A DNA stretch of 51,299 bases from Bacillota bacterium. GTDB lineage: Bacteria > Bacillota > UBA4882 > UBA10575. A program made the translations under genes and the position numbers. Positions 1 to 51,299 of the stretch are shown here, piece by piece. The notes beneath the pieces are model-generated. The model was not told the DNA's origin and made no database searches. It saw nothing but the letters and a program-made list of their open reading frames with translations. Position 1 is the first letter of the stretch; each line of letters opens with the position of its first letter. Location of the stretch: assembly GCA_012838955.1 (NCBI GenBank), contig DUOH01000036.1, forward strand, positions 1 through 51,299. The letters are read 5' to 3'.

Positions 1-2
1 AA

Positions 3-275
3 GAATATATCGTCAAAGGAATAAAGCTTTTAGGGGCGCAGAAATTCAGCGAGGGGTTAAAGAGTGCGCTGGCCGACCCGGAATTTGCCCAGGTCCGTTC
101 GGCTATTGCTCTGAATGAGTTGGTCAAGGATATTGTCCATCAGGAGTTGGCCGTTTATTTACGACATATCATTGATCTGTGGCAGCAGAAGGACGAGCGG
201 ACCAGGACCTGGCTCTTGGTCCAGTTGGAGAGGGCTTTCCCTGAGGTGGGGGAGGGGAAAGGACAACGGAGGTAG
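3..275 (+). CDS. Hypothetical protein, C-terminal part (5' truncated)
   Basis: An open frame enters from the left edge and ends at TAG 273-275, giving the last 90 residues of a protein. The visible part is soluble, rich in Leu, Glu, Lys and Gln, and looks helical (for example ELAVYLRHIIDLWQQKDE near its middle). It has no transmembrane segment or recognisable catalytic motif. I do not recognise the family. Codon choice and the absence of stops suggest a real gene rather than a chance frame. Confidence 0.55.
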   Translation, partial: EYIVKGIKLLGAQKFSEGLKSALADPEFAQVRSAIALNELVKDIVHQELAVYLRHIIDLWQQKDERTRTWLLVQLERAFPEVGEGKGQRR

Positions 276-783
276 TCGGACTGCTTTGCCATTGGTTAGC
301 CATCGCCGAGGTTGCCTCCAGGCTGCTGCTGAGTTCGCGCACGGTCGAATCTTATAAGTTAATGCGCCGTCCGAACTGTTGAAGAGGGGGGAGAATGTTT
401 TTAATGCCGCCGATGGCATAAAGCTTATAAAGCATAAACACACCTGCTATTCGTTAAATGGCAGGTGTTTTGTAATAAATAACTTTATTTAGATTGCAAA
501 GCCTGGCCTTAAAGGCCTGGCTTACTTATCATCATATGTGTTCAGTATTTTGTAGACTTTTAAATGGGTCACCGGTAGCTCGTCCTTGGTTATTTCCAAT
601 CTGTTCCCATCCGGGCAAATGTGATGGTAATGTTCATGGGCGCGGACAATGGATAGGGTTAAAATCCACAGTTTTCAAGGGAAAAAGATCTATAAGCCAA
701 AATTAAAAAATATTGAGTATTAAAGAAAAATGCATTATCATCAAGAGCATACGAAATCATAATGTGGGGGGAGGAGGGATATT
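276..783. other. Intergenic region, about 500 bp, no gene seen
   Basis: No frame here has a credible ribosome binding site and start. The short open frames are chance or antisense. The only clear structure is a hairpin followed by T residues near 440-471. A six-base complementary pair (TCGGAC near 275-281 and GTCCGA near 370-375) could close a larger fold, but this is weak. The right end is A/T-rich and carries the strong GGGGGGAGGAGGG ribosome binding site of the next gene. Confidence 0.5.
440..473 (+). terminator. Candidate rho-independent terminator
   Basis: Arms ACACCTGC-like at 440-447 and GCAGGTGT at 461-468 pair over 8 bp with a 13-nt loop. A short T run follows at 468-471. It could end the transcript of the truncated gene to the left, though it lies about 165 bp after that gene's stop. 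Confidence 0.5.
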
Positions 784-1272
784 ATGGGTTTAGTGTTTAA
801 ACAAATAAGCAAAGATGCGGAATTAAAAGAATGTGTGGATGTGATCAGAGCATCATTCCTCACAGTGGCTAAGGAATTTAACCTGACGATGGAAAATGCT
901 CCGACAAACCCGGCATTTATCAAGTTTGACGCTTTACTGAAGATGAGGGAGAAAGGTATCGCGATGTTCGCTGTTCTCCACGCAGACACGCAAATCGGTT
1001 TTGTCGCCATAAAAAAAGCCAATGAAGATACGTATTATATGGAGAAATTAGCCGTCTTGCCGGAGTTCAGGCACAGAGGATACGGAAGAATGATCATGGA
1101 TTTTGTATCTGATTTTGTCAGAAAGAATGGCGGGAAAAGAATCGGAATTGGCATTATCAATGAAAATACCGTACTTAAGCAGTGGTATGAGAATTATGGG
1201 TTTCGAGAAATTGAGCGCAAAAAGTTTCAGCATCTACCGTTTACTGTTTGTTTAATGAGTAAGGAAATATGA
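784..1272 (+). CDS. GNAT family N-acetyltransferase
   Basis: A 162-residue single-domain protein of normal length for the Gcn5-related N-acetyltransferase fold, which moves an acetyl group from acetyl-CoA to an amine. The acetyl-CoA pyrophosphate loop (motif A) is RHRGYG at residues 96-101, preceded by the MEKLAVLPEF strand. WYENYGF near 134-140 is the usual motif B region. A very strong GGGGGGAGGAGGG site lies about 5 nt before the ATG. Its stop overlaps the ATGA context of the next frame, so it probably heads a three-gene operon with the flavin-binding protein and methyltransferase. The substrate cannot be told from sequence. Confidence 0.85.
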   Translation: MGLVFKQISKDAELKECVDVIRASFLTVAKEFNLTMENAPTNPAFIKFDALLKMREKGIAMFAVLHADTQIGFVAIKKANEDTYYMEKLAVLPEFRHRGYGRMIMDFVSDFVRKNGGKRIGIGIINENTVLKQWYENYGFREIERKKFQHLPFTVCLMSKEI

Positions 1273-1307
1273 GGCGCGGTAGCGCAGTGGGGGAGGATTG
1301 GATAGAA

Positions 1308-1739
1308 ATGAGAGATGTCGAAAAAACCATCGGTAATCTGGTTGACAAGGCGAGTGTCTCCATAATTAGCTCAGTCGATGAGGAGGGTTTTCCCAATACC
1401 AAAGCAATGCTTCCGCCGAGGAAGAGGGAAGGCATAAAAGTAATCTATTTTTCCACGAACACATCATCAATGAGAGTGAAGCAATATCGGCAAAACCCGA
1501 AAGCCTGTATCTATTTTTTTGATAAACGGTTTTTCCGCGGAGTTATGCTCAAGGGTACGATGGAAGTATTGCAGGATTTTGAGTCAAGAAATATGATCTG
1601 GCGCGATGGTGACGAAAGGTATTATCCGCAAGGAGTTGACGACCCGGACTATTCTGTTTTGAAATTCACCGCCCAAAGCGGCAGATATTATGCTAATTTC
1701 AAGTCAGAAAACTTTGAAGTTGAGTCCTCAAATTACTAA
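1308..1739 (+). CDS. Pyridoxamine 5'-phosphate oxidase-like (split beta-barrel) flavin-binding protein
   Basis: A 143-residue protein of the PNPOx-like family (general stress protein 26 type), which binds FMN or similar cofactors in a small split barrel. The N-terminal MRDVEKTIGNLVDKASVSI and the following GFPNTKAMLPPRK stretch are typical. I chose ATG 1308, with GGGGGAGG 11 nt upstream, over the in-frame ATG 1269. That ATG overlaps the previous stop and would add an atypical MRRGSAVGEDW extension. The enzymatic role is unknown; members include flavin reductases, heme-utilisation proteins and nitroimidazole reductases. It lies between GNAT and methyltransferase genes and is probably co-transcribed with them. 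Confidence 0.75.
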   Translation: MRDVEKTIGNLVDKASVSIISSVDEEGFPNTKAMLPPRKREGIKVIYFSTNTSSMRVKQYRQNPKACIYFFDKRFFRGVMLKGTMEVLQDFESRNMIWRDGDERYYPQGVDDPDYSVLKFTAQSGRYYANFKSENFEVESSNY

Positions 1740-1752
1740 GGAGAAGAAATAA

Positions 1753-2409
1753 ATGCTGGAAAAGATGAGTGATTTTTTTACTACACGGGTCGCTGGATAT
1801 GATCAGCATATGCTGAACAATGTGGCAGGGTGTAAAGAAGGGTATATCAAGATGGCAGAGTTGTTGCCAAAGGCAACAGCCAATCTTTTAGACCTCGGCT
1901 GTGGAACTGGTTTGGAACTTGATGAGATCTTCAAGACTCATCCCCATATTAAAGTGGCTGGGATTGATTTAACAGAAGCAATGCTGGATGTATTAAAGAA
2001 AAAACATCCTGACAAAGACTTGACGCTCATCCATACCAGTTATTTTGATTATGATTTCGGGATAGAAAAGTATGAGGCAGTAATTTCTTTCCAAACTTTG
2101 CATCATTATTCCCATGAACAGAAGATCAAGCTATATTCAAGGGTGTATACGGCCTTAAAACCGGGAGGAAGATATATTGAATGTGACTATATGGTAACTG
2201 AACAGGAAGTTGAAGATTTTTATTTTAAAGAGAACGAAAGAATCCGGAAAGAGCAAAATATTCCCGATGGCGAGTTCTATCACTATGATACTCCCTGTAC
2301 GATCGATAATCAGTTGAAGATGCTCCGGCTCGCTAAATTTGACCAAGTTGATATGGTCTGGAGAAAAGAAAACACCACTATTCTTGTGGCTGACAAGGCA
2401 ATAAAATAG
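1753..2409 (+). CDS. Class I SAM-dependent methyltransferase
   Basis: A 218-residue Rossmann-fold methyltransferase. Motif I is LLDLGCGTG at residues 45-53, the acidic end of strand beta-2 is AGID at 69-72, and the late LKPGG motif is at 135-139. These bind S-adenosylmethionine. An AAGGAGAAG site lies 8 nt before the ATG, and the gene starts 13 nt after the PNPOx-like gene, so the two form an operon. The methyl acceptor is not predictable; the protein resembles general small-molecule methyltransferases (methyltransf_25 type). Confidence 0.85.
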   Translation: MLEKMSDFFTTRVAGYDQHMLNNVAGCKEGYIKMAELLPKATANLLDLGCGTGLELDEIFKTHPHIKVAGIDLTEAMLDVLKKKHPDKDLTLIHTSYFDYDFGIEKYEAVISFQTLHHYSHEQKIKLYSRVYTALKPGGRYIECDYMVTEQEVEDFYFKENERIRKEQNIPDGEFYHYDTPCTIDNQLKMLRLAKFDQVDMVWRKENTTILVADKAIK

Positions 2410-2481
2410 GGGTCCTCCGGAAAGCTGGGCCAAGGATTATGATGTGTGAAAGAGAATGTCAAAGGGTCGCTCTTGAAGTAA

Positions 2482-3558
2482 TTACCATTCATCAAGAGTC
2501 ATTTTGACTACCTTCTTTAGTGAACTTTCTTTTTTCCCAAAGCAAAGGCGGAGAAAATTGTAGGCGCCATTATACCAGACACCAAAGTCATGGGTGCCGC
2601 CTTTGAGCAGGACCTGGTAATAATGGTTTAAATTCTCCCCGGCGGTTTCCGGTAAGCCGGTGACAGCCCTTTCATAGCTGGACATCGCTATCTCATCCTG
2701 GTCACCACAGGTGATATAGAGTAGATTCGTTTTATACTCCGAGGCGGCAATATTGGCTCCCAAGCTCTTGCCCTCGCTGGTGGTTGGGGCGTTTGCAAAA
2801 GCGCCTACAGAGGCAAATAGATCCTGCATACCCGGGGCGGGAACAGTTTGGTCGAGGCCATTCTGGAAAGGACTCGTCGTTTTGGTGTATTTCGTTGAAT
2901 CAAATCGGTAGCCACCAAAGGTTAAATTCAAGGCCTGCATTCCGCCCATGGAAAGGCCGGCCAATGCGCGGTGCTTCCGGTTATGTTCAATGGCCGCAGG
3001 CGACTGATCCGCCGAATTGGCATAGGTCTTGAAATTGAATTCAATAAAAGGGATGAGGTCGTACCGCAACTCGTAATCAAAGTAATAGAAGCCCAGTAAG
3101 TTTGTTTCTTCTGTGGTAAAGGAGGTATTCTCCCAATCATGGGCGCTCCTTCCTTCCGGGAAAACAATAATCACTGGTTCAATATCCCCATTGGCAATCA
3201 GATTGTCAAGTATATTACAGATGACAAAGTTCCCATCAATCGGGCCACTACCATTTAGCCATTCATACCGGTGTCCCCTTACGCCATGCAGGAGGTAGAG
3301 GACATTATATTTGGTATCCCGATCATCTTCAGCATATCCTGCCGGTAAATAAACATTACATTTTTTCTGTATCGCCTCCCCCTGGACGACTTCTCTTCCT
3401 GCCTCGTCACCAGTGATCTCCTGATTGGTCACTAACTGACGTGATCTGTTGATGTAGTTTTGCACAGGATAAGAGCATTCTTTAATAGGACCCCTCAGTT
3501 CCTCAGAAACAGCTTTTTTATACCCGGCCGGTACCGGACCCACTACAAGGTCGTTCAT
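2482..3558 (-). CDS. Esterase family alpha/beta hydrolase (esterase D / feruloyl esterase type)
   Basis: A 358-residue hydrolase of the putative-esterase family (CE1-like, including the XynZ and esterase D groups). The nucleophile elbow is GLSMGG with Ser203. Asp286 or Asp288 in the GDQDE stretch and His323 in GGTHDFG complete a triad. LYLLHGVRGHRYEW near 87-100 carries the oxyanion-hole region. There is no signal peptide, so it is probably cytoplasmic, which suits hydrolysis of imported oligosaccharide esters. On the minus strand an AGAAGGAGA site precedes the ATG. It is divergent from the flavodoxin gene. The substrate is inferred only at family level. Confidence 0.8.
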   Translation of the reverse strand: MNDLVVGPVPAGYKKAVSEELRGPIKECSYPVQNYINRSRQLVTNQEITGDEAGREVVQGEAIQKKCNVYLPAGYAEDDRDTKYNVLYLLHGVRGHRYEWLNGSGPIDGNFVICNILDNLIANGDIEPVIIVFPEGRSAHDWENTSFTTEETNLLGFYYFDYELRYDLIPFIEFNFKTYANSADQSPAAIEHNRKHRALAGLSMGGMQALNLTFGGYRFDSTKYTKTTSPFQNGLDQTVPAPGMQDLFASVGAFANAPTTSEGKSLGANIAASEYKTNLLYITCGDQDEIAMSSYERAVTGLPETAGENLNHYYQVLLKGGTHDFGVWYNGAYNFLRLCFGKKESSLKKVVKMTLDEW

Positions 3559-3725
3559 GAATTCGTCTCCTTCTACTTTTATCTGCCGCTCCCATCTTAG
3601 ACGATGAGGTTAACCATAATTTGATTATTCTTGGAACAGCCTTTAATTCCTTTGGCTTTGCTGGTACGCGCGGCTCGTCCTCTTCGCCCATGGCCTGAGC
3701 GCAGTTTTGCGACAGCTTATAATTT

Positions 3726-3754
3726 TTGTTATACATACCATAATATGCTATAAT
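3726..3754 (+). promoter_or_regulatory. Candidate sigma-A promoter for the flavodoxin gene
   Basis: TTGTTA at 3726-3731 and a perfect TATAAT at 3749-3754 are separated by 17 nt. The ATG lies about 43 nt downstream. It sits in the divergent gap between the esterase and flavodoxin genes. Confidence 0.55.
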
Positions 3755-3796
3755 AATCCAGATCAGAACAATCGCCGTGTGAAGGAGGAGCGATCA

Positions 3797-4333
3797 ATGG
3801 GGAAAACGGTCGTGGTTTACAGGTCGAAAACGGGTTTTGTAAAAAAATATGCCGAGTGGATCGCGGAAGATTTGTCCGCCGATCTTTTCGAAGTTTCGAA
3901 GGTGAATCCCGCTGCTTTACAGAATTATGATACCATTATTTATGGTGGTAGTCTGTATGCAACCGGCATTATTGGGGTTGATTTTCTCAAAAAAAACCTT
4001 GATCAGTTGATGGGTAAGAAGGTTATTGTTTTCGCTTGTGGCGCTTCTCCGTCCAACGAAGATCTGTTAACAGAACTCATCACCCATAACTTTACCTCCG
4101 ACCAACAAAAGCAGATTAAGTTTTTTTATTTACGGGGAGGTTTTGACTATAAAAAATTACCGCCCTTTGATAAAGCGCTTATGACCTTATTCAAATGGAA
4201 GCTACTCCTGAAAAAGGGGATCACAAAGAATTTAACCCCTGATGATGTTGGGATGCTGGATGCATACAAGAAACCGGCTGACTTTACCCGGAGAAGTAAC
4301 ATCGAGGAGATTATCGCGTATGTAAACTCATAG
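3797..4333 (+). CDS. Flavodoxin domain-containing protein
   Basis: A 178-residue protein with the flavodoxin fold (flavodoxin_5/HemG-like group). The N-terminal strand MGKTVVVYRSKTG leads into the FMN phosphate loop at about residues 8-15, and DTIIYGGSLYATGI supplies the second FMN loop. The start is ATG 3797, because GAAGGAGG lies 8 nt upstream; an upstream in-frame ATG at 3707 would add 30 residues with no ribosome binding site. It is likely an electron carrier or protoporphyrinogen/menaquinone-dependent oxidoreductase-like protein. No haem genes are nearby, so the exact role is open. Confidence 0.8.
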   Translation: MGKTVVVYRSKTGFVKKYAEWIAEDLSADLFEVSKVNPAALQNYDTIIYGGSLYATGIIGVDFLKKNLDQLMGKKVIVFACGASPSNEDLLTELITHNFTSDQQKQIKFFYLRGGFDYKKLPPFDKALMTLFKWKLLLKKGITKNLTPDDVGMLDAYKKPADFTRRSNIEEIIAYVNS

Positions 4334-4349
4334 TTTTAGCGAAGTGGCT

Positions 4350-4602
4350 TGGCGATTTTAGGTACGGCGGGACCATCGCCCGGTTCGTTGGAAGGTATGG
4401 TGTATACGCAATTACCCATTGGCTGTCATTTATGGGGCTGGCCTGAGGTAGTCATTCGAACGATGTTATTTTCTTTGGCCGTGATATTCTGGTATAGGAA
4501 ACCGGCAAAAGTTTGGAATATAATATGGGTATCTTTGTCTTTTTAATCACATTGATGGGTCTGGCGGGAGTTTTAAGTGTCACAGTCGGCGGTTATTAAA
4601 AC
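4350..4602 (+). pseudogene. Possible frameshifted remnant of a small membrane protein
   Basis: Several reading frames here give hydrophobic or ordered peptides that do not join. One frame gives KWLGDFRYGGTIARFVGRYG followed by VYAITHWLSFMGLA and a stop at about 4446. Another gives VIRTMLFSLAVIFWYRK. A third ends with GIFVFLITLMGLAG before a stop near 4600. No start with a ribosome binding site opens any of them. I read this as a decayed membrane-protein gene of about 80 codons, but it could be chance. Confidence 0.3.
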
Positions 4603-4741
4603 ATTTGGATTAATTTTACGAAGTTTCAAAAGGAGTTGACGGAGGTTAGATTGAATATTTAAGGATGGTTAACCTAAAAGCGGAAAACTCGGCCCCGCTC
4701 TTAGATGAGAATTTTATGAAAGAAAAGTGAGGTGAAAAGGA

Positions 4742-4816
4742 TGGACGCTGACAGTAGTAACGGCACAACTCTAGGACGAAGCTATCGAGAATGGACTTTT
4801 GCTACCGCAGCGTCCA
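4742..4816 (+). promoter_or_regulatory. Structured leader upstream of mgtE
   Basis: A perfect 9-bp inverted repeat (TGGACGCTG 4742-4750 and CAGCGTCCA 4808-4816) encloses 57 nt. It is followed by CTTTTCCC and a 12-bp palindrome CTGAAGCTTCAG at 4824-4835. It ends about 85 nt before the mgtE start. Leaders of mgtE often carry the M-box magnesium riboswitch, but I could not match the M-box conserved core here. It may be another metal-responsive element or a terminator-type switch. Confidence 0.35.
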
Positions 4817-4919
4817 CTTTTCCCTGAAGCTTCAGCCTAATTGTGTCTTACTCCTGTTCTAAAGAGGGTAACGTATAACCGATCTGTTTTTTAACACCTG
4901 CAGAAAGGAGAGAAGACCA

Positions 4920-6275
4920 GTGGCGGAAGATTATACTAACCTTAAAAAGGCTGTTCTTACGCTGATTGAGGAGAAGAGCTTTCAGCGTTTAAGGGATATT
5001 TTAATCACTATGCAACCGGCGGACATCGCTGCGCTCTTTAGCGAACTGTCGGAGAAAAGTCAGCCCTTGGTTTTCCGGTTATTACCGAAGGATTTGGCAG
5101 CTGAGACCTTTGTCGAGATGGACAGCGACCTGCAACACCTTTTGATCCAAGGCTTTTCCGATGCCGAGCTTCAGGAGGTCGTTAACGAGCTTTACATTGA
5201 TGATGCGGCGGCGCTAATTGAGGAGATGCCGGCCAATGTGGTTAAACGTATTCTCAGCCAGGCCGATCCGGAAACCCGTTGGCAAATCAATGAGATCCTG
5301 AAGTATCCGGAAGACTCAGCCGGGAGCATTATGACAACGGAGTTTGTAAGTCTCCGCGCTCATATGTCAGTTGCCGACGCGATCAAACGGATCCGTCGGC
5401 AAGGGTTTGATAGCGAGACTATTAATGTCTGCTATGTGACGGGCGATGGAAGGCGCCTGATTGGAGTTGTTTCCATCCGTACGCTTATTTTAGCTGATCA
5501 GGATGACCGGATTGAAGATATAATGAACCGGTATGTAGTGTCGGTGCGGACCACAGAGGACCAGGAAACGGTGGCAAAAATGTTTGCCAAGTATGATTTA
5601 ACCGTGCTCCCGGTCGTTGATGGAGAAAAACGGTTGGTGGGGATTGTTACTGTTGACGATGCCCTCGACGTGTTGCAGGAGGAGACCACTGAGGATTTTG
5701 AAAAGTTGGCGGCCATTACACCGACCGACCGGCCGTACTTAAAAACATCTGTTTTGGAGATCTGGAGAAGTCGTATTCCCTGGCTGTTGGTGTTAATGAT
5801 CTCAGCTACTTTCACCGGGTTGATTATTAACCACTTTGAGAATGCCTTGAGGACGTATGTCTTGTTGACGGCTTATATTCCCATGCTGATGGATACCGGC
5901 GGTAATTCGGGCAGCCAGGCATCGATCACGATCATCCGCGGTCTCTCCTTGAATGAGTTGGAGTTTCGCGACCTTTTCCGGATTATTTGGAAGGAGTTTC
6001 AAGTTGCCATTTTGGCCGGTGTCACCCTGGCGGTTTTCAACTTTGCCAAGCTAATGCTCTTTGATCAAGTTAGCCTGATGGTGGCCTTGGTGATCTGTCT
6101 AACCCTGATGTTAACGGTTTTTGTGGCAAAGTTGACTGGGTGTGTCTTTCCAATGCTGGCCCAAAAGGCGGGCTTTGATCCGGTGGTGATGGCCAGCCCC
6201 TTCATTACCACGATTGTGGATGCCCTGTCCTTACTGATTTATTTTCGGATTGCTACGATTATACTGGGTATATGA
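4920..6275 (+). CDS. mgtE: Magnesium transporter MgtE
   Basis: A 451-residue protein of normal length for the MgtE Mg2+ channel. The N-terminal superhelical MgtE_N domain spans roughly residues 20-130. Paired CBS domains follow at about 137-260 and gate the pore by sensing cytosolic Mg2+. A five-helix membrane domain fills the rest. The pore-lining signature PMLMDTGGNSGSQ at 321-333 is clear; the more usual form is PLxMGxGGNxGxQ, so Asp at the fifth position is a mild variant. The start is GTG 4920 with AAAGGAGAG 8 nt before it. It appears to be a single-gene unit under a structured leader. Confidence 0.93.
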   Translation: MAEDYTNLKKAVLTLIEEKSFQRLRDILITMQPADIAALFSELSEKSQPLVFRLLPKDLAAETFVEMDSDLQHLLIQGFSDAELQEVVNELYIDDAAALIEEMPANVVKRILSQADPETRWQINEILKYPEDSAGSIMTTEFVSLRAHMSVADAIKRIRRQGFDSETINVCYVTGDGRRLIGVVSIRTLILADQDDRIEDIMNRYVVSVRTTEDQETVAKMFAKYDLTVLPVVDGEKRLVGIVTVDDALDVLQEETTEDFEKLAAITPTDRPYLKTSVLEIWRSRIPWLLVLMISATFTGLIINHFENALRTYVLLTAYIPMLMDTGGNSGSQASITIIRGLSLNELEFRDLFRIIWKEFQVAILAGVTLAVFNFAKLMLFDQVSLMVALVICLTLMLTVFVAKLTGCVFPMLAQKAGFDPVVMASPFITTIVDALSLLIYFRIATIILGI

Positions 6276-6597
6276 TGATGGCCCGGGCGTTGTCGAAAGA
6301 GGAGATTTGGCCCCAGGCGTATTGGCGCCGGTCATCTTTTCTTCCCTGTACAGGAAGAGGAGGGCTTTGCACCCTCCTCTTGCTCATAGAGAGGATACGC
6401 TCTGTACTGAATGCATTGGAAAGTTGAATAAAAGATATTGGGAGTTGCTGCGGTCGCGTACTCGATTAAGCGGTGAATAAAGTCTATATAGAAATCAATG
6501 GAGGAGGAAGACCTGGTCCACTTTCTTTTGATCATGTGTTTCGGAATTGCCTGGACGGACCCGGACCACGTTTAGAAAGAAATGAGGGGAAAGGATT
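6276..6597. other. Intergenic region after mgtE
   Basis: No convincing gene. It contains the strong hairpin at 6355-6381. A frame from 6250 to 6480 overlaps the mgtE end and runs through that hairpin without a start site, so I leave it out. The GAGGGGAAAGG site just before 6598 belongs to the next GNAT gene. Confidence 0.5.
6355..6381 (+). terminator. Strong hairpin downstream of mgtE
   Basis: A perfect 10-bp stem, AAGAGGAGGG (6355-6364) with CCCTCCTCTT (6372-6381), has a 7-nt loop. No clean T run follows on either strand, so it may be a weak terminator or an mRNA 3'-end stabiliser for mgtE, whose stop lies 80 nt upstream. Confidence 0.5.
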
Positions 6598-7059
6598 ATG
6601 ATTGCTATAGAATACCGAGAGTTACCGATAGAAGAAATTGACAAGATCAAACCATTGTGGGAAAAAATTAAGATTCACCATTATGAACGGGCGACTGTAT
6701 TTAAAGCGGATTTTGAAAAAGTGACATTTTCGGAACGAAAACGCAAAATAAGTATGGGGAAGAAGGAAGTAAGGATCATAGTTGCTCAGGATGGAAATAC
6801 ATCACAGATTGTCGGGTATTGTCTTTCCTCCATATCCCAGGACGACGTGGGGGAAGTTGATTCATTATATATTGAGGAAAAATTCAGAAGGCTTGGGATT
6901 GGCAAGGAATTAATGCGCCGCACCCTGGAATGGTTTAATGAAAATGGAATACAAGAGATAATAATCGCGTTGGCGCTTGGAAATGAAGAGGCCCTACCCT
7001 TCTATGAGCAGTTCGGGTTTGCTCCGCGAACATATATTTTAAAGCAAAAACCGGTTTGA
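6598..7059 (+). CDS. GNAT family N-acetyltransferase
   Basis: A 153-residue acetyltransferase unrelated in detail to the one at 784. The acetyl-CoA loop RRLGIGKELM lies near residues 99-108, preceded by VDSLYIEEKF. EEALPFYEQFGFAPR near the C-terminus is the typical motif B end. A GAGGGGAAAGG site precedes ATG 6598. It stands alone between two terminator-like hairpins. The substrate is unknown. Confidence 0.85.
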   Translation: MIAIEYRELPIEEIDKIKPLWEKIKIHHYERATVFKADFEKVTFSERKRKISMGKKEVRIIVAQDGNTSQIVGYCLSSISQDDVGEVDSLYIEEKFRRLGIGKELMRRTLEWFNENGIQEIIIALALGNEEALPFYEQFGFAPRTYILKQKPV

Positions 7060-7161
7060 AGAAATTTTTGAAGGTCATTTATAACAGAGCCATTTCTGCT
7101 CCGGCCTAGTGTAAGTTTTGGTTTGATTCTCAATGGGATGATCAGTTTAATAGTATTGATG

Positions 7162-7190
7162 AAAGAGGTTCTAAAAAGAGCCTCTTTTTT
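7162..7190 (+). terminator. Rho-independent terminator after the GNAT gene
   Basis: Arms AAAGAGGTTCT (7162-7172) and AGAGCCTCTTT (7177-7187) pair over 11 bp with one G-T pair and an AAAA loop, and the T run continues to 7190. It lies about 100 bp after the GNAT stop and insulates the next operon. Confidence 0.8.
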
Positions 7191-7272
7191 ACGTTTCTAG
7201 GGAAAATCCGGGGAGGGAAGGACCCTTCTGAAAAGCCTGGAAACAGCCACGAAAAGGTTTTTTAACAAATCA

Positions 7273-7301
7273 TTGACAATTCCTTAGGAGAGGTATATAA
7301 T
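7273..7301 (+). promoter_or_regulatory. Consensus sigma-A promoter of the tctCBA operon
   Basis: TTGACA at 7273-7278 and TATAAT at 7296-7301 are both perfect and separated by exactly 17 nt. The start codon of the binding-protein gene is about 137 nt downstream. Such a strong promoter is expected to need a repressor, and a palindrome lies just after it. Confidence 0.85.
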
Positions 7302-7323
7302 TGGTTACAACAAAAGCATACAA

Positions 7324-7335
7324 CTTGTATACAAG
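7324..7335 (+). promoter_or_regulatory. GntR/FCD-type operator palindrome
   Basis: CTTGTATACAAG is a perfect 12-bp palindrome centred on GTATAC, the classic core of FadR-subfamily GntR operators. It begins 22 nt after the -10 box, so a bound repressor would block early transcription. The GntR gene at 13049, at the end of this same cluster, is the natural candidate for binding it. Confidence 0.65.
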
Positions 7336-7438
7336 AGATGGCAACAGGTTTTATGCTTTCCAGAGGAGGTGATCATGACTTTTCTACTTTAGGTCGGCAG
7401 TTCGGATTGAAGCTCTGAATAAAAAGGGGAGGTACATA

Positions 7439-8467
7439 ATGAAAAATTTGCTACGGAAGAACAAGACGTTTTTTGCATTACTGGTCGTTCTATTGGTTAG
7501 CACAGTTGCTTTTGGAGCAGAGCGCTACCCGGTTCGTTCGCTCAATAACATTGTCTTCTCCAGCGCCGGTGGTGGCACCGATGTGATGAACCGCTATCTC
7601 GCCTCCAAATTGGAACAGAAGTTTAAGCAAAGGATGATCGTTAGTAATATGCCGGGGGGCTTAGGTGGAACTGCCGTCGAATATGTTTGGGCACAAAAAC
7701 ACGATGGTTATACGGTATTGGGCTGTTCGGAGTCGATTACCACCTTTTTGGTGAATAACGCCACCAAGCATGGTGTCAGTGATTGGCACTTCTTTATTGC
7801 CGCTGGTTCGCCCGGGGTGATCGCAGTGGATGCCAGATCACCCTATAATACGATCGAAGATTTTATCAAAGCAGCCGCCAAAAACCCGGGAAAGATTAAG
7901 ATCGCCAACTCCGGTAAGGGTAAACTTTGGAATATTAAAGCTGCTATTCTGGAAAGGAATGCGGGCGTTAAATTTATGCATGTCCCTTACAACGGCAGTA
8001 ATCCGGCGATCATTTCTGTGTTGTCCGGGGAGACCAACGCGGTCAGCGCTGCTCTGGGCGAAGTTTCCGAACATGTGCGTGCCGGAAAATTGAAGGTTCT
8101 CCTTATCACCGAGGATAGCCCGGTTAAAGATAGAACCTATGCCAATATCCCGTTGATTACCGAACTTTATCCGGAATCCGCGAAATATTTCCCGTCAAGA
8201 CAATGGTTGGGTTTTGCCGTACCGAAAGATACTCCACAAGCGGTAATCACCGTCCTGGAAGATGCTTTCCAGCAAGTGATGAACGATCCTGAGACCGATA
8301 AATTTATGGATCAACAGTATATGGAGAAACTGGCGCTCTCCGGTCAGGAGGCTAACGAATTTGCCCTTGGGATGGAAGCGAACCTTTCCTGGATCTCCCA
8401 GTTGCTTGGGTTCAGTAAAATTGACCCTGCCAAGTTGAATATTCCGAAACCTGCTTGGATGAAATAA
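7439..8467 (+). CDS. tctC: Tripartite tricarboxylate transporter substrate-binding protein (Bug/TctC family)
   Basis: A 342-residue secreted binding protein that captures a carboxylate for the TctAB membrane pair. A signal peptide covers about residues 1-27 (basic start, hydrophobic LLVVLLVSTVAFG, cleavage after AFGA or similar). The mature start RYPVRSLNNIVFSSAGGGTD is typical of Bug proteins, whose early loop binds substrate carboxylate through water. MPGGLGGTA near 79-87 is a second family signature. A GGGGAGGT site precedes the ATG. It is the first gene of an operon with TctB and TctA. The substrate is probably a hydroxy or sugar acid, judging by the neighbours. Confidence 0.9.
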   Translation: MKNLLRKNKTFFALLVVLLVSTVAFGAERYPVRSLNNIVFSSAGGGTDVMNRYLASKLEQKFKQRMIVSNMPGGLGGTAVEYVWAQKHDGYTVLGCSESITTFLVNNATKHGVSDWHFFIAAGSPGVIAVDARSPYNTIEDFIKAAAKNPGKIKIANSGKGKLWNIKAAILERNAGVKFMHVPYNGSNPAIISVLSGETNAVSAALGEVSEHVRAGKLKVLLITEDSPVKDRTYANIPLITELYPESAKYFPSRQWLGFAVPKDTPQAVITVLEDAFQQVMNDPETDKFMDQQYMEKLALSGQEANEFALGMEANLSWISQLLGFSKIDPAKLNIPKPAWMK

Positions 8468-8531
8468 CAGAGTATTGCCTCCTGGAGTTGCCGGAGCGCG
8501 GCTCCGGGAGGAATTTTTGGGAGGTAAAGTC

Positions 8532-9020
8532 ATGGAAAAACGAGGCTGGTATAGTTGTCAGATCTTATTCAGCTTCTTCTTGATTCTGGTCGGGATTTTT
8601 GTCATCGTAAATGCTGTCCAGTTTTCAATGCCGCTCATTGAGTCAGGTGACGCCACCTATCTGGATGCGCCTGGATTCAGCCCGATTCTGTGCGGGACAT
8701 TGCTAGTGATTTTATCATCGTATGTGGCCTATGGTTCGTGGAAGAGAGGAGGCACAGTACGTTACTTTTTCTCCGCAGAGATGATTGCCGCTTTAAAATC
8801 TAATGAGGCATTAACCGTTTATAAAGTGTTTGCCCTGATGTTTCTCTATGGGTTTGTCTTACTTCCTCATTTACCTTACTGGTTATCGACGATCCTTTTT
8901 ATGCTTGCCTTTATGATTACTTTTAAATACTTCACTTGGAAAGCAGTAGTAGTTTCTATAGCAACATCATTATCTTTGTATTATGTCTTTGGTACCTTAT
9001 TCAGTGTGGCACTACCCTAA
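8532..9020 (+). CDS. tctB: Tripartite tricarboxylate transporter small membrane subunit TctB
   Basis: A 162-residue protein with about four hydrophobic segments (residues ~10-28, ~48-70, ~96-122 and ~125-160), as expected of TctB. It begins MEKRGWYSCQILFSFF. The start is ATG 8532, with GGGAGGT 8 nt upstream, rather than an upstream in-frame ATG at 8475 that falls in a hairpin-like GC-rich stretch. It lies between the genes for the binding protein and TctA and should form the permease with the latter. Confidence 0.85.
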   Translation: MEKRGWYSCQILFSFFLILVGIFVIVNAVQFSMPLIESGDATYLDAPGFSPILCGTLLVILSSYVAYGSWKRGGTVRYFFSAEMIAALKSNEALTVYKVFALMFLYGFVLLPHLPYWLSTILFMLAFMITFKYFTWKAVVVSIATSLSLYYVFGTLFSVALP

Positions 9021-9044
9021 TTCTGAAAAAGACGGAGGTTAAAA

Positions 9045-10547
9045 ATGTTAGAGCAATTTGCGATCCTGGGCCGTGAATTTTGCACGTTGTTAAGTCCAAT
9101 GAACCTGCTCTTGCAATTTTTAGGGATGGCTCTGGGGGTCATCATGGGCTCTTTACCAGGCCTCAACGCCACCCTAGGCATTGCCTTGCTTACGCCCTTG
9201 ACTTTTGCAGTTCCAACCCAATATGCGCTGGCAGTATTAATGGCTTTATATGTCGGTGTGATGTTCGGTGGCTCTATCTCCGCAATCTTAATCAATATTC
9301 CCGGGACTGGCTCGGCAGCCGCCACCTTACTTGATGGCTATCCGTTGGCCAAAAAAGGCCAAGCAGCCAACGCTATCATGGTCAGCCGTTGGACTTCGGC
9401 GGTGGGCAATATATGGGGACTCATTTTCTTCCTATTGTGCGCCCCGCTCCTTAGCGCGCTTGCGCTCAATTTTAGTTCACCGGAATACTTCTGGCTGGGA
9501 ATTATGGGGATTGCGGTGTGTGGTAGTTTTGCCAGTCCGGATATGCCGGTGCGGGGCTGGATTAGCGGATTAATCGGGTTATTAATTGCCTTTATCGGCA
9601 TTGAAGACATTCACGCGGTAGCCCGTTTTACCTTTGGCCGAGCGGAACTCTTTACCGGTGTAGAGTTAATCTCGGCGATGATGGGTTTCTTCGGGATTCC
9701 GGCTGTGATCAGCGCCCTCCATACTAAACAGGAGGTAGTCGCGGAACAACTCGGAAAACAAGACTTTCCGATCTGGAAATATCTTAAAAACCAATTTTAT
9801 CATATCTTTCGCTGGTCAGCCATTGGGGTGTGGATTGGCGCGTTGCCGGGAGTAGGTGAGAATGTCGCTTCCTTTCTGGCATACGCCGATGCGAAAAAGC
9901 ACCATCCCGACGGTCCGAAGATGGGAACCGGTGTCTACGCGGGTGTGGCGGCGCCGGAGACCGCGAATAATAGCGCCATCGGCGGTGCGGTTTTACCAAT
10001 GCTTACTCTGGGTATTCCGGGCAGTCCGCCGGCGGCTGTGTTAATGGGCGCCTTGATGTTACACGGTTTGCGTCCCGGGCCTTTGCTGCCCACGGAAAAC
10101 CCGGAAGTGATCCCACAGATTGGAGCAACCTTGTTTATCGGCACTATCCTCACCTTGATCGTAGGTGCACTTTTAACCCGGCCAATGGTTAATGTCCTGA
10201 AAGTCCGGCCGGAGATTCTGATGGCCTTTGTCTCGGTTTTAGTGGTGATTGGTTCTTATTCCATGAAGAGTAGCATTTTTGATGTGAAAACCATGATTAT
10301 CTTCGGCATCTTCGGTTATATCTGCGATAAACTGGACTTTAACCCAGCGCCGATCGTATTGGGGATGATTCTTGGGCCGATGATCGACTTTAATCTACGG
10401 CGAACATTAATGCTGAACTCCGGTAATCTGCTTGGCTTTGTCAACCGGCCGCTTTCCTTAGTATTGATTGCCTTGATTCTCTTGTCGTTTGCCGGACCAT
10501 TAATCAAGAAATTCAAAAATCCTCAAGCTGGAGAAGTGGTTGCTTAA
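9045..10547 (+). CDS. tctA: Tripartite tricarboxylate transporter large permease TctA
   Basis: A 500-residue polytopic permease of standard TctA length with about 11-12 membrane helices. Family signatures are GSLPGLNATLGIALLTPLTF near residues 38-57 and the second inverted-repeat motif GIPGSPPAAVLMGALMLHGL near 325-344. It drives ion-coupled carboxylate uptake. GACGGAGGT precedes the ATG, and it starts 24 nt after tctB. Downstream genes are separated by a 177-nt spacer with an inverted repeat. Confidence 0.93.
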   Translation: MLEQFAILGREFCTLLSPMNLLLQFLGMALGVIMGSLPGLNATLGIALLTPLTFAVPTQYALAVLMALYVGVMFGGSISAILINIPGTGSAAATLLDGYPLAKKGQAANAIMVSRWTSAVGNIWGLIFFLLCAPLLSALALNFSSPEYFWLGIMGIAVCGSFASPDMPVRGWISGLIGLLIAFIGIEDIHAVARFTFGRAELFTGVELISAMMGFFGIPAVISALHTKQEVVAEQLGKQDFPIWKYLKNQFYHIFRWSAIGVWIGALPGVGENVASFLAYADAKKHHPDGPKMGTGVYAGVAAPETANNSAIGGAVLPMLTLGIPGSPPAAVLMGALMLHGLRPGPLLPTENPEVIPQIGATLFIGTILTLIVGALLTRPMVNVLKVRPEILMAFVSVLVVIGSYSMKSSIFDVKTMIIFGIFGYICDKLDFNPAPIVLGMILGPMIDFNLRRTLMLNSGNLLGFVNRPLSLVLIALILLSFAGPLIKKFKNPQAGEVVA

Positions 10548-10582
10548 GATTCACAGGTTGGCATCGTACTACATTGATCTCA

Positions 10583-10678
10583 GAGGTGGCGTCTGATGCT
10601 TTATCTGTTATATCATCCCACTATTCTATCTGGAACTTGTGTTACTTTCCTTCACAACCGGCTGAAGGGCGCCACCTC
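10583..10678 (+). other. Inverted repeat in the spacer between tctA and the isomerase gene
   Basis: GAGGTGGCG (10583-10591) and CGCCACCTC (10670-10678) are exact complements enclosing 78 nt, and the pairing extends about three more bases inward with G-T pairs. There is no T run. It may be an RNA processing or stability element that sets different levels for importer and enzyme genes on one transcript. Confidence 0.4.
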
Positions 10679-10724
10679 CTCAGCCACCTCCGGTGGGTAA
10701 AAATATATGCAGGGAGTGTTGAGC

Positions 10725-11678
10725 ATGCCTAAGCTTGCCATAATTTCCGGTTTTTTAGGTGCTGTGAAAAACCGATATGTTACATATCAGGAAGACCGGC
10801 CTTTAGCGGAGAAGATCGCCATGGCCGCCCAGGTCGGGAAGATGAGCGGTTTGGAACTTTGTTATCCTCAGGATTTCGGTGATCCCGCCCAATTAAAGGA
10901 GTTACTGCACAAGTATAATCTGGGAGTCTCCGCCATAAACTTTCGGTCACGCCGGACCGGACATTGGATGAGGGGTTCCTTCTCTTCCCAACTCAGCCAT
11001 GAGCGCCGGGAAGTAGTGGAAGACTTGAAAAAGGCCATGGACTATGCTGTGGAATTCGGTTGCCACCGGATTACTACGTGTCCGCTTAATGAAGGCCATG
11101 ACTACATCTTTGAAATGGACTACGCTCAAGCCTATAATTTTTTTGAAGAAACAATCCGCGAGGCCGCCGCTTACAATCCAAAGGTAAAGATCTGTATTGA
11201 ATACAAGTGGAATGACCCTCGCGCCCGCTGTTTGCTGGGGAATGCCGGTGAAACCTTGGCCTTTTGCCAGCAGGTCGGTTCGGCCAATGTTGGTGTCACC
11301 TTGGATTTTGGTCATTCGATTCAGGCGGGTGAACGCCCGGCGCAATCCGCAGTGATGTTATCCCGTGCTAACCGCCTGTTTTACGTGCACTTGAATGATA
11401 ACGACAAGTTCTGGGATTGGGATATGATTCCCGGCGCCTACAATTTCTGGGATTTCATCGAGTTCTTCTATTATCTGCGTAAATTGGGTTACAATGACTG
11501 GTTTGGTTATGACGTTTTCCCGAAAGAAACGAATACAGTGGAGAATTTCAAAGTCGTTGCGGAAATCACCCTCAAACTGATGGAGATCTCGGAGAAACTG
11601 GATGATGCGAAAATCACCGAACTCCTTGAGCAACGAAACCCGGCGGAGAGCATAAAGTACCTCTATTCCATCTTATAA
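10725..11678 (+). CDS. Sugar phosphate isomerase/epimerase family TIM-barrel protein
   Basis: A 317-residue AP-endonuclease-2-type TIM barrel, the fold of xylose isomerase-like sugar isomerases and epimerases. Likely metal ligands are the Glu in KICIEYKWND, Asp and His in VTLDFGHSIQAGE, and His in FYVHLNDNDKFWDWD. The start is ATG 10725 with AGGGAG upstream; ATG 10707 lacks a site. It is followed 15 nt later by the LarA-type gene. It probably isomerises the imported acid or a derivative. The exact substrate is unknown. Confidence 0.8.
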   Translation: MPKLAIISGFLGAVKNRYVTYQEDRPLAEKIAMAAQVGKMSGLELCYPQDFGDPAQLKELLHKYNLGVSAINFRSRRTGHWMRGSFSSQLSHERREVVEDLKKAMDYAVEFGCHRITTCPLNEGHDYIFEMDYAQAYNFFEETIREAAAYNPKVKICIEYKWNDPRARCLLGNAGETLAFCQQVGSANVGVTLDFGHSIQAGERPAQSAVMLSRANRLFYVHLNDNDKFWDWDMIPGAYNFWDFIEFFYYLRKLGYNDWFGYDVFPKETNTVENFKVVAEITLKLMEISEKLDDAKITELLEQRNPAESIKYLYSIL

Positions 11679-11693
11679 TGGCGGTGAAGAAGA

Positions 11694-12980
11694 ATGATTA
11701 AGGAGATTGCTTTACCCTACCGTGATGAGATGATTACGGTGAAAGTGCCATCGAAAAACCTGGCTTATGTGGTCTCCCCCGGGGCGCTTTCCGGGGTTTC
11801 CGACCCGGTGGCGGAAGTAAAAAGAGCGTTGGCGAACCCGATTGGACTGGCGCCTCTGGCCGATCTGGTCAAAGCCCGGGGTCGAAACGTTGTTTTATTA
11901 GTGGATGACATGACCCGTTCCACGCCCCAGAAGGTTATTCTCCCGGCTATACTTGACGCTTTAAACCAAGCCGGAGTACAGGATGAAGAGATTACCGCCA
12001 TTATCAGCCTGGGGACGCATCGACCGATGACCGACGCGGAAATTCTCGAACGTTACGGGGAGACTGCTGTCCGGAGAATCAAGTTTTATAATCATGACTG
12101 TTATGACCGGGAGCAGTTGGTTGAGGTGAAAAACCCCCATTCGGAGACACCGATCCTGGTTAACCGCAGGTATTATGAGAGTGACATCAGCATTGCAGTT
12201 GGAAACATTATTCCTCACATGTACGCCGGATGGGCGGGTGGCGCCAAAATGGTGCAACCGGGAGTCTGCGGGGCGGCCACTACCGGCGAAACCCATTATC
12301 TGGCCGCCGAGCATGTCCATGAGATCTTGGGTAATATTGACAACCCGGTCCGGCGGGAGATTGAAAACGTGGCGGCCCTGACCGGTTTAACGATGATTGT
12401 AAATACGATTTTAAATGCCAATCATGAAATCGTCCAAATCGTAGCCGGGGAACCGACCGCTGCCCACCGGGCCGGAGTTGAGATTGCCAAACAGATTTAC
12501 CAAATCGAAGTAGATGACTATTGTGATATCGTAGTGGCCAGCGCTTCGCCGGCGGATCTTGATTTCTGGCAATCGATTAAAGCTTTGAACAACTGTGCGT
12601 TAGCGGTGAAACCCGGTGGTGTGTTAGTGCTGGCGGCTGCTGATCCGGAAGGGGTTGCCAACGATCATCCGGACTTGGTGAAACTGGGGGTCAGTAGCGC
12701 CGAAGAAGCGAAAGCTGCTTTTGCCGCCGGTGAAATCACCGATAAAGTGGGACTCGCTACTTACCTGGCTATGAACTTGAACCGGAACCGGGTCCGGGTG
12801 ATCTTGGTCAGTAAAGGGATCTCCCAAGCGCAGGCGGCCGCCATCGGTTTGGACTGGGCTCCGGATGTACAGGCGGCGCTTGAGCGCGCCACTGCGCTGA
12901 CCGGCCCGGATTCCCGGATCGGCGTGGTGACCCAGGGCGCCGACATTTACTTTAAAGTTAAAAACCGGTCCGGATTATAG
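11694..12980 (+). CDS. larA: LarA family nickel-dependent racemase/epimerase
   Basis: A 428-residue LarA homologue. Family members racemise or epimerise 2-hydroxy acids using a nickel-pincer nucleotide (NPN). Key residues line up with Lactiplantibacillus plantarum LarA: Arg75 in DDMTRSTP, His109 in GTHRPMT (catalytic), His175 in IPHMYAGW (catalytic), Lys185 in GGAKMVQPG (cofactor tether) and His201 in GETHY (nickel ligand). All of them are present, so it should be active. Beside a carboxylate importer and a sugar isomerase-like enzyme, the substrate is more likely a sugar acid or other hydroxy acid than lactate. LarB, LarC and LarE for NPN synthesis are not in this window. Confidence 0.85.
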   Translation: MIKEIALPYRDEMITVKVPSKNLAYVVSPGALSGVSDPVAEVKRALANPIGLAPLADLVKARGRNVVLLVDDMTRSTPQKVILPAILDALNQAGVQDEEITAIISLGTHRPMTDAEILERYGETAVRRIKFYNHDCYDREQLVEVKNPHSETPILVNRRYYESDISIAVGNIIPHMYAGWAGGAKMVQPGVCGAATTGETHYLAAEHVHEILGNIDNPVRREIENVAALTGLTMIVNTILNANHEIVQIVAGEPTAAHRAGVEIAKQIYQIEVDDYCDIVVASASPADLDFWQSIKALNNCALAVKPGGVLVLAAADPEGVANDHPDLVKLGVSSAEEAKAAFAAGEITDKVGLATYLAMNLNRNRVRVILVSKGISQAQAAAIGLDWAPDVQAALERATALTGPDSRIGVVTQGADIYFKVKNRSGL

Positions 12981-13048
12981 TTTGGAAAATAAGAAAAAGT
13001 TTGGTAGAATAAAAAGGTCAGTAATACGCTCGGAGGTTTGGAGATAAA

Positions 13049-13699
13049 ATGGGTAAAACGGTAAAAAAACCTAAAACCGGTTATCTACGGGATAAAGCAT
13101 ATAAAATGATTAAAGAAATGATCATTAACTGTCAATTGACTCCGGGCGAGCCTATTTCCGAAACTGAGTTGATGAAGACGGTGGGAGCCAGTCGGACGCC
13201 GATTCGAGAAGCCTTAAACAAACTGGAACATGAAAATTTAGTGATCATCTATCCAAAAAGGGGTGTTTTTGTTACCGGTATTTCGATCAAAGATATAATT
13301 GATATTTACACCATCCGGGAAGTTGTCGAACCGTTAGCCGCCAAACTGGCGACCCCCATTATTGATCTTAAAGAGTTGGATAAATATTATAAAATATATG
13401 CTGACCCCAAACGCCAATACACTTTGGAGGAACATATCAAAGTTGATCGTGACTTCCACTCGCTGGTGGCAAAATCAACTAACAACCAATTACTGGAGCA
13501 GATTTTACTCAGAATCTACGATCAAAACAGCCGGATCCGTATCCTCTCTAAACTGCGGGTGAAAGAGCGCCATGAGGAAGCGCGTCAAGAACATTTTGAG
13601 TTGGTGAAAGGTTTTATGGAGCGGGATGCCGAGCGGGTGGAAGCGGTAATGAAACGTCATATCGTCAATGGGAAGAAGACTGCGCTCAAAATAGTGTAA
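13049..13699 (+). CDS. GntR family transcriptional regulator (FCD domain)
   Basis: A 216-residue regulator. The N-terminal winged helix-turn-helix covers about residues 8-75 (ending GASRTPIREALNKLEHENLV and IYPKRGVFV). The helical FCD ligand-binding domain follows, with DIIDIYTIREVVEPLAAKLA at its start and metal-type His residues in DRDFHSLVAKSTNN and RHIVNG. It follows the LarA-type gene by 68 nt and is likely the local regulator of the tct operon, with the GTATAC palindrome at 7324-7335 as its operator. The ligand is presumably the imported acid or an intermediate. Start ATG 13049 has a CGGAGG site. Confidence 0.9.
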   Translation: MGKTVKKPKTGYLRDKAYKMIKEMIINCQLTPGEPISETELMKTVGASRTPIREALNKLEHENLVIIYPKRGVFVTGISIKDIIDIYTIREVVEPLAAKLATPIIDLKELDKYYKIYADPKRQYTLEEHIKVDRDFHSLVAKSTNNQLLEQILLRIYDQNSRIRILSKLRVKERHEEARQEHFELVKGFMERDAERVEAVMKRHIVNGKKTALKIV

Positions 13700-13794
13700 A
13701 GTAAGGCCGGGCTCCCGGTGGCAGCCCGGGAGGAGCGGTGGATACCACTACAAATTAAACATGGCGACAGAAGATGGATGGCAAGTAAAAACGG

Positions 13795-13832
13795 ATGAGA
13801 TGAACTGGAGAGGCTCATCTCATTTGTTTTTT
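13795..13832 (+). terminator. Rho-independent terminator after the GntR gene
   Basis: ATGAGATGA (13795-13803) pairs with TCATCTCAT (13815-13823) over 9 bp, followed by TTGTTTTTT. It closes the tct/larA/gntR unit before the second isomerase gene. Confidence 0.8.
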
Positions 13833-13902
13833 GGGAATTGGAAATCCTGGTCTGATTAGAGCTTTAGCAAGGGACATAAAGTTAAGAAAGGAATAGACAA
13901 CA

Positions 13903-14784
13903 ATGTACAACGAGCAGAAGCAGAATACCAGACCTCGGCTTGGTCTTGGCAGCTTTGCCTATCGGTATGCGATCGGATGCGAAGGTTTCAGGCCGCTGCA
14001 GCCGATGACCACCTTGGATTTTTTAATAGCAGCCCATCAAATGGGTTTCGAAGGCGTTCAACTTTGTGAGAATTTAAACTACGCTAAGCTTAGCCGGGAA
14101 GAGCTGTTGAAAGTAAAAGAAAAGGCCGCCGAACTCAACCTCTTTCTGGAACTTGGCATGCGTGATTTGACGTTGGAAAACATCTTGTTCCATCTCGACT
14201 TGGCGGAATTGCTTTCCGCCTCGTTCCTCCGGGTAGTGCTGGGTAAAAACCAGCCGGCTCCGGAGAAGGCGCCCGGGGAGTTGATAGATTCAGCCATTAA
14301 AACCTTGACAGCGGTCTTACCCCGCTGTCACCAGCAGGGAGTAATCATCGGCCTGGAGAACCATTTTGACTTGCGCACCCAAGATCTTTTGACTATTGTG
14401 CAAGAGGTAAACGACCCCAGGGTAGGAATGATTCTGGACACTACCAATTGTTTAGGTTTTGTGGAGCGTTCCGAAGAGACTTTAAAGGCGCTGAGCCCCT
14501 ATTTACTTTCTGTTCATTTAAAAGATTATTTTATAAAAAAGGTGGAAGCCGGCTACTTAATTACCGGCACGGCACTTGGCGAGGGGTGGCTCGATACGCC
14601 CGGGATCGTCAAGCAACTAGTCAAACTCCCCCGTCAGCTTGTTTCGATCATTATTGAATTAACTGTTCGCCGTGGGGAGCAGCAATCTCCGGAAGAAATT
14701 TTAGCCTCTGAACAAGCAGCAATTGAGCGCAGCCTTTCCTATCTTAATTTCGCTCTGAGACTTGAAGGCTCCGAGTCCACGTAA
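13903..14784 (+). CDS. Sugar phosphate isomerase/epimerase family TIM-barrel protein
   Basis: A 293-residue xylose isomerase-like TIM barrel. Four probable metal ligands are visible: Glu in IIGLENHFD, Asp in GMILDTTNCLGF, His in LLSVHLKDYF and Glu in SIIIELTVRR. This matches active tagatose epimerase or hydroxypyruvate isomerase relatives better than the paralogue at 10725. AAGAAAGGA precedes ATG 13903. It lies after the GntR terminator, so it has its own promoter, but probably belongs functionally to the same sugar-acid pathway. The substrate is unknown. Confidence 0.8.
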   Translation: MYNEQKQNTRPRLGLGSFAYRYAIGCEGFRPLQPMTTLDFLIAAHQMGFEGVQLCENLNYAKLSREELLKVKEKAAELNLFLELGMRDLTLENILFHLDLAELLSASFLRVVLGKNQPAPEKAPGELIDSAIKTLTAVLPRCHQQGVIIGLENHFDLRTQDLLTIVQEVNDPRVGMILDTTNCLGFVERSEETLKALSPYLLSVHLKDYFIKKVEAGYLITGTALGEGWLDTPGIVKQLVKLPRQLVSIIIELTVRRGEQQSPEEILASEQAAIERSLSYLNFALRLEGSEST

Positions 14785-14856
14785 AGAAACAGAGCCTTAC
14801 CTTTTTATAATTCATACTGCTGTAAAGGAGCCAAAGGGAAAATTTAAAAACAAAAC

Positions 14857-14892
14857 AATCAAAGCCCGGAAAAGAGTTTCCGGGCTTTGATT
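14857..14892. terminator. Bidirectional terminator between convergent genes
   Basis: A perfect 16-bp stem (14857-14872 with 14877-14892, core AAAGCCCGG) closes an AGAG tetraloop. It lies between the plus-strand isomerase stop (14784) and the minus-strand zinc-ribbon stop (14937). The A-rich left flank gives a U run on the minus-strand transcript; the plus-strand T run is short. Confidence 0.85.
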
Positions 14893-14936
14893 TAGGCGTG
14901 CGCCACGCCTGGCGCGTTCTATTCTTATTTAACGAC

Positions 14937-15215
14937 TTAATATGCTGCTCTTCTGGCTTGGAAGCACTCCCGGCAATAGACGGGTTTGTCGCCGCTGGGT
15001 TGGAAGGGCACTTTGGCGGTGCCGCCGCAAGAAGCGCAAACTGCTTCGTACATCTCCCGTTGACCGTTGCGGTTATTTTTTCTGGCCGCGCGACAAGAGG
15101 GGCAACGGCCCGGCTCGTTTTCGAATCCTTTTTCCGCAAAGAATTCTTGTTCACCGGCGGTAAAAATAAACTCTTGATTGCAGTCTTTACAGACCAGGGT
15201 CTTGTCTTCGTACAT
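14937..15215 (-). CDS. Zinc-ribbon domain protein with CxxC motifs
   Basis: A 92-residue protein with two CxxC pairs per half: CKDC and CPSC, then CASC and CREC, a pattern expected to bind two zinc ions. The signature MYEDKTLVCKDCNQEF plus the late VPFQPSGDKPVYCRECF stretch is a small protein widespread in Clostridia-like Bacillota, Chloroflexota and relatives. I chose the ATG at 15215 (minus strand) because ACGGAGG lies just upstream; a longer frame to 15305 has no site. Its function is not established; nucleic-acid or ribosome association is often guessed. Confidence 0.8.
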   Translation of the reverse strand: MYEDKTLVCKDCNQEFIFTAGEQEFFAEKGFENEPGRCPSCRAARKNNRNGQREMYEAVCASCGGTAKVPFQPSGDKPVYCRECFQARRAAY

Positions 15216-15501
15216 GAAAAACCTCCGTTTTAAGCCCGGTGGGCTGATTATTTGACCTTTCTTCGGGCTACTTGGAGGCAAATTTTCTAAAAACTTGCGA
15301 ACCATGGTCAGCCTTAAAGCATAGGTACTGACTATATAATATCATTTCTACGTGAGAATTCAAGCATAATTTTGGTTAAAGCTTCTGGCTACCCACCACT
15401 TAGATTTCAAACAGTGATTCTATATTCTTCTTTTCCGCCTCCGTCAGTTGTGTATCTGTGTCTTCTTGGGAAATACCAAAGCTCATTGGTGTTTTACTGT
15501 T

Positions 15502-16890
15502 TTAGCCGGTGATATTCCCCGTAACTTTCTTTATCCACCGCCCGGACCTGAGCCGTCTTAGACCCAGCGCGCATTTGACGATCTCTTCCACAATGGCCAG
15601 AGCATAAACTATATAAGCAGGAAGTTTCAGTAGAAACGCCCCTCCGATCGTCAAAGGTACGCCAATGAACCACATGGTGAATCCTTCGGTCAGCAGCGCA
15701 TACCGGGCGTCGCCGCCACCCCGCAGAATTCCGGTGATCAGAATGATATCAAGGACTCTGATGAAGAAGATGGCGGAGACCACATACAGAATGATGCGGG
15801 CATAATGTAGTGCCTGGGCGGAGACGTTGAAGAATCTGAGCATATATGGAGAGGCGAAGGCGAGCAAACACCCGAGTAAAAAACCGATTGCCACCGAGAG
15901 TCTGGTAAACTTCCTGGCATACACCTTTCCCTGTTGAACTTTGCCTGCTCCAATACAATTGCCCACCATGACCGCGGCGGCGTTGGATATGCCGTAGATC
16001 ACCACCATGAAAAGGTTGGAGACTGAATTGACGATCTGGATGGCGGCCACCACTTGCGAACCCATGCGGCCGTATACTGCGGTATATACCATAGCCGCCA
16101 GTCCCCAACAGAGATCGTTGAGGAGCACCGGAAAAATGGTTCGATAGGCTTTTTTAATATAATTGAGATTGACATCAAACAACTCCCGTCTACTGGCGGC
16201 CAGCACTCCCCGTTGTCGGTAGATGGATCCGACCAGGAAGACGGTCTCGATTACTCTGGCGATGACGGTGGCCAGGGCGGCCCCCTCCACTCCCATGGCG
16301 GGCGCGCCGAGCTTTCCGAAGATAAACACGTAGTTGAAGAAGGCGTTGATGAGCAAAGCCGCTGCGCTGATGAGCATCGGCTGAAAAGTGTTGCCGATTG
16401 ATCTGAGAGCAAAACTATACAGAAAGGTGACAGCGGTAAAGAGATAGCCGGCTAGGACAATCCGTAAATATTTGGCGCCCAGAAGAATAACGCTCGTTTC
16501 ATTATTGAAGAGCGCGATGATCTGTTCTGGGAACAAATAGCCAAGGCCCATAAAGAAGAAGGCGACCAGGACAACGGATCCCAGACCGATTCCGACGATA
16601 CGTCTGATATTCCGCGTGTCTTTGGTTCCCCAGAATTGAGCGATAAATACGCTGCAACCGGCGCAGAGTCCGATCAGAAACATGTGGAAAAAGAAGAAAT
16701 ACTGGTTGGCCAGGCCCACGGCGGCAATCTCCGTTTCCCCTAATTTGCCCACCATAACCGTGTCGATGATATTTAAAAAAGAAGCGATAAAATTCTGGAG
16801 AACTATCGGCCAGGCTAAAGCAAATACTCTGTAGTAAAAGCGGTTCTTACCTAAGAACCTTGCTACTGATGCTCCGTTCTTTACAGCCAC
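15502..16890 (-). CDS. MATE family efflux transporter
   Basis: A 462-residue protein with about 12 membrane helices, normal for multidrug and toxic compound extrusion antiporters driven by Na+ or H+. The N-terminal segment ALAWPIVLQNFIASFLNIID followed by TVMVGKLGETEIAAVGLANQ is the characteristic first-helix pair, with internal two-fold repetition near residue 245. The start is GTG at 16890 with GGGAGGAAG upstream on the minus strand. It is divergent from a second, distantly related MATE gene at 17307. The transported compound is unknown. Confidence 0.92.
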   Translation of the reverse strand: MAVKNGASVARFLGKNRFYYRVFALAWPIVLQNFIASFLNIIDTVMVGKLGETEIAAVGLANQYFFFFHMFLIGLCAGCSVFIAQFWGTKDTRNIRRIVGIGLGSVVLVAFFFMGLGYLFPEQIIALFNNETSVILLGAKYLRIVLAGYLFTAVTFLYSFALRSIGNTFQPMLISAAALLINAFFNYVFIFGKLGAPAMGVEGAALATVIARVIETVFLVGSIYRQRGVLAASRRELFDVNLNYIKKAYRTIFPVLLNDLCWGLAAMVYTAVYGRMGSQVVAAIQIVNSVSNLFMVVIYGISNAAAVMVGNCIGAGKVQQGKVYARKFTRLSVAIGFLLGCLLAFASPYMLRFFNVSAQALHYARIILYVVSAIFFIRVLDIILITGILRGGGDARYALLTEGFTMWFIGVPLTIGGAFLLKLPAYIVYALAIVEEIVKCALGLRRLRSGRWIKKVTGNITG

Positions 16891-17306
16891 GTTACTTCCT
16901 CCCGAACTAGTGATGAAGGTTTACTATACTTTCTAATCTGTGCAAAGTAGAATTGGAATATCTCTATCTGCTCAGTGATTATATCATATCTCTACAGAAC
17001 AGCCACACCTCTGCTCTTATTTGTTTATCGAGTTTTACCTCCTGTCTACCGGTACCCCTTCTTTGTAACTATTCGGTTATAAGTTGCTGGATTTGGGAAG
17101 AGTAAGGAAGGGTTTTTCAGAGAAGTCTGGAAGGTTCTCTCCGGTAGTCTTTATGAGCATTTGATATTTGCTCTTTTCGTTATGGCGTTATTTCATAAAT
17201 TATAATTATTTCACTTTATAAAGCCCTTCTTTGATCACCTCTTGAACGGAAAGGGCCATCGCAAACAGCGCTTTTGCTTCGGATACCTAACAAAAGGAGT
17301 TGTCTA
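16891..17306. other. Divergent intergenic region between two MATE genes
   Basis: No gene seen. It is A/T-rich toward both ends, as expected for two outward promoters. A weak hairpin GAGCA (17155-17159) with TGCTC (17169-17173) and four T residues is present. A TATAAT lies near 17200-17205, with no good -35 box. No obvious shared operator was found. Confidence 0.4.
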
Positions 17307-18674
17307 ATGAGCAAGGATCAGCTTTTGGGAAATGAGAAGATTAGCAGATTATTAATAAAACTATCCGTACCCGCTACAGTAAGCATGTTTGTGAATGCCC
17401 TTTATAACTTGGTGGATACGATCTTTATCGGCCGGGGCGTCGGCTATTTAGGCATCGGCGGTTTGACGATCGCTTTTCCCGTACAGATGTTGATTATGGC
17501 GGCCTCGCTGATGATCGGAGTGGGAGCGTCCTCCGTCATCTCCCGGAGCTTAGGGGCGGGAGATCGCGATCGCGCCGGGCGGGCAGCCGGGAACTCCTTC
17601 TTCATCGTCGGTCTACTGGGCGTGGGCATCTGCCTTTTTGGTTTGGCCTTTATCGAGCCCCTGCTGAGAGCCTTCGGAGCGACCGAGGATATACGGCCTT
17701 ATGCCCAGGAGTATCTGGAAGTAATTCTCATCGGCAGTATCTACTTTCCTTTAGTGGTCTCCAGTAACAACCTAATCCGGGCGGAAGGAAAAGCAATGGT
17801 GGCCATGAGTTCAATGCTGATCGGCGCCATCGCCAACATCATCTTGGACTATATATTCATCTTCCCGTTGCAGATGGGAGTCTACGGGGCGGCGTTGGCC
17901 ACTATCCTCTCCCAACTGTTGTCCGCTTTCTATGTTTTGGCCTATTTTCTCAGCGGGCGCAGCGCCATAAAAATACGCCTGCACTACCTTCAACCGGAGT
18001 GGAGAATTTTACGGGAGATCATCGCCGTGGGTTTTGCCTCCTTTGCCCGGAACGCCGCAGGCAGCCTCATCGTAATTATCGTCAATCATCTACTGGTGGC
18101 TTACGGCGGAAGTCTGGCCCTCTCCGTATACGGGGTCCTGCAGCGCGTAATCAGGTTCCTCTTTATGCCACTCTTCGGTATAGTCCAGGGCATGCAACCA
18201 ATTGCCGGCTATAATTACGGCGCGCGGAAGCTGGACAGGGTTAAAAGAGTGGTCAAACTCTCTGTCATCAGCGCTACCGTTTATGCCACAATCACCAGCC
18301 TGTTGGCACAGGCCTTTCCCACTTTTGTCATTGGCCTGTTCGGGAAAGAGCCGGATTTGATCAGAAACGGCGCTTACGCTTTGAGATTTGTCATTGCTGT
18401 AGTGCCTTTGGTCGGCGTGCAAGTGGTTGGAGCGGCTTTATTCCAAGCCGTTGGTAAGGCTGGTCCCTCGCTTTTTTTAACCCTCTCCCGGGAGGTGCTG
18501 TTCTTTATCCCGTTCGTCTTGATCCTGCCGGGTTTCTTCGGACTGACCGGAATCTGGCTCTCTTTCCCGTTGGCTGATTTTTTCGCCATTCTTGTCACGG
18601 CAGTGCTTCTATACAGGGAGATGAGGAGGATGGGGCCACAGGAAGCGGGTAGGACATCAGAGAGCTTTTTGTAA
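17307..18674 (+). CDS. MATE family efflux transporter
   Basis: A 455-residue, 12-helix MATE exporter. The N-terminus KISRLLIKLSVPATVSMFVN followed by ALYNLVDTIFIGRGVGYLGI resembles the MepA/DinF-like group, whereas the divergent neighbour is closer to the NorM-like group. PIAGYNYGARK near the start of the second half is a family hallmark. The start is ATG 17307, with AAAAGGAG 7 nt upstream; an earlier in-frame start at 17274 lacks a site. The substrate is unknown. Confidence 0.92.
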   Translation: MSKDQLLGNEKISRLLIKLSVPATVSMFVNALYNLVDTIFIGRGVGYLGIGGLTIAFPVQMLIMAASLMIGVGASSVISRSLGAGDRDRAGRAAGNSFFIVGLLGVGICLFGLAFIEPLLRAFGATEDIRPYAQEYLEVILIGSIYFPLVVSSNNLIRAEGKAMVAMSSMLIGAIANIILDYIFIFPLQMGVYGAALATILSQLLSAFYVLAYFLSGRSAIKIRLHYLQPEWRILREIIAVGFASFARNAAGSLIVIIVNHLLVAYGGSLALSVYGVLQRVIRFLFMPLFGIVQGMQPIAGYNYGARKLDRVKRVVKLSVISATVYATITSLLAQAFPTFVIGLFGKEPDLIRNGAYALRFVIAVVPLVGVQVVGAALFQAVGKAGPSLFLTLSREVLFFIPFVLILPGFFGLTGIWLSFPLADFFAILVTAVLLYREMRRMGPQEAGRTSESFL

Positions 18675-18758
18675 GGGTTGGCCCGCTAAGGGTTTTTGTA
18701 AAATACGGGTGGGAATCTCTATCAAATACGGGTTTTGCGTCTGCAGGCAGCGGTCCGC

Positions 18759-19670
18759 TTATCCGACCAGTAGGAGAAAGAGAGGAAGGGTAAACAGGGA
18801 CAAGACTGTGGAGAAGAAGATAATCCTGGAGGCAAAGAGGGCATCTCCATTATGTTTCTCCGCGAAGATGGCAGTGAGGGAAGCGGCTGGCGCGGCGGCG
18901 CAGAGCACACAGACACCTTGTAAAATCGGGGTCAGATTGTACAGGCTGGTGATTAGCAAGGTCAGCCCGGGGATGACCACCAAACGGATGAAGGTTCCAT
19001 AATACAGGGCAGATCCGGAAAACAGATCTCTAATCCCGACTCCGGCCAGGAGCGAGCCGATCACCAGCATGGAGAGGGGGGTGGTCATTCCACCGACCAG
19101 CTCCAGCGCGGAGTAGACCGGGCTGGGAATCTTAATGGACAGCGCAAAAGTAGCCAGGCCCAGAACAACCCCGATAATATTCGGATTGAGCAGGTCTCTT
19201 CCCCAACTCTTCTGCCTTTGCTTTCCTGTGAAGATCACCACCCCGACCGTCCAGAGCAGTAGATTAAAGACTGTAAGATAGATCGAGCCATAGAAGACGC
19301 CGATTCTGCCGTAGATTGCCTGTAAGAGCGGGAGGCCCATGAAGCCGCAGTTGGAGAAGACCGTAATAAACCGGAGGATGGTGCGACTGGGTTTTGGATA
19401 CATGTTATAGATGACCAGCCCCAGCAGTAAGGAGAAGAGATGAATAAACAAACTGAAGACGAAGACTTTTCCTGCTGAGCGTAGCATATCACTGGTGTAG
19501 GTGAACTGAAAAGAGGTAAAGACCATCAGGGGAGAGGTGATATTGATCAGCACATCCGACAATCCTTTGGTCACTTCAGGAGTAATTGTTCTTTTTTTCC
19601 GGGCCAGAAAGCCAATGAACATCATGACTGCGAAGATTAATACTTGAGTTGTGATGATCTTGTTATCCAT
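18759..19670 (-). CDS. AEC family transporter (auxin efflux carrier-like)
   Basis: A 303-residue protein with about 10 hydrophobic segments, the normal size for bacterial AEC carriers, which move small carboxylates such as malate or malonate. The N-terminus FAVMMFIGFLARKKRTITPE and the internal STVFSNCGFMGLPLLQAIYG-like segment (RFITVFSNCGFMGLPLL) are classic family signatures. The minus-strand GAGGAGGACC site precedes the ATG at 19670. It converges with the MATE gene. Confidence 0.85.
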   Translation of the reverse strand: MDNKIITTQVLIFAVMMFIGFLARKKRTITPEVTKGLSDVLINITSPLMVFTSFQFTYTSDMLRSAGKVFVFSLFIHLFSLLLGLVIYNMYPKPSRTILRFITVFSNCGFMGLPLLQAIYGRIGVFYGSIYLTVFNLLLWTVGVVIFTGKQRQKSWGRDLLNPNIIGVVLGLATFALSIKIPSPVYSALELVGGMTTPLSMLVIGSLLAGVGIRDLFSGSALYYGTFIRLVVIPGLTLLITSLYNLTPILQGVCVLCAAAPAASLTAIFAEKHNGDALFASRIIFFSTVLSLFTLPLFLLLVG

Positions 19671-19933
19671 GAATGGTCCTCCTCTGTGCGCAGTGAATTA
19701 AAAAATCCGTTGGCGCCGAGTGGCACGAACCGGATTGTTGACACTGAATAGATGTTGAAGATCTGATTGGGATTTTTTGCACATCATGCAGATCAATTGT
19801 ACCATACTAAACCGGAGAGATTTGTTAAAAATGGATGTTACAATTCTAACCTGGCAAGCAGAGAGCAATTGGGATGAATATCGTTTTTTTGATGAAGTAA
19901 ATTCTCTTCTGGGTAACGGATTATGGAAGCAAT

Positions 19934-19960
19934 AGCGCTGTTTGCGATGGCGCTTTTTTA
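19934..19960 (+). terminator. Candidate terminator
   Basis: AGCGC (19934-19938) and GCGCT (19950-19954) pair across an 11-nt loop, and the T run continues TTTTTT to about 19959. Any plus-strand transcript entering this gap would stop here. The stem is short. Confidence 0.5.
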
Positions 19961-19977
19961 GTTTCAAGTCTTTAATT

Positions 19978-20050
19978 AAAGACCGCCTCAGTAGCCAGGT
20001 CGCATGGATTAGTCATTTTTGAAGGTAATACCTTCAAAATGGCGGTTTTT
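19978..20050 (+). ncRNA. Candidate structured RNA or compound terminator
   Basis: AAAGACCGCC (19978-19987) pairs with GGCGGTTTTT (20041-20050) over 10 bp with one G-T pair. Inside, TTTTGAAGGT (20017-20026) pairs perfectly with ACCTTCAAAA (20030-20039) around a 3-nt loop. It resembles a terminator or small RNA 3' end. It ends 4 nt before the -35 box of the TetR promoter. No known riboswitch core is recognised. Confidence 0.35.
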
Positions 20051-20054
20051 GCTC

Positions 20055-20083
20055 TTGACATCTGGAAAGCCATATTTTACAAT
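20055..20083 (+). promoter_or_regulatory. Consensus promoter of the TetR/ABC operon
   Basis: TTGACA at 20055-20060 and TACAAT at 20078-20083 are separated by 17 nt. It lies about 90 nt before the TetR start codon, and the operator palindrome begins 10 nt after the -10 box. Confidence 0.8.
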
Positions 20084-20093
20084 ATGACTAGAG

Positions 20094-20121
20094 ATTCATA
20101 TGAATGTGAATTCACATTCAT
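20094..20121 (+). promoter_or_regulatory. TetR operator: overlapping palindromes
   Basis: A perfect 22-bp palindrome spans 20100-20121 (half-site ATGAATGTGAA). It overlaps a 12-bp palindrome ATTCATATGAAT at 20094-20105. Position over the transcription start implies autorepression by the TetR protein encoded just downstream, and so control of the whole ABC/LolA-like/barrel operon if co-transcribed. Confidence 0.75.
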
Positions 20122-20173
20122 CACACGCGCATATATATTTTAGATTCCGAATTGCAGAGAACGGAGGGGTTTA

Positions 20174-20788
20174 ATGCCAAAGGATACTTTCTTTAATTTG
20201 CCCGAGGAGAAGCGGGAGCGGATTATTGAGGCGGCCATTGACGAGTTTGCCACGCACCCTTTTCACCAGGCGCGGGTGACAGCCATCGCCGAGGAGGCGG
20301 GGATCGCGAAGGGCAGTTTTTACCAGTATTTTGAGGATAAGAAGGACCTTTTCAAATACTTGATGGAGCAGATCGTGAGGAAAAAAATGTCCTACATCAA
20401 CCGTGATCTAATAGAAGGTAAAGGAAAATATGGTTTCTTCCAACTCTTACGCGAAGTTTATCTGAGCGGTATCCGGTTTGCCAAGGATAATCCGCGTTTG
20501 GTGCCGATCGGAATTATGCTGATCTCCGATAAGGAATTGTATGGGGAGATCTTCGGGGAGCACGAAGACAAGAGTGTCGATTTTTTCCAGCAGTTGTTGG
20601 AATACGGGAAAGAGCAGGGCGCCGTTTATCCGAAGATCGATTCTGTCCTGGCCGCCAAGATGTTGGCGGGGATGAGTTATACTTTGGTGGACTATGTCTA
20701 TGCCGACGGGAAGTTAGACTTTAATGATATGGAGATCATCGATCAAATGCTCTATATAATCGAAAACGGGATTAAGCAGAAAGAGTGA
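20174..20788 (+). CDS. TetR/AcrR family transcriptional regulator
   Basis: A 204-residue regulator. The N-terminal helix-turn-helix is KRERIIEAAIDEFATHPFHQ followed by ARVTAIAEEAGIAKGSFYQY and FEDKKDLF (residues ~12-58). The rest is the all-helical ligand domain, with the form often seen in regulators of lipid or efflux genes (TetR_C-type ending VDYVYADGKLDFNDMEII). ACGGAGG precedes the ATG. It starts a probable operon with the ABC genes 94 nt later. The ligand is unknown; a lipid or envelope stress signal is plausible by context. Confidence 0.9.
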   Translation: MPKDTFFNLPEEKRERIIEAAIDEFATHPFHQARVTAIAEEAGIAKGSFYQYFEDKKDLFKYLMEQIVRKKMSYINRDLIEGKGKYGFFQLLREVYLSGIRFAKDNPRLVPIGIMLISDKELYGEIFGEHEDKSVDFFQQLLEYGKEQGAVYPKIDSVLAAKMLAGMSYTLVDYVYADGKLDFNDMEIIDQMLYIIENGIKQKE

Positions 20789-20882
20789 CTTCTCGTAGGT
20801 CATGCAAATCCTCGTGCGTGGGTAATTTTACCACCCGAAGAAATTGCGAGCGCCCAGCGAAGAGCTAAGGAGGTTATGAAAG

Positions 20883-21590
20883 ATGGCTTTACTAGAAATG
20901 CAGGGAGTCAAGAAAATCTATGAGCAGGGAAAGATCGAGGTTCCGGCTTTACGCGGGATCGATTTAACGGTGGAGCAGGGGGAGTTCACCACGGTCTTTG
21001 GTCCCTCCGGCTCCGGGAAGACCACCCTCCTGAATATGATTGGTTGCCTGGATAAGCCCACTGCCGGACGGATTGTCTTCGACGGACAAGAGCTGGGCGA
21101 GTTGGACAAAAAAGGCTTGGCGATGCTCAGAAGGCATCATGTGGGATTTATTTTTCAAAGCTATAACCTGATTCCGGTCTTGACCGCCTATGAGAATGTG
21201 GAGTTCGCCCTCAGGTTGCTCAATCGGTATGACCAAAAAGAAGTCAAGGCGCGGGTGCTGAGGATCTTGGCTGCTGTGGGCTTGGCGGGCTTGGAAGATC
21301 GGCGACCCAATGAGCTGTCGGGCGGACAAAAGCAGCGGGTGGCCATCGCCCGGGCCCTGGTTAAAGAGCCAAAATTGGTCCTGGCTGACGAGCCCTCCGC
21401 TAATCTGGACTCCAAGACCAGTGAAGAAGTGCTCCAGGTGATGCTCAAAATGAATCAGGAGCTTGGCACCACCTTCATCTTTTCCACCCATGATCCCCTG
21501 GTCATGAAATACGCCCACCGGCTCATTGAGATCCGTGACGGTCTCATCGCGAAGGACCAAAGGAGGGAGCAGGATGCTGTTCTTAACTAG
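20883..21590 (+). CDS. ABC transporter ATP-binding protein (LolD/MacB type)
   Basis: A 235-residue ATPase of the LolD/MacB/FtsE class. Walker A is GPSGSGKT at residues 40-47, the Q-loop is FQSYNLIP near 91-98, the signature LSGGQ at 145-149, Walker B LVLADE at 165-170, and the switch His is in STHD. It should power the two FtsX-like permeases encoded next, whose first gene overlaps this one by 17 nt. Such mechanotransmission pumps do not move substrate through a pore but extract it from the membrane. AAGGAGG precedes ATG 20883. Confidence 0.92.
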
Positions 21591-22818
21591 ACTGGCCTTT
21601 AAGAATTTGGCCCGGCATAAAAACCGGACTTTGATTACTTCGATCATTATTGCCTTTGCCATCTTCTTTTATATCCTCATGGATTCCCTGGTCGGGGGGA
21701 TGACGGAGATGTCCTATAGTACGCTCATCAACTATGAAATCGGCCACCTGCAAGTGGCGGATCGGCAGTATTGGGCGGAAGAGGAAAAATTAAAGCTGGA
21801 AAACTTATTTACAGTTGATGAGCAGATGATGAAGTCCATCCAGAGCATCCCCGGGTATATAGGCAGCTCACCGGAGTTGGCTTTTTCAGCCCGCCTGAAT
21901 AATGGCAGTGATGAACTGCCGGTCATCGGAAAGGGTGTGCGCTTGGAGGATTTTCAAACGGTCTTTGCTCTGGCAGACCAGTTTGTGGAAGGCTCTTTCT
22001 TCACTCCAGGGGAAGAACAGGCCGTCCTTGGAAAGAGACTGGCTGAGTTGATGGAGTTGGAGGTGGGCGACTACCTCATCCTGGTGGTCAAAGATAAAAA
22101 TGAAACCTTCAATACCATAGAAGCGCAGATTAGTGGTTTGGCGCATACCAGTAATCCAAATGTCAACCAGAATATCGTCTATCTCCCCCTGGACTTGGCA
22201 CAGCAAACTCTGAATGTCGGGGAGCAAGTGAGCAAGGTTGTTATCCGGATGGAGAAAGCGCATACGGCGTCAAGAGTAGCTGCCGAGCTGGAGAAGAAGT
22301 TGAGCGCCGGAGGAGACGCGCGGCTAGGGGTCTATCCCTGGAATGAACTGGAGGCCGTCTCCTTTGTGGAGGCGCAGAAAATTGAGAACCAAGTGATTTT
22401 GGCGATTATCCTCTCCATTGCCGCCATTGCCATCATCAACACAGTCATCTTGGCTGCCTTGGAGAGAAGAGAAGAGATCGGGATGATGAAGGCCATGGGC
22501 TTGCGCAACAGCGAGGTTGTGTATGTCTTTGTCCTGGAATCCACCGGCATTGGGGTCTTGGGCGGAATCATCGGTGTGCTCATGGGGGTCGGCGGTGTCT
22601 GGTTGATGAACACCTATGGTATAGACTTTGAACGCTTATACGGTATGGATCTGGCCTCATTCGGCATGCCGGTCATCGGTAAAGTTTACGGAGTCTGGAA
22701 TCCTTTCTCCTTTGCCAAAGTCGTGGCCTTCGGAATTATCGTCTCTTTTATCTCCAGCGTCTTCCCGGCGTATTGGGCGGCGGATAAAGACCCGGTGCAG
22801 ACGATTTATCATCGCTAG
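21574..22818 (+). CDS. ABC transporter permease (FtsX/LolC/MacB fold)
   Basis: A 414-residue permease with one N-terminal membrane helix (about residues 18-42), a large extracytoplasmic domain (about 43-270, MacB_PCD type) and three C-terminal helices (FtsX domain, about 275-405, with the typical ERREEIGMMKAMGLRNSEV coupling stretch). That topology is shared by LolC/LolE. The start is ATG 21574 with AGGAGGGAG upstream; it overlaps the ATPase gene. Partner of the next gene, with which it likely forms a LolCE-like heterodimer. Confidence 0.9.
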   Translation: MLFLTRLAFKNLARHKNRTLITSIIIAFAIFFYILMDSLVGGMTEMSYSTLINYEIGHLQVADRQYWAEEEKLKLENLFTVDEQMMKSIQSIPGYIGSSPELAFSARLNNGSDELPVIGKGVRLEDFQTVFALADQFVEGSFFTPGEEQAVLGKRLAELMELEVGDYLILVVKDKNETFNTIEAQISGLAHTSNPNVNQNIVYLPLDLAQQTLNVGEQVSKVVIRMEKAHTASRVAAELEKKLSAGGDARLGVYPWNELEAVSFVEAQKIENQVILAIILSIAAIAIINTVILAALERREEIGMMKAMGLRNSEVVYVFVLESTGIGVLGGIIGVLMGVGGVWLMNTYGIDFERLYGMDLASFGMPVIGKVYGVWNPFSFAKVVAFGIIVSFISSVFPAYWAADKDPVQTIYHR

Positions 22819-22834
22819 GGGGGTGTGACGGAAG

Positions 22835-24085
22835 ATGTTATTCCTTACTAAACTGGTTTTTAAGAATCTGTTCCGCAGCAAATCAAGGACGATTGTTTCC
22901 GTGATCGCCATCGCCTTTGCCGTCATGGTCGTGGTTTTTGCCAAGGGATTAATTGATGGGATGATTGAGTCCATCACCGCTGACCATATCTACTATAACT
23001 CCGGCCATATCAAAGTGGTTGACGGGGAGTATCAGAAGCGGGAACGCTTGTTGACTTTGGCTTATCCAGTGGATGGTCTGGCCGGGCAGGGACTTGAGGA
23101 GATGATCTCCTCCCTCCGGAATGTGGAAGGGGTGGAGATGGTTATTCCCAGGCTGAAATTTGGCGCTATGGTCAGTACGGAAGAGGAATTAGTCGCCATG
23201 AGCGGCTGGGGGATTAATCCCGATCAGGAGTTGGCCTTTACCGATATTGAGGATTTGCTGGTAGAGGGAAGGATGGTCACTCCCGGACGGCAGGAAGTGG
23301 TGATGGGTTCCAAACTCCTGGCGAAGCTCGACCGCAGGGTGGGGGATGAGGTAACCATCCTCTTCAATACGGCCTTCGATTCCCTGCGGGGCGTCACCTT
23401 CCGGATCGTCGGACGCCTGGAAACCGGCTTGAAGATCCTGAACGAGCTGGCCTTCTATTTACCTTTGGACCAAGCGCAGCAACTTCTATATATGGATGAT
23501 CAAGTGACCGAATTGTTACTGGTTACCTCTGACAAAAAGCTGGTACCCCAGGTTTTGTCGCGAGTGCAGGCGCTTTTGGCGGAGAGTGACGACCGCTACC
23601 AGGCCTTTGGCTATCGGGAGACCAGTGATTTGATTCCTTTGATGGATTTGTCCGCGGCCATCTTTAATTCCATCTATATTTTTCTGGTTTTGTTATCCTG
23701 TATTGTGGTGATTAATACGATGCTCATGATCGTAAAGGACCGGACGAAAGAGATCGGGATGATGTCCGCCATCGGCTTGGAAAGTAAGAATATTATGCGC
23801 CTTTTTATCTTGGAAGGCGCAGTGATGGGAGTGGCGGGTAGTCTCTGCGGCGCTGCTTTAGGGCATCTGCTCAACATTTACCTGTCCAAAGTCGGTTTTG
23901 ATTATGGCGAGGCTCTGTCCGGGATGAGTTCGGAGGTAATCTTCGACACCATGCTCTATCCGGTCTCTTCACTGAGAAATACCATCTTCGCTTTTGTGCT
24001 GGGCACAGTCGTAGTGACGATCGCTTGTCTCATCCCGGCCCGGCGGGCGGCCCGGCTCGAGCCTACCGAGGCCATGCGGGAATAA
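22835..24085 (+). CDS. ABC transporter permease (FtsX/LolC/MacB fold), second subunit
   Basis: A 416-residue paralogue of the preceding permease with the same 1+3 helix topology and the coupling stretch KDRTKEIGMMSAIGLESKNI. The N-terminal MLFLTKLVFKNLFRSKSRT closely matches the first permease's [19 protein letters not shown], so the two arose by duplication. Two different permeases plus one ATPase is the LolCDE arrangement rather than the MacB homodimer. It starts 17 nt after the first permease, after GGGGGGTG. Confidence 0.9.
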   Translation: MLFLTKLVFKNLFRSKSRTIVSVIAIAFAVMVVVFAKGLIDGMIESITADHIYYNSGHIKVVDGEYQKRERLLTLAYPVDGLAGQGLEEMISSLRNVEGVEMVIPRLKFGAMVSTEEELVAMSGWGINPDQELAFTDIEDLLVEGRMVTPGRQEVVMGSKLLAKLDRRVGDEVTILFNTAFDSLRGVTFRIVGRLETGLKILNELAFYLPLDQAQQLLYMDDQVTELLLVTSDKKLVPQVLSRVQALLAESDDRYQAFGYRETSDLIPLMDLSAAIFNSIYIFLVLLSCIVVINTMLMIVKDRTKEIGMMSAIGLESKNIMRLFILEGAVMGVAGSLCGAALGHLLNIYLSKVGFDYGEALSGMSSEVIFDTMLYPVSSLRNTIFAFVLGTVVVTIACLIPARRAARLEPTEAMRE

Positions 24086-24155
24086 GACCATATTGGGCAG
24101 CCAACAAAGGATGGCCTCAGGTTCACGTCTGAAATTTTATGAAGGGAGTCGGCAC

Positions 24156-24905
24156 ATGATGAAAAAACACCTGTTTTTCTTGGTTGTTTCTGCTTTAGTC
24201 ATCTCGAACTGTGCTGCTTTGGCGCTGGGCGCGCTAACAGCGGAAGAGATCATCAAGCGGCGGGATGATAATGAACATTTCGACACCGCACAGGTAGAGG
24301 CGGAGATGATTATTATCAACAGGAACCGGCGGATCATAAAGACCATGACCACTTACGCCCAGGGAGATAACGGTTTGGTCATCTTCAGCAACCCCCGGGA
24401 TCGAGGCACGAAATTCCTCAAACGTGGAGACGATCTGTGGATGTTCTTTCCGGATGCCGAGGATCTGGTGAAGATCTCCGGGCATATGCTGAATCAAGGG
24501 ATCATGGGCAGTGACTTTTCCTACCAGGATGTGATGGAATCCGACAAGCTGACTGATTTGTACCGGTTTGAACTGATCGGAGAGGAAGAGGTGGAAGGTC
24601 GTCCCTGTTATGTACTGGAAGGGATCGCCAGGGAAGAAAAGAAAGTCTCGTATTACCGGCGGAAATCTTGGATTGACAAAGAAAGGTTCGTCGGTCTCAA
24701 AGAAGAGCTCTACGCCAGGAGCGGACGGTTGTTGAAAGTGATGTACGCCCCAAAAGTGCAGAAGATCGAGGGCCGCTGGTATCCAATGACAGTAGTGATG
24801 GAGGATAAGCTGAGGAAGAACACACGGACAGAGTTTATTGTCAAAGCCATCGAATTTGACCCGCAGATCCCGGCCGGCGCCTTCACCCTGGAGAATTTGA
24901 AGTAG
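24156..24905 (+). CDS. Outer membrane lipoprotein-sorting protein (LolA-like)
   Basis: A 249-residue secreted protein. The signal peptide covers about residues 1-27 (MMKKHLFFLVVSALVIS then CAALALGAL), with likely cleavage near LGA or ALG. The mature domain matches the LolA-like outer membrane lipoprotein-sorting family: the segment FLKRGDDLWMFFPDAEDLVK followed by GIMGSDFSYQDV is characteristic. It should carry a lipid or lipoprotein across the periplasm. The start is ATG 24156 with GAAGGGAG upstream. It follows LolCE-like permeases and precedes a beta-barrel gene; its paralogue is at 31671. Confidence 0.85.
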   Translation: MMKKHLFFLVVSALVISNCAALALGALTAEEIIKRRDDNEHFDTAQVEAEMIIINRNRRIIKTMTTYAQGDNGLVIFSNPRDRGTKFLKRGDDLWMFFPDAEDLVKISGHMLNQGIMGSDFSYQDVMESDKLTDLYRFELIGEEEVEGRPCYVLEGIAREEKKVSYYRRKSWIDKERFVGLKEELYARSGRLLKVMYAPKVQKIEGRWYPMTVVMEDKLRKNTRTEFIVKAIEFDPQIPAGAFTLENLK

Positions 24906-25060
24906 GCGCCGCTCGTTGCGCAAGGATTTGCCTGACGCAAACTTTGTTGTGACGCATTAGTATTCACCACGTGCTCAGACTGGCGAAGGCCATCATTCGC
25001 CATGAATGACGGACGCCCGGTGATGAGTTGTTTCCACTGGTTAAAAGGAGGGTCGCCTTG

Positions 25061-26254
25061 ATGCAAAAAAGGTCAAATCGCTTCACCCCGGTCGGTATAA
25101 TGCTATCACTATGTTTGTCAGCGGTCATGCCGGTGACTCCCGTCTGGGCGGTAGAGGCCGGGGGTGAGATCGAGGTGTCTTTCTCAGGAGCCCTGGCAGA
25201 AGACGGAGATTTCACAGATGACCAATTTGCGGACAGTTTGGACCTGGAATTCTTTCTACCGCCGCTTGGGGAGACCGAGATCAGTTACGCCTTCCGGATC
25301 GGCCATCCGCTGCAGGGCTTGACCGCTGGTAAAGAGGCCTCTTACTTTACGAAGAAACTTTATCTGAGGCGTAAATTTGACCGGTTTCATCTGACCGTCG
25401 GTCGCCAGCCGGTCTCCTGGTCCTTCGGCTCCCTGCTGAACCCGGTGGATTATACCTTGGGGGCGGTGGCCTTGGATGAAGAAAATAACAGCAAATACAC
25501 GGATGCCGTGGAGGTCTATACCCCTTTGAACTGGAACTCCAGCCTTTCGCTGGTCACCTCCTTTCCCGCCGGGTTTGACTTGGAGGCGGAGAAGATGAAG
25601 TGGGGAGTCAGAGGGAGGTTTGGGGTAAAAGGTTACGACCTGACCGTCAACTATGTGCGGGAAGCGGCGGTTCTAGCCGGGGCTGCGGCTGAACTTACGG
25701 GCTTGAGAGAAGCGGGGGGAGCCGTCGGCGACGTAGCGGCGTTGCTGCCCGGTATTCTTCCAAGGCAAAGAGCTGGTTTTGCCTTCAAGGGGGATCTAGG
25801 GGAGATCGGGTTCTATGGCGCTTACGGTCACTATTTCGGTGACGGAGTGGAAAGCAGTAACAGTTATCTGTTAGGGGCGGATTACAGTTATAACCTGAAC
25901 TATAACACCAAAATCACCATGCAACTGGAGTATATAGGAGTGGAGTTGAACTTCTTGGAACCGGCCTACCGGACAGCCCTCTTGAAGCTGGAGAGTGACG
26001 ACGACCGCCTTGATCTCTTGGCCGGGGCCTTCAGCTATCCGGTGGATGACTTCTCCACAGTCTCCCTGATTACTCTGGTCAATCTGGATGACGGCAGCCT
26101 GTTTCTAACCCCCGAATACCAGACCACCTTACCCGGGAATCTGGATCTGACTGTCAATACTACAGTCTTCTTGGGGGGCGGCGGTACCCTCTTGGCCCCC
26201 GGTGACCAACTGCCCCAGGTCACCTTCTGCGTAACACTGAGCTATCCGTTCTAA
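25061..26254 (+). CDS. Outer-membrane beta-barrel protein (porin-like)
   Basis: A 397-residue protein with a signal peptide (about 1-27, ending TPVWA|VEAGG). The mature part alternates polar and hydrophobic residues in many short strands and ends in YPF, the C-terminal Phe typical of BamA-inserted barrels. GRQPVSWSFGSLLNPVDY near 108-125 resembles a motif of DUF1302-type barrels and matches GRIPIGWGTGYAFNP in the barrel at 32552. The start is ATG 25061 with AAAAGGAGG upstream. It is probably the outer-membrane end of the ABC/LolA-like route. Confidence 0.75.
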   Translation: MQKRSNRFTPVGIMLSLCLSAVMPVTPVWAVEAGGEIEVSFSGALAEDGDFTDDQFADSLDLEFFLPPLGETEISYAFRIGHPLQGLTAGKEASYFTKKLYLRRKFDRFHLTVGRQPVSWSFGSLLNPVDYTLGAVALDEENNSKYTDAVEVYTPLNWNSSLSLVTSFPAGFDLEAEKMKWGVRGRFGVKGYDLTVNYVREAAVLAGAAAELTGLREAGGAVGDVAALLPGILPRQRAGFAFKGDLGEIGFYGAYGHYFGDGVESSNSYLLGADYSYNLNYNTKITMQLEYIGVELNFLEPAYRTALLKLESDDDRLDLLAGAFSYPVDDFSTVSLITLVNLDDGSLFLTPEYQTTLPGNLDLTVNTTVFLGGGGTLLAPGDQLPQVTFCVTLSYPF

Positions 26255-26382
26255 TCTTTCCCATTTACCCTTTTATGATCGGCAGGCTTCATATATAATA
26301 AAACATATTATTTTCATTCTATACTGCTCATGCTTACCTTGTTCCTAGTCTATTTACTCGATGAGTTATGAGGTGAGACTTT

Positions 26383-27840
26383 TTGTACCGGAGAAAACCT
26401 TTACTCAGTACAGCTATCTTCTTGGTAATCCTCTTTTTTTCACCATTTATCTTCGAGGTTCAGGCGGGAGAGAATGGCGGCGCCTATGAGATCTTAACCG
26501 ATGCGACTACTGGTGAGGTTTATTATATCCAAAGTTCCGAACGGTTCAAAAAGACGGAAGGGCCGGTAGTCGCTGTGGCGCTGGGGGGCGGAGGGGCCAG
26601 AGCTCTGGTGAACGTGGGAATTCTGAAAGCCCTGGAGGAAGAGGCCATCCCTGTTGATCTGGTGCTTGGTTCCAGTATGGGCGCGATTGTGGCGGTCTTG
26701 TACGGTAGTGGTCTGAGGCCGACCGAGATTGAAGCCTTGGTCACCAGTGATCTCCTGCCCTCCATGTTTGATCTGAATTATCCCTTCATTCGTTCCATCA
26801 TTGACACCAGAAGAGTCAATTTCTTCTTGGAGAGTGTTTCCCCTGTAAAAAGGTTGGAGGATTTCCCAATTCCGACAGCTTTGTTAAGTTATGATCTGGC
26901 CGATGGGGTCAAATACGTTCATACCGCCGGCCCCATCTCTCGGGAGATCCAAGGCTCTTACGCGATTCCCCTCTTCTTTCCGGTGGTAGAATATGACGGC
27001 CTGTATCTGATGGATCCGGGAATTTTGGAGTTGACTCCGGCCCAAACCGCCAAGGTGCTCGGGGCGGATGTAGTCATCTCCACCACCGCTTTTGACGCCT
27101 TGCCCTACGATACATATGACCTGCCTGTTCGCGCTTGGACCAGGTTTATTAATCTCATCAAAGAAGACAACTCCAAGCGGGTTATTGACGAATACTCCGA
27201 TCTGACCATCCATTGTCAGGTGGGGGAGTACTCCTTCATGGACTATCATTTGGCCGGGGAGTTTATTGCTATAGGGTACAGGGAAGCCAAGAAATTGATG
27301 CCTCAGATTAAACAAGTATTGGCCGAAAAGGGGATCCCCCTACGCCCGCCTTTGCCATCCACCCCGGCGGAAACGGGAAATTCTTTGCTCAAGACCGGTG
27401 ATATTTCAGATCTGAACAGAGTAATCAGTGATGTCAAAGCCGATCGCTTGCTCTATGACTTTACCCGGCTCAAACCCCTGCTTTATTTCGGCAAAGAACA
27501 CTCTGTCTTTAAACAGAGACTCTTACCGGAAGAGTGCGTCACTCTCCAGTATGGGATCTTTTTTCAACATAAGAATACGGAAATACAGGTCTTGACCGGG
27601 GGAGGAAAGCCCCGCGCTCTCGAGGCGCAACTCCGGTTTATCCGGCTAACGCCGACCTTTGATCTGATCAGCAGGCTATATCGGCAGGAACAAGCTGGCG
27701 GTGGCAACCGGCAGGGTTCCGGGGTGGCCTGTGAATTGAACCTCTTGGGGATCAAACCTTTCAGCTTCGGTGGGTACTTCGCTTACGATCTGGCCGCAGA
27801 GACCTGGAGGAGCTCGCTCACTTTCGACCTGGTCTTTTAG
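26383..27840 (+). CDS. Secreted patatin-like phospholipase
   Basis: A 485-residue protein. The signal peptide is about residues 1-28 (ending FEVQA). The patatin domain spans about 62-310: oxyanion loop GGGGAR at 68-73, nucleophile GSSMG with Ser98, and dyad Asp211 in MDPG (usually DGG or DGA). It should hydrolyse lipid acyl esters in the periplasm or at the outer membrane. The last ~120 residues are strand-like and end in LVF, recalling the barrel tail of PlpD-type (type Vd) patatins, but too short for a full 16-strand barrel. The start is TTG 26383 with GAGGTGAG upstream. It follows the barrel gene by about 130 nt. Confidence 0.85.
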   Translation: MYRRKPLLSTAIFLVILFFSPFIFEVQAGENGGAYEILTDATTGEVYYIQSSERFKKTEGPVVAVALGGGGARALVNVGILKALEEEAIPVDLVLGSSMGAIVAVLYGSGLRPTEIEALVTSDLLPSMFDLNYPFIRSIIDTRRVNFFLESVSPVKRLEDFPIPTALLSYDLADGVKYVHTAGPISREIQGSYAIPLFFPVVEYDGLYLMDPGILELTPAQTAKVLGADVVISTTAFDALPYDTYDLPVRAWTRFINLIKEDNSKRVIDEYSDLTIHCQVGEYSFMDYHLAGEFIAIGYREAKKLMPQIKQVLAEKGIPLRPPLPSTPAETGNSLLKTGDISDLNRVISDVKADRLLYDFTRLKPLLYFGKEHSVFKQRLLPEECVTLQYGIFFQHKNTEIQVLTGGGKPRALEAQLRFIRLTPTFDLISRLYRQEQAGGGNRQGSGVACELNLLGIKPFSFGGYFAYDLAAETWRSSLTFDLVF

Positions 27841-27936
27841 TTTCATTTTGTTATAGAATCGTCCATAGTTTTCATAACCACGTCGGCGTAAAGGCTATAT
27901 CTACGCTTCAAGGCGTTGGTAGATTTTATAAAGATA

Positions 27937-27968
27937 AAAAGCCCTTCGCTTATCGAGCGAGGGGTTTT
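27937..27968 (+). terminator. Rho-independent terminator after the patatin gene
   Basis: AAAGCCCTTCGCT (27938-27950) pairs with AGCGAGGGGTTT (27956-27967) over about 12 bp with two G-T pairs, ending in TTTT. It separates the ABC/LolA-like unit from the MMPL unit. Confidence 0.75.
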
Positions 27969-28078
27969 CACCATGCTTCCCATTCCACAAGCTCCAATCC
28001 GCCAGCGGCAGGAGAAAGAAGAATATTTTTAGTGTAAATAAAAGAAAAACCTTTATGCAAAACAATTGGTAGTCTTGC

Positions 28079-28107
28079 TTGACAGAGGGCCAAGAATGTG
28101 TTATTAT
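28079..28107 (+). promoter_or_regulatory. Consensus promoter of the second TetR gene
   Basis: TTGACA at 28079-28084 and TATTAT at 28102-28107 are separated by 17 nt. The operator begins 3 nt later. Confidence 0.8.
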
Positions 28108-28110
28108 TAG

Positions 28111-28124
28111 ACCGATCGTTCGGT
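28111..28124 (+). promoter_or_regulatory. TetR operator upstream of the second tetR gene
   Basis: ACCGATCGTTCGGT carries 5-bp inverted arms (ACCGA/TCGGT) around TCGT, directly after the -10 box. The sequence is typical of TetR-family sites and implies autorepression. A related CGAACG-containing palindrome lies before the MMPL gene. Confidence 0.7.
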
Positions 28125-28173
28125 AAAATAAATTAGGTATTAGGTTTTCGTGTAAAAGGTGGTATTGAGGTTT

Positions 28174-28785
28174 ATGGATGACAAAAGGATCAAACGGACG
28201 GAGACCAGAGAACGAATTCTCGAGGAGAGCGCGAAACTTTTCGCGGAAAAAGGGTACAGCGCCACCGGGATCGATGAGATTGCCAAGAATGTTGGGATCA
28301 CAAAGTCTGTGATCTATTATCATTTTAAGAATAAAGAAGATATTCTGCAGACCCTAATTGATGAAGCCTTTGCTCAAATGCTCCAACCGGAGATTAATGA
28401 AGCACATAAGCGCTTCCATGAAACAGGGGAACAGCTTCCAGAGGTAATGGGGTTGATGCAATTTTTAGGAACAGAGCGAAACCGGCGGATCATTAAGATT
28501 ATCTTCATGGAATCACTGAAGGACCAGACCGCGTCTGTTCCTTTGTTTGAAATTTGGGATCATAGTCTGGCGCTCCACCGGGATTTTGGCGAAAATCAGC
28601 TTGAAAAATGGCTGAACGACAATCCCCGTAGGAAGGTGGAGGTTTTTTTCCTATTTCTCCTTCCGTTGCTTTCCTTTTTTATCTTTCGTGACCGGTGGTG
28701 TGACCGCTATAAGCTTAGCCCGGAAGAGGCTTGGAACGCTTTGAGTACCGGACTGATGGAATATTTTTATCCAAAGTTATCTTAG
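28174..28785 (+). CDS. TetR/AcrR family transcriptional regulator
   Basis: A 203-residue regulator. The helix-turn-helix is TRERILEESAKLFAEKGYSA then TGIDEIAKNVGITKSVIYYH (residues ~10-55). The C-terminal domain is helical and unlike the first TetR's, so they are not recent duplicates. I prefer ATG 28174, with AAGGTGG 11 nt upstream, over GTG 28159, which lacks a spaced site. It is followed by the MMPL operon, which has its own operator, so it probably represses both itself and the transporter. Confidence 0.88.
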   Translation: MDDKRIKRTETRERILEESAKLFAEKGYSATGIDEIAKNVGITKSVIYYHFKNKEDILQTLIDEAFAQMLQPEINEAHKRFHETGEQLPEVMGLMQFLGTERNRRIIKIIFMESLKDQTASVPLFEIWDHSLALHRDFGENQLEKWLNDNPRRKVEVFFLFLLPLLSFFIFRDRWCDRYKLSPEEAWNALSTGLMEYFYPKLS

Positions 28786-28824
28786 GGACCTGGGCGGGAA
28801 CGCCTATTCTTTTTTTTCATAAAA

Positions 28825-28844
28825 TAGATCGAACGTTCTATATA
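28825..28844 (+). promoter_or_regulatory. Second TetR-type operator, before the MMPL gene
   Basis: A 20-bp imperfect palindrome (8 of 10 pairs match) has a perfect GAACGTTC core at 28831-28838. It overlaps TATATA at 28841-28846, a possible -10 box. The core resembles the site before the tetR gene, suggesting one regulator for both. Confidence 0.6.
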
Positions 28845-28874
28845 TAAGACGGATAAAAGGAGGTTTTGACTGTA

Positions 28875-31634
28875 ATGGGCAAGTTTTGGAGTGGGGTAGC
28901 TGAATTTGTGCTCAAGCATCATAAAGGAATTGTTCTGGCGACCGTTATTTTGGTGGCGCTAAGTATCATCTCCGCCGGAAATATTCAGGTAACCACAAAG
29001 ATGAAGGATATGTTGCCTGCCGACAATCCCCAAGTGCAAATGATGGATGAGATTGATCAGCACTTCTCCGGAGGAACTTCGCTCTTCATCATCGTTGATG
29101 GCAATGATCGGGAAGCGATGGTGGCTTGCGCTGAGGCCTTGGTGGCAGAGATAGAATCCAGGGCCGAGCTTCGGGAGTACATAAGGACGATCAATCTGAA
29201 ACTGGACAAAGACTTCGTTACCCGGTGGGGATTATTATTACAAGATACAGAGGATCTGGCCGACTTAAAAGCCCGCTTCACACAGGTTAATTTCTTACCT
29301 TTTCTAACCGCGGTGAATGATTCCTTTGAAGAGACCTACATTGAAAATTCCGATGAAGAACTCTCTACGAGCAAGCAGGAGAACGAGGCCGTGGCAATGC
29401 TCGGGGGGATGGAGACCTTCTTTACTCTACTACGGGATTACTTAAGCAACCCGGAGGTGACACCCCTTCCGGAACAAGGGAGGAGACTGGCAGAAAGCTT
29501 TATCCTCGGCGATGCTTACGCTTTCAGCCCGGATAACTCGATGCTGATCTTTACCGTGACCCCTGAGTTTGCCATTGATGATTTTGCGATCCTGGTGAAG
29601 TTTATGGACGGAATTAAGGAAGTGATCGAGCTGGTACAGGGGGACTATCCTCAGCTTGTGATCGGGTATACGGGTGACGTCGCCATCCAAGCAGATGAAC
29701 AGTACGCCCTCCGCTTTGACATGTTGGTCCCGTCATTAGTGGCGCTGGGCGTAATCTTCCTTCTCTTTCTCTTTTCCATCCAACCATTCCGGGCGATGCT
29801 CTTTTCCTTGCTCAGCTTAGTGGTGGGGATTATCCTCAATTACGGGATCATCGGGATTACCCTGCGGGAAATTAATATGCTCACCAGTACGCTAGGGGCG
29901 CTGCTCATCGGGTTGGGGATTGACTATGGGATTCAATTTGTGACAAATTTTAGTCTCTACCGAAAGGAGGGGCGCTCCCCCGCTGATGCGCTCCGCTTTA
30001 CATACACTAAGACGGGCATGGGGACCCTTTTAGCAGCACTGACAACGGCGTTGGGCTTTTTTGTGATGGCGTTGACCGGTTCCGAATCCTTGTCCGAGTA
30101 TGGGATCATTGCCGGGATTGGCATTATCACTTGTTTTGTGGCGATGTTTCTGTTTTTACCGGCGCTGCTGTACTGGTTCGGGAAGAAGGCGCCGACCCAG
30201 TCCTGCCTTCCAGTAGTTGAGTATGGATTCTTAGTTGATCTGGGCTTGTTAATACAGAAGAACCGGATTGCTGTCTTGGTGGTAGGCGCGTTCCTCACTG
30301 GTCTCCTCTTTTTCACCATGTTTCAAAACAAGATTGACCTAGACTTAATGGCGCTGGAACCCCAAGAGATGCCGTCAATCAAAGGCTACTACAAGGTGAT
30401 GGATGGATACGGTCTCTCTCCCCTTTCGGCCTTGGCGGTGGCAACCTCCTTGGATGAAGCGCGGGCTTTAACGAAGAAGCTCGAAGCAGAGCATTACATC
30501 GCCCAAGTTGAATCCCTGGCTACTTATCTACCAACACCGGAAGAACAGGAGGAACGATTGGCTGCGATCAAAGAGATCCGGGAAATGGGCCGACGTTACC
30601 AGGAGCTTTTCTATACACCCGCCGATCTCGGGCGCTTTGCCGAAGAGGTTCAACGCCTGGAGTGGAATATCATTGAAATCGGCGACCTCTCCGTGGCCGG
30701 TTTAGGTGAGAGTAATAAGATTGTGCAAAAGCGTGACCATATGATCCGGGAGATCCTCGGCGCGGAGACCGGCCGACCGGGGCAGGAAGTATTCCAAAAG
30801 CTGATCGGTCTCCTGAAAGCAGATCCAGTGCTCTATGCCGACCGGCTCAGTCGCTTAGATGCGCATTTTGCCCGCGCGATGGACGCCCTCATCGCCCAAA
30901 TGGCGGCAGTAGAAAGGCTGATTACTGTTGACGACCTACCGGAGGAGGTTCGTGACCAGTTACTGAGCGCCGACGGAACACGAAATTTGATCATGGCTTA
31001 TCCGCAGCAATCAATTATGAGTAGGGAAAACGGGCTCCGCCGTTTTGCCGAACGCATGGCGGAGATCTCCCCGCGCATTACGGGCATGGCGATGGTGGCG
31101 GTTTCTTGGTTGGAAGAGATCATGAACGGCACCGTCAAAGCCGGGGTCTATATTTTCCTCGCCGTCTTTCTCTTGCTCCTTTTATCCATGAAGAGCCTCC
31201 GGAGATCTTTATTGGCTCTAGTACCGCTTACCGCAGGAATGATCTGGATGTTGGGTCTCCATCCTTTACTGGGCTGGCGGGTGAATATGGTTAACATCGC
31301 CGTCATTCCGCTGGTTATTGGCATGGGGATTGACTACGGTGTGCACATTGTGCAGCGCTTTACAGTGGAGAGTGAAGATATCCGCGCCGTCTTTCGGTAT
31401 ACAGGTAAAGCCTTACTTCTTTCCGCGCTCACCACGATGATTGGCTTTGGTTCGTTGGGCTTGATCGGTTCATTTGCCGGGGTTGCCTCCATTGGTTCAA
31501 TCCTCTTTCTCGGGATTACTACTAGCATAGTGGCGGCGCTGGTTCTTACTCCAGCTCTGTTGAGTTTGGGGCGAAAATTAATGACTGGACAAATAACAAC
31601 AGCGAAGGAGTTGGAAGAGACTAAAAGCATATGA
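28875..31634 (+). CDS. MMPL/RND family transporter
   Basis: A 919-residue RND-superfamily exporter of the MMPL/HpnN type. Helix 1 is near residues 20-38, followed by a first periplasmic loop to about 265, five helices (to ~435), helix 7 (~460), a second long loop (with coiled-coil-like EEQEERLAAIKEIREMGRRY) and a final five-helix bundle. LLIGLGIDYGIQFVTNF in the first half and VIGMGIDYGVHIVQRF in the second carry the proton-relay Asp-Tyr pairs seen in MmpL proteins. Such pumps move lipids to the outer leaflet or periplasm without a membrane-fusion partner. The start is ATG 28875, 11 nt after AAAGGAGG. Confidence 0.92.
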   Translation: MGKFWSGVAEFVLKHHKGIVLATVILVALSIISAGNIQVTTKMKDMLPADNPQVQMMDEIDQHFSGGTSLFIIVDGNDREAMVACAEALVAEIESRAELREYIRTINLKLDKDFVTRWGLLLQDTEDLADLKARFTQVNFLPFLTAVNDSFEETYIENSDEELSTSKQENEAVAMLGGMETFFTLLRDYLSNPEVTPLPEQGRRLAESFILGDAYAFSPDNSMLIFTVTPEFAIDDFAILVKFMDGIKEVIELVQGDYPQLVIGYTGDVAIQADEQYALRFDMLVPSLVALGVIFLLFLFSIQPFRAMLFSLLSLVVGIILNYGIIGITLREINMLTSTLGALLIGLGIDYGIQFVTNFSLYRKEGRSPADALRFTYTKTGMGTLLAALTTALGFFVMALTGSESLSEYGIIAGIGIITCFVAMFLFLPALLYWFGKKAPTQSCLPVVEYGFLVDLGLLIQKNRIAVLVVGAFLTGLLFFTMFQNKIDLDLMALEPQEMPSIKGYYKVMDGYGLSPLSALAVATSLDEARALTKKLEAEHYIAQVESLATYLPTPEEQEERLAAIKEIREMGRRYQELFYTPADLGRFAEEVQRLEWNIIEIGDLSVAGLGESNKIVQKRDHMIREILGAETGRPGQEVFQKLIGLLKADPVLYADRLSRLDAHFARAMDALIAQMAAVERLITVDDLPEEVRDQLLSADGTRNLIMAYPQQSIMSRENGLRRFAERMAEISPRITGMAMVAVSWLEEIMNGTVKAGVYIFLAVFLLLLLSMKSLRRSLLALVPLTAGMIWMLGLHPLLGWRVNMVNIAVIPLVIGMGIDYGVHIVQRFTVESEDIRAVFRYTGKALLLSALTTMIGFGSLGLIGSFAGVASIGSILFLGITTSIVAALVLTPALLSLGRKLMTGQITTAKELEETKSI

Positions 31635-31670
31635 AGATGAATATAAGAAAAAGGTGAGGAGGAGATTGTC

Positions 31671-32417
31671 GTGAAGAAAAATCGGTTCTTCCTGGCTATG
31701 CTGGCGCTTGGGGTATTTATGGGCGGTTTAGTTCTGGCAGCACAGGAAGACGCGGTGACCATTCTCCGCCGCGTCGAGGAGAAACAAGCGACGGAAACAA
31801 GTGTTTCCCAGATGGGGATGTTTATATACCCGGACGCCGGCGCTGACGACTACAGAAGCTTCGAGGTGGTAGGGTACGCCAAAGGCGATGAAGACGAATA
31901 TATATCATTTATTGAGCCACGGAGTATCAAGGGCTTGACGATCCTTTCTAAAGGCGACGACCAATGGATCTATTTCCCCTCCACCGGCCGGGTCCGGAAG
32001 ATTGCCAGTAAATCTAAGGACCAATCCATTCAGGGAGTAGGCGGCGACTTCTCTTATGAGGACTTAAGCGCCGGTAAATGGGAAGAAAAATATGACTTTA
32101 TCATTGTCAACACTACGGAACAACAATGGGTTTTAGCGGGGACGCCAAAAAAAGAATCATCCTATTCAAAGGTTAATTTAGTCATTGACCAGGAAAAACT
32201 GATGATCAGTAAGGTCGAGTATTATAAAGAGGAAGAAGGGCACTTTAAGGACTTGATTATGGAGGAGATCAAAGTACTTGATGGCCGCGAAACCGCCACT
32301 CGGATGACGATGATAAATTACACAAAGAACAGTAAGACAGTGATTGTCATAAACAACGCCAAGTATGATATAGAAATTGACGACAAGTACTTCAACCCGA
32401 CCCGTTTTTACCGCTAA
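31671..32417 (+). CDS. Outer membrane lipoprotein-sorting protein (LolA-like)
   Basis: A 248-residue secreted protein with a signal peptide at about 1-24 (ending GLVLAAQ). KGDDQWIYFPSTGRVRKI then GGDFSYEDL is the LolA-like family signature and lines up with the matching stretch in the protein at 24156; both keep GDD-W-FP and DFSY-D. It starts 37 nt after the MMPL gene at GTG 31671 with GAGGAGGAG upstream. It is probably the periplasmic acceptor for what the MMPL pump exports. Confidence 0.85.
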   Translation: MKKNRFFLAMLALGVFMGGLVLAAQEDAVTILRRVEEKQATETSVSQMGMFIYPDAGADDYRSFEVVGYAKGDEDEYISFIEPRSIKGLTILSKGDDQWIYFPSTGRVRKIASKSKDQSIQGVGGDFSYEDLSAGKWEEKYDFIIVNTTEQQWVLAGTPKKESSYSKVNLVIDQEKLMISKVEYYKEEEGHFKDLIMEEIKVLDGRETATRMTMINYTKNSKTVIVINNAKYDIEIDDKYFNPTRFYR

Positions 32418-32493
32418 GAGGTTGCACACACTGGCTGCCAAGTCGCTTATGTTGACAATCATACACACGAGCGACGAGTAACGAGTATCAAGC

Positions 32494-32535
32494 GATGAGA
32501 GGTATTCTCTGGCGGATGGTCGGAAGCCTCTCATC
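32494..32535 (+). other. Inverted repeat just upstream of the barrel gene
   Basis: GATGAGAGG (32494-32502) and CCTCTCATC (32527-32535) are exact complements around a 24-nt loop. The right arm ends about 4 nt before the AAAGGAGG ribosome binding site of the barrel gene. It could moderate translation or stability between the LolA-like and barrel genes. Confidence 0.4.
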
Positions 32536-32551
32536 TGAAAGGAGGTAAATC

Positions 32552-33814
32552 ATGAAAAATTCTGTTCTGGCGTTGGCGCTCAGCCTTCTTCTCTTACTAT
32601 TTCCAGGCATTTCCATGGTTTTGGCGCAGGACACAACAGGTTTGGCGGGACTCAAGACCGAACAAGTGAGTCTGTATGGATATATCCTGCACTATTTAAA
32701 CTTGACCGCAGATGATATTGGCAACATCTTTTATTTTCGGTTGAAAGGTGATTGGTACCCCGGCCCGAACCTCTTCTTCCATATGGAACTGGATACTGAT
32801 TACCGCACCGGAAACCAGCACCCCGCTTATTTATCAACCCTATTATCAGGTTCAACAAGTGATAATCATTCTGGCGCCGGGGATCAATTAAACCTTAAAG
32901 TCGATCACCTTTGGGGTATGGTTAATCTGGGGAAGATGGACATCCAATTCGGAAGAATTCCTATTGGGTGGGGTACGGGTTATGCCTTTAATCCGACGGC
33001 AAAGACCCATCCTGGCTCCTTCTTGGACGATCTTCCCGAAGAAACACCGGGCACCCTTGGGATCTCCTCCGGCTACTCCCTTAATGATAGCACCGCCTTC
33101 CAGTTTTATTTGGCCTTTGAAGATAAGACGCGTACCCAAAGACCCGAGGCGGGAGAGTGGGACCGGATTCCTTTTGGTATAAAAGTACAGAAAATTTGGG
33201 GCGCCTTTGATTTCTCCTTCAGCTGGATTAAAGAAGTGTCTTATTGGCCGGGAGTCCATGTTTATCATCGAGAATACTATCTCGGCAGTGATTTTGTTGG
33301 CGCGGTGGGGGATTTCGGCGTTTATGGCGAGGCGGTGCTTAATGTACCCCGGAATGAAGATGGGCGATTCGACATCTCCGGGCGTCGGACCAAAGATTTG
33401 CTGGAGTACTGCGTGGGCGGAGATTATATTTTCTCCCATGCTGATCTGACGCTCCGGATGGAGTACTACCATCAAGGGCGGGGCGTGACCAACAAAGCCG
33501 ATTATGATTTAATGGGAGGACTATCCACCGGCCAGGCGCTTCAGGCTGAGGATTATTTGCTCGTTGCTTTGGAAAAAATCTTCCTCAATTACTACACATT
33601 TACGTTTGGGACTTTCATCAACTGCAATGACGGCAGCTTTATTTTGATACCGGAACTAAACTATAATGCCGCCGACAACCTAGAGATGGTCGCGGGTTTA
33701 GTGGCGCCTTGCGGAGAAAAAGGCAGTGAATTTAATGGAACTTGGGATATGGGTGGACGCAAAGTCGAATTAATACAACCATCCATCTATCTACAGGCCA
33801 AACTTAGCTTCTAG
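32552..33814 (+). CDS. Outer-membrane beta-barrel protein (porin-like)
   Basis: A 420-residue protein with a signal peptide (about 1-25, LLLLLFPGISMVLA|Q). The mature part is made of amphipathic strands and ends LQAKLSF with a terminal Phe. GRIPIGWGTGYAFNP near 132-146 parallels the GRQPVSWSFG-LLNP motif of the barrel at 25061, so the two are distant relatives. AAAGGAGG precedes ATG 32552. It completes the MMPL/LolA-like/barrel set. A role as lipid acceptor or export channel is inferred, not shown. Confidence 0.75.
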   Translation: MKNSVLALALSLLLLLFPGISMVLAQDTTGLAGLKTEQVSLYGYILHYLNLTADDIGNIFYFRLKGDWYPGPNLFFHMELDTDYRTGNQHPAYLSTLLSGSTSDNHSGAGDQLNLKVDHLWGMVNLGKMDIQFGRIPIGWGTGYAFNPTAKTHPGSFLDDLPEETPGTLGISSGYSLNDSTAFQFYLAFEDKTRTQRPEAGEWDRIPFGIKVQKIWGAFDFSFSWIKEVSYWPGVHVYHREYYLGSDFVGAVGDFGVYGEAVLNVPRNEDGRFDISGRRTKDLLEYCVGGDYIFSHADLTLRMEYYHQGRGVTNKADYDLMGGLSTGQALQAEDYLLVALEKIFLNYYTFTFGTFINCNDGSFILIPELNYNAADNLEMVAGLVAPCGEKGSEFNGTWDMGGRKVELIQPSIYLQAKLSF

Positions 33815-34368
33815 TAGATTCCGTAGCCTCCAATGGTATGATTCTGTCAAGCGCGAGCCAGAACAGTAGGCTTGTACCGCTTCATCTGATTTTCAGCATC
33901 TACCAGACAACAATAGTATTGATGGTGGTAGCTCCACCGCCCGGAGAGGGACGGGTCCTGTGTCCTTGTTTCTGTGTGGCAGGTCCCTGTCCCTTTGTTT
34001 GCCTCGTCTGTCGCCGTCTGTTGTCTGAAGCCGTCAGCGGAGAAGGTCCCTGTCAAGTTCCCTTGTTAGTGAAAAAACAGTAAAAAAAGGAGGGATCTAC
34101 AGTATTTCCTAGATAAACTAAATTATCGCCCTTTATACGGTTTGAAAAAAATATGAAAACATTATATTATAGGTTTGTAAAACGTATACGATATATGTTA
34201 TATTTTATAAAAAATATTACAACAATTGACAAAGAAACAAATTGAATTAGTAATACTTTATATCCTCCCACTTGGGATGGTATATGACATGAAACAGAGG
34301 AGGTGAAAGATGTACATAAATCGATACTGGACAGCCTGACAAGCAACAAAGAATAGGGAGGAATTTAA
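33815..34368. other. Intergenic region with GGTCCC-rich degenerate repeat and TRAP promoter region
   Basis: No gene. From 33945 to about 34065 it is low-complexity, with repeated GGTCCCTGTCC-like and CAAGTTCCCT words; a related block in the other orientation lies at 43289-43345. The right half is strongly A/T-rich. It holds a GTATAC palindrome (34183-34190) and a TTGACA box at 34226-34231 with an imperfect -10 (AGTAAT, 17 nt on) for the TRAP operon. Confidence 0.5.
34183..34190 (+). promoter_or_regulatory. GntR-type operator core before the TRAP operon
   Basis: CGTATACG is a perfect 8-bp palindrome with the GTATAC core used by FCD-type GntR regulators. It lies about 36 nt before the TTGACA box and 180 nt before dctP. 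The GntR gene at 41208 in this cluster could bind it. Confidence 0.4.
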
Positions 34369-35361
34369 ATGTTGTCCAAAAAGAGAAGTGCGTTTATTTT
34401 AATCTGCGTCTTGGCGCTGCTCATGGTAGTCAGTTGTACAGGATTAGCGGCAAAAACAATCAAGGCCAAGGTGGCTCATTTGGCGCCGACCAATGATCCG
34501 CGGCATGAGTCTCTGGTTAAATTTGTAGAACTGGTGAAAGAAAAGTCGAATGGGCGGATTCAGCTGACGATCTATCCCAACTCAACTCTGGGCAGCGAGC
34601 GGGAGTTGTTTGAACAGTTACAAGCCGGGGTAACCGAGTTTGCTTTAGTCGGCAATATTCTCGGTAACTTTGTGCCAGAATTCAGCTGTCTGGGACTGCC
34701 GTTTTTCTGGCGGGATTATGATCATCAACAAGCGGTTGTGATGGGTTCAATCGGCAAACCATGGCGGGATGAGCTGGTTAATAAGTTTGGGGTCGGGCTG
34801 TTCGCCATCTTTAAGCGTAACCCGCGTATCCTGGTCAATACGAAAAGACCCGTAACCAAGCTTGAAGATGTGAAGGGAATGAAGGTCCGGGTGCCGGAGT
34901 TGCCGATGTCAATGAGGACTTGGCGGGCGTTTGGGGTTCAACCGACTCCGATGCCGACCAGTGAGTTTTATATGGGTTTGAGGTTAGGAATCATCGATGC
35001 CATGGAAAATCCGGTGGAGGTCATGTATAACTGGAAGATCTGGGAAGTTGCCAAATACTTGTCCAAGACCGAACATGAGCTGAACTCCTTTGTCTTTATT
35101 TATAGCAACAGATTTATGAAGTCTCTTTCCCCGGCAGATCAAAAACTGGTTAAAGAAGCGGCCGCTGAAGCCCAAGCTTATTATGACGGCCTGATGGCAG
35201 ATATGGCTGCGTTCTGCTATGCGGAACTGGAGAAGAACGGGATGATCATTAACGAGGTTGACAAGAGCGGATTTATCGCCGCCTCCAGGGAAGTGCATGA
35301 AGACTTCAAGAAGAGCATTGGAACGGAAACCTTCAATAAAATAGTTGAACTGGGAAAGTAA
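34369..35361 (+). CDS. dctP: TRAP transporter substrate-binding protein DctP
   Basis: A 330-residue extracytoplasmic binding protein. Residues 1-28 form a signal sequence; VVSC at 20-23 could act as a lipobox, making it a lipoprotein, otherwise cleavage is after GLAA. Arg174 in KGMKVRVPE is the invariant carboxylate-binding arginine of DctP proteins. GNILGNFVPEFSCLGLPFFW and GVQPTPMPTSEFYMGL are also typical. It captures an organic acid for the DctQM permease. GGGAGG precedes the ATG. The neighbours (HMG-CoA reductase and lyase) suggest mevalonate as ligand; this is inference. Confidence 0.92.
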   Translation: MLSKKRSAFILICVLALLMVVSCTGLAAKTIKAKVAHLAPTNDPRHESLVKFVELVKEKSNGRIQLTIYPNSTLGSERELFEQLQAGVTEFALVGNILGNFVPEFSCLGLPFFWRDYDHQQAVVMGSIGKPWRDELVNKFGVGLFAIFKRNPRILVNTKRPVTKLEDVKGMKVRVPELPMSMRTWRAFGVQPTPMPTSEFYMGLRLGIIDAMENPVEVMYNWKIWEVAKYLSKTEHELNSFVFIYSNRFMKSLSPADQKLVKEAAAEAQAYYDGLMADMAAFCYAELEKNGMIINEVDKSGFIAASREVHEDFKKSIGTETFNKIVELGK

Positions 35362-35463
35362 AGAGAAACGCAACGGAACAAAGAACAAACTAAGTCGATA
35401 GGGGCCTGAGCCGACACCGGCTCAGGTCCGCAGTCGACCCCGGATTAATTCGGAGGTGAAAGA

Positions 35464-35928
35464 ATGAGGCTGGCGAGAACACTGAAAAAAACATACTACT
35501 GGTTACTGGTGGCCATCTTCCTCGTTATGCTTGTCTCAACAGGTCTGCAAGTTATTTTCCGGTACTTTCTTGGCTACCCCCTGGGCTGGACGGAAGAGTT
35601 GTCCAAGATCATGTTTATTTGGGCCGCTTTTCTAACGGTGGGCGCCTTAACCATTGAGGAACAATTAATGAGGATCGATATATTGGTGGAGAGGTTGCCC
35701 GCTGGTTTGGCACACATCTTAGAAATTGTGGTGAAATTCTGTTCCGGAGTCTTCCTGCTTTGGCTGGCCGTATTGGGTGTACGATTATTGGATCTGACGA
35801 AACATCAGGTTTCTACCGCCTTACAGATCCCATATTGGCTTATTTATCTTAGTCTACCGTTGGGCATGATTATAGCCAGTGGTGTCATGTTTACCCAATC
35901 ATTTGCCGCAGTTAAGAGAAAGAGATAA
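35464..35928 (+). CDS. dctQ: TRAP transporter small permease DctQ
   Basis: A 154-residue protein with four membrane helices, the standard DctQ size. LQVIFRYFLGYPLGWTEELS then KIMFIWAAFLTVGA is the family signature. CGGAGGTG precedes ATG 35464. It pairs with DctM encoded 12 nt downstream. Confidence 0.92.
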   Translation: MRLARTLKKTYYWLLVAIFLVMLVSTGLQVIFRYFLGYPLGWTEELSKIMFIWAAFLTVGALTIEEQLMRIDILVERLPAGLAHILEIVVKFCSGVFLLWLAVLGVRLLDLTKHQVSTALQIPYWLIYLSLPLGMIIASGVMFTQSFAAVKRKR

Positions 35929-35940
35929 AGGGGTGCAAAA

Positions 35941-37212
35941 ATGAGTTATTTTCTGTTACTAATCGGACTACTCCTAATCGGCATGCCCATTTCTATTTCA
36001 TTATTAGTAGTAGGCCTCCTCTATATGTTTCTCACCGGCCAGGTTGATATGATTGTGGCCGCACAACGCATCGCCACTGGACTTGATTCCTCTTCTTTGC
36101 TGGCTATCCCCTTTTTCTTGCTGGCCGGTAACTTAATGAACATGACCGGGATTACGAATAAAATCTTCAACCTGGCGAGTATCCTGGTAGGTCATATTCG
36201 GGGTGGTTTGGCCCATGTGAATGTGGTGGGCAGTATGATCTTTGCCGGGATGTCCGGATCAGCCGTAGCGGACGCCGCCGGACTGGGCGCCATTGAGATG
36301 AAGGCTATGGTGGACGAAGGCTTTGACCTGGACTTCAGCGCCGCGGTCACTGCCGCCTCTTCAACCATCGCGCCGATTATCCCGCCAAGTATCTCTGGTA
36401 CGATTTACGCTTTGGCGGCCGGGGTCTCCATTGGCGGCGTATTCCTCGCCGGTGTGCTGCCCGGCATTTTGATGGGAATCACCATGATGGTTTTGGTCTA
36501 TTTTATCTCCAAAAAGCGGAATTACCCGGTCCGTCCCCGGGGGACTATGAAACAGTTCTTTAAAGCTTTTATCGAAGCCTTGCCGGCTTTAATGGCGCCC
36601 CTGTTAATGATGGGCGGAATTCTGACCGGAGTCTTCACCGCCACGGAAGCCGGGGTCTTTGGCAGCTTGTACGCGATGGTTCTCGGATTCGTGAGCAAAG
36701 AACTGAAACTCAAAGACCTTCCTGAGGTGCTATTGGACACTCTGAAGACAGCAGGAGATACTCTGTTTATTATTGGTGTTACTGCTTTAATCGGGTGGAT
36801 TTTAACTTTGGAGCAGGTACCGATGCGGATGGCGCAATGGATCGCAACGATCGCGCCGACTCCCGGTTTATTCCTACTCTTGCTTAACGTAATCTTACTG
36901 CTGCTGGGCTGCTTCATGGCCTCCTCGCCGGTGATCGTCATGTGTACGCCGATTGTGCTGCCGGTCGCCCTGATGATGGGGATAGACCCGATTCATTTAG
37001 GGATAATTATCGTTTTGAACCTGATGATCGGATTGATTACACCTCCGGTGGGTGTCTGCTTGTACGCGGTCAGCGCTGTCGCGAAGATGCCCGTGATGAA
37101 GGTGGCCAAAGCCGTGATTCCGTTCTATGTACCGTTGTTAATCTGTTTGTTGATCACTACGTATTGGCCGGATTTCGTCCTCTTCTTGCCCAGGATCTTA
37201 GGGTTCGCCTGA
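35941..37212 (+). CDS. dctM: TRAP transporter large permease DctM
   Basis: A 423-residue, about 12-helix permease of the DctM/IT superfamily that carries the acid inward with Na+ or H+. AIPFFLLAGNLMNMTGITNK and MIFAGMSGSAVADAAGLGAI are diagnostic, and IAPIIPPSISGTIYALAAGV is the conserved scaffold segment. It starts 12 nt after dctQ with AAAGGGGTG upstream. It completes a full TRAP system. Confidence 0.95.
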   Translation: MSYFLLLIGLLLIGMPISISLLVVGLLYMFLTGQVDMIVAAQRIATGLDSSSLLAIPFFLLAGNLMNMTGITNKIFNLASILVGHIRGGLAHVNVVGSMIFAGMSGSAVADAAGLGAIEMKAMVDEGFDLDFSAAVTAASSTIAPIIPPSISGTIYALAAGVSIGGVFLAGVLPGILMGITMMVLVYFISKKRNYPVRPRGTMKQFFKAFIEALPALMAPLLMMGGILTGVFTATEAGVFGSLYAMVLGFVSKELKLKDLPEVLLDTLKTAGDTLFIIGVTALIGWILTLEQVPMRMAQWIATIAPTPGLFLLLLNVILLLLGCFMASSPVIVMCTPIVLPVALMMGIDPIHLGIIIVLNLMIGLITPPVGVCLYAVSAVAKMPVMKVAKAVIPFYVPLLICLLITTYWPDFVLFLPRILGFA

Positions 37213-37265
37213 TCTACGCCTGACTTAATCAAGTACTAAAACCAGTCATTGGGAGGAGGCTACTC

Positions 37266-38300
37266 ATGAAAGCATTAGTAAAAACCACACCCGGACCGGG
37301 GGCCGTTTTGCAACAGATACCGGTTCCCGTTCCCGGGCCAACAGATCTCCTGGTAAAAGTCAAAGCTACCGCCTTATGCAAGTCCGATCTTGATGTTATA
37401 GAATGGTCGCCGCTGGTCGCTTCCTCCAATTTACCCCTGCCGTTGATTATGGGGCATGAGTTTTTCGGTGAAGTATGCGAAGTGGGGAAGATGGTCAAGA
37501 ACTTCAAGGCCGGAGACTACATCACAGGGGAGACTCACATCCCCTGTGGGTATTGTCATTCGTGCCGCACCGGAAACCGGCATATCTGCTCCAACAACAT
37601 GGGCGTGGTGGGGCGCAGTATAGACGGATCCTTTGCGGAATACATCTGCCTTCCCGAGGTCTCCGCCATTAAGCTGGATAAAAGCATGCCGCCGGCTGAG
37701 GGCGCCTTGATGGAACCACTGGCTACAGCTTTGCATGCCCTTTCTAAAGCACAAGTGGCCGGAGAGACAGTTTTAGTCTTGGGTTGCGGCGCCATCGGAT
37801 TGATGACGGTAGAACTGGCGAAAGTTTTCGGGGCGACGAACATCTTTGCGCTCGATATTTTCCAGCACAAACTGGAGGCGGCGCGCAAATGCGGGGCGGA
37901 GGTGGTGATCAACGGCCGTGAGGAGGACCTGGTCGAAGTGGTGCTCGACGCGACCAAAGGACTTGGCGTTGGAACGGTGATTGAGACCACGGGTAATCAG
38001 GAAGTGATCAACAAGGCGGTTAATGCCTTGCGGGTGGCGGGTACTTTGGTCTTTGTCGGCATGATTGATCACCCCCTGACCTTCGAGGAATTTATGCATA
38101 AAGTCGTTTATCGGGAACTGACTTTAACGGGAATCTTTGGCCGAAAGCTCTATGAGACCTGGGAAACATTGCAGATGATTCTGGACTCCGGAAAACTGGA
38201 TTTATCCCGCTATGTCGGGGCAGAGATCAAACTGGACGAGTTTGAAAAGGGTTTAGAACTATTTCCCACTACCTTGGGAAGAGTGATCATGTATCCCTAG
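37266..38300 (+). CDS. Zinc-dependent alcohol dehydrogenase family protein
   Basis: A 344-residue medium-chain dehydrogenase, related to threonine/sorbitol/galactitol-phosphate dehydrogenases. Catalytic zinc ligands are Cys38 (ALCKSD), His63-Glu64 (GHEF) and a distal Glu (LMEPLA). The four-Cys structural zinc loop is CGYCHSCRTGNRHIC. The NAD-binding loop is LGCGAIGLM near residue 171. It sits 53 nt after dctM, with GGGAGGAGG before the ATG, so it is part of the catabolic operon. The substrate is unknown; it may oxidise an alcohol group of the imported compound or a side intermediate. Confidence 0.88.
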   Translation: MKALVKTTPGPGAVLQQIPVPVPGPTDLLVKVKATALCKSDLDVIEWSPLVASSNLPLPLIMGHEFFGEVCEVGKMVKNFKAGDYITGETHIPCGYCHSCRTGNRHICSNNMGVVGRSIDGSFAEYICLPEVSAIKLDKSMPPAEGALMEPLATALHALSKAQVAGETVLVLGCGAIGLMTVELAKVFGATNIFALDIFQHKLEAARKCGAEVVINGREEDLVEVVLDATKGLGVGTVIETTGNQEVINKAVNALRVAGTLVFVGMIDHPLTFEEFMHKVVYRELTLTGIFGRKLYETWETLQMILDSGKLDLSRYVGAEIKLDEFEKGLELFPTTLGRVIMYP

Positions 38301-38384
38301 ACCTTTTGGAGCAGTACGGAAGCACCCGTATGCTTGTGCTTTGGAGGGCGGAGGGTTTACTAAAGGGCAAAAGGAGATTGAATC

Positions 38385-39257
38385 ATGAATTATCCTAAAA
38401 AGATATCCTTCTTTGAAGTCGGTCCCCGGGACGGCCTGCAAAATGAACCAGTTTTCATTCCTACAGACAAGAAAGTCGAGCTCATCAAGATGTTGACCCA
38501 AGCCGGCTGTGAAAGAATTGAAGTAACCTCTTTTGTCCATCCCAAATGGGTTCCGCAGATGAAAGACGCGAAAGAAGTATTTGACCGGATTGGGCAAAAA
38601 GAGGGTGTTACCTATAGCGCGCTCATCCCCAATCTGAAGGGTTTGGAACGGGCGCTTGACATAGGAGTAAAAGAAGTAGTCACCATTATGAGTTCCAGCG
38701 AAAGCCATAATCAGAAGAATGTCAACCGGACGATCAAAGAATCGCTGCGGGAGATCGAAGAGATCAACAAGATCGCCGCCACTCACGGGGTAAAAGTCAG
38801 ATCATATATTGCCACTGCTTTTGGGTGCCCGATGGAAGGGGATATTCCCGTGGAAAAGGTGGCGGAGATTGCCATGGCGTTGGAGGAGTCCGGCTCCTAT
38901 GAGGTTTCGCTGGGAGACACTACGGGGATGGCTGACCCAATCAAAGCTTACAACATACCCAAATATATTTTGGCCAAAGTAAAAAAAGCCTCTGTAGCCG
39001 TGCATTACCATAGATGCCGCGGGATCGAGCTGGCGAACAACTTGGCTTCTCTGCAAGCCGGCATTACGGTCTTTGACGGTGCTGCCGGGGGCCTGGGCGG
39101 CTGCCCCTATGCGCCGGGTGCCACCGGAAACACCGCTACTGAAGTTCTGGTGGAGATGTTCGCGCGGATGGGCATTGAGACCGGCATTGATTTGGCGGCG
39201 ATCAGGAAATGCGGGGAGTACGCCAAAACACTCAGCACTCTATCATGCGAAACATAA
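38385..39257 (+). CDS. Hydroxymethylglutaryl-CoA lyase family protein
   Basis: A 290-residue DRE-TIM metallolyase that should split 3-hydroxy-3-methylglutaryl-CoA into acetyl-CoA and acetoacetate. Arg15-Asp16 are in EVGPRDGLQNE, metal ligands His207 and His209 in HYHRCRG, catalytic Cys240 in GGLGGCPYAPGATGN, and Asn249. Odd point: the usual HxHDTRG motif reads HYHRCRG, so the conserved Asp-Thr is Arg-Cys. Bacterial HMG-CoA lyases are usually in leucine or mevalonate catabolism. Next to HMG-CoA reductase, mevalonate catabolism is favoured. AAAGGAG precedes ATG 38385. Confidence 0.85.
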   Translation: MNYPKKISFFEVGPRDGLQNEPVFIPTDKKVELIKMLTQAGCERIEVTSFVHPKWVPQMKDAKEVFDRIGQKEGVTYSALIPNLKGLERALDIGVKEVVTIMSSSESHNQKNVNRTIKESLREIEEINKIAATHGVKVRSYIATAFGCPMEGDIPVEKVAEIAMALEESGSYEVSLGDTTGMADPIKAYNIPKYILAKVKKASVAVHYHRCRGIELANNLASLQAGITVFDGAAGGLGGCPYAPGATGNTATEVLVEMFARMGIETGIDLAAIRKCGEYAKTLSTLSCET

Positions 39258-39303
39258 CAGAAAAACGGTTCTGGCAATGAATACGCAAAGGAGGGAACTA
39301 CTT

Positions 39304-40611
39304 ATGAAAGACTTAGCAACGATTAAAAAAGAGTTTCTCGCCGGCCAGATAAAGCATCAACATTTGGAGATGAGGATCTTTCAGGATGTGTACGGCTCAG
39401 ATCCGACCAAGGTGAAGGCGGCCTGCGCAGAGGCGGCGCAGATCCGGTGCGAGGCCATTGAGGAAAGAACCGGTGTTTCCCTGGAGTTGATCAAGAAAAG
39501 CCAGGTCGACAACGGGAATTTGGTGAGAGGCGAAGTCATTACTCCGGGGATTGAGATGAAGGTGGGGGCAGCCTTGATTCCCATGGGGATAGCCGGTCCG
39601 CTGAAGATTAACGGAGAATATGCCAACGGGGAGATCTACATTCCTTTGGCTACCAATGAAGCGGCGTTAATCGGCGGAGTCCAGCGCGGGATCAAAGCCA
39701 TTAATCTGGCTGGCGGGGTAAAGACCATGGTGTATTACGACGGGATGACCAGAGCGCCGCTGATTGAGGCGCCCGACATTTACGAGGCCGGGAAGTTATG
39801 TAACAGACTCCGGAGCGACCGGGAACTGATTACAGAATTAAACTCCTGTGTCAAAGATCCCTTTGTCCGCCTGGAGTATATCGACCCCTATCAGCTGGGA
39901 ACCAAAGTCTTCCTGAGGATGAATTTTAAGACCGGCGACGCCATGGGCATGAACGGGGTGACCAAGGCCTCGGCGGACATCACCAAATATCTCTTGTCCA
40001 AGCTGGAGAAGTGGGAATTAATCACGATCAGTAGTAATCTATGTACAGACAAGAAGAACGCTCATATCAACGTGGTAGAAAACAGGGGAAAGGGCGTGGA
40101 GACGGAGATCTTCATCCCCGAAGAAGTGCTCGTCAAAGTATTCAAGAAAGGCGTAACCAGTAAAAACGTGGAGAAAGTGGTCTTCCACAAGTGTTATCTG
40201 GGTGCATGCTTGAGTGGTACTGTATCAGGTTTCAATGTGAACGCGGCGAACTCGATCGCAGCCTTCTTTGCCGCTACCGGTCAGGATTTGGCCCAAGTCG
40301 TCACTTCGTCCAGCTGTTTTGTGCAAGCCGAGGCCAAGGAAGGCGGGTTACATTTCATGGTCAGCCTTCCCTGCCTGGAAGTGGCGACCATCGGCGGCGG
40401 AACCATGTTTGGAACGGCTAGAGAAGCTTTAAAATTAATCGGTTGTGACGAGTATGGCAGTAATATTGATGATAACAAAAGTGTATTAAGGTTGGCGGAG
40501 ATCGCAGCTGCTACTGTCACTGCCTTGGATCTGAATACCGCCTGTTCCCAGGCTGCCGCTTACGAGATGGCGGAATCCCATGTCCGGTTGGCCAGAGGAG
40601 AAAAAGACTGA
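39304..40611 (+). CDS. Hydroxymethylglutaryl-CoA reductase, class I type
   Basis: A 435-residue enzyme. The four catalytic residues of class I HMG-CoA reductase are visible: Glu119 in ATNEAAL, Lys250 in CTDKK, Asp328 in ATGQDLAQ and His426 in ESHVRLAR. GDAMGMN at 211-217 binds NAD(P). Class I is typical of archaea and eukaryotes, and rare in bacteria. Here it adjoins a lyase and importer, so it may run backward, mevalonate plus CoA to HMG-CoA, as in mevalonate-degrading bacteria. I chose ATG 39304 with AAGGAGGGA upstream; the frame is open to 39073, overlapping the lyase gene, without a site. Confidence 0.92.
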   Translation: MKDLATIKKEFLAGQIKHQHLEMRIFQDVYGSDPTKVKAACAEAAQIRCEAIEERTGVSLELIKKSQVDNGNLVRGEVITPGIEMKVGAALIPMGIAGPLKINGEYANGEIYIPLATNEAALIGGVQRGIKAINLAGGVKTMVYYDGMTRAPLIEAPDIYEAGKLCNRLRSDRELITELNSCVKDPFVRLEYIDPYQLGTKVFLRMNFKTGDAMGMNGVTKASADITKYLLSKLEKWELITISSNLCTDKKNAHINVVENRGKGVETEIFIPEEVLVKVFKKGVTSKNVEKVVFHKCYLGACLSGTVSGFNVNAANSIAAFFAATGQDLAQVVTSSSCFVQAEAKEGGLHFMVSLPCLEVATIGGGTMFGTAREALKLIGCDEYGSNIDDNKSVLRLAEIAAATVTALDLNTACSQAAAYEMAESHVRLARGEKD

Positions 40612-40661
40612 ACCGCTTTAACTCCGGTCGGTGCGGTTAAGGCGACTAAGGAGTGAAAACC

Positions 40662-41048
40662 ATGGCTGTAAAAGTAATTAGCCAAGCGCAAGCGGAGACT
40701 CAACACTTAACGGGGCGGGACTTAACTTGGATTATCACTGAGGAAGCTGTGGGCGCCAAGCAAATGTCTATTGCCATTATGCATTGTTCTCCCCATTCCG
40801 TTGTACGGCCCCTGCATGCGCACGAGGATATTGAAGAGGTCATCTTGATTCTCGAGGGAGAAGGCGAGGCTTGGGTGGACGGAGAAACCGCCAAATTTAA
40901 AAAAGGGGATGCGGTTTTTTTCCCCGCCAACTCCAGGCATCAGGTGAGAAATACAGGAGATACCATGTTGGTTACTGCGTCAATTTTTTCAGCGCCTACC
41001 AATCCCGATTCTTATCTTATCTATGATGAAGATGTATTTGCCGATTAG
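40662..41048 (+). CDS. Cupin domain-containing protein
   Basis: A 128-residue single cupin barrel. Motif 1 appears as HSVVRPLHAHEDIEEVILIL-like sequence (metal ligands His-x-His and Glu) and motif 2 as FFPANSRHQVRN (ligand His). Such proteins are metal-dependent isomerases, lyases or dioxygenase-like, or small-molecule binders. The start is ATG 40662 with AAGGAG 8 nt upstream. It is the last gene of the catabolic operon before the GntR gene; its step is unknown. Confidence 0.85.
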   Translation: MAVKVISQAQAETQHLTGRDLTWIITEEAVGAKQMSIAIMHCSPHSVVRPLHAHEDIEEVILILEGEGEAWVDGETAKFKKGDAVFFPANSRHQVRNTGDTMLVTASIFSAPTNPDSYLIYDEDVFAD

Positions 41049-41144
41049 AAATCTCTGACGAGCGAACGAGCGAGTATCCACTAAATTGCCTCCGTAATTT
41101 GATCTACACGATTTCAGGCAGAACAGATTCATATCATAGAAAAG

Positions 41145-41164
41145 TTATACCTTATAATGTATAA
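41145..41164 (+). promoter_or_regulatory. Candidate inverted repeat in the gntR promoter
   Basis: TTATAC (41145-41150) and GTATAA (41159-41164) are exact inverted half-sites around 8 nt that include TATAAT at 41153-41158-like sequence, 44 nt before the gntR start. It may be an autoregulatory site overlapping the -10 box. Confidence 0.4.
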
Positions 41165-41207
41165 TAAATATATGGAATTGTTTAGTGAGATCATGGAGGA
41201 ATATTAG

Positions 41208-41882
41208 ATGGATGGAAAGATTAAGGAGTACAAATCTTTAAGCCGTCTCGTCTATGAACAACTACGCAACGATATTTATTATGGAGTTTTGCTCCCCGGG
41301 AGTAAAGTGGTTGTAGACAGGCTTAGCAGAGAATATGGAGTAAGTAAGATTCCGATTCGCGAAGCAATACAGAAACTGGCCGCCGAGGGATTGGTGGAGG
41401 TCGCGCCCCATAGAGGCGCCGTGGTTACTGTGTACAGTCCTCGCGACGTGGAAGAGATCTATGCCGTCCGGTCAGTTCTGGAGCCCTATGCCACTAGATT
41501 GGCAGCGGAAAAAATGAGTGACCACGAATTACAAGTATTAGAAGAGCTCTATCAACAGATGGCGGAAGCGACAAAGAAGAAAGACTACAAAAAAATCCCT
41601 CAGATTAACCATGAGTTTCATCGGAATCTTTATAAATTCTCCCAGAACAGATGGCTTTATAAAGTCTTAATGGATCTGTGGGGCCGCACCAGACGCTCCA
41701 ATGCCGCCTTTGCTTTTGTAAGAGAACATGCCGAAAGGATGTTCGGCGAACATCAGGCGTTAATGAAAGCCCTGAAAGCAAGAGATGCGGAGGCAGCGGA
41801 GAAAGTAGCCAGGACTCATGTTTTATCGGCAAAACGGGGAGCTATAGAGTACGCGGAAAAATGGGGAGGTTCGGAGAGGTAG
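41208..41882 (+). CDS. GntR family transcriptional regulator (FCD domain)
   Basis: A 224-residue regulator. The winged helix is YEQLRNDIYYGVLLPGSKVV then YGVSKIPIREAIQKLAAEGL (residues ~14-60) and the FCD domain is ~80-215, with metal-type His residues in NHEFHRNLYKF, EHQALM and RTHVLSAK. The likely regulator of the TRAP/HMG-CoA cluster. ATGGAGGAAT precedes ATG 41208. The ligand is presumably the imported acid or an acyl-CoA. Confidence 0.9.
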   Translation: MDGKIKEYKSLSRLVYEQLRNDIYYGVLLPGSKVVVDRLSREYGVSKIPIREAIQKLAAEGLVEVAPHRGAVVTVYSPRDVEEIYAVRSVLEPYATRLAAEKMSDHELQVLEELYQQMAEATKKKDYKKIPQINHEFHRNLYKFSQNRWLYKVLMDLWGRTRRSNAAFAFVREHAERMFGEHQALMKALKARDAEAAEKVARTHVLSAKRGAIEYAEKWGGSER

Positions 41883-41956
41883 GGCAAGCATTGGTTCTAG
41901 CATCATTTTCCTCGGAAACTTTCATCAAAATCTACTTAAATTAAGGAGGAACAGAA

Positions 41957-43060
41957 ATGGCACGTTACAACATTGCAGTGCTTCCCGGAGATGGAATTGG
42001 CAAGGAGATTGTGACCGAAGGAATCAAGGTTCTAAAGGCTGTAGAGGAGAAGTTCCCCGGCCTCAAGCTGGATTATACCGAATATGAAGCCAGTGCCGGT
42101 TTATATGCCCGGACCGGAGTGGCCATTCCGGATGAAGTATATGAGCAGTGCGCAAAGGCGGACGCCATCTACTTCGGAGCAATGGGCTTGCCTGGGATCA
42201 GACTGCCGGACGGTACCGAGGTGGCGGGAGAGATTATCTTCAAGCTCAGGTTCGGGTTGGATTTATATGCCGGGGTGCGGCCGATCAAATTATACCCCGG
42301 TGTGAACTATCCCTTGAAAGACAGAAAACCGGGATCCATCGATTATGTGATTCTCCGGGAGAATGTGGAAGGGCTTTATGCCTCCAGAGGCGCAGGCACA
42401 AACTTGCGGGACGAGGTCTCTACTGATACGATTATTATTACCAGAAAAGGAACGGAGAAGATAGTCAAGTACGCTTTTGAGCTGGCAAAAAGAAGAAACG
42501 GGTCTCCGCTGGATGGTAAATCAAGAGTAACTTGTGTGGACAAGAGTAACGTTCTTCGTTCATACGCTTTCTTCCGCAAGGTCTATGATGATGTGGCCCA
42601 AAATTATCCGGAGATTGAGAAGGATTACGCATACATAGATGCGATGACCCTCTGGCAGGTTCAGCGTCCGGAGTTCTATGATGTAGTGGTCACTGAGAAT
42701 ATGTTTGGTGATATCATCTCCGATCTCGGGGCGGGCACAGTTGGGAGCATGGGGATGGCGCCTTCCGGGGATGTCGGCGACGAGCATGGTTTATTCCAGC
42801 CCTCACACGGTAGTGCCCCCACTATCGCCGGGAAAGGCATCGCCAATCCGCTGGCAGCCATCCTCTCCGGCAGCATGATGCTGGACTGGCTGGGTAGACG
42901 TCATAATGACGATGCCGCAATCAAAGCCGCCGACTGTATAGAGCAGGCCGTCACCAAGGTGCTGGAGATTGACAAGATCATGACCAGCGACATCGGAGGA
43001 GAAGCCACCACGGCCCAAGTGGGCGACGCAGTGGCGGAGAGGATTGCTTCCGGAAAATAA
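41957..43060 (+). CDS. Isocitrate/isopropylmalate dehydrogenase family protein
   Basis: A 367-residue NAD(P)-dependent beta-decarboxylating dehydrogenase. LPGDGIGKEI near residue 8, LRENVEGLYA (catalytic Tyr), VDKSNVL (catalytic Lys) and TENMFGDIISDLGAGTVGSM (metal Asp ligands) are all present. HGSAPTIAGKGIANP is the adenine-binding loop, where Asp is more usual than Thr. The substrate loop KLRFGLDLYAGVRPI differs from true LeuB and resembles tartrate or other 2-hydroxyacid relatives. No leuA/C/D is nearby. It likely belongs to the catabolic cluster. AAGGAGGAAC precedes the ATG. Confidence 0.85.
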   Translation: MARYNIAVLPGDGIGKEIVTEGIKVLKAVEEKFPGLKLDYTEYEASAGLYARTGVAIPDEVYEQCAKADAIYFGAMGLPGIRLPDGTEVAGEIIFKLRFGLDLYAGVRPIKLYPGVNYPLKDRKPGSIDYVILRENVEGLYASRGAGTNLRDEVSTDTIIITRKGTEKIVKYAFELAKRRNGSPLDGKSRVTCVDKSNVLRSYAFFRKVYDDVAQNYPEIEKDYAYIDAMTLWQVQRPEFYDVVVTENMFGDIISDLGAGTVGSMGMAPSGDVGDEHGLFQPSHGSAPTIAGKGIANPLAAILSGSMMLDWLGRRHNDDAAIKAADCIEQAVTKVLEIDKIMTSDIGGEATTAQVGDAVAERIASGK

Positions 43061-43399
43061 CCAAACCTAGGCAGGGCTATATCCCGGCCGGGCTGGTCCG
43101 GTCCGCCTGACGCTGCTGGTCGTTCTGGCCATACTCTGTGGCTTGCTTTACACAGATAAACTGTTGGCCGTAGACAAAGTTAGAGCGTAGGTCAGTGTAG
43201 ACGGGGCCTGGCAAACCAAATCAATATATCTGTAATAAACTGAGAACGCCGTAAAACCAATGACCTGGTTTTACGGTGTTTTTTAATCGGACCCAGACAG
43301 GGGACCAGAGAAGGGACCAGACAAGGGGAGAGGGAACTTGTCTGTTTAGTTGAAAGTCCCCGGACAGACTTTCCCCACATGCAAACCTGATTTGTGCAT
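43061..43399. other. Intergenic region with terminator, possible gene remnant and GGGACC-rich block
   Basis: Near 43110-43190 one frame reads LTLLVVLAILCGLLYTDKLL before a stop, with no start site; this may be a leftover membrane-protein tail. The terminator lies at 43245-43284. From 43289 to about 43345 lies a purine-rich block with repeated GGGACCAGA-like words. No intact gene is seen. Confidence 0.45.
43245..43284 (+). terminator. Rho-independent terminator
   Basis: AACGCCGTAAAACCA (43245-43259) pairs with TGGTTTTACGGTGTT (43266-43280) over 15 bp with one G-T pair, around a 6-nt loop, and the T run continues to 43284. It closes the catabolic cluster. Confidence 0.85.
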
Positions 43400-43858
43400 T
43401 CAATGAAATAACACGCTACTTTTTAATAAGACACCATCTTTATATATAAATTTGGCCGTAAAAAACTTACCTTCGTCGATCCATTTGAAAAGCAATCTGT
43501 CTCCATCCCATAAGCTTAAACTGTCCAACTCCGAATTATTTACCCATTTCAACTCGCCTTCGTTGCATTCGTGCAAATCTCCGGAGAAGTCATCTGAGAC
43601 AAAGACAAAGACATACCAATCTTCATTATCCTTGAAATCAGGTTCGGTTAAGATGCCAACCAGCCTCAAGCTGTGTATCTGTAAATTGCTCTCCTCCTTA
43701 ACCTCTCTAATGGCCGCCTCTTCCGGTGATTCACCTTTTTCCACCTTGCCGCCGAGCCCTACCCATTTACCGGCATGAATGTCCCGGTGTTTTTTTGTCC
43801 GGTGCAGCATCAATGTTTGATTGTCTTTTCTGAGGTAGCACAAGCTTGATAACTTCAT
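43400..43858 (-). CDS. NUDIX hydrolase (MutT/8-oxo-dGTP diphosphatase-like)
   Basis: A 152-residue NUDIX protein. The box reads GGKVEKGESPEEAAIREVKE then ESNL, matching GX5EX7REUXEEXGU closely (the last Gly-U varies as Asn-Leu). WVGLGGK before it is typical of MutT-type members. It should hydrolyse a nucleoside diphosphate linked to another group; oxidised nucleotide clean-up is a guess. The minus-strand CAGGAGGAAT site precedes the ATG at 43858. Confidence 0.88.
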   Translation of the reverse strand: MKLSSLCYLRKDNQTLMLHRTKKHRDIHAGKWVGLGGKVEKGESPEEAAIREVKEESNLQIHSLRLVGILTEPDFKDNEDWYVFVFVSDDFSGDLHECNEGELKWVNNSELDSLSLWDGDRLLFKWIDEGKFFTAKFIYKDGVLLKSSVLFH

Positions 43859-43931
43859 CAGTATTCCTCCTGGATGTTAAGGGCCGGTATTGCTGAAAAC
43901 CCGGGTCTCCGGGCTTTCAGGATCGGCTTTT

Positions 43932-44156
43932 TTATTTTTTGTCTGTCCTTCCCAACAGGTAATCAGTGCTTACCTTAAAGAAATCGGCAAAGAGAATAAG
44001 GGTGTCATAATCCGGCTCACGAATACCGGTCTCATACCGGTTGATGGTACTGTTCGAAATCTTTACTGCTTCAGCAAATTGCTTCTGGGTCAGGTTTGCC
44101 TCCTCCCGTAGCTGGACCAGGCGAATGCGAAACAGGTTTTTAACTGGTTTTTTCAT
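43932..44156 (-). CDS. XRE family helix-turn-helix regulator
   Basis: A 74-residue protein that is almost entirely a lambda-repressor-like HTH_3 domain: RLVQLREEANLTQKQFAEAV followed by KISNSTINRYETGIREPDYD. The tail DFFKVSTDYLLGRTD is typical of small Bacillota XRE proteins. The ATG is at 44156 on the minus strand. A palindrome overlapping its promoter (44200-44216) suggests autorepression. Targets are unknown. Confidence 0.88.
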   Translation of the reverse strand: MKKPVKNLFRIRLVQLREEANLTQKQFAEAVKISNSTINRYETGIREPDYDTLILFADFFKVSTDYLLGRTDKK

Positions 44157-44186
44157 CTGTGTTCACCGCTTTAGAAAATTTACTGA

Positions 44187-44216
44187 ATTATACTTGGCAA
44201 TTTCCAAATTGGAAAT
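44187..44216 (-). promoter_or_regulatory. XRE gene promoter with overlapping palindrome
   Basis: On the minus strand TATAAT lies at 44192-44187, and the expected -35 position (44215-44210) reads TTTCCA. ATTTCCAA and TTGGAAAT (44200-44207, 44209-44216) form a perfect palindrome around one base, covering the -35 and spacer. It is a good candidate operator for the XRE protein. Confidence 0.6.
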
Positions 44217-44405
44217 CATAATATGATTGACATAGTATTCATCAGATTATAAAAAAGATAGACCAGGGCTTCATCAGTAACAAACCTTATAAACAAGTAT
44301 AGAAGGTGAATATACTTAGCCGAACTTGGCTTACTTCTACATGAACATGGCAAAAAAGCACATATTTTATTATATCAAATCTTGAGATCAAGGGGAAACC
44401 ATACT

Positions 44406-44588
44406 GTGGACAGTAATGCTAAAATGAGAAGGGAAAAGATTAATTTTCATATAAAACTCGATAAAGCCAAAGAAAAGCTCCACGAAGCATGGGATAAATA
44501 TGGAGTGACCAACGCTCAGGTGCTTCAGGCCGACAAGGAAGTTGTTCTTCTGCTCAATGAGTATATGCGTTTGGAGAAGACAAATTGA
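44406..44588 (+). CDS. Spo0E-like sporulation regulatory protein
   Basis: A 60-residue protein with the two-helix layout of the Spo0E family, which dephosphorylates Spo0A~P to hold back sporulation. REKINFHIKLDKAKEKLHEA is helix 1 and LQADKEVVLLLNEYMRLEK is helix 2; the usual SQELD signature appears as LQADK, keeping the aspartate. I chose GTG 44406 with AAGGGG 10 nt upstream; the frame is open from TTG 44382 and ATG 44424 is also possible. It implies an endospore-forming host. The match is by pattern, so moderate confidence. Confidence 0.65.
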   Translation: MDSNAKMRREKINFHIKLDKAKEKLHEAWDKYGVTNAQVLQADKEVVLLLNEYMRLEKTN

Positions 44589-44678
44589 GCTGAAGTCCAG
44601 ATTATCCTGGGGCTAATAACTACCTAGATAATCTAGATAATGAAGAAGAATTGTTATATATAAATAGTGCTAATGCAG

Positions 44679-44703
44679 CAAGGCTCGAAGAAGCCTTGTT
44701 TTA
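44679..44703 (+). terminator. Terminator after the Spo0E-like gene
   Basis: CAAGGCT (44679-44685) and AGCCTTG (44692-44698) pair over 7 bp around CGAAGA, followed by TTTT. Confidence 0.65.
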
Positions 44704-44713
44704 TTATGCTATA

Positions 44714-44763
44714 AATGTTGTCGACCCCCGGTAGCGTAAAAAACCCCGGGGGTCGACAACATT
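44714..44763. repeat. 18-bp perfect inverted repeat
   Basis: Arms at 44714-44731 and 44746-44763 are exact complements (core TGTCGACCCCCGG), with a 14-nt loop ending in AAAAAACC. No T run follows, so it is not a standard terminator. It occurs once here, so it is not an array. It lies about 175 nt before cas4. It could be a protein-binding site, small RNA or a solitary repeat-like relic. Confidence 0.7.
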
Positions 44764-44937
44764 AACAATATTATGGTAATATTGGATTATCAGGATTTAT
44801 TGATAAAGAGTCCAAAAAGGAAAATTTTTAATTAGATATCCCGGATTAAAAAAGTGCAGTTGAAACGGTTTCTAGTCTACCTATAAGGAATTTAGCTATC
44901 TGAAGTATGAAAGGAGGTACAGTAAGCAATAGAGGAG

Positions 44938-45456
44938 TTGAATAATATCCGGAAAAACCGGGATCTGCACGTTACCGGCACCCTGGTTTGGTATTATTAC
45001 ATCTGTCCGCGCGAAGTATGGCTGATGGGCCGACAGATAACACCGGATGAAGACGATTCCAATGTGGAGCTGGGAAGGTTTATCCATGAGTATAGGTATG
45101 GGCGGGATAAAAAAGAGATTAATTTGGGCAACATCAAACTGGATATCATGCGGCGTGATGGTAAAGAGATTGTCATCGGTGAAATAAAGAAGAGTTCACA
45201 TTTTATAGAGAGCGCGAAGATGCAATTGGCTTTTTACCTGAAAGAACTAAAACAAAGAGGAATTGAGGCGCGGGGTGAACTTTTCTTCCCTGAAGAGAAG
45301 AGGAAGGAAAGGGTGGACCTTACTACTGAGTTAGAAGAAGAACTCAACAAGGTAGAGCGGGATATTTTACGCATAATATATGCAGACCTGCCACCGGCGC
45401 CGGAAAAAAACAAGTGGTGCCGGAGATGCGCTTACACCGAATTTTGCTGGTCGTAA
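44938..45456 (+). CDS. cas4: CRISPR-associated exonuclease Cas4
   Basis: A 172-residue RecB-like nuclease that trims prespacers and helps choose PAM and orientation. Fe-S cysteines are Cys23 and Cys161, Cys164, Cys170 (WCRRCAYTEFC). Nuclease residues are His50, Asp69, Glu82 and Lys84 (GEIKKS), followed by the QLAFYL helix. The start is uncertain: TTG 44938 directly abuts GAGGAG, whereas the strong AAAGGAGG at 44910-44917 is best spaced for an ATA codon at 44929; TAA at 44923 bars anything earlier. First gene of cas4-cas1-cas2. Confidence 0.92.
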   Translation: MNNIRKNRDLHVTGTLVWYYYICPREVWLMGRQITPDEDDSNVELGRFIHEYRYGRDKKEINLGNIKLDIMRRDGKEIVIGEIKKSSHFIESAKMQLAFYLKELKQRGIEARGELFFPEEKRKERVDLTTELEEELNKVERDILRIIYADLPPAPEKNKWCRRCAYTEFCWS

Positions 45457-45468
45457 GGAGAGTGAAAA

Positions 45469-46461
45469 TTGCAAAAAACCATATATATCTTTTCGGACGG
45501 GGCGTTGCATAGACGGGGGAATACCCTCTGCTATATAACGCCGGAAGGGAAAAGGTTTCTCCCGGTCGAGGATATCCATGAAATTATGGTCTTTGGCGAA
45601 GTGGAATGCAATAAAAAATTACTTGAATTCTTATCGCAATCAGAGATCATGATGCATTATTTTAATCACTACGGTTACTATATGGGGACCTTTTACCCCA
45701 GAGAACACTATAACTCTGGCCATGTCCTTTTAAAACAGGCCGAGTGCTATCTGGATGAAGAAAGGCGTTTGGCTTTGGCAAAGCATTTTGTCAGAGGAGC
45801 AATCCTCAACATTCAACAGGTTTTAAAGTATTATCATAAACGCGGAGCGCCGCTCAGCGAGAACATTGAGCGGCTGAAGGCAACCGAACCCTTAATCCAG
45901 GAGATTACCAGTATCTCAGAGCTGATGGCGTTGGAAGGCAATGCGCGTGAGATTTATTATGGAGCTTTTGACCGGATCCTGAACAATCCCGACTTTACCT
46001 TTGAAAAGAGAAGCCGACGCCCACCCAAAAATAATCTGAACACCCTGATCAGTTTTGGCAACTCTATCCTGTATACGGTGGTCCTGTCCGAGATCTACAA
46101 AACACACTTGGATCCGAGGATTGGCTATTTACACGCCACAAATTTTCGCCGTTTTACACTGAACCTAGATGTGGCGGAGATTTTTAAGCCAATCATCATT
46201 GATCGCCTTATTTTCACTGTAATTGGTACAGGAATGTTAAGTGGAAAGGATTTTGAGAAAGAAAGCGGTGGGATTGTCTTAAAGGACAAAGCGCGGAAGC
46301 GGTTCGTCGATGAATTGGACAAACGGCTCCGGACGACAATTAAGCATCGTTCTGTTGGGCGTGAGGTGTCATATAGACGGTTAATCAGAATGGAGTTATA
46401 CAAAATTGAAAAACACATCATGGGGGAGAAAGAGTACAAGCCATTTATCAGTCAATGGTAG
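45469..46461 (+). CDS. cas1: CRISPR-associated endonuclease Cas1 (type I-B)
   Basis: A 330-residue integrase of the Cas1b group. Metal-binding residues are Glu156 (MALEGNAREIYY), His222 (GYLHATNF) and Glu237 (LNLDVAEIFKPIIIDR). With Cas2 it inserts new spacers at the leader end of an array. The start is TTG 45469 with AAGGAG 8 nt upstream, 12 nt after cas4. Length and motifs are complete. Confidence 0.96.
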   Translation: MQKTIYIFSDGALHRRGNTLCYITPEGKRFLPVEDIHEIMVFGEVECNKKLLEFLSQSEIMMHYFNHYGYYMGTFYPREHYNSGHVLLKQAECYLDEERRLALAKHFVRGAILNIQQVLKYYHKRGAPLSENIERLKATEPLIQEITSISELMALEGNAREIYYGAFDRILNNPDFTFEKRSRRPPKNNLNTLISFGNSILYTVVLSEIYKTHLDPRIGYLHATNFRRFTLNLDVAEIFKPIIIDRLIFTVIGTGMLSGKDFEKESGGIVLKDKARKRFVDELDKRLRTTIKHRSVGREVSYRRLIRMELYKIEKHIMGEKEYKPFISQW

Positions 46462-46479
46462 GATAAGTGGGGGCTAAAT

Positions 46480-46743
46480 ATGTTTATTATACTCGTTTAT
46501 GATGTGGGGGAAAAACGGGTGGCTAAAGTCTTGAAGAAGTGCCGCAAATATCTCTATTGGGTGCAAAACTCCGTCTTTGAAGGAGAGATTTCCCCGGCCA
46601 AACTTAAAATGCTAAAGGAAGAGCTAAAGAGGATAATCCACAAAGACGAGGATTCGGTGATCATTTATAACCTGCGGACCACAAAATACTCTTCCCGGGA
46701 AGTGATCGGTCTGGATAAGGGAGGGGAGGAGAATATTTTATAA
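46480..46743 (+). CDS. cas2: CRISPR-associated protein Cas2
   Basis: An 87-residue ferredoxin-like fold protein of normal length. The first strand MFIILVYDVGEKRVAKVLKK carries Asp8, and YWVQNSVFEGEIS is the usual second-strand region. It scaffolds the Cas1 dimers in spacer integration. It starts 18 nt after cas1. It ends the adaptation operon; a 240-nt A/T-rich gap follows. Confidence 0.95.
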   Translation: MFIILVYDVGEKRVAKVLKKCRKYLYWVQNSVFEGEISPAKLKMLKEELKRIIHKDEDSVIIYNLRTTKYSSREVIGLDKGGEENIL

Positions 46744-46985
46744 AGAAAATACACGGAATTAAAAGGGTTTTATGAATTTTTTCAGAAAACATTATTCAGG
46801 TTAAGTAAGCTAATGTCCACATTAAAAAAATTTAATCAGAATTGACATTATATTTAGTCATGTAAAAATTGTAGATAAACATTTTGGGTTTTCATCCATT
46901 ATATTCCCACGAGGATTTGGAGCTATTAATTATACGAGCAGCGCTCCAGGTTATCTATAGGAATTAGAGCAAAGGTTGTGAGATT

Positions 46986-47720
46986 TTGCGGCTGAATGTA
47001 GAACTGAATGCGACAGGTAGTATTAGATTACCAATTCATTACAATCATTTGCTCCAGTCATTAATCTATCATAGCATGGCTGGGGAATTTGCTGAATTTC
47101 TGCACGACCAAGGTTATGAGGTTGAAAAACGCAAATTCAAGTTATTCACTTTTTCACGGTTGCTTGGTCCATACAGGATTACAGGACCGGAAATACTCTT
47201 TACGCCACCGGTCAGATTGATTATTTCATCACCACTGAAAGAATTCTGTCAATACCTATTAAATGGCTTGTTATCTCAGGGTTCTGTTAGGTTAGGACAG
47301 AATGAAATAAATGTAGAGAAAGTGAGCGTGAGTTCTCCAGAAGCGCAAAGTGAGATTAAAGTAAAGTTATTGTCGCCAGTGGTGGCTTATAGTACTTTTC
47401 TTAAGCCTGAGGGTGGAAAATATACCTGCTATTTTCAACCTGGCGAGCAAGAGTTTAATCGCCTAGCGGAAGAAAATTTAAGAAAGAAATATCAAGCTTT
47501 TCAAGGCAAGGTGCCGCCTGCTGGTAAGGTCCAGATTAAGTGTATAAAACCACCCCGCTTACATCTACTTAAATACAAAAATTTAGTGATCAAAGGTTAC
47601 TCTGGCTTTTTGTCGTTACAAGGTCCTCAACCTTTGCTTCAAATGGCTTTGGATGCGGGGTTAGGCTCGAAGAATAGTATGGGGTTTGGGTTGCTTGAAA
47701 TGTTGAACAGAAACGAATAG
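46986..47720 (+). CDS. cas6: CRISPR RNA endonuclease Cas6
   Basis: A 244-residue RAMP protein that cleaves pre-crRNA in the repeats. The N-terminal RRM-like half begins MRLNVELNATGSIRLPIHYN, and the C-terminal glycine-rich loop is GLGSKNSMGFG at 225-235. His29 or His41 may be catalytic. The start is TTG 46986 with AAAGG about 10 nt upstream. It is separated from cas2 by 240 nt and is followed by a decayed copy of its own C-terminus. Confidence 0.93.
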   Translation: MRLNVELNATGSIRLPIHYNHLLQSLIYHSMAGEFAEFLHDQGYEVEKRKFKLFTFSRLLGPYRITGPEILFTPPVRLIISSPLKEFCQYLLNGLLSQGSVRLGQNEINVEKVSVSSPEAQSEIKVKLLSPVVAYSTFLKPEGGKYTCYFQPGEQEFNRLAEENLRKKYQAFQGKVPPAGKVQIKCIKPPRLHLLKYKNLVIKGYSGFLSLQGPQPLLQMALDAGLGSKNSMGFGLLEMLNRNE

Positions 47721-47853
47721 CTGTAAACAAATGAAGAACGAGTCAGACAATGATATCTAATTGTGAATCAGGTTTAACAAGCAGAAAGTGGGTGGGATGA
47801 AAAACAATAGCGTTACGCCTACGGAGGAGAGATGAAGATACATACGACGAAAT

Positions 47854-48001
47854 TGTAAATGTAAAAATTTTGTGATAATAAGGTTATTCTGGAACTATGT
47901 CTATGAGTGGCTCGGCTTCCCTTCTTCAGGTAGAGATTGATGCGGAACTAGCAGCAAAAAACAGCATAGGTTTCGGGTTGCATAAAATGATACGCTCTTG
48001 A
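47854..48001 (+). pseudogene. Decayed second cas6: C-terminal remnant with a frameshift
   Basis: Codons 47882-47989 read GYSGTMSMSGSASLLQV then EIDAELAAKNSIGFGLHKM. These align without gaps to intact Cas6 residues 204-239 (GYSGFLSLQGPQPLLQM then ALDAGLGSKNSMGFGLLEM). Just upstream, in a frame shifted by one base, 47854-47880 reads CKCKNFVII, matching Cas6 LKYKNLVIK. TAA stops cut the frame at 47879. So the end of a second, divergent cas6 survives between cas6 and cas8b. It retains the Cas6 glycine loop but cannot make a working enzyme. Confidence 0.85.
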
Positions 48002-48034
48002 GGACGTAACTTAAAATATGTCAGAGGAGGTGAA

Positions 48035-49531
48035 ATGATGGGTTTTTTACAGGCTGTTTATTCTCTTGGTGAAATGGCAAGTGAGGCGGCTAAAGATTCA
48101 CCATTTGCCGATGTCATGAATTTTTTACAACTCCCTTACCCTATAACGGAAGCCCAAAATGGAAAAGTTTTTGCGATTCGGGTTTGGCTTGAAGTGGATG
48201 ATCCACAGGTAGAAGTACTTGATATTAATGGAGTCGCAGATATTGACAGAATAGAATACCAAGCAATTGGTAACGACGAAATTAAGATTAAAGAACGTTG
48301 TCTTTATCGTGATCCTGTTGGCAGCAATGTATCTTGGCGTTTTTCTCCTTTATATAAACTAGGCCGGGGGAGTAAAGACCCACTCAAAGAACTGATGGGT
48401 GAATCCGGAAGTTGGCAGGAAAACAATAAATGCAGATTTTACAAACTTTACAACAATCTACTTTCTGATTATGAAAAGTCAAGCTGTTTTTCAGAAGGAA
48501 GCACCGATAGAATTATGGCGGGTCTTGTAGGAAAAATCGATAAGATAATCGAGTTTTGGGAAAGCAAGACTCCCTGTTTCCTGCTTTTTGGGCTAAAAAC
48601 CGGAGATCGATTTTTGTATCCTGGTGAAGTGGCGGCATTTGTAAATTATTTTAAGAACAAGCTTAATCCTGACATGCCGGCTAAAAAGAGAATAGCACAA
48701 CAAACAACCTATTGTGCTTTATGTGGTGAAAAAGAAAAAAAACTTGAAACATTGGATAAAGTATTTAAATTTGCTACTTTTGACAAACCTGGTTTTTTAC
48801 CGGGGACGAAAGACGGTGCAGGCATTAAAGAAAAAGTGTTTCCTGTTTGTGAAACATGTTATGGAGTTTTGTCAGCAGGTAAAGAAGAAATGGAAAGAAG
48901 ATTTGTCAATTTCAATGTTATACCTAAAACCAGTCTGTATGTTATTCCGGAAATAATATTTGATAAAAAAGAGTATTATCGCATAGCTTCAGATTTTACA
49001 AGAAACTTTCTTAAAAACGGTATGCGAAATGAAATAAATTTATTTAGTCTTCTGGCCAGAGTTAATGAAGGATTAGTTTACCATTTTCTGTTTGCCGAAA
49101 TTAACCAGGCTCAATTAATAATACATTCATTAATTGAAGATGTTCCTCCTACCCGTCTCCGGCAACTAGAAGAGCTTTGGAAGGAAACCTGCACTGCATT
49201 TGGTTATGAGATGAACAATAGTAGCAAAAAGGGTTATTTGGATACAGCTATATCGCAAATTATTGCAGTCTTGTTATCTCTTGCCGGAAAACGTGAACAG
49301 GACCGCGTAGTTATGAAAGAACGAATTATTGCAGTTATTAGCGGGTTACTTAATGCTGAACCAATAGGGGTTGAAGAAATCAAGCGATTAATTGTCTCAC
49401 GTCTAGCCAGTATGTTTACTGATCCTGATTGGATTAGCCCAAAGGAGAAAAATAAAATGCCAGGACGTCTAAGGATAAAAGGAATGGCAGAGGTGTTGGA
49501 TTTTCTATATAGGGTTAACGGGAGGGAGTAA
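48035..49531 (+). CDS. cas8b: Type I-B Cascade large subunit Cas8b (Csh1/TM1802 family)
   Basis: A 498-residue protein of the TM1802/Csh1 family, the PAM-recognising large subunit of type I-B Cascade. A zinc finger is visible as CALC (Cys227, Cys230) and CETC (Cys272, Cys275). The C-terminal half is helical. At 498 residues it is shorter than one-piece Csh1 proteins of about 600-700; the missing end seems to be the next ORF. GAGGAGGTG precedes ATG 48035. A/T-rich codon use unlike the metabolic genes upstream. Confidence 0.88.
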   Translation: MMGFLQAVYSLGEMASEAAKDSPFADVMNFLQLPYPITEAQNGKVFAIRVWLEVDDPQVEVLDINGVADIDRIEYQAIGNDEIKIKERCLYRDPVGSNVSWRFSPLYKLGRGSKDPLKELMGESGSWQENNKCRFYKLYNNLLSDYEKSSCFSEGSTDRIMAGLVGKIDKIIEFWESKTPCFLLFGLKTGDRFLYPGEVAAFVNYFKNKLNPDMPAKKRIAQQTTYCALCGEKEKKLETLDKVFKFATFDKPGFLPGTKDGAGIKEKVFPVCETCYGVLSAGKEEMERRFVNFNVIPKTSLYVIPEIIFDKKEYYRIASDFTRNFLKNGMRNEINLFSLLARVNEGLVYHFLFAEINQAQLIIHSLIEDVPPTRLRQLEELWKETCTAFGYEMNNSSKKGYLDTAISQIIAVLLSLAGKREQDRVVMKERIIAVISGLLNAEPIGVEEIKRLIVSRLASMFTDPDWISPKEKNKMPGRLRIKGMAEVLDFLYRVNGRE

Positions 49532-49533
49532 GT

Positions 49534-49932
49534 TTGAAACTTGATTGGTTAAATGAGTTTTCCGATCCATATTTAAAATCCACAAGCGGACAGGGGGTGC
49601 TTTTAAGCGGGATTATTTTAGGGATGATAGCGAAATATCAGGTAAGTAAAGAGGAAGAAATAGATTCAGCTCCAATGTTCAAGCAGCTTATGTTTGGGAA
49701 AATGCAAAGACGTGATTTGTTAAGACACTTAAGCCGGGTACCTGAATTAATTAGGGCATACGATATTCCTTACAAAAATTTATTAGAAAAGCTGTCCGGG
49801 AAAGCAGGAGATTTGCTGCTAAAGGGAACAGCGGAAATGGGTGTCGATGGGAACTTTGCTTTTTCTGTTGCTTTTCTAAATGCATCGGAGTATTTTTGGC
49901 GTATTTTTGGCAAGTCGGAAATTGGAGAATAA
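49534..49932 (+). CDS. Separate Cascade small subunit, Cas11b-like (C-terminal part of Cas8b)
   Basis: A 132-residue mostly helical protein. VLLSGIILGMIAKYQ near residues 21-36 and the late NFAFSVAFLNASEYFWRIFG resemble the C-terminal region of one-piece Cas8b/Csh1, which also yields the Cas11b small subunit from an internal start in other type I-B systems. Here it is a separate gene with its own GGGAGGG site and TTG start 2 nt after the cas8b stop. I infer that it is the small subunit; sequence alone does not prove it. Confidence 0.65.
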   Translation: MKLDWLNEFSDPYLKSTSGQGVLLSGIILGMIAKYQVSKEEEIDSAPMFKQLMFGKMQRRDLLRHLSRVPELIRAYDIPYKNLLEKLSGKAGDLLLKGTAEMGVDGNFAFSVAFLNASEYFWRIFGKSEIGE

Positions 49933-49959
49933 GTAAGGTAAGAAAGGAGCGATCATGTT

Positions 49960-50868
49960 ATGGCCTTTGCCAAAAGACGTGAATACCTTTTTCTATATAC
50001 TGTTAAGGATGCTAATCCGAATGGTGATCCTCTCAATGCGAACCATCCGCGTTTTGATGCGGAAACAGGCAGGATTATGGTCTCAGATGTGCGTATCAAG
50101 CGAACAATCCGGGATCAATGGTTACGGGAAGGACTTGATGTTTTTGTTGATGGCGCTCCGAAAACTTTAAATACCAGAATTAATGAGCTTAAAAGCAAGT
50201 TAAAAGTAAATACCGGTAAAGAGGCACTACAGAAGTGTATAGATACGAGGTTGTTTGGCGTAACATTTGCCCTTGGCAACGAGGCTTTTTCTTGGACAGG
50301 CCCGGTACAATTCAAATGGGGCCGTTCATTACATCAAGCAAAAGCAGAACTGATCCAGGGAACAGCAGCTTTTGCCACAAAGGACCAAAGCGAGCAAAGA
50401 TCTTTCCGCAATGAATATATTGTGCCTTTTGTCTTGTTGGGCGTTTATGGCATTGCCAACCAGTATGCTTCTGTTGAAACAGGTGCAACCGACGAAGATG
50501 TTGATAAAATTGCTGATGGATTGTGGGAGGGTACCATCAATCTTATCACCCGCAGCAAAGTGGGACACGTACCAAGGTTATTAATGGAAATCATTTACCA
50601 GGAAGGATTTTCGGGAGCAACTGGCTCATTGGATGAGAAGGTAAATTTACTGGCTCCTGACGGTCGGGCATTTAGTGTCGAAGAAGAATTGACCATTAGA
50701 AGTCCTAAAGATTTTATGGTTGATATTAGTGATATCAGTAAAAGGCTAGCCGGTTTAAAGAATTACATTGAAACAGTAAGAATATGCCTGGACAATGAAT
50801 TGCAGCTTAAAGGTATGGATGAACTAAAAACAGTCTTCGGCCAGAAATTGGTGGAGCAAATGAGGTGA
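49960..50868 (+). CDS. cas7: Type I-B Cascade backbone protein Cas7 (Csh2 family)
   Basis: A 302-residue RAMP protein of the Csh2 family that polymerises along the crRNA. YLFLYTVKDANPNGDPLNAN near residues 9-28 is the family hallmark, followed by ISDVRIKRTIRDQW-like VSDVRIKRTIRDQW. FRNEYIVPFVLLGVYGIAN is the central strand region. The start is ATG 49960 with AAAGGAGCG upstream. cas5 follows 5 nt after its stop. Confidence 0.95.
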   Translation: MAFAKRREYLFLYTVKDANPNGDPLNANHPRFDAETGRIMVSDVRIKRTIRDQWLREGLDVFVDGAPKTLNTRINELKSKLKVNTGKEALQKCIDTRLFGVTFALGNEAFSWTGPVQFKWGRSLHQAKAELIQGTAAFATKDQSEQRSFRNEYIVPFVLLGVYGIANQYASVETGATDEDVDKIADGLWEGTINLITRSKVGHVPRLLMEIIYQEGFSGATGSLDEKVNLLAPDGRAFSVEEELTIRSPKDFMVDISDISKRLAGLKNYIETVRICLDNELQLKGMDELKTVFGQKLVEQMR

Positions 50869-50873
50869 CTTTA

Positions 50874-51299
50874 ATGGCTGTTGCATTCGATGTAACTGCG
50901 CCAATAGCCATGTTTCGCCGTCCATACACTACCACCTCATCAGTTTCATTCCCTTTACCGCCTCCCACCGCTATTGCCGGTTTGCTTGGTGCAATTATTG
51001 GTCTGCCCAACGGTAGTCACGAAAAAGCTTTTTCCGCCAAGTATTGGGACGAGATGAAAGGTACCAAAATAGCTTTGTCCATAATTAACCCAATTTCTTG
51101 GTTTTCAACTACAATAAACTTTTGGAATCTTAAGGAGCCCCAAAAAAGTCCTCACATCAGAGTAAAACACCAATTTGTCAGGCAGCCAAAATATAGGATT
51201 TATGTGCACGGTGGAGTGGAGGAGAGGTTGCGGCAACATTTGGAGAACGGTACATTTATTTATACTCCCTGCCTTGGTACGGCGTATGCTATTGCAGAT
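50874..51299 (+). CDS. cas5: Cascade subunit Cas5 (type I-B), 3' truncated by window end
   Basis: An open frame of 142 codons runs off the right edge. It begins MAVAFDVTAPIAMFRRPYTT and continues SFPLPPPTAIAGLLGAIIGL, the classic Cas5 pattern (RAMP first strand, then PPPTAIxGLLG). Cas5 caps the 5' handle of crRNA in Cascade. ATG 50874 lies 5 nt after the cas7 stop, with GAGGTG overlapping the cas7 end. The gene for cas3 and any array would lie further right. Confidence 0.93.
   Translation, partial: MAVAFDVTAPIAMFRRPYTTTSSVSFPLPPPTAIAGLLGAIIGLPNGSHEKAFSAKYWDEMKGTKIALSIINPISWFSTTINFWNLKEPQKSPHIRVKHQFVRQPKYRIYVHGGVEERLRQHLENGTFIYTPCLGTAYAIAD

Follow-up and report, generated by a model that had tools for sequence, protein, structure and literature searches.

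The window, meaning the whole stretch of 51,299 nucleotides analysed here, harbors two operons on its forward strand, each with a TetR-family regulator, an inner-membrane motor, a LolA-like periplasmic protein and an outer-membrane beta-barrel, the motor being of the ABC type in one and of the MMPL type in the other. A sequence-only reading had proposed this pair with its exchanged motor, and all the genes that it named were found in place and correctly identified. Operon 1 spans 20174-27840, from the TetR gene to a patatin gene. In its control region (20055-20121), a promoter-like TTGACA-17-TACAAT (20055-20083) precedes a perfect palindrome of 22 bp, ATGAATGTGAA/TTCACATTCAT (20100-20121), which is a candidate TetR operator. 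The TetR-family regulator (20174-20788; PF00440, 52.7 bits) is followed by a LolD/MacB-type ABC ATPase (20883-21590; PF00005), for which the best NCBIfam model is LolD (TIGR02211, 222.8 bits), and by two LolC/E-type (type VII ABC) permeases with FtsX and MacB_PCD domains. The first of these (21574-22818; TIGR02212 lolCE, 123 bits) likely starts at 21574, with an ATG after AGGAGGGAGCAGG, in a reading frame open from 21526; the second (TIGR02212, 149 bits) occupies 22835-24085. The LolA-like periplasmic protein (24156-24905; PF17131, 200.4 bits) most likely starts at 24156 or 24159 in a frame open from 24093, and has 4z48, 3bk5, 9tp6 and 3buu as solved homologues. It is followed by a DUF1302-like beta-barrel with a C-terminal F, recognized by family profile A1 (25061-26254, the corrected, most likely start being 25061 in a frame open from 25028), and by a secreted patatin-like lipase, the last gene of the operon (26383-27840; PF01734, 76.9 bits).

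Operon 2 spans 28159-33814, from the TetR gene to the barrel gene. It has its own control region (28079-28124), with a promoter-like TTGACA-17-TATTAT (28079-28107) and a palindrome, GACCGATCGTTCGGT (28110-28124), which differs from that of operon 1 and is likewise a candidate TetR operator, so that each operon has a separate promoter and palindrome. The TetR-family regulator (28159-28785; PF00440, 61.4 bits) precedes an MMPL/RND inner-membrane pump of the HAE3, HpnN-like type (28866-31634; PF03176, 119.8 bits), which remains under the cut-offs of both TIGR03480 HpnN (380 bits against 751.85) and TIGR00921 HAE3 (202.8 bits against 351.9). Then come a LolA-like protein (31671-32417; PF17131, 157.6 bits) and a DUF1302-like barrel (32552-33814; profile A1, 312 bits), paralogues of the products of 24156-24905 and 25061-26254, respectively.

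Both LolA-like proteins score far above the PF17131 gathering cut-off of 30 bits, and a BLASTP comparison shows them to be homologous (26% identity across 254 columns, E=9e-19); the GDD-W--FP and DFSY-D motifs noted earlier are indeed common to the two. Both also score on DUF1329, one of them above its cut-off. The two barrels are homologous (BLASTP E=7e-7), belong to one profile family and share, as had been noticed, a GR-P--W-----NP motif, the consensus of which in 52 relatives is GRQxxxWGxGxxxNPTD with an invariant G. No match to PF06980 (DUF1302) was obtained with the window barrels themselves. Their family profile, however, matches a Prevotella barrel (hhalign 99.7%, E=3.5e-25; HMM 4e-44) that is a Pfam-confirmed DUF1302 protein (51.3 bits on PF06980, cut-off 23.2). 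A PDB profile search with the barrels gave weak matches, namely 10aw ("50 kDa outer membrane protein"; E=7e-6, about a quarter of the profile) and TodX, an uptake channel of the FadL family (E=0.03); no function was assigned to the barrels from these weak matches. An AlphaFold2 model of the operon 2 barrel from a three-sequence alignment did not yield a barrel fold (pLDDT 36.8).

Regarding the envelope of the host, the genome to which the window belongs encodes LpxC and four Omp85 proteins, as expected of an LPS-type diderm relative within the Bacillota; the sequence-only reading had presumed a diderm host, and a monoderm one can be set aside. Omp85 is present in all 55 genomes with a full-length PF17131 protein, and full-length PF17131 occurs in none of the 223 genomes without Omp85. 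Matches to PF17131 were also obtained in three archaeal genomes used as controls, and the tie of this chaperone family to outer membranes is therefore not universal. Conversely, a genome of the same order (G016) has LpxC and Omp85 and lacks PF17131, indicating that an outer membrane can exist without the module.

The conservation of this arrangement was surveyed at 63 LolA-like loci from relatives in the family and class, the window loci included. A motor adjoins the LolA-like gene in 60 of the 63 loci (39 ABC, 21 MMPL) and a barrel of one single family does so in 57. Loci devoid of a motor or barrel neighbor mostly lie at contig ends; a recognized neighboring barrel is absent at L082 and L084, and in G017, a genome with Omp85, an MMPL-LolA pair occurs with no barrel match genome-wide. 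The genes are thus kept together among relatives, and the parallel layout of the two operons, which recurs at almost every PF17131 locus of the family and class, is not due to chance. The window genome itself possesses four modules, two of them beyond the window on other contigs (C38 and C15), and its four strong barrels are precisely those beside the four LolA-like genes. More generally, the modules are multi-copy, vary in number among genomes and are under TetR or two-component control.

The LolA-like proteins and their barrels share a common history, their tree distances being correlated (r=0.85) to an extent reached in none of 1500 permutations. All 21 MMPL-linked LolA-like proteins fall into a single clade of the tree of the relatives' loci, which implies that the motor changed about once. 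Eleven loci examined from Fusobacteriota, Bacteroidota and Pseudomonadota all have the motor/LolA-like/barrel set; of these phyla, Bacteroidota and Pseudomonadota have both motor versions and Fusobacteriota the MMPL version. With these loci added, the LolA-like proteins cluster by motor type across phyla, the tree requires at most two motor changes, versus 15-27 once the labels are shuffled, and monophyly of the MMPL group cannot be rejected (p-AU 0.57). Survey and trees thus bear out a swap between ABC and MMPL motors around a conserved LolA-like and barrel unit. An origin in a diderm Bacillota lineage, as proposed earlier, does not hold, since the module with the same motor split is also found in the three other phyla.

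Judging from sequence, the module is related to the AmeABCD-type RND/DUF1329/DUF1302 systems. In Castellaniella defragrans, deletion of AmeABCD lowers monoterpene tolerance and increases Nile Red influx (PMC6394551), and binding between DUF1302 and DUF1329 proteins has been predicted for PP_0765/0766 and PP_2018/2019 of Pseudomonas putida (PMC10866462). Both the Ame-type systems and the module bring together an HAE3 RND pump, a LolA-superfamily periplasmic protein and an outer-membrane protein, of DUF1302 in the former and DUF1302-like in the latter, and the Ame-type hallmark, an RND pump beside a LolA-superfamily protein, is seen in operon 2 and at 21 of the 63 loci. In contrast, the carriers of the window are of PF17131 instead of DUF1329, the motor of operon 1 is an ABC transporter, and no gene of a size and place matching AmeC (COG4447), the second periplasmic protein, occurs in either operon. 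No description of the form combining an ABC motor, a LolA-like protein and a barrel was found in the searchable literature, outside which most subscription journals lie. HpnN (380 bits) and BstA (221 bits) are the models that give the operon 2 pump its best scores, but it stays under both cut-offs and no BstB or BstC genes adjoin it. Hopanoid export, raised by the HpnN score, was rejected considering that the window genome has no squalene-hopene cyclase (PF13243). In Thalassolituus oleivorans, a gammaproteobacterium, TOL_3187 is a published MMPL-LolA-like fusion linked to growth on n-C28 alkane, with a neighboring porin devoid of known domain. A natural fusion of the same kind, of 1044 aa, is found at locus L077, and the two argue for a contact between motor and chaperone. 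In the window, the MMPL and LolA-like proteins are separate. Beside some MMPL modules (L052, L069, L072) lies a pair of 600-aa ABC half-exporters resembling Prevotella operons; given their divergent orientation and a LacI gene close by, they are not claimed as parts of the module.

It can be proposed, with a probability of about 0.62, that both operons encode one modular trans-envelope export system with an ABC or MMPL motor, a LolA-like chaperone and a dedicated barrel, and the best reading of its role is the inducible export of hydrophobic small molecules or lipids. The motor, either the LolCDE-like type VII ABC transporter of operon 1 or the MMPL/HAE3 RND pump of operon 2, would load cargo onto the PF17131 chaperone, which would ferry it through the periplasm and dock on its own DUF1302-like barrel. 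The barrel, which adjoins the LolA-like gene in LolB's stead as earlier suggested, would let the cargo into or across the outer membrane, and in each operon a separate TetR repressor, presumably responding to a cognate ligand, would act as the switch. Pump, shuttle and barrel would thus probably move greasy molecules outward. One MMPL module in Sulfitobacter adjoins a type I PKS, and one ABC module in Paraburkholderia is clustered with acyltransferase, P450 and phosphopantetheinyl transferase genes, which speaks for a small hydrophobic cargo.

The same parts could run inward, with nutrients of a hydrophobic kind (fatty acids, alkanes, sterols) entering through the barrel and being carried on by the LolA-like protein, and with the motor energizing uptake or clearing the carrier. 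The weak resemblance of the barrel profile to TodX counts for import, as do the requirement of PP_0765/0766 and PP_2018/2019 for growth on Tween 20 (PMC10866462) and the induction of TOL_3187 and its porin on n-C28 alkane. Both uptake and export are compatible with the Tween 20 and alkane phenotypes. TetR control, however, is typical of efflux genes, and the two modules inside biosynthetic clusters also argue against import. Moreover, AmeABCD acts as an efflux system (PMC6394551), and type VII ABC and RND pumps are known, also more generally, as extractors or exporters (PMC12646458), so that import seems unlikely. As for iron or haem traffic, in which at least the TetR-MMPL-LolA-like-barrel version would move a siderophore, a porphyrin or a lipid needed at iron starvation, low iron or haemin strongly induces certain operons in Porphyromonas gingivalis and Prevotella intermedia, which rank with the most induced genes; their annotations are TetR, MMPL, "outer membrane lipoprotein-sorting protein" and hypothetical proteins, and ABC ATPases lie close by (PMC10434189, PMC10470040). 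Siderophore export is attributed to some mycobacterial MmpL pumps (PMC12803245). Against this very improbable account, neither window operon was seen to have siderophore, haem or iron genes in its surroundings, the ABC modules show no iron or haem link, and the operon 2 pump, with 922 aa, is of the longer HpnN-like type, the Prevotella pump having 805 aa.

Lipoproteins, the other cargo suggested by the sequence-only reading, would make the ABC version the Lol system of the lineage, with a barrel replacing LolB or flipping lipoproteins surfaceward. As in LolCDE-LolA-LolB, operon 1 combines a LolD-type ATPase, two LolC/E-type permeases and a LolA-superfamily carrier, and a Lol system was proposed for Halanaerobiales from LolA and LolCDE (Antunes et al.; PMC5007114). 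Canonical LolA (PF03548) is absent from the window genome and same-family genomes, the E. coli control being positive, and another sorter would therefore be needed if outer-membrane lipoproteins exist. Yet the same absence speaks against lipoproteins as cargo, no Lnt match exceeds the cut-off in 29 genomes (the weak ones in the window genome fall on a 305-aa frame), and the LolD (222.8 vs 307.75 bits) and LolC/E (123 and 149 vs 362 bits) scores are far under the equivalog cut-offs. Unlike the Lol pathway, the module has a dedicated barrel in place of LolB and several locally regulated copies, and this variable number under TetR or two-component control, together with G016 retaining its outer membrane without PF17131, counts against lipoprotein sorting. 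The LolA-like and barrel unit also pairs with MMPL, a class of pump known to handle lipids and small amphiphiles, and the relatives described in the literature have to do with terpenes, Tween 20, long alkanes or iron starvation. Lipoprotein sorting is accordingly an improbable reading, and the export reading given above is retained.

A wider proposal, put forward tentatively and at somewhat less than even odds, is that PF17131 and the DUF1302-like barrel make up a "shuttle and gate" cassette of general use that does not depend on one motor, being powered by a LolCDE-like ABC transporter or an MMPL pump. It would export lipids or lipid-like products to the outer membrane, be older than or spread between several phyla, and form a lipoprotein-independent route parallel to Lol, Lpt and Mla. 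If true, it may be a main lipoprotein-independent trans-envelope route in diderm Bacillota lacking LolA. The results also argue that "outer membrane lipoprotein-sorting protein", as databases name PF17131 members in many phyla, denotes the wrong cargo in the module setting. From the near one-to-one pairing, the mirroring of the trees and the exchange of motors, it is predicted that carrier and barrel recognize each other and the cargo, the motor being exchangeable. The number of modules per genome, their TetR or two-component switches and the two biosynthetic clusters offer direct routes to the cargo.

The patatin had been assigned the editing of lipids within the system, a role that lost its footing in the survey, as no recognizable relative occurs at any of the other 62 LolA-like loci; it is a non-conserved downstream passenger of operon 1. 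Its link to an ABC motor is seen in the window alone. YbbAP-TesA from Escherichia coli similarly combines a type VII ABC transporter extracting hydrophobic molecules with a lipid hydrolase, but it has a ten-helix permease, its TesA belongs to the GDSL enzymes, and a LolA-like protein and a barrel are both missing.

In operon 1 (20174-27840) the gene for a TetR regulator is followed by those for a LolD/MacB-type ATPase and two permeases, both carrying FtsX and MacB_PCD domains, and then by those for a LolA-like protein (PF17131), a barrel and a patatin. Operon 2 (28159-33814) encodes a TetR regulator, a 922-aa MMPL/RND protein (86% identical to one from a 'Hydrogenispora sp.' metagenome assembly, Hydrogenispora being a Bacillota genus), and another PF17131 protein with another barrel. 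The motifs named in the sequence-only reading are present as claimed, and the two LolA-like proteins (E=9e-19, 254 aligned columns) and the two barrels (E=7e-7, 300 aligned columns) are recognizably paralogous. A consensus-like promoter followed by a palindrome of its own lies ahead of each operon, namely a perfect 22-bp palindrome at 20100-20121 and GACCGATCGTTCGGT at 28110-28124. These candidate operators look suited to separate switching of the two operons; since promoter-like sites as a class show no excess over shuffled expectation, the case lies with position and palindrome.

The genome assembly (2.52 Mb, 98% complete, with the window as contig C22) encodes four PF17131 proteins, each with a motor on one side and a barrel on the other. 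Both modules outside the window have ABC motors, one (L009) with longer permeases and the other (L010) with a single permease, beside genes for a histidine kinase and a response regulator. The four strong matches of the barrel profile in this genome are the four LolA-like neighbors, with two marginal matches elsewhere. At L010 (4179-12245), the module is preceded by a response regulator of NarL type, a histidine kinase resembling LiaS and a TPR-like protein, and another possible barrel (342 aa) comes after it; this type of kinase and regulator recurs at several related loci.

Neighborhood conservation holds among relatives: across 63 loci encoding LolA-like proteins, drawn from family, class and phylum, an adjacent motor is found at 60 (39 ABC, 21 MMPL), the other three being truncated or partial, and a barrel of one family at 57, the remainder comprising three contig ends, one partial LolA-like gene and two true exceptions (L082, L084). 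The genome carrying L082, from the same class, has an MMPL-LolA-like pair and Omp85 with neither LpxC nor a barrel of this family, possibly a natural case of barrel loss. ExbB/ExbD/TonB-like genes adjoin MMPL modules at L043 (3000-5000) and L077 (10600-14700). The patatin (26383-27840), previously proposed to edit lipids within the system, has no recognizable relative at any other of the 63 loci; it is secreted, with about 250 residues beyond the catalytic domain and a terminal F, and this tail may be an outer-membrane anchor.

A monoderm host is contradicted by four Omp85 proteins and LpxC in the window genome, from which an outer membrane of LPS type is expected; a family search found no hopene cyclase there. 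Among 299 genomes of the phylum, full-length PF17131 occurs in 55, all with Omp85, and in none of the 223 without it (Fisher p = 5e-43, inflated by relatedness of the genomes). Even so, that no exception occurs carries information. An outer membrane does not depend on the module, as 21 further Omp85 genomes have no full-length PF17131.

LolA-like and barrel trees are correlated (r=0.85, 55 pairs; 0/1500 permutations). All 21 LolA-like proteins linked to MMPL pumps fall into a single clade (SH-aLRT 90), next to the ABC clade containing operon 1. In the barrel tree, those of operon 2 are placed closer to the barrels of operon 1 than to the remaining MMPL-linked ones; support is modest (89), and the barrels may thus have had a somewhat different history. 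The proposal that a Bacillota lineage evolved the system does not stand: 11 loci of other phyla reached by tblastn against plasmid and chromid records (Haliovirga, Ilyobacter, Prevotella, two from Persicobacter, Vibrio, Photobacterium, Pseudoalteromonas, Sulfitobacter, Thalassospira and Paraburkholderia) all have motor (7 MMPL, 4 ABC), LolA-like protein and barrel, the last encoded on the opposite strand in Pseudoalteromonas. Their barrels match a profile made only from Bacillota barrels at E 1e-12 to 1e-44; that of Prevotella is DUF1302 by Pfam (51.3 bits) and matches the window barrel family at 99.7% in hhalign. With these loci added, the motor types stay apart (at most 2 changes, versus 15-27 with shuffled labels) and MMPL monophyly is not rejected (p-AU 0.57), which, as read from the tree, indicates that the motor swap is ancient or was spread by transfer.

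The simplest reading is that a hydrophobic molecule would pass from the motor to the LolA-like shuttle and then to the barrel, given the AmeABCD cassette of Castellaniella (RND, DUF1329, DUF1302; PMC6394551), the predicted DUF1302-DUF1329 complex of Pseudomonas putida (PP_0765/0766 with PP_2018/2019; PMC10866462), MMPL-LolA fusions (the published TOL_3187 and a single 1044-aa protein in a relative, G012, where assembly or sequencing error is possible) and two modules in biosynthetic clusters, one for each motor type. Import rather than export seems unlikely. Lipoproteins, the other cargo suggested earlier, are disfavored by the exchange of the ABC motor for MMPL, by multi-copy, locally regulated operons, by sub-cut-off scores with LolCDE models and by the window genome having neither PF03548 LolA in a family search nor an Lnt match over cut-off. 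For the MMPL form, an iron-linked cargo is possible, because matching Porphyromonas and Prevotella operons respond to scarce iron or haemin with strong induction (PMC10434189, PMC10470040). At the level of parts this form groups with Ame-type cassettes; a literature search of partial coverage found no description of an ABC motor combined with this carrier and barrel, nor of a single ancient motor split.

Elsewhere in the window, genes for DctP of a TRAP transporter (34369-35361), probable DctQ (35464-35928) and probable DctM (35941-37212) lie ahead of two further genes, one HMG-CoA-lyase-like (38385-39257) and one for HMG-CoA reductase (39073-40611); together they may form an operon for taking up and degrading mevalonate or HMG (34369-40611). 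A CRISPR-associated region (48035-51299) includes Cas_TM1802 (Cas8-like, 48035-49531) and Cas7 (49960-50868).
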